Assembly: GCA_017883265.1 (NCBI GenBank)
Contig: JADGNX010000005.1
Location: 1-38,176 of the forward strand
DNA from: Thermoanaerobaculia bacterium
Lineage (GTDB): Bacteria > Acidobacteriota > Thermoanaerobaculia > Gp7-AA8
Reading direction: 5' to 3'
DNA length: 38,176 bases
Part shown: in pieces, positions 1-38,176 of the stretch
Layout of the letters: each line of letters begins with the position of its first letter
How positions within the stretch are numbered: position 1 is the first letter of the stretch
Program-made: the position numbers and the translations under genes
The notes under the pieces: model-generated
The model's database searches: none
What the model saw: the letters and a program-made list of their open reading frames with translations, nothing else
What the model was told of the DNA's origin: nothing

Positions 1-746
1 ATCCACTCCTCGCTCACCTCGAGCACCTTGCCCACCGCCGCGATGATCGCCGCCATCGCCGGCCGCCCTACATGCCGCTGCGCTCGCGGATAGTCGTCGT
101 GACGGGGCTTCGACTCCACGATTCCTCGCACTTCCTTGATCCACTCCTCGCTGCCGAGGTAGATCTGGTTCTCGATCTTGTCCCACAGCCGCTCTTTCGA
201 GTCGATCTTCTCCTCTACATAGTCGCGGTAGTTGCTCTGCCACCACGAGAGCTCGCCGAAGAACGGCTCGAGCTTATGGACAGCCAGCCACTTCGGCGCC
301 GGCTCGAGCCCAGCCGTGGCCCGGTAGCTGCTCCACTTCCAATCCTCAGGCCGCTTGACCATCCCCGCCGCCACCGGGTTGAGCACGATGTAGCGGGCCA
401 CCTCGGTCAGGTACGTATCCCTCTCGATCAGATCCGAGTGGAAGCGGTCGCCGAACAGATGCCCCGTCCTCTTGTGCCGGCGGTTGAACCAGCTCACGTA
501 GCTGCCGAGAAGCCACTTCATGCCGTCCGAGAGGTTGGGCTCCGGCGTCTCGATCTCCAGATGGAAGTGATTGTCCATCTGGGTATATGTGGTGACGAGC
601 CAGTCGTAGTGGTCGACAGCCTCGCCCAGCAAGTCCAGGAAGTGCTGGCGGTCGCCGTCGTCGAGGAAGATGTCCTGGCCGCCGTTGCCGCGGGATCGAA
701 CGTGATGAATCGCTCCGGGATACTCGATGCGTGCTTGTCGTGCCAT
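1..746 (-). CDS. REP-associated tyrosine transposase (RAYT; Y1_Tnp/IS200-like), 3' end truncated by window edge
   Basis: Reverse-strand frame open from ATG at 746 to position 1 (absent from the ORF track because it has no stop in the window): MARQARIEYPGAIHHVRSRGNGGQDIFLDDGDRQHFLDLLGEAVDHYDWLVTTYTQMDNHFHLEIETPEPNLSDGMKWLLGSYVSWFNRRHKRTGHLFGDRFHSDLIERDTYLTEVARYIVLNPVAAGMVKRPEDWKWSSYRATAG..., with NHFHL (HxH), the RTGHLF/GDRF block and the RYIVLNPV block typical of RAYTs. Confidence 0.93.
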   Translation of the reverse strand, partial: MARQARIEYPGAIHHVRSRGNGGQDIFLDDGDRQHFLDLLGEAVDHYDWLVTTYTQMDNHFHLEIETPEPNLSDGMKWLLGSYVSWFNRRHKRTGHLFGDRFHSDLIERDTYLTEVARYIVLNPVAAGMVKRPEDWKWSSYRATAGLEPAPKWLAVHKLEPFFGELSWWQSNYRDYVEEKIDSKERLWDKIENQIYLGSEEWIKEVRGIVESKPRHDDYPRAQRHVGRPAMAAIIAAVGKVLEVSEEW

Positions 747-747
747 G

Positions 748-766
748 AACCGAGGATCCCTCGGTT
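748..766 (-). promoter_or_regulatory. Perfect 8-bp hairpin (AACCGAGG-ATC-CCTCGGTT) directly upstream of the RAYT start codon
   Basis: Arms 748-755 and 759-766; separated by 1 nt from the ATG (746..744); covers the only GAGG-like SD candidate. Confidence 0.6.
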
Positions 767-1019
767 CTGCGAGCGCGCCAGGAATTTCGTGCACTCCAGC
801 CCCTCAAAAACCCAAACTCCCTCTGGGAATGCTGATCTCTTCGCGGTCCAGCGGGATCGCCATCTACGAGCCGTAGAGTGGCTTAATGAAAACCACCGCG
901 AAGAGCCAAGCGCGATCATCGACCAGGCGCCTGACAGAGAACAAGAGCCGGATCGCGACACGGGCGCGGGCCCAAGGCGACAAGGGCGGGATCGCTGCCC
1001 CGGCGCCCGACAGCCAACC

Positions 1020-1138
1020 GAAGCTGCGTCCCCAAAAAATCGTCCCCAAAAAATCCAAAAATCGTCGCGATGAAACCCGTAACGAGAACAGAAGCTGCGT
1101 CCCCCCAAAGACCGGGAGATGACAGAAGCTGCGTCCCC
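1020..1138 (+). repeat. REP-like repeat cluster: three copies of GAAGCTGCGTCCCC plus a 14-bp tandem duplication
   Basis: GAAGCTGCGTCCCC at 1020-1033, 1091-1104, 1125-1138, all same orientation; CGTCCCCAAAAAAT duplicated in tandem at 1027-1040 and 1041-1054. Confidence 0.9.
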
Positions 1139-1208
1139 ATTCACCTCCAGGAGCGAGGCGCCCGGGTGGGAGTGCGGGCGGCGGACCGCCGCACTCCGGG
1201 GAGAAGCT

Positions 1209-4200
1209 TTATTTTCCTGCGTAGAAGACCGGATCGCCGGAGAGGTTGTCGATGATCGAGCCGTACGCGAAGAGCGTGGCAGCCGAGTCGGTGTGCGCCT
1301 GGAGGGTAAACGATCCGAGCGCGGCCGCGTTGAGGGCGGGGAAGAGAGCGCTGACCGACGTCTGGATTGATGATTTCGGCTGGAGGTTGATGTTGGTGCC
1401 GGCGAGCGTCTGCCCGTTCGGCGAGAAGAGGGAGACCGTGACGCCGATGGCCTGGTCCGCGGTATTGACCAGTCCGAGGTTGGAGCGATATGAGGAGTCG
1501 GAGCGAAGCCCGGTAACGAACGAGTCTCGCGCGCCGGCGCGGATCGGATCGATCGACTGGCCATACGTCCCGCCGCTGTCGGATGTGGTGTATGTCCGGC
1601 TGGTGACGACCGGGCCGCTGCCGCCGCTCCAATCCAGTTGAAGCGCGCCGTTGCCGTTCCCGACGCCGAGCCACGATGAGACGTCGGCCAGCGTCGTCGA
1701 CTGCCGCGCGCCGATGCTCAGAGAGCGCGATGCCGCGCCGCGGTTGTCAGCACCTGTAGCCAGATATCGCAGCGATACAGACAGCGTCGAGGTGCCCGGA
1801 TTGAAGATCGTTACATCGCTTCGCCAGAAGGTTCCGTTGGCACCGCTGGCCCGTCCGACCGCCGGAACGAACATCTCTGAACCGGTGGAAGCAGCGACCG
1901 CCTGCACGTAGATCGGGTCCTGCGTGCGGTTGTCGATGATCGACGCATAGACGCTGGCGGATCCCGCCGTGTCCGTATCGATCTCGAGCGACATTCCGGA
2001 GAGCGATCGCCCGTTGAGCTCGGGGAAATACGAAGTGACTGCCGACTGCTGAAAGTTCTGCGGCGGGAGGGTCAGCTGCCGGACGGCGATGCGATTGGCC
2101 GCTGAATCATAGAGAGACAGCGTCGCTGCTACCGCGGCGGTGCTGCGGTTGACCAGGCCAATGTTGCTTCGGAAATCGGCGTTCGCCTGCAGGCCGGTCA
2201 GGTAGACCGTCCGCTGTAGATCGGCATTGCTCACGTCGGGAACGGCCTGGCCGTAGGTTCCGGACGATCCGTCGGTGAAGGTGCGGCTGTTGACCTTGAT
2301 CTGCGGCGATGAGAGCGGGCTGGTGGCCTCGATCGTGATGGCGCCGGAGCCGCTGCCAAGGGCGAAAAGGTCGACGAGAGCGTTCGAATAGTCAGCTGTC
2401 TGCCTCGGTCCGAGCACGATGGAGTGGGTCAATACCGCGCCGCCGGCACCCGGGACGAAAACGAGATTGAGGTTCGCAGAATCAGAGCCGGCATTGAAGA
2501 GAGTCAATTCCGTGCGCCAGACCGAGCCGCCGAGGCCGTTCGTCTGAGCGGCGGCGGAGATGAGCGACCGGAATGCGACCGAGGTGCCGGCGACGGTAAG
2601 GGACTTCGAAGCCGTGCCGCTGGTCTGGCCGTTGGAGGCTGTGAGCGTCACGTTGTAGGTTCCGGGGCCGGGGTAGGCGTGTGTCGGATTCTTCCCGGCC
2701 GAGGTCCCGCCATCGCCGAACGACCACGACCAGCTGGCCGGCGAGCCGCTCGATTGATCGAGGAACTGCACCTGCTGACCAGCGATCGGCGCAGACGGCG
2801 TTGCGGTGAACGAGGCCGTGACAGCGGGCGACGCCGGAGTGCTCTGGGTGACTGTGATGGAGCGCTGCAGGGTTGAGGATTGCGAGCCGGACGATGCGGT
2901 AAGGGTCACCGTGTAGGAACCCGCGGTCGCGAACCGGTGGGTCGGGTTTTGCGCGGTCGCGCCAGTCCCATCGCCGAAGCTCCAGGACCACGCTGCGACG
3001 CCGCCTGTCGATTGATCGACGAACGAGACTGTCTGGTCGGTCGTGGGGGCCGCTGGTGAGTAGATGAACGACGCAGCGATCGCCGATGTGGGAAGCGCAG
3101 CGATGTTGACGGTTACCGTATTGGAGGCAGCCGACTGGCCGGCGCTGTTGCTCGCCGTCAGGTAGAAACGATAGCTGCCGGCGGTGAGGTTGCTGACGGT
3201 ACCTGAAGTGACATTCGCAGCAACGCTTCCGATGTTGGCGAACGATCCGCTGCCGCTGGCCATGAAGACCGTTTCGGAGGTCTCGTTCGTGGCGTTGTCA
3301 TGCCATGAAAGCGTGACGCTCGCGCCTGAGACGGACGCGGTCAGGCTGGAAGGAGCCGTTGGGACGCCGGGGGTCGGCGTCGGCCCGGGTGCCGGGGTGG
3401 TGCCGTTCGGATAGAGCCAGCGCGCCGCGAGCTGATCGTCGGCGCGAAGCGACGGACCGATGCCGGTGACCGTCGGATACATGAGGGCAGTCGAGTCGGT
3501 GCTGTGCCCGAATCCGAGCGTATGCCCGAACTCATGCGCCACGATCTCGGCGAGCGTAGCGCTCGGTATGCCCTGACTCGGCGAGACATTGTCCTGAATC
3601 ACCAGGTTCCCCTCGGTGATGTTCCAGGCCTGATAAGTCTGCTGTGGATGCGAAGGGTCCGCAGCAAAGGGCGATGTCCAGGACTTGCTGCTGGAGACAC
3701 CGCTGAAGCCTCCCTGTCCCACCACGCCGCCGGTCGAAGGATTCCACGAGCCGGCGATGTCCTGAGTCGGATCGTTGAAATCGATCTCGTTGAAGCCGTT
3801 GACTGCGGCGTTGCCGCCCGGCGCTTTGGTCGTGACCCCGGCATAGTTGTAGAGGATCTTCGCTCCGCCATAGCTGGTCCATGCAGCCATGGCCGTGCTG
3901 ATCTCATTCACGCCGCCGCCCGAGTAACCGGGCTGCGTGCCGATGGAGTACCAGGGGACGCTCGTTCCACTGTCGAATGCGAACCAGCGATAGATGGTGG
4001 GCTCGGAGATGACTGTGAAGTCGGGCCTGGTCGTAAAACCGTTTGTAGCTGACTTGAGGACTTCACCGCTGACCGAGTAGTCCTGCTGTGCCTGACGCCC
4101 CGCAACACGGTTCCGTACGAAGGTCTCGAAGCGCGACGCGTCGCGCTGCGCGTTGGTCGTCTGCAATGGCTGGAAGTCGCGGTTGAGCAGCGTGGTGTTC

Positions 4201-4643
4201 GGATAATGCTCGTCGCGGGCCCAGATCCGGACTCCGTCCCGCGTCACCGCGGAGGTGAATTTGCCGACGAAAAGGTCAGCTGTCTGATAGTCGCCACGCG
4301 GAGTGGCGATCAGGAAGGCGAGGACGCTCTCCCCCACCTTGTAAGCCGGCGCGCCGAAGATGACGGTGATGCGGTTGTCGATTTGACCGCCGATCTCACG
4401 AATGATGGCTTCACTCCCCACCCCATCACCCTTGAGGACATTGGAAACGGAGATGTGGGTCTCGGTCCAGATATGGCCACTGCGGTCGACGGGCGTGGAT
4501 GAGAGGACTGTCCCCTCGATGATTGCGGTCGACTTGGCTACGAGTTGATCGTCGGTCGGGACGATGATGGTGGTGGCGCGGGACGACGAGACTCCCACAA
4601 TCATCAAGACAAACGTCAACCAGTACACTCGAAAGCGATTCAT
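1209..4643 (-). CDS. Secreted metzincin (matrixin-like) metalloprotease with FN3-like and two PKD domains and a duplicated C-terminal module
   Basis: 1144 aa; N-terminal signal-like segment; HEFGHTLGFGHSTDSTALMYPT (HExGHxxGxxH plus Met-turn); two SFGDG PKD repeats; SD AGGAG upstream of ATG. Confidence 0.9.
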   Translation of the reverse strand: MNRFRVYWLTFVLMIVGVSSSRATTIIVPTDDQLVAKSTAIIEGTVLSSTPVDRSGHIWTETHISVSNVLKGDGVGSEAIIREIGGQIDNRITVIFGAPAYKVGESVLAFLIATPRGDYQTADLFVGKFTSAVTRDGVRIWARDEHYPNTTLLNRDFQPLQTTNAQRDASRFETFVRNRVAGRQAQQDYSVSGEVLKSATNGFTTRPDFTVISEPTIYRWFAFDSGTSVPWYSIGTQPGYSGGGVNEISTAMAAWTSYGGAKILYNYAGVTTKAPGGNAAVNGFNEIDFNDPTQDIAGSWNPSTGGVVGQGGFSGVSSSKSWTSPFAADPSHPQQTYQAWNITEGNLVIQDNVSPSQGIPSATLAEIVAHEFGHTLGFGHSTDSTALMYPTVTGIGPSLRADDQLAARWLYPNGTTPAPGPTPTPGVPTAPSSLTASVSGASVTLSWHDNATNETSETVFMASGSGSFANIGSVAANVTSGTVSNLTAGSYRFYLTASNSAGQSAASNTVTVNIAALPTSAIAASFIYSPAAPTTDQTVSFVDQSTGGVAAWSWSFGDGTGATAQNPTHRFATAGSYTVTLTASSGSQSSTLQRSITVTQSTPASPAVTASFTATPSAPIAGQQVQFLDQSSGSPASWSWSFGDGGTSAGKNPTHAYPGPGTYNVTLTASNGQTSGTASKSLTVAGTSVAFRSLISAAAQTNGLGGSVWRTELTLFNAGSDSANLNLVFVPGAGGAVLTHSIVLGPRQTADYSNALVDLFALGSGSGAITIEATSPLSSPQIKVNSRTFTDGSSGTYGQAVPDVSNADLQRTVYLTGLQANADFRSNIGLVNRSTAAVAATLSLYDSAANRIAVRQLTLPPQNFQQSAVTSYFPELNGRSLSGMSLEIDTDTAGSASVYASIIDNRTQDPIYVQAVAASTGSEMFVPAVGRASGANGTFWRSDVTIFNPGTSTLSVSLRYLATGADNRGAASRSLSIGARQSTTLADVSSWLGVGNGNGALQLDWSGGSGPVVTSRTYTTSDSGGTYGQSIDPIRAGARDSFVTGLRSDSSYRSNLGLVNTADQAIGVTVSLFSPNGQTLAGTNINLQPKSSIQTSVSALFPALNAAALGSFTLQAHTDSAATLFAYGSIIDNLSGDPVFYAGK

Positions 4644-4913
4644 TTGGACTCCTATCAGTCAGAAACGGATTTGACCGCACGAGGCTCTTCCCGGGAAGGT
4701 ACGCCAGCGGGAGGATGCGGATTTGAGGTGCCGATGAGGCATCAGGTACGAAAGTTATTGAGCGTAACTAAGGAGCCCTCGCAAATCATTCCAGAATGGT
4801 CGTTGTGCGAACCTTCCGATTGGATCTCCGCAGCGGAAAAGGCGATGTAAATATCTGATATAGAAACGTTTACGTCCGCTAAGGATGGTGGAGGACGCGC
4901 GCTCGTGCGGCCT

Positions 4914-4958
4914 CGGCCGGTCGCAGCCGGCCACCACCCGCCGGCGGCCGAGGCGGCC
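4914..4958. repeat. GC-rich nested inverted repeat
   Basis: GCCTCGGCCG ... CGGCCGAGGC arms with an inner GGCCGG-TCGCAG-CCGGCC hairpin, in the intergenic region between the metalloprotease and the BON protein. Confidence 0.5.
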
Positions 4959-5059
4959 GCCGCTCCACTCAGACGGCTGAATATCGCACTACTCGCCGGA
5001 GCGACCTCTGCTTCACGGAACAGGCCGTCATAAGATGCGCCCTGAAGGGAGTCTCAGCA

Positions 5060-5578
5060 ATGCGCAACCAACGTCAGCTTCCGGCTCTCGCGCTCATGCT
5101 CTGCCTGTCGCTCCTCGCTGCCTCGAGAGCGACCGGGCAGAACAATGCCATCAATCTCACGAGCAAATTCTTGAAGGGGGGCATTCGAATCGACCACCTC
5201 CTCGTCTATTCGCTTTCAGGGATCGTCGTCCTGCGCGGAAGCACCAGCGACCAGTCGAAGTCGCTTCAGGCGCTTCACTTCGCTCGCAAGCTCGGATACA
5301 AGCGGATCGCAAACCTCATCCAGATCACCTCTCCACCCGACGACGCCGCCATCATCCGATCGGCTGAGCGTCAGCTGGATCAGGAACGAGCACTCGGAGG
5401 ATGCAGATTCCACATCGAATGCAAGCTCGGAGTGGTACGCCTCACCGGCCGGATTCACCGGGACATGCAGCGGGATATCGCCGTCAACACGGTGCGGAGG
5501 ATCGACGGCGTCAAGGAGGTCCACGCCACCTTCACTTACGATGTGGCCAGTCCCTCGCCAGCCCGGAAACGGGCCTAG
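5060..5578 (+). CDS. Secreted BON-domain protein
   Basis: 172 aa with signal peptide; LSGIVVLRGSTSDQ... and GVVRLTGRIHRDMQRDIAVNTVRRIDGVKEVHATFTY are BON-like; SD AAGGGAG upstream. Confidence 0.7.
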   Translation: MRNQRQLPALALMLCLSLLAASRATGQNNAINLTSKFLKGGIRIDHLLVYSLSGIVVLRGSTSDQSKSLQALHFARKLGYKRIANLIQITSPPDDAAIIRSAERQLDQERALGGCRFHIECKLGVVRLTGRIHRDMQRDIAVNTVRRIDGVKEVHATFTYDVASPSPARKRA

Positions 5579-5658
5579 GCCCGCATTTCTCAGGGCCTGG
5601 CAAATCGCCGGGAAATGATCAAGATGCCGCCGTGTTAGCCTGTCCATCGCGGCCACAG

Positions 5659-5733
5659 TGGGGAGTCGCCAAGTGGTAAGGCATCGGTCTTTGGAGCCGA
5701 CATTCGATGGTTCGAATCCATCCTCCCCAGCCA
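5659..5733 (+). tRNA. tRNA-Gln(UUG), CCA encoded
   Basis: TGGGGAG/CTCCCCA acceptor, GCC/GGC D-stem, anticodon arm TCGGT-CTTTGGA-GCCGA (anticodon TTG), T-arm GGTTCGAATCC, discriminator G plus CCA. Confidence 0.95.
5719..5733 (+). repeat. 15-bp direct repeat, copy 1 (tRNA-Gln 3' end; att-like)
   Basis: CATCCTCCCCAGCCA, identical to 6513-6527. Confidence 0.85.
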
Positions 5734-5779
5734 ATTCTTAACAGAACCTCGGGCCGCGGTTTAGTATCATTTCAAAGCC

Positions 5780-5956
5780 ATGGCATCCGAAACGGCTGAC
5801 CCGGTCATCGAGCTCTACAAGGCGAGTATCGATCGCACGTTGCTGCGAGAGAATCTACGGCTGACGCCGGAGGAGCGAGTGCGCAACCTGCAGCGATTGC
5901 AGACGCTCGCTGAAGCGGCGCGGGAAGCGGGCGCCGCGCGGCGCCGCCAGCGATGA
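5780..5956 (+). CDS. 58-aa charged small protein, translationally coupled to downstream nucleotidyltransferase
   Basis: ATG 5780 to TGA 5954-5956: MASETADPVIELYKASIDRTLLRENLRLTPEERVRNLQRLQTLAEAAREAGAARRRQR. Below the 60-aa cutoff of the ORF track; its stop overlaps the next start as ATGA. Confidence 0.8.
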   Translation: MASETADPVIELYKASIDRTLLRENLRLTPEERVRNLQRLQTLAEAAREAGAARRRQR

Positions 5957-6432
5957 CTGATTTCGAGGAGCTTATTCACCGCCTGCACAGATCGGGGGTG
6001 GATTTTCTGATCGTTGGCGGCCTGGCGGCAACGATTCACGGATCCGCACGGTTGACCCAGGACCTCGACATCGTCTATTCGCGGTCTGCTGAGAACATTG
6101 GCCGGCTGGTCGATGCGCTTGCCCCTCTTGCGCCCTACTTGCGGGGTGCGCCTGAGGGGCTGCCATTCCGACTCGACGCCGAAACAGTGCGTAGCGGATT
6201 GAATTTCACGCTCCAGACACGCGTGGGAGCGCTCGACCTCCTCGGCGAGATCACCGGTGGGGGAAATTACGCAGCTCTTCATCGGCACACGATCACGGTC
6301 GTGCTCTTTGGCGTGCCGGTCGCGGCCCTTGATCTGGACACACTCATTCGCGTTAAGCGCGCGGCGGGACGACCGAAAGATCTCGAGGTAATCGCGGAGC
6401 TCGAAGCGTTGCGCGAGGAACAGCGGGGGTGA
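5953..6432 (+). CDS. MNT-fold (DNA polymerase beta-type) nucleotidyltransferase, AbiEii/DUF6036-like
   Basis: 159 aa; FLIVGGLAATIHGSARLTQDLDIVYS (GS...DLD) and a downstream Asp in GALDLLGEI; IRVKRAAGRPKDLEVIAELEAL typical of this family. Confidence 0.88.
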   Translation: MTDFEELIHRLHRSGVDFLIVGGLAATIHGSARLTQDLDIVYSRSAENIGRLVDALAPLAPYLRGAPEGLPFRLDAETVRSGLNFTLQTRVGALDLLGEITGGGNYAALHRHTITVVLFGVPVAALDLDTLIRVKRAAGRPKDLEVIAELEALREEQRG

Positions 6433-6512
6433 CGCCGGCTTTCAGTACCTGGAAGCGGAACAGGAAAGAGCCAGGGGGTTGGGGCCAGACCGACCGCGGT
6501 TCGAGAATCGTT

Positions 6513-6527
6513 CATCCTCCCCAGCCA
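6513..6527 (+). repeat. 15-bp direct repeat, copy 2 (displaced tRNA-Gln 3' end)
   Basis: CATCCTCCCCAGCCA, preceded by a perturbed T-arm-like GGTTCGAGAATCGTT (6499-6512). Confidence 0.8.
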
Positions 6528-7024
6528 CGGGTTGTCGAGCGCTAACTTTGGAATCACCGTTCAAAGTTGGCGATGAGAGGTCGGCCTGGCGATCACGGCA
6601 CGGTCAATCGGAAGCGCGTCCCAGCCGGCTGCGACGAGAGGCCCGTGCTCATGAAAACGGTTCCTCTCCCGGGTTCCTGTAGACATCCGCCCCACTTCCC
6701 GGTCGCTGCACTATGACCGGCCTCAGACCGTCGCCGGAAGCGGAACGCGCGGGGAATTTCTGGCCGAAGTCAAGGCCGGAAATGGCGGTCCCGCTTCCCT
6801 CTCAGAATTGGCAAACCTCGCCTTGCAGGGCGACTTATCATGAGGTACCTTACAAAGCGATAGCCCCTGAAATGATTGCCACTTGGCGGCGTCGAGCGGG
6901 TAGCGCGGGCTGATCCGAGGCAGGCGGGCTATGATGGCATGACGGAAGTCGCACACGAGAGTTTCCATGGCCAGGCAGCGCCGCCTTCCGGAAATATTGG
7001 ATGTCTCAGTTCGAGGAGGTTGCA

Positions 7025-7819
7025 ATGCGGGAGCTGACATCAGTCAGCCCGGATCAGATGCTGGGATGCGAGAGCTGCAACCGCGGCGTGCTCTGCTTTG
7101 ACACGTCGGCGATTGAGTGGGCGCGTCAGGGGCGAGACACGGCGGAGCCAAGGCCGACTCGCGTCGTTCTCTGCAGCGATCAACCGATCATGCGGAGCGC
7201 CCTGCACCTTTTGATCGACACGCGGAGCAACTACGAGGTGGCGATCGAGAGCGCCATCTGCCCCAACGCTCTCCGCCATCTCGACGGGACCGGAACCAAC
7301 GTGCTCCTCCTGGATTTCGATCTGAACGATCGATCCGAGGAGCGCCTCGCTACGCTGGAGTCGCTCCTGTCCGTAGCACCGAAAGTTCCGGTCCTCATCC
7401 TGACCACCGATCCGGATGCCGAGGCGTGTCATGTAGCGTTCCGCTTTGGCGTTCGTGGGATCGTGCTCAAGAGCAAGAGGCTCGACGACCTGTTCGGCGC
7501 CATCGACCGGATCCATCGTGGCGATACCTGGCTGGAAGGACCGGCGTTGCAGAAACTGCTCGACCAGGGGACGAAGAAAGCAAGCGCCGAAGACGTCCGG
7601 ATCGCTCAACTGACCAGGCGCGAGCGCGAGATCGTCAAAGTGGTGGCGGGCGGAAAGACCAATCGGCAGGTCAGCGAGGAGCTCTTCATTTCGGATGCGA
7701 CCGTTCGCCACCACCTCTGCACAATTTTCGACAAACTGGGCGTCTCGAGCCGCGGCGAGTTGATCGTCTACGCATACCGGAACGGCCTGGCCGACCGGAG
7801 ATCGCTCGAGGCGAACTGA
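7025..7819 (+). CDS. NarL/FixJ-family response regulator (receiver plus LuxR HTH)
   Basis: Receiver (LLLDFDL phosphoacceptor, LKSK lysine) and LuxR HTH LTRREREIVKVVAGGKTNRQVSEELFISDATVRHHLCTIFDKLGVSSRGEL; SD GAGGAGG supports ATG 7025. Confidence 0.93.
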   Translation: MRELTSVSPDQMLGCESCNRGVLCFDTSAIEWARQGRDTAEPRPTRVVLCSDQPIMRSALHLLIDTRSNYEVAIESAICPNALRHLDGTGTNVLLLDFDLNDRSEERLATLESLLSVAPKVPVLILTTDPDAEACHVAFRFGVRGIVLKSKRLDDLFGAIDRIHRGDTWLEGPALQKLLDQGTKKASAEDVRIAQLTRREREIVKVVAGGKTNRQVSEELFISDATVRHHLCTIFDKLGVSSRGELIVYAYRNGLADRRSLEAN

Positions 7820-7911
7820 AAGGACCTTCTGCACGACCGCTTGTCCAGGAAGCGGGCCAGTCGCCGCCGAGGCTCAGCCACCGTACGAGGGGCGGCGCCT
7901 TTCTGTCCGGT

Positions 7912-8286
7912 TCAGGGGGTCTTGGCCCCGGCGGCGCATTCGCCCACCAGCCGTACGAGCTCCTCGACCGCGAGCGGCTTGCGGAGAGCCGCTCGGACCG
8001 ATTCATGCTGCCCCAGCGTTTCCAGCGAAACAGCCGGCCCTCCGGTAGTCAGAAGGATGCACTTTTCGCCAGGCCGTTGCGCGCCGAGGTAGTCGATGAC
8101 CCATTGACCACCCAGCGTTGGCATCATGACGTCGAGCACGACGGCGTCGAAGTGCCGCGCCGACAGCATGGTGATCGCTTCGGTTCCATCGCCGGCCCCC
8201 GCCACTTCGTATCCGGAGAGCTCGAGCAGGTCGGCAAGCATGGTCCGCGTCGCAACGTCGTCGTCAACGATCAGTACGCTCGCCAT
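7912..8286 (-). CDS. Single-domain response regulator (receiver)
   Basis: MASVLIVDDDVATRTMLADLLELSGYEVAGAGDGTEAITMLSARHFDAVVLDVMMPTLGG...LRKPLAVEELVRLV; start trimmed from the longer ORF (8478) to ATG 8286. Confidence 0.9.
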   Translation of the reverse strand: MASVLIVDDDVATRTMLADLLELSGYEVAGAGDGTEAITMLSARHFDAVVLDVMMPTLGGQWVIDYLGAQRPGEKCILLTTGGPAVSLETLGQHESVRAALRKPLAVEELVRLVGECAAGAKTP

Positions 8287-8402
8287 GACGGCAAGTTTAC
8301 AACGCTCTTGGGCCAAGAGGGGAACCGAAGCTTTATTTACTTCGGTCTTTCCGAGCTCGCTGATCCGGCGCAGGGACACGGCGACGCGTTTTTTTGCTCT
8401 GA

Positions 8403-8816
8403 TCATCGTTGCCGGGACTTGGAATGCGTTGGAAGGGGGCGGTCGCGAAGTGGACGCATGAGGCTGCTCTCGCGCCAACGATCGATGGCCTGAACGAGCG
8501 ACTCGATCCTGACCGGCTTGGAGAGGGTCTCGATGATGAACGGATGCCGCGCTGTTGCGTTGGGGCGGGTCGTCAGGAGCATCACCCGCGGCTGGCCCCC
8601 GCCATCTGCAGCGAGCCGCTCCATGAGCGCTTCCGGGGCAATCCCTGGCAACTCGGCATCGAGGATGAGGAGATCGACTGGGGTATCGATGGCCCGCTCC
8701 GTGGCCTCGCTGTCCGAAGCCTCGATCGCATTCGTGCTCGCCAGAAAGCGGCAGTAGGTGAGCGCCTCGTGTCTCAGTGCATCATCGGCGACAGCTACGA
8801 CAACCCGCGGGTGCAT
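8403..8816 (-). CDS. Receiver-domain protein
   Basis: MHPRVVVAVADDALRHEALTYCRF...VDLLILDAELPG...PRVMLLTTRPNA...LSKPVRIESLVQAIDRW; start trimmed from 8849 to ATG 8816, which has a -10-like TACAAG 8 nt upstream. Confidence 0.75.
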   Translation of the reverse strand: MHPRVVVAVADDALRHEALTYCRFLASTNAIEASDSEATERAIDTPVDLLILDAELPGIAPEALMERLAADGGGQPRVMLLTTRPNATARHPFIIETLSKPVRIESLVQAIDRWRESSLMRPLRDRPLPTHSKSRQR

Positions 8817-8981
8817 CACATGAGCTTGTAGCAAATTCGGCTCCGGCACTCCGTGATCAATGACCGAAAAATCGCATCGGACTATTCCGATCGGCCGGAT
8901 CCTATCGCAGTCTCAGGCCGCGAAGGCTCGGAATATGCTTTATCATTATTCCATCTTTACGTCGATATCGCTATCCTCCAT

Positions 8982-9848
8982 TCAGTCTTCGCTCAGCGAA
9001 GCAGCGGCGCCGATTGTGTTGGCCGCGATCGCTGACACATCGCGAAGTGCAGCCAGTGCACGGTCGCGCTCCATGGAGTGACGAAATGCTCCAACGATGG
9101 TCGAGCCGGAGCCGCTCATCGAGGCCCAGACGGCACCTGCGTCATAGAGCCTCCTCTTCAGCTCCGCAAAGTGAGGATAGCGGGTGAAGATCGGCGCCTC
9201 GAAGTCGTTGGTCAGGGCCTGCGGGTGAGACAGAAAGTCGTGCTGGATCAAGGTGAGGAAGTGTTCCTTGCCGAGCGGAACAGAGGGAGATGTTCGGGTG
9301 GCGCCCAGCAGCGCGAACGCTTCAGCCGTGCTGACTGGCTCGGGTGGCACCAGCAGCAGTAGCGGGATGGCCGGACCGTCGGGCAATGACAGGAGCGACT
9401 CCCCTCTGCCCGTGGCATAAGCTTTTCCTCCGTGAAGAAAGAAAGGGACATCCGATCCGAGCTGAAGGGCCATCTCACTCAGCTCCTGGAGCGAGATATC
9501 GAGGTCGAACATCTGATTGAGCGCGCGGAGAGCGGCGGCCGCATTGGACGATCCCCCTCCCAATCCTCCGCCCGCCGGGATCCGTTTGTGGAGAGAGACG
9601 GCGACCTCGCCTGCTCCGTGCCTCTGCAGAAGGCGAACGGCCCGAATTGCCAGATTCGCTTCATCCCGTGGAATGGTCGGGTCGTCGCAACGCAGCGAAG
9701 TCGATTCGGCACGTTGAAACACCAGATCGTCGTGAAGCGAAACGGTCTGAAAGAGAGTCTCCAGATCGTGATAGCCGTCAGGACGACGACCGAGAACTCG
9801 TAGCGACCAGTTGATCTTGGCAAAAGCGGAAAGACTGAGTGAGTTCAT
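8982..9848 (-). CDS. ispE: 4-diphosphocytidyl-2-C-methyl-D-erythritol kinase
   Basis: 288 aa GHMP kinase: AFAKINWSLRVLGRRPDGYHDLETLFQTV, IPAGGGLGGGSSNAAAALRALN, LGSDVPFFL, MSGSGSTIVG. Confidence 0.96.
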   Translation of the reverse strand: MNSLSLSAFAKINWSLRVLGRRPDGYHDLETLFQTVSLHDDLVFQRAESTSLRCDDPTIPRDEANLAIRAVRLLQRHGAGEVAVSLHKRIPAGGGLGGGSSNAAAALRALNQMFDLDISLQELSEMALQLGSDVPFFLHGGKAYATGRGESLLSLPDGPAIPLLLLVPPEPVSTAEAFALLGATRTSPSVPLGKEHFLTLIQHDFLSHPQALTNDFEAPIFTRYPHFAELKRRLYDAGAVWASMSGSGSTIVGAFRHSMERDRALAALRDVSAIAANTIGAAASLSED

Positions 9849-9891
9849 CAGATGACGATCGGTGCTGAGCAGATTCCAGTCGACGATGCTC

Positions 9892-10674
9892 TCATGAACC
9901 GGCGCAGCAGGTGTATCCGGCCGGAATGGCCGGTGGCTGGACGGGGGCCGGACCGGTCACGAGATCGAGGATACGCAGTTCGATGCGCTGCGTGGCCGTG
10001 GTCGAATCGCCGAGGTACCGTCCGATGTCGATTGTCGACGGTGGAAACGACGGCGGAGAGTAATCGACCTTCAGGGTCTCGCCTCCCCGCTGAACGACGG
10101 CACTGGCAAGGCCTGCCGAACCGACGGTGTAGCGGACATCTCCCTGTTGAATCACGATGCGCCCTGGCTCAGCCGGACAAACCTGACAGCGCGTTGCCGC
10201 GGAGGTACTGTCGATGGGAAGGCCTACGGCCAGGAGCATGAGCTCGGCGAGATTCACAGTGGGGACGAGTCCGCCTGCGACGCTGCCGATGGACGAAGCG
10301 GGGCCGCGCCAGAACTTCCCGCTCAGATGGTCGAGGAAGAGCGCATCCCTCCCGTCGCTGAAGAGCGTGAACGCCGCGGTACCGACCGGCGTCAGCGCTT
10401 CCACCAGCGCCCGCTGGCCGGAGTCACGGGACAGAGTAGCGCGCAGCGATTGCGAGGTCTGACCGGAGGTGGCCCGGATGCGGACGTAAGCCTGGATCGA
10501 CGTCAGTGTGGCACGACGCGAGACGAGGTCGCGCCAGGCATCCTCAGCGGTCGCCGCGCTCACAGCGATGACCGGCTGAGCGCCGTGGGGCCGGCGCATC
10601 GTCGTACATCCCAGAGCCGCCCAGACAGCGCACGCGGTTGCCAGGAGGCCAGAAGTCTTCATGCGGCTGAGCAA
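9892..10674 (-). CDS. LolB/DUF4292-like outer-membrane lipoprotein
   Basis: 260 aa with lipobox-like segment (WAALGC); located between a TPR protein and ispE; SIQAYVRIRATSGQTSQSLRATLSRDSGQRALVEALTPVGTAAFTLFSDG resembles the LolB-like fold. Confidence 0.6.
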   Translation of the reverse strand: MLSRMKTSGLLATACAVWAALGCTTMRRPHGAQPVIAVSAATAEDAWRDLVSRRATLTSIQAYVRIRATSGQTSQSLRATLSRDSGQRALVEALTPVGTAAFTLFSDGRDALFLDHLSGKFWRGPASSIGSVAGGLVPTVNLAELMLLAVGLPIDSTSAATRCQVCPAEPGRIVIQQGDVRYTVGSAGLASAVVQRGGETLKVDYSPPSFPPSTIDIGRYLGDSTTATQRIELRILDLVTGPAPVQPPAIPAGYTCCAGS

Positions 10675-10760
10675 CGATCAGTCAATCCTGACCGGTCAGC
10701 GTTGACCAGTCATGGGCTGGCCGGCAACGGCGGGCGGTAAGACCTTCATGAGCAGGCCGG

Positions 10761-12671
10761 CTAGCGAATCTGGGGCACCGGGGCCTTCCCTTCGAGCTGG
10801 CTGATCTTCGACTTGATCTTCGCCTCATCCTTTGGTTGCGGCTCGAGATCGAGAGCTCGACGATAGACATGAAGAGCACGGCCGTAATCGCCCCTTTTGG
10901 CCAATACGTCGCCGAGATGCTCGTGAACCGTGGCGTCGTGCGGCAGCAGCTTCGTGGCATCGGTCAGGTACTTCTCGGCAAGATCGAGCTTCCCCTGCTG
11001 GTAGTAGACCCAGCCGAGCGAGTCGACGAAGGCGCCGTTGCGCGGCTCCTGGCTCACGGCGCGATTGAGCATCTCCGCCGCTCGATCGAGGTTCATCCCT
11101 TTCTCGGCCCACATGTAGCCGAGATAGTTGAGGGCCTGAGCATTCTCCGGGTTCTTCGAGAGGAGCTGCTGGAACGCTTTCTCAGCAGCCTCACGATTGC
11201 CGGCGCGCTCCTGGAGGGCGCCGAGCTCGAACAGGAGGTCCGGATCGTCCGGCTTGGCGCCGGTCTGTCCGCTGATCAGCGAGACCGCCGATGGGAAATC
11301 CTTCGCCTCGACGTAGGCCTCGGCCATGGCGATGGCATTCTTGGGCCCGAACTTCACCTGGGTTTCGGCGGCCTGCCGGGCCTTCTCCTTCTCTCCGCTC
11401 CGGAGCAGCAACTCGACGTAGCGGGCGTTGACGTAGGGATCCGAGCCGAATTTGTCGACGAGCGGCGAGAGAATCTGGAGGGACTCGGCCATCTTGTTCT
11501 GTTTGGCCAGAGCGTCGAGGGCAATGCTGACGGCCTGGTTGTTGGGTCTATCGTGGAAGACCAGCAACGGCCGGGTCCGATCGACCGCCGATTGGTAGCG
11601 CTCCTTGCGCAGGTCGATGAACGCCAGCTGCGTCTGGGCCAGAGCCATCAGATTGTCCGGAAGCTCAGGCACTTTGAGAAGGGTCTGGAAAGTCTTCCCT
11701 GCGTCGTCGTACCGCCGCTGGGACATCTGACTGAGGCCGTAGCTCGACAGCAGATCGGGATCGTTCGGCGATCTCTCGAGCAGCCTGCGGAAAATCGAAT
11801 CGGCCTCCGTGTATTGCTCGAGGTCGCTCAGAGCTTCAGCCAGATAGAACTCGGAGCCGGAGTCTTTCGGGTCTGCCGCGACAAGGGTCTTCAGCGCAGC
11901 GCGAGCCTTTTCCGGTTGCCCCGCACGGAGGTAGAAAAGGGCCTGCCGCTTCTGCAGGTCGATGTTCATCGGGTCGTCCGAGATGAGGGGCTGGAGAACT
12001 TCGGCCGCCTTGAGCCACTCGTTCTCTTTCTGGTAGATATCGACGAGCTGAAGAATGGCCGGACCGAAGGTCGGATCGATGGTCACGGCGCGCTCGAGGT
12101 ACTGGCGGGACTCGTCGCCTCGGCCGAGCTTGGTGAGGACCTGGGCATAGTTGAAGTTCAGGCCGCGCTGGTCGGGAGCGCGCTCGAGCAGGGTGGCCAG
12201 CACTTTCTCGGCGTCTTCGGTGCGGCCTTCTGTCAGAAGGATCTGAGAAACGGCCATGCCGGTGCCTATGTCGTCATGGTTGAGGCGGAAGGCCTCCAGC
12301 AGGAAGACGAGGGCCTCGTCGACCTTGGCCCTGTCGCCGGCAGCCTGGTCGAAGAGGAGACGCCCGAGGATCTTCTGGGCGTCGACAAAGTCGGGGTGCG
12401 AAGCGGTCAGGCCACGCAGCTCGGCTTCAGCCTTGTCCGGTCGCGCGGCATCGAGGAGGATCATGGCCCTTTCGTAGTGAAGTACCGGATCGCTCGGGGT
12501 AGCCGTGATCAGCTTGTCGATGAGGCCGAGAGCGCGGTCGAATTCGCCGCGTTCGGCTGCCATTTTGGCGGTGATGAAATCGTAAGCGGCGTTGCTCTGT
12601 GCCTCCTGCGCCCGGGCCAGAGGATCAGCCAGCGCAGCCAGAAACAGCACAGCGATCATGATCTGTCTCAT
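10761..12671 (-). CDS. TPR-repeat protein, secreted/periplasmic
   Basis: 636 aa with signal peptide and many TPR motifs (e.g. NAQALNYLGYMWAEKGMNLDRAAEMLNRAVSQEPRNGAFVDSLGWVYYQQGKLDLAEKYL). Confidence 0.9.
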   Translation of the reverse strand: MRQIMIAVLFLAALADPLARAQEAQSNAAYDFITAKMAAERGEFDRALGLIDKLITATPSDPVLHYERAMILLDAARPDKAEAELRGLTASHPDFVDAQKILGRLLFDQAAGDRAKVDEALVFLLEAFRLNHDDIGTGMAVSQILLTEGRTEDAEKVLATLLERAPDQRGLNFNYAQVLTKLGRGDESRQYLERAVTIDPTFGPAILQLVDIYQKENEWLKAAEVLQPLISDDPMNIDLQKRQALFYLRAGQPEKARAALKTLVAADPKDSGSEFYLAEALSDLEQYTEADSIFRRLLERSPNDPDLLSSYGLSQMSQRRYDDAGKTFQTLLKVPELPDNLMALAQTQLAFIDLRKERYQSAVDRTRPLLVFHDRPNNQAVSIALDALAKQNKMAESLQILSPLVDKFGSDPYVNARYVELLLRSGEKEKARQAAETQVKFGPKNAIAMAEAYVEAKDFPSAVSLISGQTGAKPDDPDLLFELGALQERAGNREAAEKAFQQLLSKNPENAQALNYLGYMWAEKGMNLDRAAEMLNRAVSQEPRNGAFVDSLGWVYYQQGKLDLAEKYLTDATKLLPHDATVHEHLGDVLAKRGDYGRALHVYRRALDLEPQPKDEAKIKSKISQLEGKAPVPQIR

Positions 12672-12808
12672 TTTGTCATCCTAACACTGCAGAAAATGGT
12701 TGAACGGCGGCGCGAATTCCAGCCACGACGGCCATACCGCCCGCAGTCCCGTAGGACCGGATGAAGGAATGTGCTACAACGCGCTGGGGACTCCATGAGG
12801 AGCGTCGC

Positions 12809-14254
12809 TTGACCCTCGATCGCCTCGAGATCACACCGTTCGCTGTCATCGCAGGAGACCTGCTTCGCAGCCGCGATACCGGCTATCTGACCGTCATCCA
12901 TCAGCCCCTCCGCAAGGTGTTGTACTGGTCGCAGGGTGAGATCGTGATGGCCACATCGACTGCTCCCGAAGAATCGCTGGGCGATTTCCTGGTGCGACGT
13001 GACGTCATTACCATCGACCGGGCCTTCGAGATGATGAGCGACGATCCGACGAACGCCGTCGCTGCCTTTCACGAAGCGGGCCTGCTGGACCATTCCATGC
13101 GCCAGACGCTTCTGAGGGAGTGGCTGATCTCGCTGGTCATCCCGCTTTTCTCCGTGGATGAAGGGACGGCCGCATTCACGCACGAGCCAGCGATCGAGCC
13201 GGCCCGCCGCGTCTTCCTACAGTCGACGGCGGCAGTCATCCTCGACGGAATCCGATCGATCACCAACGGGCTGATCCTGCGGCGCTCGATCGGCGACCTG
13301 AAACGGGACATCGCCTTCTCCAACGAATCGCGTTTCAGCGTCGACAACGTACCGCTGAACGATGCCGAGCGCCGGATCGCCGCCAGCCTGGCCGATGAAC
13401 AGTCGATCGAGTCGTTCCTCAAGCATTTTCCGGCCGAGTCGGTAGCCGCAGCCAAAGTGGTCATCGGCATGATGGCTCTCGGTATTTTCCGGGTCATCGA
13501 CGTAAGGAGCCCTGCCGATCCCGGCGCCAGCATGGACGATATGCAGCGCGATCTCGAGTTGCTGGCGGCGATCGGAGCCGAAGACCAGCGGTCTCTGCGA
13601 GCGGTGCGCCTGGCCCGCCAGCTTTCGTCGATCGATCACTACCAGATCCTCGATGTGCCGCGCGCGGCGACGCGCGCCCAACTCCTGGCGCAGGCCGAGA
13701 CGATGAGAAAGCGTTATGACCCGGTGACGTATCCGCCGGTGGTGAGGGAGTCGATCCAGGCCATCCTGCGAAAGATCGATGAAGCGGCGAGCTTTCTAAC
13801 CGACGCCGGGCGCCGGCCGGGCTACGACAAGCTCCTCACTCAGCACGCCGCACGGAAAGGCGGTCAGGAGTGGATCCAGCAGCGGGTGAACCAGCGGACG
13901 ATCGCTCAGCAGAACTTCAACCGCGCGCGGGAGCTGTCGGTCACCGGCGATTATTACGGCGCCATCGTCCTGCTCAAGCAGGCCGTGAACTATGAGCCCG
14001 ACTATACCGAGGCGTGGTTTCTTCTCGGGAGCTGCCAGGAGCGCAATCCCAAATGGCGGCGCGAAGCGGCCGAGAGTTTCCAGCAGGTATTGTCCATCGA
14101 CCCCAACCACGTCGAGGCCCTCATCTCTCTCGGCGACCTCTACCGCTCGGAAGGTATGGGCAACAGGGCTCAGAGCTGCTACGAGGACGTCCTCAAGATC
14201 TCGCCGGGGAATCAGCAGGCAGCAAACCGTCTCGAGGCGTTGAAGAAGCGCTGA
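12809..14254 (+). CDS. DUF4388-like N-terminal, J-domain-like and TPR protein
   Basis: Probable TTG start at 12809 with SD GAGGAG (ORF extends to 12761); TGYLTVIHQPLRKVLYWSQGEIVMATS (DUF4388-like), DHYQILDVPRAATRAQLL... (J-like), C-terminal TPRs. Confidence 0.75.
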   Translation: MTLDRLEITPFAVIAGDLLRSRDTGYLTVIHQPLRKVLYWSQGEIVMATSTAPEESLGDFLVRRDVITIDRAFEMMSDDPTNAVAAFHEAGLLDHSMRQTLLREWLISLVIPLFSVDEGTAAFTHEPAIEPARRVFLQSTAAVILDGIRSITNGLILRRSIGDLKRDIAFSNESRFSVDNVPLNDAERRIAASLADEQSIESFLKHFPAESVAAAKVVIGMMALGIFRVIDVRSPADPGASMDDMQRDLELLAAIGAEDQRSLRAVRLARQLSSIDHYQILDVPRAATRAQLLAQAETMRKRYDPVTYPPVVRESIQAILRKIDEAASFLTDAGRRPGYDKLLTQHAARKGGQEWIQQRVNQRTIAQQNFNRARELSVTGDYYGAIVLLKQAVNYEPDYTEAWFLLGSCQERNPKWRREAAESFQQVLSIDPNHVEALISLGDLYRSEGMGNRAQSCYEDVLKISPGNQQAANRLEALKKR

Positions 14255-14292
14255 CAAAAAACGGCAATATCGCAGGCCGTCGAGCGGTTTTC

Positions 14293-15435
14293 ATGATCAT
14301 GCCTATTCAGCAGAAAAAGAGCGCGCTCAGTGAAGTGCTGAGCACGCGTACCACCGAGGGCGTGCTGTACGAGAAGCTCGAGGACAAGGCACTACGCTGC
14401 TTCGCCTGCGGCCATCGCTGCAAGATCCTGAGCGGCCTGGAGGGGATCTGCAAAGTCCGCTATAACGAAGACGGCATCCTCAGGGTGCCACGCGGATATG
14501 TCGGAGCCCTGCAGGTCGATCCGATCGAGAAGAAACCGTTCTTTCACGCGTACCCCGGTGCGCTGGCGCTGTCGTTTGGCATGCTCGGCTGCGACTATCA
14601 CTGCGGCTACTGTCAGAACTGGGTGACCTCGCAGGCTCTCCGCGATCCGGTCGCCGGTGCGCTTCCCGAAGACGTCGAGCCGGCCGATCTGGTGCGGGCA
14701 GCGAAACGGCTGGGCGCGACGGTCATCACGTCGACTTACAACGAGCCGCTGATCACCTCCGAGTGGGCTGTCGAGATCTTCCGGGAGGCGAAGAAGGCAG
14801 ACCTGGTCTGCTCGTACGTCTCCAACGGGAACGCCACTCCGGAGGCCCTCGAATTCATCGCTCCATGGGTCGATCTCTACAAAGTCGACCTCAAGGGCTT
14901 CACGCAGAAGGCCTACCGCGACCTCGGCGGCCAGCTGGAGCCGGTGCTCGAGACGATCCGCGGTCTCAAGCAGCGCGGCATCTGGCTGGAGATCGTCACG
15001 CTGATCGTCCCCGGCTTCAATGATTCGGACGAGGAGTTGACGAACATCGCCGAGTTCCTCTGCGGCGTCGATCCCGACATCCCCTGGCACATCACAGCGT
15101 TCCATCAGGACTACAAGATGACCAGGAACGCCAACACCGACGCAGGCACGCTGATGCGCGCCTACCAGATCGGCCGGCGGGCCGGACTGCGCTATATCTA
15201 TCCGGGAAATATCCCGGGCGGTTTCGGCGAGCTGGAAGGAACGCATTGTCCGAAATGCCAGGCGCTCGTCGTCGGGCGCACCGGCTTCCGAGTGACCTCG
15301 TACCACCTCATCGATGGACGCTGCCCCGACTGCTCGACTCTCATCCCCGGCGTGTGGGGCAGCGCCGGCGCCGGCGTAAACCGCAGCGCGGTGCCGCGAC
15401 CGGTGCACATTCAGACAGGAGCGGGAAGCCGATAA
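14293..15435 (+). CDS. amrS: AmmeMemoRadiSam system radical SAM enzyme
   Basis: 380 aa; CFACGHRCKILSGLEGIC, CDYHCGYCQNW (CxxxCxxC), YNEPLITSEWAVEIFREAKK, HITAFHQDYKM, C-terminal CPKC/CPDC pairs. Start trimmed from 14014 to ATG 14293. Confidence 0.93.
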   Translation: MIMPIQQKKSALSEVLSTRTTEGVLYEKLEDKALRCFACGHRCKILSGLEGICKVRYNEDGILRVPRGYVGALQVDPIEKKPFFHAYPGALALSFGMLGCDYHCGYCQNWVTSQALRDPVAGALPEDVEPADLVRAAKRLGATVITSTYNEPLITSEWAVEIFREAKKADLVCSYVSNGNATPEALEFIAPWVDLYKVDLKGFTQKAYRDLGGQLEPVLETIRGLKQRGIWLEIVTLIVPGFNDSDEELTNIAEFLCGVDPDIPWHITAFHQDYKMTRNANTDAGTLMRAYQIGRRAGLRYIYPGNIPGGFGELEGTHCPKCQALVVGRTGFRVTSYHLIDGRCPDCSTLIPGVWGSAGAGVNRSAVPRPVHIQTGAGSR

Positions 15436-15515
15436 GCGCCGGATCGATCGCTCATCGAGGGGATGAGACGATCCCGGCGAGAGTTGAGCGACGGGCCTAG
15501 GGGGCGTGGGGGGTT

Positions 15516-15678
15516 GGGGACGCAGCTTCTGTTGTCTGTTCGCGACCTTCGCGTCATTGAGTCATTGAGTCATTGAGTCATTGGGGACGCAGCTTCTGTC
15601 CTCTGCCGGGATGGGCGACCGAAGCTGCGTCCCCCGAGCTCGCGCCTTCTGAAAGGCGACGACTGAAGCTGCGTCCCC
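15516..15678. repeat. REP-like repeat array (two inverted, two direct copies of GAAGCTGCGTCCCC)
   Basis: GGGGACGCAGCTTC at 15516-15529 and 15583-15596; GAAGCTGCGTCCCC at 15621-15634 and 15665-15678. Confidence 0.9.
15553..15583 (+). repeat. 8-bp microsatellite (GTCATTGA)x3.9
   Basis: GTCATTGA at 15553, 15561, 15569, partial at 15577. Confidence 0.9.
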
Positions 15679-15739
15679 CGAGCTCGTACCGGCGGCGCGG
15701 GGCTACGACGGCCGGGCGTGTTGCTATAGTGCGAGCCAC

Positions 15740-16075
15740 GTGACCGAGTTCATCGAAATCGGATCGAGCAGCGACATCGCAGCCGGCCGGATGGCCAGCT
15801 ATCGTGTAAACGGAAGGGGTGTGGTGGTCTACCACACGGCCAGTGGCTTCCATGCCTCCGATGACCGCTGTCCGCATCGCGGAGGGCCGCTCGTGGAAGG
15901 CGACCTCATGGGTGAGGAGATCGTCTGCCCGTGGCATCTCTGGGGGTTCGACGTCCGCAGCGGAGTCTGCCCGGGGAACCCTGAAGTGCGTGTGACGACT
16001 CACGAGGTGCGGATCGAAAATGATCGCCTCCTGTTACGAGTGAATCCGGTAGAAGAGGCGTTGTCACAACCATGA
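15740..16075 (+). CDS. Rieske [2Fe-2S] ferredoxin
   Basis: 111 aa; CPHRGGPL...CPWHLWGFD (CxH...CxxH); GTG start. Confidence 0.92.
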   Translation: MTEFIEIGSSSDIAAGRMASYRVNGRGVVVYHTASGFHASDDRCPHRGGPLVEGDLMGEEIVCPWHLWGFDVRSGVCPGNPEVRVTTHEVRIENDRLLLRVNPVEEALSQP

Positions 16076-16707
16076 ATCCGAAGCCATTGCGCCATGTCGA
16101 TCTTTACAATGATGCCGGACGGCTGGAGGCTCTCTATCGCGAGCTTCAGGATCCGGTGGGGGTGGCCGTGGTCTGTCATCCCCTGCCGAGCGGCGGTGGA
16201 ACGATGCACACCAAAGTCGTCTTCCGCGCGGCGCGCGGGCTGGAAGCGGCTAACTTCGCCACGATTCGCTTCAATTTCCGTGGGGTGGGGGCGAGCGGAG
16301 GGAAGTGGGACGGCGGCGAAGGAGAGCAGAACGATGTCCTGGCCGCAATCCAGTGGATCACCAGGAAGCATCCCGGTGTGAAACTCCTGGTCGGCGGATT
16401 CTCGTTCGGTGCCTGGGTGGCGAGCCGTGTGGCGTGCGAACTGCCGGAAGTGGACGGCATCTTTCTGATCGGCACGCCGGTCGATAAGTACGACTTCAGC
16501 TATCTGCGCGACTGCCACAAGCCGAAGCTGTTCCTGCACGGCACTCAGGACGAATATGGAAATGTCGAGAAGCTGGAGAAGCTGGTCGGCGCGCTGAGCA
16601 ACTCCGAAAGCATGATCCTCACCGGCGCCGACCATTTCTTTTCCAAACAGCTCGACGCCGTCGAAGAGACACTGCGGAACTGGGCCATCGAAATGGCCGA
16701 ACAGTAG
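16072..16707 (+). CDS. Alpha/beta hydrolase
   Basis: 211 aa; CHPLPSGGGTMHTKVVFRAARGLEAANFATIRFNFRGVGAS, GGFSFGAWVA nucleophile elbow, terminal GADHFF; ATGA overlap with the Rieske gene. Confidence 0.9.
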   Translation: MNPKPLRHVDLYNDAGRLEALYRELQDPVGVAVVCHPLPSGGGTMHTKVVFRAARGLEAANFATIRFNFRGVGASGGKWDGGEGEQNDVLAAIQWITRKHPGVKLLVGGFSFGAWVASRVACELPEVDGIFLIGTPVDKYDFSYLRDCHKPKLFLHGTQDEYGNVEKLEKLVGALSNSESMILTGADHFFSKQLDAVEETLRNWAIEMAEQ

Positions 16708-16725
16708 AGGGAAAACCAGAAAATA

Positions 16726-16785
16726 GAAACCAGAAACCAGAAACCAGAAAATAGAAACTAGCAAGCAGGTCTGGTTTCTGGTTTC
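16726..16785. repeat. Inverted repeat of CCAGAAA heptamers between convergent genes (bidirectional terminator-like)
   Basis: GAAACCAGAAACCAGA (16726-16741) and TCTGGTTTCTGGTTTC (16770-16785): perfect 16-bp stem. Confidence 0.8.
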
Positions 16786-17877
16786 TCAATGGGCCTGTAT
16801 CGTCGACGGCAGAAAGTAGAGGGCCACGGCGATGATGGCGTAGACCGCCAGCAACTGGATCCCTTCGTACCAGTTCGATTCTCCATCCATCACCAGATAA
16901 GAAAAGATCGCCACGCCCAGACCGACGGCCAGAATCTCGAACGGCGAAAAGATCAGATCGAGGGGGTGGCCGAGCGGATACGAGATGAAGACAAGGACCG
17001 GCGTTACGAACAGGGCGATCTGGACGCTCGACTGCATGGCGATGTTGAGCGCCGTATCCATCTGGTTACGCATGGCCAGCACCACGGATGTCGAGTGCTC
17101 GGCGGCGTTGCCGACGATCGCCAGGACTACGAATCCGAGGAAGATCTCGTTCATGCCCCAACGGTGTCCAGCTTCCCGGACCGCTCCCACCAGCCCTTCG
17201 GCCACCACGGCCATCAGAGCGCTCGACACGAGGAGCAGGGCCAGCGCCTTCCTGCGGCTCCAGAGACGGCCAGGCTTCTCACCTTCCCTGGATGCAGGAG
17301 CCCCGAGCAGACCCTTGTGCGTCTTGAAGGTGAAGAGAAGACCGAGTCCGTAGCAGATGATGAGGATGATGGAGGTGCCGATGGAGACCTGGTGGATCAG
17401 CGATCCGTGGTGAGTGCGGAGGGCGGTGCGGAAGAAGAGCGCCGGCACCAGAAACGAGCTGACCGCAAGGATGAGCTGCCCGGCTTGCGACTCGGCGGCC
17501 AGTGCATTGAACTGCTGCTTATCGCGACCCAACCCTCCCAGCAGCATCGATAGTCCAGCCACGAAGAGGAGATTCCCGACGATCGAGCCGGCGAACGACG
17601 CCCGGACGACATCCGGCAGGCCGGCCCGGATGGCGAAGATGGCGATGATCATCTCGGCCAGGTTGCCGAAGGTGGCGTTGAAGAGCGCGCCGTAAGTCGG
17701 TCCCATCCGGTGAGCGAGCTGCTCGGTGCTCGCTCCGATCCAGGCCGCGAGCGGCAGGACGGCCAGGCAGGAGACGATGAAGAGCCAGACCCGGTCGCCG
17801 TGTGAGAGCTCGAGGTACAGCGACAGAGGAATGGTCAGGGCGAGTACGAGGTGCGCGACGCGCTTGACCCTTTCCAT
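16786..17877 (-). CDS. cax: Calcium/proton antiporter (CaCA family)
   Basis: 363 aa polytopic; GALFNATFGNLAEMIIAIFAIRAG and GFVVLAIVGNAAEHSTSVVLAMRNQMDTALNIAMQSSVQIALFVTPVLV are the duplicated CaCA alpha-repeats. Confidence 0.95.
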   Translation of the reverse strand: MERVKRVAHLVLALTIPLSLYLELSHGDRVWLFIVSCLAVLPLAAWIGASTEQLAHRMGPTYGALFNATFGNLAEMIIAIFAIRAGLPDVVRASFAGSIVGNLLFVAGLSMLLGGLGRDKQQFNALAAESQAGQLILAVSSFLVPALFFRTALRTHHGSLIHQVSIGTSIILIICYGLGLLFTFKTHKGLLGAPASREGEKPGRLWSRRKALALLLVSSALMAVVAEGLVGAVREAGHRWGMNEIFLGFVVLAIVGNAAEHSTSVVLAMRNQMDTALNIAMQSSVQIALFVTPVLVFISYPLGHPLDLIFSPFEILAVGLGVAIFSYLVMDGESNWYEGIQLLAVYAIIAVALYFLPSTIQAH

Positions 17878-17906
17878 GGCGCGGCAGTCTGTGGTGCGCG
17901 GGGAGG

Positions 17907-17935
17907 GGTGTCAAGAGTCCTCGACCCTTGACACC
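17907..17935. promoter_or_regulatory. 29-bp palindrome supplying TTGACA to both divergent promoters
   Basis: GGTGTCAAG-a-GTC-ctc-GAC-c-CTTGACACC between start codons 17877(-) and 17966(+). Confidence 0.65.
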
Positions 17936-17965
17936 TGCAGCGACCCGAGATGAGACTCTCGTCCC

Positions 17966-18751
17966 ATGACGACCATCGTGACTGCCATCGAGAACGGCGT
18001 GGCTACGATCACGCTGAACCGGCCGGAAAAGCTGAATTCATTCGGCGGATCGATGCGAGAGGAGCTGATGGCCGCCTTGCAGAGGATTGCCGCCGACGAA
18101 AATGTGCGCGTGGCGATCGTCACCGGGGCCGGACGCGCTTTCTCGGCCGGGGGCGACGTCGAGCGGATGCGAAGCCTGCAGAAGGAGGGAGACGAGGCGG
18201 CGTTCGGCGAGTTGCTCGCTGCAGGACGCAAGGTGGTGACGCTCATCCGGCACATGCCGCAGTTCGTCATCGCCTCGATCAACGGTGTGGCCGCCGGCGC
18301 CGGTTGCAATCTCGCTCTGGCCTGCGATTACCGGATGGCCGCCGATACGGCGAAGCTCGGTGAGACATTCGTTCGCATCGGCCTGCATCCCGATTGGGGC
18401 GGTACCTTCTTCCTTCCGCGTCTCGTCGGAACGAGCCGGGCCATGGAGATCATGATGACCGGACGGATGGTCGACGCGGATGAAGCGCTGCGCATCGGAA
18501 TGGTCGACCGGGTGGTCACCGCCGGCGAGCTCTCGGCCGCGACCACCGCGCTGGCTCGTTCAGTCGCCGATGGACCGCCGCTCCCTCTCTCGGCGCTCAA
18601 GCGCACCCTCTACGCCTCGGCAGAAAACGACCTGGCGTCGCAGATCGATCTGGAAAGCGACATCCAGCTCCAGGCCTTCCGCTCACGCGACGCGGCGGAA
18701 GGCATGAACGCGTTTTTCGAGAAGAGGCCGCCGAAGTTCGGCTCTCGATAG
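17966..18751 (+). CDS. Enoyl-CoA hydratase/isomerase family protein
   Basis: 261 aa; ITLNRPEKLNSFG, TGAGRAFSAGGDVERM, SINGVAAGAGCNLALACDYRMA, GLHPDWGGTFFLPRLVG. Confidence 0.95.
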   Translation: MTTIVTAIENGVATITLNRPEKLNSFGGSMREELMAALQRIAADENVRVAIVTGAGRAFSAGGDVERMRSLQKEGDEAAFGELLAAGRKVVTLIRHMPQFVIASINGVAAGAGCNLALACDYRMAADTAKLGETFVRIGLHPDWGGTFFLPRLVGTSRAMEIMMTGRMVDADEALRIGMVDRVVTAGELSAATTALARSVADGPPLPLSALKRTLYASAENDLASQIDLESDIQLQAFRSRDAAEGMNAFFEKRPPKFGSR

Positions 18752-18812
18752 AGGTCCCGATGCGGGGGCCGGCATGGCCACTCCCCCAATGAGTCAGTTA
18801 GGTTCTTGCGGC

Positions 18813-18830
18813 CGAAGTCCTCAGACTTCG
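18813..18830. terminator. Hairpin CGAAGTC-CTCA-GACTTCG between convergent genes
   Basis: Perfect 7-bp stem, 4-nt loop, between 18751 (+ stop) and 18841 (- stop). Confidence 0.5.
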
Positions 18831-18840
18831 TCTGCAGAAT

Positions 18841-20547
18841 TCAGACGCTCTTGACGATGAGGAGAGTCTGATCGTCCTTCTGCGGCGCTTCGCCGACGAA
18901 TGCGTCGACCTCCCGGGTGATTGCCTCCGCCAGCTGGCGCGCCGTGGCTGACAGGTTCGAAGTCAGGATCGCTTCGAGCCGGGGATTCTCGAACTCCTCG
19001 CCGGCCAGGTTCTCCGCTTCGGTGATCCCATCGCTGTAGACGACGAAGGTCGAGCCCGTCGGGAAGGGGCGAGTCTGCGTGCTGTAACGGGAATTGGGCA
19101 TGATGCCGATCGGCAGCCCGTGCGAGTTGACCTGCTCCATCCGATCGCCTATGAGGATGTAGGCCGGATTGTGGCCGGCGTTGACGTAGCGGATCGTCTC
19201 ATCCTCCCGATCGAACGAGGCCAGCACCATGGTGATGAACTTGTTCTCGGCCGACCAGCGATGAATGTGCCGGTTCAGCTCCGTGGCAATCTCGGCCAGC
19301 TCACGACCCTCGGCAAAGAGGAGTTGCAGGGCGGCATGGAGGGCTGACACGAGCAGAGCCGCAGGCATCGACTTGCCCGCCACGTCGGCGACGCAAACGA
19401 TGAGAGAACCGTCGCGCTCGACAAATCCGTGGTAGTCGCCGCCGACCTGCCGCGCCGGACGGGCCACCGCGGCCAGATCGAAGCCGGCAACAGCAGGGGT
19501 CTTCTTGGGAAGGATGTCGCGCTGGATCGTCGCGGCCAGCTCCAGATCGCGCTCCATGGCCTGCTTCTCGAGGGCCTGACGGTGAAGTCGCGCGTTCTCG
19601 AGAGCAATGGCCACCTGGCTGCCGAAGAGCGAGAGGAGCCGGAGGTCGTTCTCCTCGAAGGCGCCGAGGCCGCCGTCGCGCGTTTCACGATCGGCGGCGG
19701 CGATGACTCCGATGACGTCGTTGTTGCCTCGAATAGGAAGCGCGATGAGGCTCCCACAGCCGGGGAAGATGCAGTCCGTATCGGAGTCGAAGGTCACAGG
19801 ACTGCTGTCGTTGAGAAGGCGACTGGCGAGGTCTGCATCAAGCTCGCGATCGAGGAACTCCGGCCGAACCTCGCCGAACGACCGATAGAGGATGAAGCGC
19901 GATCCCTCTCGAAGATAGAGCGCAGCACGGCGGGCATTGATGAGGGAGACGGTTCGTACAAGGATCTCCTCGGCCAACTCGTCCATGTTGAGGGTCGAGG
20001 CGATGGAGAGACCGATGTCGTACAGAGACTCGAGCTCCCAGAGCCGGTACTTGAGCTGAAAGTCCCCCTCGCGCATCTCGTGCGTGAGGCGCTGATTGGT
20101 CAGGACCGTGCTGGCGTAGGCGGCACCGAGCCGGATCAGTTCGAGCTCTCCTTCATCGCGACCGCCATTCCCTGCCGAATCGGTGAGGGCCACGAAGCCG
20201 AGCTGCTCCCGGGTGTTGCGAAGCGGGACGAGGATGCTCGGAGACGGGTGAAGAAGTGAAACGAAGGCCAGCTCGGCCACCTCGGGAAACGACGAGACCT
20301 GAAGAAGGCTCCCGGGACCGTCGGGGTCGATGAGCTCGGGCGCTTCGCAGGCACTCCTGGCAGCGAGGCGGAAGCCGCTATCGCGTTCGCGGAAGTAGAC
20401 GACGCCTGCGCTCGAGTCTGTGTGCCTCAGAAATGCATCGAGAATCAGAGTGCCGGACGCGGCGCTGGACTCGGATCGAGCGGGAGCCTTCTCGAGTTGC
20501 TGGAGATCGCGAAGGAACGACGAGAATTGCTGGATCGAGGAGGCCAT
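18841..20547 (-). CDS. GAF domain-containing PP2C-type (SpoIIE/RsbU-like) serine phosphatase
   Basis: 568 aa; GAF-like segments, then LELAATIQRDILPKKTPAVAGFDLAAVARPARQVGGDYHGFVERDGSLIVCVADVAGKSMPAALLVSALHAAL...YVNAGHNPAYIL...YSDGITEAEN. Confidence 0.93.
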   Translation of the reverse strand: MASSIQQFSSFLRDLQQLEKAPARSESSAASGTLILDAFLRHTDSSAGVVYFRERDSGFRLAARSACEAPELIDPDGPGSLLQVSSFPEVAELAFVSLLHPSPSILVPLRNTREQLGFVALTDSAGNGGRDEGELELIRLGAAYASTVLTNQRLTHEMREGDFQLKYRLWELESLYDIGLSIASTLNMDELAEEILVRTVSLINARRAALYLREGSRFILYRSFGEVRPEFLDRELDADLASRLLNDSSPVTFDSDTDCIFPGCGSLIALPIRGNNDVIGVIAAADRETRDGGLGAFEENDLRLLSLFGSQVAIALENARLHRQALEKQAMERDLELAATIQRDILPKKTPAVAGFDLAAVARPARQVGGDYHGFVERDGSLIVCVADVAGKSMPAALLVSALHAALQLLFAEGRELAEIATELNRHIHRWSAENKFITMVLASFDREDETIRYVNAGHNPAYILIGDRMEQVNSHGLPIGIMPNSRYSTQTRPFPTGSTFVVYSDGITEAENLAGEEFENPRLEAILTSNLSATARQLAEAITREVDAFVGEAPQKDDQTLLIVKSV

Positions 20548-20711
20548 GGTCTCTACGAGGGTATTAGTCTATCAGCAGCAAAACCCTGGAGCGGGCCGCG
20601 ACTGGATGGTGTGCGAGAACAGCTCAGTGGCCTGAAGGTTCTGTCAACCTGGGCAGCCCCGCGGGTCCAGGGGCGAGGTGAACGCCCTTCCCCTGAAGCG
20701 ATGGGAAGAGG

Positions 20712-21062
20712 CTACAGAGTCAGCTCGCGCACGGCCGACTCTTCGTCCGGAAAAATCGCGGCGTACTGGGCCAGTCCCATGATCTGGAATGTCTTCTGAA
20801 TGACCGGCGTGAGGCAGCAGAAGGAGAGTCGCCCCCCCTTCTCCATCATTTTCTCGATGATCTCGATGAGGATGCTGATACCGATGGAGTTGACGATTTT
20901 GGTCTCGCGCAGGTTGAGCAGGAGCGACCGTACTCCCCCGTCCATGAGCTCGTAGGCTCGAGCGGCGATTTCCTCGCCTCCTACGTTGTTGATATACCCC
21001 TTCGTGTAGAGAATCGCACCGTTGGGCTTGCGCTCTACAGCGACCTTCAGCTCGTCCGTCAT
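20712..21062 (-). CDS. STAS-domain anti-sigma factor antagonist (RsbV-like)
   Basis: 116 aa; LLLNLRETKIVNSIGISILIEIIEKMMEKGGRLSFCCLTPVIQKTFQIMGL. Confidence 0.9.
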   Translation of the reverse strand: MTDELKVAVERKPNGAILYTKGYINNVGGEEIAARAYELMDGGVRSLLLNLRETKIVNSIGISILIEIIEKMMEKGGRLSFCCLTPVIQKTFQIMGLAQYAAIFPDEESAVRELTL

Positions 21063-21502
21063 ATCGCCTTCTCGCCGTACTTGACCATGTGAATGGTAGT
21101 CCCGTCCGCACTGGATGAGATGTCTACCTCATCCATGTGTGCTTCGATGATTTGCAGACCCCAGCCCCGCTTGTGCGAGACGCCTTCGTGATGGCGGCGC
21201 CTCGATCTGGCCTGGTCGAGGTCGAACCCGCGCCCATGATCGGTGATCCAGACGTCGATGCGCGGCGCTCCGTCCGCTCCGGAACTGCCACGGAATCTTA
21301 GATACATGCGCCCATCGGCGCAACCGGAATGCTCGCGGGCGTTGATGCAGGCCTCGATGATGGCGTGAGTCATCTCATCGATCTTTTCGGAGCTCAGGCC
21401 CAGCTCCCTCGCGAGGTTGCCCGCGGCACGCGCAGCGGCGATCTCGATGTCGGGGACCATTGGAAGCGTGAGGTCCATCTGCCGCTCGGCGGTCGTGGTC
21501 AT
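21059..21502 (-). CDS. Serine kinase/anti-sigma factor (RsbW-like HATPase_c_2)
   Basis: 147 aa; EMTHAIIEACINAREHSG, VWITDHGRGFDLDQ, RGWGLQIIEAHMDEVDISSSADGTTIHMVKY; 4-nt overlap with the STAS gene. Confidence 0.92.
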   Translation of the reverse strand: MTTTAERQMDLTLPMVPDIEIAAARAAGNLARELGLSSEKIDEMTHAIIEACINAREHSGCADGRMYLRFRGSSGADGAPRIDVWITDHGRGFDLDQARSRRRHHEGVSHKRGWGLQIIEAHMDEVDISSSADGTTIHMVKYGEKAI

Positions 21503-21521
21503 GAGGCGGTAGTCCTGATCC

Positions 21522-21683
21522 TCAGAACGCCAGAAAGATGGCTGCGACGGACTTGATCCACTCCGGGATCCCGAAATGCTGTTCGAAGGCCAGAAGAACG
21601 AATGAGTTCAGAGCGAGCATCGCCGGCATGGCGTAGGAAAACTGAATCGCTGTCTCGATCTTGGCTTTGACGTAGTGGCTCAT
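21522..21683 (-). CDS. 53-aa putative small membrane protein upstream of the RsbW-like gene
   Basis: ATG 21683 to TGA 21522: MSHYVKAKIETAIQFSYAMPAMLALNSFVLLAFEQHFGIPEWIKSVAAIFLAF; purine/G-rich AAAAAGGGGG upstream; below the ORF track cutoff. Confidence 0.6.
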   Translation of the reverse strand: MSHYVKAKIETAIQFSYAMPAMLALNSFVLLAFEQHFGIPEWIKSVAAIFLAF

Positions 21684-21890
21684 GGCGCCCCCTTTTTGAA
21701 GTCGGGAGGGCTAAGAGCAACGCGACTGCCACGGGCCGCATCGGGAACATTTCAGTCGTAAATTGCTGATTCAAAGGCATTTATAGAATCGCACCGCATC
21801 ATCTCAATGGAAACGACACCGGGGAGAAACGCCACACTTTCGATCAACAGAACCAGAATACAATCGTAAGTTACGTCTTGTCAATGACTT

Positions 21891-23420
21891 CTAATGAATG
21901 TTCCATTTATCCACAATAGGGTTATTTTGCCCCAATCGGTCGCGGTGCCTATAGAGAGTCTTCCGGTCGATCCCTAGAATTCGAGACGCCTTGGTCATAT
22001 TTCCTCCGGTGTGAGCCAGCACCCGGGCGATATAACGGCGCTCGAGATCATCGAGCGTTGGCAGATCGGCTCCCAATTCCCCCTCCGGCCCGATACGCGC
22101 CTCCTCGGGCAGGAGCAGATCTCCCGGATCGATGACCGGATCGGTGGTCAGGGCCAGCGCTCCCTCGATGAGATTCTCCAGCTCGCGGACGTTGCCCGGA
22201 AACTGATAGTGCATCAGCCGCTGCAGCGCCTCCTGCGTGATCCGCACATCGTGCAATCCTTCGCGCTTCCCGTACTTGTCGAGGAAGAAGCGGACCAGCT
22301 TCGGGATGTCGTCGCGCCGGTCGCGCAGCGGCGGAAGGACGATCTCCACGACCTTCAGACGGTAGTAGAGATCCTGGCGAAACTCGCCCACTTCGATCAT
22401 CTGTTCGAGATCGCGGTGCGTGGCTGCAAGAATCCGCACGTCCACAGCGATGCGCCGGCGCCCCCCCAGCTTTTCGATCTCACGCTCCTGCAGGACCCGG
22501 AGCAGTTTGGCCTGCAGGGCCGGCGCGATGTCGCCAACCTCGTCGAGGAAGACGGTGCCGCCGCGCGCCATCTCGAACTTTCCCGGCCGCGCTTCCACGC
22601 CGGTGGCCACGCCGCGCTCGATACCGAACAGCTCGGACTCGAGGAGCGTCTCCGGCAAAGCGGCGCAGTTGATGGCCACGAACGGCCCGTCGCGGCGCGG
22701 CGAATTGCCATGGATGAGACGAGCCACCATCTCCTTCCCCGTTCCCGATTCGCCGCGGATGAGCACGTTGGCGTGGCTGTCCGCCACCCGGGCCACCAGA
22801 TCGATCACCCGCTGCATCTTCGACGAGTCGCCGATCATGAGACGATCGTTGTACTCGCGCAGCATCCGCTGCTTCAGCGAGCGGTTCTCATCCTCGAGCG
22901 ATTCCCGGACCATGTTGAGACGATGGTAGTTGCGAGCGTTGTCCACCGCCGCTCCCCCGATCGCCGCGAGCGAGCCGAGGAAGCGAAGATCGTCCTCGAC
23001 GAAGCTTCCACTCCCGGATCCCCGCTCTTCCTTGCCTCCCACTCCGATCGCCCCGACCACGGAGTCTCCGGACATCATGGGCGCCAGCAGAAGATCGCCG
23101 GCAGTGACTCCGAGAAACTTCGCCATCGGCGTCGAAAGGGGCACCCGGGTGCTCAGCAACCGGCGCACCGGCTCTTCGGCCAGAATCGACTGGGAGATGG
23201 ACGGCGGCTCGAACCCGAACGCGAAGAGATGCTGCACGTTCATCGTCTCGTCGATCGAGAAGACAAAGCCGACGGCCGCATCGAGTACCGAGATAGCCCT
23301 CTGCATCAACTCCTCGAGCAGCTCTCCCTCGGGGCGCAGAGTGTTCAGCGCACGGCCGACATCGTAGAGCGCTTCGAGCTGCAGCAGTTTACGTCGAAGC
23401 TCGAATTGAGTCTGCGGCAT
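21891..23420 (-). CDS. Sigma54-type AAA+ regulator with GAF domain and Fis HTH
   Basis: GESGTGKEMVARLIHG (Walker A), GGTVFLDEVGDI (Walker B), Fis-like C-terminus NMTKASRILGIDRKTLYRHRDRL. Start trimmed from 23633 to ATG 23420 (MPQTQFELRRKL); the upstream part of the ORF translates a repeat hairpin. Confidence 0.92.
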   Translation of the reverse strand: MPQTQFELRRKLLQLEALYDVGRALNTLRPEGELLEELMQRAISVLDAAVGFVFSIDETMNVQHLFAFGFEPPSISQSILAEEPVRRLLSTRVPLSTPMAKFLGVTAGDLLLAPMMSGDSVVGAIGVGGKEERGSGSGSFVEDDLRFLGSLAAIGGAAVDNARNYHRLNMVRESLEDENRSLKQRMLREYNDRLMIGDSSKMQRVIDLVARVADSHANVLIRGESGTGKEMVARLIHGNSPRRDGPFVAINCAALPETLLESELFGIERGVATGVEARPGKFEMARGGTVFLDEVGDIAPALQAKLLRVLQEREIEKLGGRRRIAVDVRILAATHRDLEQMIEVGEFRQDLYYRLKVVEIVLPPLRDRRDDIPKLVRFFLDKYGKREGLHDVRITQEALQRLMHYQFPGNVRELENLIEGALALTTDPVIDPGDLLLPEEARIGPEGELGADLPTLDDLERRYIARVLAHTGGNMTKASRILGIDRKTLYRHRDRLGQNNPIVDKWNIH

Positions 23421-23471
23421 GTCTAACGAGGCTCCACCACAGACCAACGAGATGTAGACCGCTCCGGTGAA

Positions 23472-23546
23472 TTCGAAGCCAGAAACCAGAAGCCAGAAAC
23501 CAGAACGGCCTTCTCTGGTTTCTGGTTTCTGGTTTCTGGTTTCGAA
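23472..23546. repeat. Large hairpin of CCAGAAA heptamers
   Basis: Left arm 23472-23505, loop CGGCCTT (23506-23512), right arm 23513-23546; 34-nt arms with 3 differences, two of which would be G.U pairs when the + strand is transcribed. Confidence 0.88.
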
Positions 23547-23556
23547 TCTCTGGTCA

Positions 23557-23913
23557 TCAGTCCTTCCCCAACGCACGACGGCACTGGCCGAGGAGAAAAT
23601 CGCAGTTCCATTCACGGTAGAAACCGGGGGCAATCGAATAGATTCTGGTGAGCAGGGACGAGGCCTCCACCCACCGGCGCATCTTCATGTCCGTTCGCGC
23701 CAGAAAATACATCGACTTGATCGTCTCCGGCGAGGGCTCTCCTCGCGCGACGATGGCCTCGAACCGCTGCGACGCCGTGTTGTAGTCGTGCTGTGTGAAG
23801 CTGCAGAGAGCCTGGGTGTAGGCGTCGCCGCTGGAACAGGACGCCGCCGCTCGCGCCGGATGCGTTACTGTGAGCAGCACGAGGATGCCGGCGACGGTCA
23901 AAGAATGCTTCAC
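23557..23913 (-). CDS. Small secreted TPR-like/hypothetical protein
   Basis: 118 aa, GTG start, signal peptide MKHSLTVAGILVLLTVTHPARAAA; helical repeat character. Confidence 0.65.
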   Translation of the reverse strand: MKHSLTVAGILVLLTVTHPARAAASCSSGDAYTQALCSFTQHDYNTASQRFEAIVARGEPSPETIKSMYFLARTDMKMRRWVEASSLLTRIYSIAPGFYREWNCDFLLGQCRRALGKD

Positions 23914-23930
23914 CGCCTCAGAATAGAACG

Positions 23931-24788
23931 ATGCGCCTTGGAATCATAGGAGGTGGACGCGCCGCCTGGGCCTTCGGCTCCGCCTGGCGGGCAGCCGGCC
24001 TTCCACTCTCCGGGATTGCGCTGCGGGCCGGCTCTGCCAGCCCTGCGGCCCGTCTTCTATCGCTCGATGTGATGACCGTGGCGGAGGTCGCCAGTACTTC
24101 CGATGTCGTGCTCGTTGCAGTCAGCGACCGGGCCATCCCGGCGATCGCCGCTGAAGTCTCAGGCGCAGCGGCGGCGGTATTCCACTGCAGCGGATCACTC
24201 CCCGGCGCGGTCTTCGGCGATCGTTCGAATGCTTTCTCGCTCCATCCCTTCCGGGCCCTACCCGCCGTCGGCGAGCCGGTGACGCTCCGCGACACGCTCA
24301 TGGTCTATGAGGGACCGGACGACGCCGTCCACGATGCCCTCCGCGTCGTCGAGATCTGTGGCGGGATATTCGGGCGGATACCGGCGGAGCAGAAAGCGCG
24401 CTACCACGCCGCCGCCGTTTTCGCCGCCAACCATGTAGCCGCCATGCTTCAGATGTCCGAAGAGATTCTCCAGAGCGTCGCTCTTGACATCCCGGCTGCA
24501 GACACACCCACCCTGACCATCCTCCGTCGGGCCATCGTCGATCTGGCCGCCTCGGCTTCCTCAAACTGGCTGCATCAGCGAGGAGCAGCCTCCTTTACCG
24601 GTCCCGCCGCGCGGGGCGAGCGCCAGGTCGTGGCCGGACACCTGGCTGCCCTGGCCGGCGTTCCTCATCTCCAGCGGATCTATCGCCAACTGGCGGCGGA
24701 AATCCTTGGAAGGACCGCCGGAGCCGGAGCCCTGGATGGCGACGATGCTCTCGAAAAGTGGCTTTCCGACAATAGTTTCCTTCCTTGA
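23931..24788 (+). CDS. DUF2520/Rossmann-like oxidoreductase
   Basis: 285 aa; MRLGIIGGGRAAWAFGSAWRAAGLPLSG, VLVAVSDRAIPAIA, VFHCSGSLPG, SLHPFRALP. Confidence 0.85.
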   Translation: MRLGIIGGGRAAWAFGSAWRAAGLPLSGIALRAGSASPAARLLSLDVMTVAEVASTSDVVLVAVSDRAIPAIAAEVSGAAAAVFHCSGSLPGAVFGDRSNAFSLHPFRALPAVGEPVTLRDTLMVYEGPDDAVHDALRVVEICGGIFGRIPAEQKARYHAAAVFAANHVAAMLQMSEEILQSVALDIPAADTPTLTILRRAIVDLAASASSNWLHQRGAASFTGPAARGERQVVAGHLAALAGVPHLQRIYRQLAAEILGRTAGAGALDGDDALEKWLSDNSFLP

Positions 24789-24852
24789 CCCCTTCGAAAA
24801 CCGGGTGCTACGATCGCTGTCCGCTCCGGCGGAATCCGCGGGGCTCGATCCG

Positions 24853-26235
24853 ATGGTCTTCTTTAACTACGCGACGATGCAGATGGCGGCGAAGATCGTT
24901 TACTACGGTCCAGGCCTCTGCGGAAAGACCACCAACCTTCACTGGATCTACGGCAAGACCTCCCCGCAGAGCCGTGGCGAGATGGTCAGCCTCGAGACCG
25001 AGACCGACCGGACCCTCTTTTTCGATCTGCTGCCGATCGACGTCGGAGTGATCGGCGGTTTCAAGACGCGGCTCCAGCTGTACACCATTCCCGGACAGGT
25101 CTTTTACAACACGACGCGAAAGCTGGTGCTCAAGGGAGTCGACGGCATTGTCTTTGTGGCCGATTCTCAGACCCCCATGCTCGATGCGAACGTCGAGAGC
25201 ATCAAGAATCTGCGCGAGAACCTCGCGGAGATCGGCCTGAACCTCGACGACATCCCGACGGTGATTCAGCTCAACAAACGCGACCTGCCGAACATCCTGG
25301 ACAAGAACACGATCCTGAGCGCCCTCGATCCTCAGGGTATTTACGAGCACACCGAGGCATCCGCGGTCGGAGGGATGGGCGTCTTCGAGACGTTGAAGCT
25401 GATCTCCAAACTGACCTTGCGCACCCTCCGCCGGAGGATGACCGGAGACGATGCGCGGTCGCCCACCGCTCGCAGGCCGCCAGAGAACTCGTTCCGCGCC
25501 CGCGTCCCGGAGCCACTGCGACCGCCGCAGCCGGTGGAGTTTTACGACCCCAATGCACCCGATGCCTCCGACGAAGAGCTCGGCGCGGCGATGACGATCC
25601 TCGAGCCGCCTCCGCCTCCGATGCCCGATCGTCCGTTCAAGGAGAGCTCGGAGCTCGAGGCCGTGAGGATTGAAGCGCCGGCCTCCATCGCAACGGTCGA
25701 CGCCCCGGCCGTGACGCCCGAGCCGGCTTCGGCGACCATCCCCGATTCCACGGCGGAGGACGTGATCTTCGACGCCGCGATCCTCGAGGATGTGCCGATT
25801 CCTTCCGCGGAGCTGCCGCATGACGCCGCGCCTGCTGCGATGCTCAAGGCTCCCGAACAGGAGATCGATTTCGGCCGGGCGGATAAGGCTCCGCGGACCG
25901 AAGAGCCGCAGGTGAAGCGTGTGAAGGTCCGCAACTCGGTCGACGTGATGGCAGAGCTCGAGGCGTTGCGGAAGAGAGCGACCCAGACGCCGCCGAAGGT
26001 GCGCCGCGAGACGCCGGCTCCCACCCCTGTCCAGACCCCCGGCAAGAGCATCGAGAGGAGCCTGTCGCTGGCGGCCGGCACGGACTGGCTCGGCAGGAGC
26101 CGGATCGCTCGTGTTACGCTATCGCTGGAAGACGAGAACTCCGGCGTCCTTCATCGATACGAACAGACCATCGATCTCGATGACGCCGACGGCGCGCAAT
26201 CGATCCTGCTGAATCTCAAGATCGACGCGCAATGA
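24853..26235 (+). CDS. MglA-like small Ras-type GTPase with long acidic/Pro-rich C-terminal extension
   Basis: MVFFNYATMQMAAKIVYYGPGLCGKTTNLHWIYGKTSPQSRGEMVSLETETDRTLFFDLLPIDVG...YTIPGQVFYNTTRKLVLKGVDGIVFVADSQ...QLNKRDLPNIL. Start trimmed from 24706 to ATG 24853. Confidence 0.92.
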   Translation: MVFFNYATMQMAAKIVYYGPGLCGKTTNLHWIYGKTSPQSRGEMVSLETETDRTLFFDLLPIDVGVIGGFKTRLQLYTIPGQVFYNTTRKLVLKGVDGIVFVADSQTPMLDANVESIKNLRENLAEIGLNLDDIPTVIQLNKRDLPNILDKNTILSALDPQGIYEHTEASAVGGMGVFETLKLISKLTLRTLRRRMTGDDARSPTARRPPENSFRARVPEPLRPPQPVEFYDPNAPDASDEELGAAMTILEPPPPPMPDRPFKESSELEAVRIEAPASIATVDAPAVTPEPASATIPDSTAEDVIFDAAILEDVPIPSAELPHDAAPAAMLKAPEQEIDFGRADKAPRTEEPQVKRVKVRNSVDVMAELEALRKRATQTPPKVRRETPAPTPVQTPGKSIERSLSLAAGTDWLGRSRIARVTLSLEDENSGVLHRYEQTIDLDDADGAQSILLNLKIDAQ

Positions 26236-27650
26236 GCCGCACGTTCGCGGCGACCGGGTGGGAGGGCGCGATGAACAGAACGGTTTCCGTACTGATGCTT
26301 CTGGCCCTCGGCTCGGTCTCCTGCGCCACGGCGCCTCCCCCTCACTCCGTTCCCTCGAATTCCTCCCAGCTCTCCGCCAGCACCTCGTCGAGCGCCACCG
26401 ACGCAGCCCGCTATCGAGCGGCACTGGAAGAGGCGTATGCGCAGATCGAGGCCCGATCCCAGGGCTCGGCCTCCTTGCCGCTCGTCGATGTCGACGCCGG
26501 ACTCTCGATGGAGATCCCGGATCACAAAGCGATCCGCGGCGCGCTGAGCTATTTTTCCACAGACCTGCACGAGAGCATTCAGACTTCGTTGGACCGCTCC
26601 AGAAAGTACAAGAGGATGATCGACTCGGTTCTCGCGGAGTACAAGCTTCCAAAGGGCCTGGCCTACCTGCCGGTCATCGAAAGCGCCTACCTGGAGACGC
26701 TGACCTCGCGCGCCGGTGCCCACGGCGTCTGGCAATTCATGCCCGATACCGCGCGGGAGTATGGCTTGCGGGTCGACTGGTGGGTCGATGAGCGCGCCGA
26801 CTTCGACAAAGCGACCCGGGCCGCCGCAGCCTACCTGCGCGATCTCTATGGACAATTCCACGACTGGCCTTTGACTCTGGCGGCCTACAACGCCGGACCC
26901 GGCCGGATCCGCCGGGCCCTCGACGAGAACGGCGCGACGGATTTCTGGCAGTTGCTCGAGGCCGGTGCGATTCCCAAGGAAACCCGCGGCTACGTGCCGA
27001 CCTTTTTTGCCACGCTCATGATCGCCAACGATCCGGCTGCCTACGGCTTCCAGCTCTCCGAGCCCGCGCATTCCGGCGAGGAAGAACGCCGCGTGGAGAT
27101 CGAGGGCCCGGTCTCCCTTCGTTATGTCGCCGAAGCCGGCAACATCGACGAGACACTGCTGCGCCGGCTGAACCCATCCCTCAGGCGCGGCATGGTTCCA
27201 CCCGGCCGTTGCGCGATCCGCGTACCGGCGCAGGCAGCATCGACCGTGGCGCAACGGGCCACCACCCTGCGCAGCGAAGACGCCCGAATCGCTCTGACCG
27301 CCTTCACCGTCCGGCCGGGCGACAGCCTCGCGGACCTGGCCGACGCCATCGGAACATCGACCGAGGTGCTCTCGCAGATGAATTCGCTGCGGGGTGGCGG
27401 CATTCACGAAGGCCAGACCATCTATCTTCCGGTGCGCGAACGAGAGCTCGCGTCGCTCCTCAATGACGAGGACGACGATTCGTACTACGCAGTGACGAAG
27501 GGCGACACAATCTATTCGATCGCCCGTAATCACGGCCTTTCGGTGGAAGAGCTTGTCGATCTGAACCAGCTCGATGCCGGACAGAAGCTCCGCATCGGCC
27601 AGAAACTTCGCACCACGGCACGCATGCCTCTGGCCGCCGGCGGCATGTAA
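26232..27650 (+). CDS. Lytic transglycosylase with C-terminal LysM repeats (MltD-like)
   Basis: PKGLAYLPVIESAYLETLTSRAGAHGVWQFMPDTAREYGLRVDWWVDER (SLT catalytic block), AAYNAGPGRIRRAL, LysM VRPGDSLADLADAIGTSTEVLSQMN and VTKGDTIYSIARNHGLSVEELVDLN. Alternative start ATG 26271. Confidence 0.93.
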   Translation: MSRTFAATGWEGAMNRTVSVLMLLALGSVSCATAPPPHSVPSNSSQLSASTSSSATDAARYRAALEEAYAQIEARSQGSASLPLVDVDAGLSMEIPDHKAIRGALSYFSTDLHESIQTSLDRSRKYKRMIDSVLAEYKLPKGLAYLPVIESAYLETLTSRAGAHGVWQFMPDTAREYGLRVDWWVDERADFDKATRAAAAYLRDLYGQFHDWPLTLAAYNAGPGRIRRALDENGATDFWQLLEAGAIPKETRGYVPTFFATLMIANDPAAYGFQLSEPAHSGEEERRVEIEGPVSLRYVAEAGNIDETLLRRLNPSLRRGMVPPGRCAIRVPAQAASTVAQRATTLRSEDARIALTAFTVRPGDSLADLADAIGTSTEVLSQMNSLRGGGIHEGQTIYLPVRERELASLLNDEDDDSYYAVTKGDTIYSIARNHGLSVEELVDLNQLDAGQKLRIGQKLRTTARMPLAAGGM

Positions 27651-27655
27651 CGGAG

Positions 27656-29050
27656 TTACAGGAACATCTTCATCGGATTCAGGATCCCGGTCGGATCGAA
27701 CTGCTCCTTGATCCGCTTCATCAAGCCGATCTCGACCGCTCCCTGCGTGATGGGGAGATACTCCTTCTGCACGTAGCCGATTCCGTGCTCGCCTGAAACC
27801 TGCCCGCCGAGCGAGGCCGTGTGCTGGAAGATCTCGGTGATTGCTTTCGGCAGCGCCACCCGCCAGGCCTCGTCATCGACGGTCTTGATGATGTTGCAGT
27901 GGATGTTGCCGTCGCCGGCGTGGCCGTAACAGATGACCAGCAGACCGTAGCGCGCAGCGATCTCCTTGACGCCTCGGATCAGCTCCGGGATCCTGTCGCG
28001 AGGAACGACGGTGTCCTCCTCCTTGTAGATGTTGATGCTCTTGACGGCCTCTCCGATCGAGCGCCGCAGCGACCAGATCTCGCGCATCCTCGGCTCATCC
28101 TGGGCCAGAAACACATCGTCCGCGCCCGACTCCATGCAGGCTTCGGCCATCATCATCGCTTCGGCGTCGACGCGCTCTTCGGTGAACCCGTCGGCCTCCA
28201 GAAGAAGATGCGCCGCAGCATCGGGATGCGGCCACTCCTTACCCAGCTGCTTGATCGCGCACTGCGCCGCATCGCGCTCGATGAGCTCGCAGGCGCTCGG
28301 CTGTACACCCTTCGAAAATGCGGCGGTCACTGCGATCGCCGCTTTGTCCAGCGAGTCGAACGGCGCCAGGAGAACCTTGCGGAACGGCGGCCAGGGAAGC
28401 AGCTTGAAGAAGATCTTCGTGGTGATGGCCAGCGTCCCCTCGGAGCCGACCAGAAGCTGTGTGAGGTTGTAGCCGCTGACATCCTTGTAGAGCTTGCCGC
28501 CCGTTTTGATCAGCGAGCCGTCCGCGAGGACGGCCTCCAGTCCCATCACGAAGTCCTTGGTCACGCCATATTTGACCGCGCGCGGTCCGCCGGCGTTCTC
28601 GGCGACGTTGCCGCCGAGGGTGCATGAGCCGCGCGAAGCCGGGTCAGGCGGGTAGTAGAGACCGACCTTCTCGACCTCCTCCTGAAAAACCTGCGTGATC
28701 ACCCCCGGCTCGACGACTCCCATCAGATTGCTGCGATCGATCTCCACGATGGCATTCATCCGATGGCATGAGAGGAGGATGCCTCCCAGCACCGGAAGGG
28801 CGCCCCCCGAAAGGCCGGTGCCGCCGGCACGGGCAGTCACCGGGACGTGATGCTCGAAGGCGATGCGCATGATGGCCTGCACCTGCTCGGCCGTTCGCGG
28901 CAGCACCGCCACCTCGGGCATGAACACGAGATCCTCGGTGTAATCGGATGCGAACGGCGTCAGCGTCTCCTCGTCGGTCACCACGCCGTCCGGGCCGAGC
29001 ACATCGGTCAACTTCTTCAAAACCCCATCTGTGACTCGGTTGAATTCCAT
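27656..29050 (-). CDS. glcD: FAD-linked oxidase, glycolate oxidase GlcD-like
   Basis: VPVTARAGGTGLSGGALPVLGGILLS, CTLGGNVAENAGGPRAVKYGVTKDFVMGLE, YGHAGDGNIHCNI, SGEHGIG. Start may be ATG 29050 (MEFNRVTDG) rather than 29059. Confidence 0.93.
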   Translation of the reverse strand: MEFNRVTDGVLKKLTDVLGPDGVVTDEETLTPFASDYTEDLVFMPEVAVLPRTAEQVQAIMRIAFEHHVPVTARAGGTGLSGGALPVLGGILLSCHRMNAIVEIDRSNLMGVVEPGVITQVFQEEVEKVGLYYPPDPASRGSCTLGGNVAENAGGPRAVKYGVTKDFVMGLEAVLADGSLIKTGGKLYKDVSGYNLTQLLVGSEGTLAITTKIFFKLLPWPPFRKVLLAPFDSLDKAAIAVTAAFSKGVQPSACELIERDAAQCAIKQLGKEWPHPDAAAHLLLEADGFTEERVDAEAMMMAEACMESGADDVFLAQDEPRMREIWSLRRSIGEAVKSINIYKEEDTVVPRDRIPELIRGVKEIAARYGLLVICYGHAGDGNIHCNIIKTVDDEAWRVALPKAITEIFQHTASLGGQVSGEHGIGYVQKEYLPITQGAVEIGLMKRIKEQFDPTGILNPMKMFL

Positions 29051-29089
29051 GCCCGGCATTGTAGAGGGAAGTACTCGTAGAATGACGAC

Positions 29090-29845
29090 GTGCCGAGGGA
29101 TGCGCGGGGCGTCGATCTCGAATTTGCGCTGCCACCACGCCGCGTGATCTCGCTCGTGCCTTCGTTGACCGAGACGCTGTTCGATCTCGGCGCCGGAGGA
29201 GCGGTCGTCGGCATCACCGACTACTGCATCTTTCCACCGGACTTAACGGCCACCCGCGTCGGCGGCACGAAGAATCCCGATCTCGCTGCCATCCGCGCGC
29301 TGAAGCCGGACCTCGTCCATCTCAACGTCGAAGAGAATCTCAAACGCCATGCCGATGAGATCGCGGCGTTCGCGCCGATCTTCGTAACTGAGCCGAAGAG
29401 CGTGGCCGACGTCGACGCGCTATTCGGCACGCTCGGCATGATTCACGGCGTGCCCGATGCCGCCCGACGGCTGCAGACGAAGCTGAAAGAGGCCGAAGCG
29501 GGATTTGCCGGACGACAGCCGTTCACCTTCGCCTGTCCCATCTGGAAGGATCCCTGGATGTGGTGCGGCGGCGACACCTATGTCTCGTCGCTCATCGAGG
29601 CTGCCGGCGGCGTCAACCTCCTGGCGGAGGCATCGCGATATCCGAAGCGCGAGCTAATCGACGTGATCAGCCTGAGCCCTGAAGTCATCTTCCTGCCGGA
29701 CGAGCCGTATCTCTTCACGCAAGCCGATGCCGCAGCGCTGCGCGATCAGTCAACCGCTCGCGTCGTGGGACCCTTTCCCGGACACCTCGTCACCTGGCAC
29801 GGCTCCCGGACGATCGCCGGGCTCGAGTTTCTGGCGAGCGCTTGA
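29090..29845 (+). CDS. Helical backbone metal receptor / BtuF-like substrate-binding protein
   Basis: 251 aa; RVISLVPSLTETLFDLGAGGAVVGITDYCIFP, RVGGTKNPDLAAIRALKPDLVHLN; no signal peptide visible; GTG start. Confidence 0.85.
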   Translation: MPRDARGVDLEFALPPRRVISLVPSLTETLFDLGAGGAVVGITDYCIFPPDLTATRVGGTKNPDLAAIRALKPDLVHLNVEENLKRHADEIAAFAPIFVTEPKSVADVDALFGTLGMIHGVPDAARRLQTKLKEAEAGFAGRQPFTFACPIWKDPWMWCGGDTYVSSLIEAAGGVNLLAEASRYPKRELIDVISLSPEVIFLPDEPYLFTQADAAALRDQSTARVVGPFPGHLVTWHGSRTIAGLEFLASA

Positions 29846-29940
29846 CAACGTGCGACGATATCGACAGCGGTGGAGCGGAGACATCTCCGTAGCCCAGTGC
29901 GGCCGAGACGAGGCCGATCGATCTGAAGGTATGGAGTGGG

Positions 29941-29975
29941 TTGTACTTGTCTGTACAAAGTACTTGACAGATAAT
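29941..29975 (+). promoter_or_regulatory. Candidate promoter with overlapping operator upstream of ankyrin lipoprotein
   Basis: TTGTAC-TTGTCT-GTACAA inverted repeat (29941-29958); TTGTCT (29947-29952), 17-bp spacer, GATAAT (29970-29975). Confidence 0.45.
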
Positions 29976-30046
29976 GGCTCGGCACCCAGATTGATCACAT
30001 CAGTGACGGTTGACCTTTTGCGCACCGGCTGACTGAACGGAGGCCA

Positions 30047-30613
30047 ATGCGACTCTTCGCGCTTCTTGCCGGTGCCCTTCTTCTCGCGGGCTGCTTCGCG
30101 GAGCCGCGAGACACTCCTCCGCTCGTCGTCGCCGCGCGTGATGGGAACGCAGCGGCGGTGCACGAGATCGTCAAGAGCGGCGCCGACCCGAACGCCGAAT
30201 ACGGGGGTCTCAACTGGACACCGCTCATGCACGCGATTGACAAGAATCAGATCGGCTCGGTGGAGGCGCTTCTCGATTCCGGCGCGGACGTCAACCGGAC
30301 GGGCGAATACGAAACGGAGCCGAGGACGAAACAACGAGGTGTTACTCCGTTGATGATGGCCGCGGGTTACGGCTATACGCCCATCGTTGAACTGTTGCTG
30401 CGACGCGGCGCCGATCCGGCGCGAGCCGATGGTGACGGGAATCGCGCTCTCGATTATGCGCTAACTGGCACACTCTATCGAATCACATTATTTGAGTGTC
30501 AGGACAGTACGGTTCGTGCGCTGATCGCGGCTCACGCTCCGTTGGGCATCAGTAGTGACTCCCGCCGGTGGGCGAGTATCAAGCGGTGCAATGCTCTCGC
30601 TCTGTTGCGATGA
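30047..30613 (+). CDS. Ankyrin-repeat lipoprotein
   Basis: 188 aa; lipobox LLAGC; DTPPLVVAARDGNAAAVHEIVKSGADPNAEYGGLNWTPLMHAIDKNQIGSVEALLDSGADVNRTG; GGAGG SD. Confidence 0.9.
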   Translation: MRLFALLAGALLLAGCFAEPRDTPPLVVAARDGNAAAVHEIVKSGADPNAEYGGLNWTPLMHAIDKNQIGSVEALLDSGADVNRTGEYETEPRTKQRGVTPLMMAAGYGYTPIVELLLRRGADPARADGDGNRALDYALTGTLYRITLFECQDSTVRALIAAHAPLGISSDSRRWASIKRCNALALLR

Positions 30614-30679
30614 CAGCATTTTGCCGCGATGACGCGCTCCCTGTGCGCGACAAGACCACTGCTCACCACCACACAACGT

Positions 30680-30895
30680 CTATTTCGGCGGCAGCTGGTC
30701 GGGATCGTTGTCGGCGAGGTCGCCTTTCAGACCGGGAGCGGGGCGTGGCGAGTTCTGGCCGCTGTGCTCCTCGTGCGCCTCTCCCTTGTAGCCGAGGGTC
30801 TCGCTGCCTTTGATGACGCGGATGCGCTCGACCTCGCTCTCGACTGCCCCTTTGGCGTCGCCGCCGGTGTCGTTGTCCGTGACCTTCTGGGTCAT
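30680..30895 (-). CDS. Small hydrophilic hypothetical protein
   Basis: MTQKVTDNDTGGDAKGAVESEVERIRVIKGSETLGYKGEAHEEHSGQNSPRPAPGLKGDLADNDPDQLPPK, downstream of and codirectional with the KorB-like gene. Confidence 0.45.
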   Translation of the reverse strand: MTQKVTDNDTGGDAKGAVESEVERIRVIKGSETLGYKGEAHEEHSGQNSPRPAPGLKGDLADNDPDQLPPK

Positions 30896-30921
30896 CGCGA
30901 CCTCCGTTTGTCGCACTCGTA

Positions 30922-31974
30922 CTACATCAGCTCCTGCATGATCGCGTCCAGCGCTTCGCGCGACGGCTTGGTAACGTCCGCAGTCAGGCTGTACAGGGGC
31001 TGGTCGACGACGTTCAGCAGCTCGGTGAAGCTCTTCTTTTCCGGCGTGAGGAAGATGAGGCCGGTCAGCATCTGCCCGGCCTGGGTTGCCTCGTGGAGGC
31101 GCGAGATGGCCTGGATGGTGTTGGTGGGGTCGTAGTCTTCCTCGAGCTTCCTGAGGAGCACCGTCGAGCCGTCATGCATCGTCACTTCCCGGACCGTGCC
31201 GGGCTCGTAGTCCACCTCGATCTGCTCATAGGACGGCACGAAACCGATCTGGTGGAGGAGCTCCTGATGTTCTTTGGAGTAGGTGTAGCCCTTGGTCGAC
31301 CCCTCATGATTGTTGAAGGTGACGCAGGGCGAGATCACGTCGATGACCGCCGTACCGCTGTGGGCGATGGAGGCCTTGAGAATATTGACCATCTGCTTGG
31401 GGTCGCCTGCGAAACCGCGGGCCACGAATCCGCAACCGAGCTCCACGGCCAGGGCGCAGAGGTCCATCGGCGGCAGATCGTTCACAACGCCGCTCTTGAG
31501 CTTCGACCCCTCGTCCGCGGTCGCTGAGAACTGCCCTTTGGTCAACCCGTACACCCCGTTGTTCTCGATGATGTAGATGATGGGGATGTTGCGCCGGACC
31601 ATGTGCATGAACTGCCCGAGCCCGATCGAGGCAGTGTCTCCATCGCCGGAGATCCCGATGCCGATCAGCTTGTGATTCGCCAGGATGGCCCCGGTGGCAA
31701 CCGAAGGCATCCGTCCATGGACCGAGTTGAACCCGTGCGAGCGCGAGAGGAAGTAGGCCGGCGTCTTGGAAGAGCAGCCGATCCCGGAGAACTTGGCGAC
31801 GTTCTCCGCCTTGACGCTCATCTCGTAAAACGCGCGAATGATCTGGTTGGTGACGGCATCGTGGCCGCAACCGGCGCAGAGCGTCGACTTGCCGCCGCCG
31901 TAGTCGAGCGCCTTGAGGCCCAGCCGGTTTTCCTTCGGCACCTCAGTGGTCGATTTGATCGTGCTGTCCGCCAT
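30922..31974 (-). CDS. korB: 2-oxoacid:ferredoxin oxidoreductase subunit beta
   Basis: STLCAGCGHDAVTNQII, FSGIGCSSKTPAYFLSRSHGFNSVHGRMPSVATGAILAN, IGISGDGDTASIGLGQFMHMVRRNIPIIYIIENNGVYGLTKGQFSAT; SD AAGGAG. Confidence 0.94.
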   Translation of the reverse strand: MADSTIKSTTEVPKENRLGLKALDYGGGKSTLCAGCGHDAVTNQIIRAFYEMSVKAENVAKFSGIGCSSKTPAYFLSRSHGFNSVHGRMPSVATGAILANHKLIGIGISGDGDTASIGLGQFMHMVRRNIPIIYIIENNGVYGLTKGQFSATADEGSKLKSGVVNDLPPMDLCALAVELGCGFVARGFAGDPKQMVNILKASIAHSGTAVIDVISPCVTFNNHEGSTKGYTYSKEHQELLHQIGFVPSYEQIEVDYEPGTVREVTMHDGSTVLLRKLEEDYDPTNTIQAISRLHEATQAGQMLTGLIFLTPEKKSFTELLNVVDQPLYSLTADVTKPSREALDAIMQELM

Positions 31975-31986
31975 CGTGCTTCTCCT

Positions 31987-33939
31987 TTAATCCTGTCCAT
32001 CACCTTTGAAACCCAACGGAGGAGGGCCCTGCATGGGCACCCGTGACGAGCTCACCTCTGGCGCGGGCGATTTGCCCGGCCCGGAAGGAGACGACGCCAC
32101 TTCTTCCATGGTCAGCACGGCGTTGGTGATGAATCGCGCATCGCACGGCAGGCCGCTGTAGTGGAGGATCTTCCGGATCTTCGACTGATCGCTTCCGACC
32201 TCCAGACGGATGAGGTCGCCCATCTGGCCGTCCCGATTCTGCTCCACGACGTAAACGTGCTCATGCTCGGCCACGAAGGCCTTCAGCTCGCTGGTGAAGG
32301 GAAGGGCTCGCAGGCGCAAGTAGCTGGTGTCGATGTTCTTCTCTTTCTTTAGCTGGTGACGGCTCTCCTGCAGCGCGAAGTCGGTCGTGCCGTAGGCCAC
32401 CAGTCCGATCCTCGCTCCCTCCACCCGTTCGATGGCCGGTTTCGGAACGAACTTGCGAGCGGTCTCGTTCTTCCTGGCCAGCCGGTCCACCGTGGCCTTG
32501 TAATCTTCCGGACGTTCCGAGTAGCGCGCGTAGGCGTCGTGACCGGAGCCGCGCGTGAAGTAGGCGGCATCGAGGTGTGCCGTACCGGGCACCGTGCGAT
32601 AGGGAATGCCGTCGCCATCGACATCGAGGTAGCGGCCCCATTTCCCTCCGAGCTCGGTCAGCTTCTCGGCCGTCATGATCTTCCCGCGGCGGAACTCCTT
32701 CTCCGGATACTTGAATGGATCCGACATCCAGTTGTTCATGCCGAGATCGAGATCGGACAGCACGAAGACAGGAGTCTGAAACATCTCGGCCAGGTCGAGG
32801 GCCTCGATGGCGAAGTCGAAGCACTCCGACACGCTGCTGGGGATGAGAACGATGTGCTGGGTGTCGCCGTGCGACAGGGTGAAGACCTCCAGCACGTCAC
32901 CCTGGCTGGTCCGCGTCGGCAGACCGGTCGACGGTCCGACCCGCTGGATGTCCCAGATCACGCCCGGGATCTCGGCGAAGTAGCCCAGCCCGACGAACTC
33001 CGCCATGAGAGAGATGCCCGGGCCCGAGGTCGAGGTCATCGACCGGGCCCCGGCCCAACCCGCGCCGAGTACCATGCCGACGGCTGCCAGCTCGTCTTCG
33101 GCCTGTACGACGGCAAACGTCGCTTTCCCGTTCTCGTCGACGCGGTACTCCTTGAGGTAGTCGATCATCGACTCGACTAGAGACGATGACGGGGTGATCG
33201 GGTACCAGGTCACGACCTGCACTCCGCCGAAGACCGATCCGATGGCCGCGGCCGCGTTGCCATCGATGATGATCTTCCCCTCGGTCTTGTGCATCCGTTC
33301 GATGCGGAAACGCTGCTGTCCTTCGAGCGCGGTGCGGGTGTGCTCCATCCCTTTGTCAATGGCCTGGACGTTCAGGTCGACCGCTTTCTTCTTTCCCTTG
33401 AACTGCTTGTTGAGAGCGGTGACGATCTCCTGGCGGTCGATGCCGATCAGCTCGGCCACGATGCCGACGTAGAGCATGTTTGCCAGGAGCTTGCGCAGGC
33501 GCGGATCGGTCGTGAGCTCCATCGCCAGTTTAGCGAACGGCACCTCGTAGAAGAGAAGGTCACTCCGCATGACCCTGCAATTGAGCGGAGCGTCGTAGAT
33601 GCAGATCGAGCCGGCCGTGAGCGCCTCGACGTCCTCCTTCACGGTCTGCGCGTTCATGCAGACCAGAATGTCGACCTCCTTCTTCCGGGCGATCCAGCCA
33701 TCCTTGTTGGCCCGGATGGTGAACCAGGTCGGCAGCCCGGCGATGTTCGAAGGGAACATGTTCTTGCCGCTCACCGGCACGCCCATCTGAAAGATCGAGC
33801 GCATCAGTACGCTGTTCGACGACTGCGAGCCCGATCCGTTGACCGTGGCCACATGGATCGTGAGGTCGTTGATCACCGGCCCGTCGCCCGGCGACCAGTT
33901 TTCTTCCAGCGCTGCAGGGACAATCAGAGTTTCAGACAC
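31987..33939 (-). CDS. korA: 2-oxoacid:ferredoxin oxidoreductase, fused gamma-alpha subunit
   Basis: N-terminal gamma domain (NGSGSQSSNSVLMRSIFQMGVPVSGKNMFPSNIAGLPTWFTIRAN) fused to the alpha domain (YPITPSSSLVESM...SGPGISLMAEF). GTG 33939 with SD AAGGAG preferred over ATG 33981. Confidence 0.93.
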   Translation of the reverse strand: MSETLIVPAALEENWSPGDGPVINDLTIHVATVNGSGSQSSNSVLMRSIFQMGVPVSGKNMFPSNIAGLPTWFTIRANKDGWIARKKEVDILVCMNAQTVKEDVEALTAGSICIYDAPLNCRVMRSDLLFYEVPFAKLAMELTTDPRLRKLLANMLYVGIVAELIGIDRQEIVTALNKQFKGKKKAVDLNVQAIDKGMEHTRTALEGQQRFRIERMHKTEGKIIIDGNAAAAIGSVFGGVQVVTWYPITPSSSLVESMIDYLKEYRVDENGKATFAVVQAEDELAAVGMVLGAGWAGARSMTSTSGPGISLMAEFVGLGYFAEIPGVIWDIQRVGPSTGLPTRTSQGDVLEVFTLSHGDTQHIVLIPSSVSECFDFAIEALDLAEMFQTPVFVLSDLDLGMNNWMSDPFKYPEKEFRRGKIMTAEKLTELGGKWGRYLDVDGDGIPYRTVPGTAHLDAAYFTRGSGHDAYARYSERPEDYKATVDRLARKNETARKFVPKPAIERVEGARIGLVAYGTTDFALQESRHQLKKEKNIDTSYLRLRALPFTSELKAFVAEHEHVYVVEQNRDGQMGDLIRLEVGSDQSKIRKILHYSGLPCDARFITNAVLTMEEVASSPSGPGKSPAPEVSSSRVPMQGPPPLGFKGDGQD

Positions 33940-34189
33940 CTTGGACTCCTTCTGCTGGTCGATTGAGGCGCGTTCAAACACGCGTCCGGATGAGGGATAC
34001 GGAAATGCGGCCGCCGGAGACGAGCGTCCCCTCGATATCCGACCCCTTCCGCGATTCCAGGATTCGTTGGCCAGCCATTCCGGCAGTGAGCGCGTCGCAC
34101 AGAATCACGCGATCTCGTTCGTGCCGCGCGATTGTATCAAAGGATGGAGCGAGACGCGGGGTCCTCAGCCTCATGTTAGAGTCCCCTCG

Positions 34190-34942
34190 ATGGCTCGGAC
34201 GCTCTGGGTTCTCGCCGTGGCGCTGGTGTCGTCGCTCGTCTGTGGCTTCTCGGTGCTGGTCATCGCAATCTTCAGATCGACCTCTCCGCTCATCGATCCG
34301 ATCATTCGATTCTGGGGGCGGACCATCATCCGGGCAGCCGGAATCGAGTTGCGGAGCGAAGGTCTCGAACGGATCCGATCCGACCAGCGCTACATCCTCG
34401 TGGCGAACCACTACAGCTATCTCGACATCCCCTGTCTCTTCGCCTCGATCCCGCAGCAGCCGATCCGCTTCATGGCCAAGAAGAGTCTTTTCTCGATCCC
34501 GATCTTCGGCTGGGCGCTCAGCCGTGCCGGGTTCATCCCCATCGACCGCAAGGACCGGCGGACTGCAGTCAAATCGTTCGAGCTGGCCGTTCAGCGGATC
34601 AGGAAAGGGAATACCATCGTCGTCTTTCCGGAAGAGGGGCGGACGCGCGTCCGGGAGATGCGCGAGTTTCAGCGCGGCGGATTTCTCCTCGCCATCCGCT
34701 CCGAGCTTCCGATCGTGCCGATCGCCATCGACAGCACCTTCGATGTTCTTCCTGTCGGATCGTCGCGGGTCAAGCCGGGTGCGGTGACCGTCCGGGTTGG
34801 CGCGCCGATCACGACCCGCGGACTCTCGGTGCGAGACAAGCAGCGTCTGGCGCTCGAAACAAGGCAACAGATCGGGAAGATGCTGTTCGGCGACGCCTGG
34901 CTCGATGAGAAGCGCCCAAAAGGTACAGAGTCAGACAGTTGA
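34190..34942 (+). CDS. plsC: 1-acyl-sn-glycerol-3-phosphate acyltransferase (PlsC-like)
   Basis: YILVANHYSYLDIPCL (NHxxxxD), FIPIDRKDRRTAVKSF, FPEEGRTR. Start trimmed from 33839 to ATG 34190. Confidence 0.92.
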   Translation: MARTLWVLAVALVSSLVCGFSVLVIAIFRSTSPLIDPIIRFWGRTIIRAAGIELRSEGLERIRSDQRYILVANHYSYLDIPCLFASIPQQPIRFMAKKSLFSIPIFGWALSRAGFIPIDRKDRRTAVKSFELAVQRIRKGNTIVVFPEEGRTRVREMREFQRGGFLLAIRSELPIVPIAIDSTFDVLPVGSSRVKPGAVTVRVGAPITTRGLSVRDKQRLALETRQQIGKMLFGDAWLDEKRPKGTESDS

Positions 34943-34969
34943 CTGGCATTTCGGTGACCCTATGCCAGT
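34942..34969. terminator. Hairpin ACTGGCAT...ATGCCAGT overlapping the convergent plsC/selA stops
   Basis: 8-bp perfect arms 34942-34949 and 34962-34969, 12-nt loop. Confidence 0.5.
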
Positions 34970-36357
34970 TCGAGGATCGCTTCCTTCAGGATGGAGTCTT
35001 CTTCGGGAAGAACCGTTCGCAGATCGATGGTGAACCGATCCTCCACGATGCGGCCGACGATCGGTGGATCGGAACGCCGAAGGCGATCGGCCAGAGCATC
35101 GGCATTCCCCGGCAGTTCGATGCCGATCGAAGCGATCGTTTCTGACGGCGTGGTTCCCCCTCCCAGCACGCCGCGGGTATCAGATAGCCGCGCGGTGGTC
35201 GCGCCGGCGATCGACTCACCCCGCCGCCGAAGCACCTCGAGCGGTGTTGCCAGCATCCGATAAATCGGGATGCGCTCCTCGTGCTTCCCGCTGGCGAAGA
35301 TGCGCAGCGTCTCGGCGATCAGTGCGTAGCTCTCCTTCCCCGCGCGCAGCGCGCGCATGAGCGGATGCCTGCGGCAGCGATTGATGATGGCGGCGCTGCC
35401 GAGGATGAGACCTCCCTGGGTGCTGCCGATGAGCTTGTCGGTCGAGCAGGTCACGACGTCGACCCCGCGCGCCAGAAGCTGACCGATGGTGTCTTCGGCG
35501 GCGAAGCCGTAGCGAGAGAGGTCGACGACCCGCCCGCTCCCTTCGTCGTAGAGCATCGGAATACCGCTGGAGCGGCTGACCTCGACGAGCGCATCGACCG
35601 TCGGCGTTTCAGTGAATCCGACGATGTCGAAGTTCGACCGATGCACCCGGAGGATGGCGGCGGTCCGTCTGGTGACCGCCACGGCATAGTCCGCCGCTCG
35701 CGTGCGGTTCGTGGTGCCGACCTCGTGCAGCTTCGCCCCACCCTGCTGGATGACGTCGGGGATGCGGAACGATCCGCCGATCTCAACCAGCTCACCGCGG
35801 GAGACGATGACCTCCCGCTTTGCGGCCACGGAAGCGAGCAGGAGCAGCGTCCCTGCCGCGTTGTTGTTCGTCAGGATAGCGGCCTCACATCCAAAGAGCT
35901 GAACCGCGGCCGTTGAGAGAAGCTCATCGCGCGCCCCCCGCTGCCCCGTTTCCAGGTCGAATTCGAGATTCGAGTAGCCGCAGACGGCCGAAGCAGCGGC
36001 ATTCCAGACCGCCGGATCGATCGGTGAGCGTCCCAGATTTGTGTGGATGATGACACCGCTGCCATTGATGACCTTCCGCAGGGCCGGACGCTGGAGCGCT
36101 TCGAGCGAGGTGGCGAGCGAAGCCGCGCAATCTTCGAGGTTGAAGTGACGGCCGGGGCTCGCGTCCGTCAGCTCCCCACGGAACGCAGCGAGGTAGGACG
36201 AGAGCTGATCCTTGGCTGGCTCTCGTCCGTAGCGGTCGATGATCGGCGAAAACGGGACGCTGCTGAGGATCGCCTCGACGCTCGGAATCGTCCGCCGGGT
36301 CTCCCTGCCGGACGCGCCGGCGGCGGAATCTCCGGCCGCTTTCGCTGTTTTACTCAT
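34960..36357 (-). CDS. selA: L-seryl-tRNA(Sec) selenium transferase
   Basis: VINGSGVIIHTNLGRSPI, GYSNLEFDLETGQRGAR, NNNAAGTLLLLASVA, SRGELVEIGGSFRIPDVIQQGGAKLHEVGTTNRTRAADY, STDKLIGSTQGGLILG (PLP lysine). Start trimmed from 36600 to ATG 36357. Confidence 0.93.
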   Translation of the reverse strand: MSKTAKAAGDSAAGASGRETRRTIPSVEAILSSVPFSPIIDRYGREPAKDQLSSYLAAFRGELTDASPGRHFNLEDCAASLATSLEALQRPALRKVINGSGVIIHTNLGRSPIDPAVWNAAASAVCGYSNLEFDLETGQRGARDELLSTAAVQLFGCEAAILTNNNAAGTLLLLASVAAKREVIVSRGELVEIGGSFRIPDVIQQGGAKLHEVGTTNRTRAADYAVAVTRRTAAILRVHRSNFDIVGFTETPTVDALVEVSRSSGIPMLYDEGSGRVVDLSRYGFAAEDTIGQLLARGVDVVTCSTDKLIGSTQGGLILGSAAIINRCRRHPLMRALRAGKESYALIAETLRIFASGKHEERIPIYRMLATPLEVLRRRGESIAGATTARLSDTRGVLGGGTTPSETIASIGIELPGNADALADRLRRSDPPIVGRIVEDRFTIDLRTVLPEEDSILKEAILELA

Positions 36358-36403
36358 ACGCCCTGCCCAAGCCGTTGCAGAATACCGACATTGTAGACGC
36401 GAG

Positions 36404-37009
36404 ATGGCCGTCAAACCCGACGAGGATCTGGAGGAGTTCGAAGAGCGCCTGCGAGTGCTGAAGAACAAGTATGACCAGTTCTTCGCCGGCATCCGCAAGA
36501 TGCCTCCGATCACCGAGCGTCGTTCCCTCGACGTGACCGTCCACGAGATGAGCAAGGAGACGATGCGGGACAACACCCGCCGCTTCCGCTTCAATACCAT
36601 CCTCTCCCGCTACAACCAGTACAGAGAGATGTGGGCTCGCCGGACGCGTGAGCGCGAGGAAGGACCCATGGAGTTCAAGAAACGCTCCGCAGCTCTTGCG
36701 GCGGCTCTTCCGGAGGAGACACGCGCCGCCAAACCGCCGGAGCGCGTAACGTCCGAGCTGGCCGATCCGTATGTAAAGGTGTCGAAAGGAAACGGCACGG
36801 AGGCGACCCTGCAAATCTTCGAACAGATCCGGGCCGAGAACGACAAGATGGGCAAGAGCGCGACGCTCACCATCGAACAGCTCACGACGATGATTCAGAA
36901 ACAGTCCGAGTCGCTGAGATCGAAGTACCAGGTTCAGACCATCGCCTTTCGCGTCGAGACGGTCGACGGTAAAGTTAAGCTGAAAGCCAAACCAGTTCAG
37001 GAACGATGA
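36404..37009 (+). CDS. Hypothetical coiled-coil protein (MXAN_5187 C-terminal-like)
   Basis: MAVKPDEDLEEFEERLRVLKNKYDQFFAGIRKMPP...FRFNTILSRYNQYREMWARRTREREEGP; start trimmed from 36239. Confidence 0.7.
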   Translation: MAVKPDEDLEEFEERLRVLKNKYDQFFAGIRKMPPITERRSLDVTVHEMSKETMRDNTRRFRFNTILSRYNQYREMWARRTREREEGPMEFKKRSAALAAALPEETRAAKPPERVTSELADPYVKVSKGNGTEATLQIFEQIRAENDKMGKSATLTIEQLTTMIQKQSESLRSKYQVQTIAFRVETVDGKVKLKAKPVQER

Positions 37010-37770
37010 TGAAACGACACTCCCTGCTGCTCCTGATCGCCGCGCTGCCCGCTCTTGGCTCGCTGGCCTGCCTCTCCCTCAACCGGACCATCGACCGCAA
37101 AGTCCATGGCGAGAATCCTTACGCCAGACCGATCTTCTACTCTCAGTACCTCAGTCCGGCGAATCCACTCGACAGACGGATTCAGAAGGATCTCGACGGC
37201 CTGCGAGCCAACCCGCGATCGGCTACCCTGCACAACGACCTGGCGGGACTTCTGGTCGCGAAGGGTTTTCCGAAGGATGCCCAACTCGAATTCGAGCGGG
37301 CCGTCTACGCCGACCGCGACTTCTATCCGGCCTGGTACAACCTCGGCCTCATGCGCTCCGGCCGCGGCGAATTTATTTCTGCCCGTGCTGCATTCGAAGC
37401 GACCGTTCGTATAAAGCCGGGACACGCCGCCGCGCTCTTCCAGCTCGGATTGCTCGAGGAAGAAAGGCATGATGACGACGCGGCTGTCGAGTATTACGCC
37501 AAGGCATTCGCGATCAACCGGGCCCTTCTCGATCTGCGCAGCAACCCGCGCCTGGCCGACACGAAGCTCGTCGGCCGCTCGCTCCTCCGGATGTACAAGA
37601 CCGACCACGTGCGCCAAAGCCTGCAGTTGCAACCGAACCCGCAGGGCTATACCGACCGCCCGCCTGAGCAGGCGGTGTCGAAGCAGCCGGATGCCAGTCA
37701 GATCGTGACGCCCGCCGCTCCGGCCACCTCGCCCGGGGCGCAGAAAGCGCCCCCCACACCGCGTCCGTAA
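37006..37770 (+). CDS. TPR-repeat lipoprotein-like protein
   Basis: 254 aa; N-terminal hydrophobic segment with LACLSL; TPR units LHNDLAGLLVAKGFPKDAQLEFERAVYADRDFYPAWYNLGLMRS; overlaps the upstream stop (ATGATGA). Confidence 0.8.
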   Translation: MMKRHSLLLLIAALPALGSLACLSLNRTIDRKVHGENPYARPIFYSQYLSPANPLDRRIQKDLDGLRANPRSATLHNDLAGLLVAKGFPKDAQLEFERAVYADRDFYPAWYNLGLMRSGRGEFISARAAFEATVRIKPGHAAALFQLGLLEEERHDDDAAVEYYAKAFAINRALLDLRSNPRLADTKLVGRSLLRMYKTDHVRQSLQLQPNPQGYTDRPPEQAVSKQPDASQIVTPAAPATSPGAQKAPPTPRP

Positions 37771-37818
37771 TCCCGGTCAGGGGGTCACGGGCAGTGCGTG
37801 GCGTGCGGCAGGCAGGGG

Positions 37819-38176
37819 TCAGAGTCGACTCAGCGCCGCCGCCGCGGCCTCGAGCACCGCGATCGACGTCGAGAACGACATCCGCAGGTATCCCTCTCCC
37901 TCGGGGCCGAATACCGATCCAGGCACGGTGGCGATGCGCGTTCGCTCCAGGAGCGTCTCCATCGCCTTCCATGAGTCGCTTCCGAGGCGCTCGCGAACGT
38001 TGGCAAAGAGGTAGAAGGCGCCTCGCGGCGTGCTGCAGCAGAAGCCGGCTTCCTGCGCCGCTGCCACGAGGATCTCACGCCGCTCGAGGTATCCCTCTCG
38101 CATCCGGACGCGGTAATCAGAGCGATCGGAGATGGCCGCGGCGGCAGCGAACTGGGTCGGCGTGGATACTCCGTTG
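37819..38176 (-). CDS. Class I/II aminotransferase, C-terminal part (5' end outside window)
   Basis: Frame open to window end: NGVSTPTQFAAAAAISDRSDYRVRMREGYLERREILVAAAQEAGFCCSTPRGAFYLFANVRERLG...IATVPGSVFGPEGEGYLRMSFSTSIAVLEAAAAAL. Confidence 0.88.
   Translation of the reverse strand, partial: NGVSTPTQFAAAAAISDRSDYRVRMREGYLERREILVAAAQEAGFCCSTPRGAFYLFANVRERLGSDSWKAMETLLERTRIATVPGSVFGPEGEGYLRMSFSTSIAVLEAAAAALSRL

Follow-up and report, generated by a model that had tools for sequence, protein, structure and literature searches.

The stretch of DNA analysed here (the window, 38,176 nt of contig JADGNX010000005.1 from a Thermoanaerobaculia bacterium) contains a single tRNA gene, tRNA-Gln(UUG), whose last 15 nt, CATCCTCCCCAGCCA, recur exactly on the same strand downstream of the gene (Table 1). 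The repeat stops precisely at the CCA. The tRNA gene and its displaced end are separated by 779 bp (794 bp from repeat to repeat), and the original prediction of a recurring tRNA 3′ end at this position was borne out by ARAGORN, by Rfam, and by scans of the window and the genome. Immediately before the displaced copy, the look of a T-arm persists (GGTTCGA..ATC), although in the garbled form that had been described from the sequence, with 30 nt from GGTTCGA to CCA at the displaced end versus 25 nt in tRNA-Gln. Directly past the displaced end lies an inverted repeat, AACTTTG...CAAAGTT, at 6548-6573.

Table 1. Features of the tRNA-Gln locus (positions in the window).
Feature	Position	Strand	Basis
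tRNA-Gln(UUG), intact, CCA encoded	5659..5733	+	ARAGORN; Rfam RF00005, 63.9 bits
15-nt repeat, first copy (last 4 nt of T-stem 3′ strand, acceptor 3′ strand, discriminator and CCA)	5719..5733	+	
σ70-like promoter match TTAACA-18-TAGTAT, just before the cassette	5738..5767	+	Consensus match only
58-aa helical small protein, candidate MenA1-like antitoxin	5780..5956	+	Pairing with nucleotidyltransferase homologues in many genomes; AlphaFold2
159-aa nucleotidyltransferase, MenT1/AbiEii/DUF6036-like, candidate toxin	5953..6432	+	Sub-threshold family matches; fold match
T-arm-like stretch in altered form, GGTTCGAGAATCGTT, exceeding its counterpart in the tRNA by 5 nt	6498..6512	+	
Displaced exact copy of tRNA-Gln 3′ end, candidate old attR	6513..6527	+	

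Even with up to two mismatches allowed, the window holds only these two copies of CATCCTCCCCAGCCA (shuffles lead to an expectation of 0.13), and no further copy occurs in the whole 3.93-Mb genome at one mismatch or fewer. A wide occurrence of the 15-mer away from tRNA genes, which the original prediction had named as grounds for its own abandonment, was not seen in this genome. A first-order Markov model gives an expectation of about 2e-6 copies within 1.5 kb downstream, and of 9e-5 over all 39 tRNA genes; with this expectation and a genome-unique sequence, a chance origin of the repeat was rejected. In the downstream DNA covered for 29 further tRNA genes of this genome, no displaced 15-nt 3′ end was seen; the longest 3′-end repeat, of 13 nt, lay inside a tRNA cluster. 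A foreign base composition was likewise rejected for the interval between the tRNA gene and the displaced end, since no G+C shift occurs across it.

The interval encodes the two genes anticipated from the sequence and no others, and these overlap at an ATGA. The promoter-like site ahead of them matches 9 of 12 consensus positions, compared with a mean of 0.3 for shuffles. The 58-aa protein is modelled by AlphaFold2 as all-helical (pLDDT 84.9), and it has no match in Pfam, PADLOC, NCBIfam or PHROGs and no sequence match to MenA1. Pfam matches of the nucleotidyltransferase to DUF2204, DUF6036 and AbiEii are all sub-threshold, the last reaching 14.4 bits against a cut-off of 22.5, and an AbiEii match is also returned by PADLOC (E 3e-4). 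The protein shares the GG...G...TxDxD motif and similar size of DUF6036 and AbiEii nucleotidyltransferases but falls below the curated family score. Its AlphaFold2 model (pLDDT 92.5) matches the folds of TM1012 and of the Mycobacterium tuberculosis toxin MenT1, with a TM-score of 0.68 against the toxin chain of 8an5, and a profile built from 15 homologues ranks MenT1 first in the PDB, albeit weakly (E 0.03). Residues T35, D37, K135 and D143 are invariant in those 15 homologues and align, in a correspondence partly read by eye, with T39, D41, K137 and D152 of MenT1, all four of which have been mutated in earlier work (PMC10435456). The predicted fold thus carries the catalytic T/S, D, K and D residues of MenAT- and AbiE-type enzymes, and a homologue of the 58-aa protein precedes most of the closest nucleotidyltransferase homologues.

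The nearest characterized counterpart would be MenAT1 (Rv0078B-Rv0078A of M. tuberculosis), in which a small helical protein is also encoded directly upstream of a nucleotidyltransferase; MenA1 is 68 aa long, and the predicted helical partner here 58 aa. In contrast to these likenesses, the sequence identity of the nucleotidyltransferases is only about 20%, the small proteins have no sequence match, and the present pair is known from its sequence and predicted structure. Taken together, these features point to a MenAT1-like, toxin-antitoxin-like cassette, and the two products may act as toxin and antitoxin. The family of MenT1 has been reported to extend tRNA acceptor ends (PMC10435456). Considering this resemblance, and the CCA at which the displaced copy ends, it is conceivable that the copy is selected in its own right, for example as a tRNA-like RNA that affects how the transcript is processed, or to bait the nucleotidyltransferase. 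This seems the least probable of the explanations considered, however, as folding of the stretch gives no stability beyond that of shuffles (z 0.4), other cassettes have no tRNA gene nearby, and one relative, G003, possesses a displaced copy without any cassette.

An integrase would normally be sought within such an arrangement, and the original prediction that none lies inside the interval proved correct. None lies elsewhere in the window either, and the contig has no PF00589 match, the interval consisting of two small ORFs. The whole genome encodes three PF00589 proteins. Two of them, XerD and XerC, score above their curated cut-offs; the third is Xer-like, scores below these, and has a pattern of Pfam matches that recurs across the family. 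Neither PF00239 (serine recombinase) matches nor a phage-type integrase were found in the genome, and none of the integrase places listed for the 18 family genomes falls on a tRNA-Gln contig (16 genomes compared).

The cassette itself is found well beyond this locus. Homologues of the nucleotidyltransferase with 60-66% identity are present in genomes from other families of the class but missing from several genomes of the same family, and such a patchy distribution would fit horizontal spread. Five plasmid relatives were found, all distant, one of them annotated DUF6036; searches of phages and viral contigs yielded no relatives. The original prediction had proposed searching for the cargo beside other tRNA genes, and this search, which covered about 1.5 kb of flank at 29 cassette or nucleotidyltransferase loci and wider stretches around ten, returned no tRNA gene, so an attraction of the cassette to tRNA genes was rejected. 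Because it occurs in different families of the class with no tRNA close by, the cassette does not appear to be a tRNA-targeting hitchhiker. The related suggestion, that of a minimal satellite mobilised in trans at tRNA 3′ ends, could draw on the small size of the unit, its own promoter-like site and its patchy spread, but it too is very unlikely: the genome offers only XerC, XerD and the Xer-like protein and no phage-type integrase, there are no phage or viral relatives, flanking repeats common to the relatives are absent save for an unrelated one in G063, and recurrence with the same att or a helper integrase was not seen. Both of these versions of the original prediction are accordingly set aside.

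The exception in G063 involves a cassette homologue (L085 9621-10548) flanked by a 69-nt direct repeat, 86% identical, which duplicates the start of a 1004-aa NTPase-like gene (a domain reading made by eye); the cassette sits between the first 69-nt copy and the intact gene. The repeat scores at about the 99th percentile of random sites drawn from the same loci, about 1% of which do as well, and because nine close loci were tested at about 1% each (roughly a one-in-ten event), it is not significant. Direct repeats as a general flank of the cassettes were rejected, with G063 alone standing out among the nine. One could imagine a cassette that, with no recombinase of its own, spreads by inserting at the ends of host genes and leaves behind a displaced copy of the gene end (at this locus the 3′ end of the tRNA, in G063 the opening 69 nt of the 1004-aa gene); with G063 as the sole locus pointing that way, this is very unlikely.

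Comparison with relatives, all from other genera of the same family, class and phylum, separates the displaced end from the cassette. The left-part type preceding the tRNA-Gln 3′ end at the displaced copy is GGTTCGANNATCGT, and scans for the altered T-arm joined to a tRNA end, covering 149 class and 396 phylum genomes (partly overlapping), recovered the pattern only in the genome of the window and in G003, a member of another genus of the family. A widespread mobile att consisting of the 15-nt repeat was therefore rejected. A further scan with the tRNA-Gln allele gave three records only, all already among the f1 relatives. Three other candidates were dismissed: a second tRNA half in G048, which comes after a stretch of N and does not differ from the first half, was treated as a scaffolding artefact, and the stand-alone 3′ ends in G010 and G031 belong to other complete tRNAs (Asn and Gln-CUG). 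An ispE tree was too poorly resolved to place the genome of the window.

In G003, this pattern of altered T-arm and tRNA end occurs at C14:5815-5844, 94 bp past tRNA-Gln, with the same net 5-nt change in T-arm length as in the window. As this relative carries the end without the cassette, the two are separable and need not have arrived together. The copies in G003 and the window have a common left part, GGTTCGA-NN-ATCGT, while the right part of each consists of the acceptor-side letters of its own host's tRNA. The left-part likeness is short, about 12 of 14 nt, of which 7 are expected from the tRNA, and is not significant in a plain alignment control (p ~0.1); the remaining flanks cannot be aligned. 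Behind the G003 copy, the native trailer appears for a second time; over 55 nt, this second tRNA end plus trailer matches the tRNA end and trailer of G013 at 86%. In G012, which belongs to the same genus as G003, the displaced end is absent; a gene stands after tRNA-Gln (L072 +1 to +1031) where G003 (L071) has the displaced end, and the interval from the tRNA to the next gene is about 0.86 kb longer in G012 than in G003.

From these observations, the most likely reading is that the second 15-mer is an attachment-site scar, that is, the tRNA-Gln 3′ end displaced by a past site-specific integration whose element has since been lost, with the MenAT1-like cassette now filling the gap; a probability of roughly one half is assigned to it. 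Crossover would have occurred at the T-stem/acceptor junction of tRNA-Gln. The tRNA gene would have stayed intact because the incoming element supplied a new 3′ end, and the original end would have been shifted downstream behind element-derived sequence, visible as the altered T-arm. After loss of the element and its integrase, the self-sufficient cassette, with its own promoter-like site, would be what fills the interval today, whether as cargo that outlasted the element or as something that entered the scar afterwards. Of the original prediction, then, the decayed remnant or old att still leads. The geometry argues for it (a 3′ fragment downstream of an intact tRNA, in the same orientation and ending at CCA), as do the genome-unique exact 3′ end, the combination of a shared left part with a host-specific right part, as an attR made of element and host would show, the roughly 0.86-kb difference between G003 and its copy-free genus-mate, and the patchy nucleotidyltransferase across families of the class. 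Weighing on the other side are the lack of an integrase in the interval, the window and the tRNA-Gln contigs of the family, an interval of only 0.78 kb, an identity block of only 15 nt, and the short, non-significant left-part likeness.

A close and serious rival, though a somewhat less probable one, is that ordinary recombination or replication slippage duplicated tRNA-Gln partially or in tandem, that the second copy then decayed, and that the cassette inserted independently between the copies. The second native trailer copy in G003 fits a duplication equally well, and the unit of tRNA end plus trailer there resembles a local one. Moreover, a weak resemblance to a tRNA can be followed from the repeat in the direction of the anticodon arm (best anchored score 15, reached by 5 of 200 controls), and the DNA to the right of tRNA-Gln is poorly conserved across the family. 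Uniform decay, however, would not usually leave identity perfect over 15 nt, ending exactly at CCA, with the rest garbled, nor does a duplication readily accommodate an altered T-arm length common to G003 and the window despite unalignable flanks, or the absence of the copy from G003's genus-mate. On balance, the displaced end is probably the scar of an old insertion, and the cassette an ordinary mobile toxin-antitoxin-like pair, common elsewhere, that came as cargo or later.

Islander has described the class of tRNA islands with crossover at the T-stem/acceptor junction, and its filters call for an integrase gene between or overlapping the ends and a length of 2-200 kb (PMC4383910). The present unit resembles such islands in its intact tRNA, its same-strand downstream 3′ fragment and a putative crossover near that junction, but differs in having neither integrase nor other mobility genes, a repeat-to-repeat length of 794 bp and an identity of 15 nt. 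Its 3′ fragment and orientation agree with Islander's filters but the integrase and length do not, so the unit should not be classed among the tRNA islands. One study regards tRNA fragments left by integration as pervasive among prokaryotes and describes an island at tRNA-Gln-TTG that has 44-bp repeats (PMC9897764). If the scar reading is right, the locus would provide a small example, from a little-studied soil group (Acidobacteriota, Gp7), of an island decayed to a tRNA fragment while a toxin-antitoxin-like pair stayed in place. The cassette is in addition a candidate MenAT1-like system that lies below curated family cut-offs though it recurs across the class.

The wider window also differs in arrangement from other genomes. 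tRNA-Gln follows closely after ispE in several other families of the class. In the window (5659-9848), ispE is on the opposite strand, 3.2 kb from tRNA-Gln, and in the family relatives the two genes are unlinked within the stretches read, so a rearrangement breakpoint probably falls between 5733 and 8982. Two paralogues of the LuxR-type response regulator at 7001-7819 are encoded in the same genome, in C77 (78%) and in C283 (69%), and G013 carries a relative at 78%, a value higher than the 49-61% that ispE shows between genera. Farther along, the genes at 12761-14254 and 30922-31974, which lie close together in most of the family genomes read, are separated by a segment of about 16.5 kb (14254-30708) that encodes a Na/Ca exchanger, an enoyl-CoA hydratase, a SpoIIE-GAF protein, a sigma-54 activator, a LysM/SLT protein, an FAD oxidase and a periplasmic binding protein.
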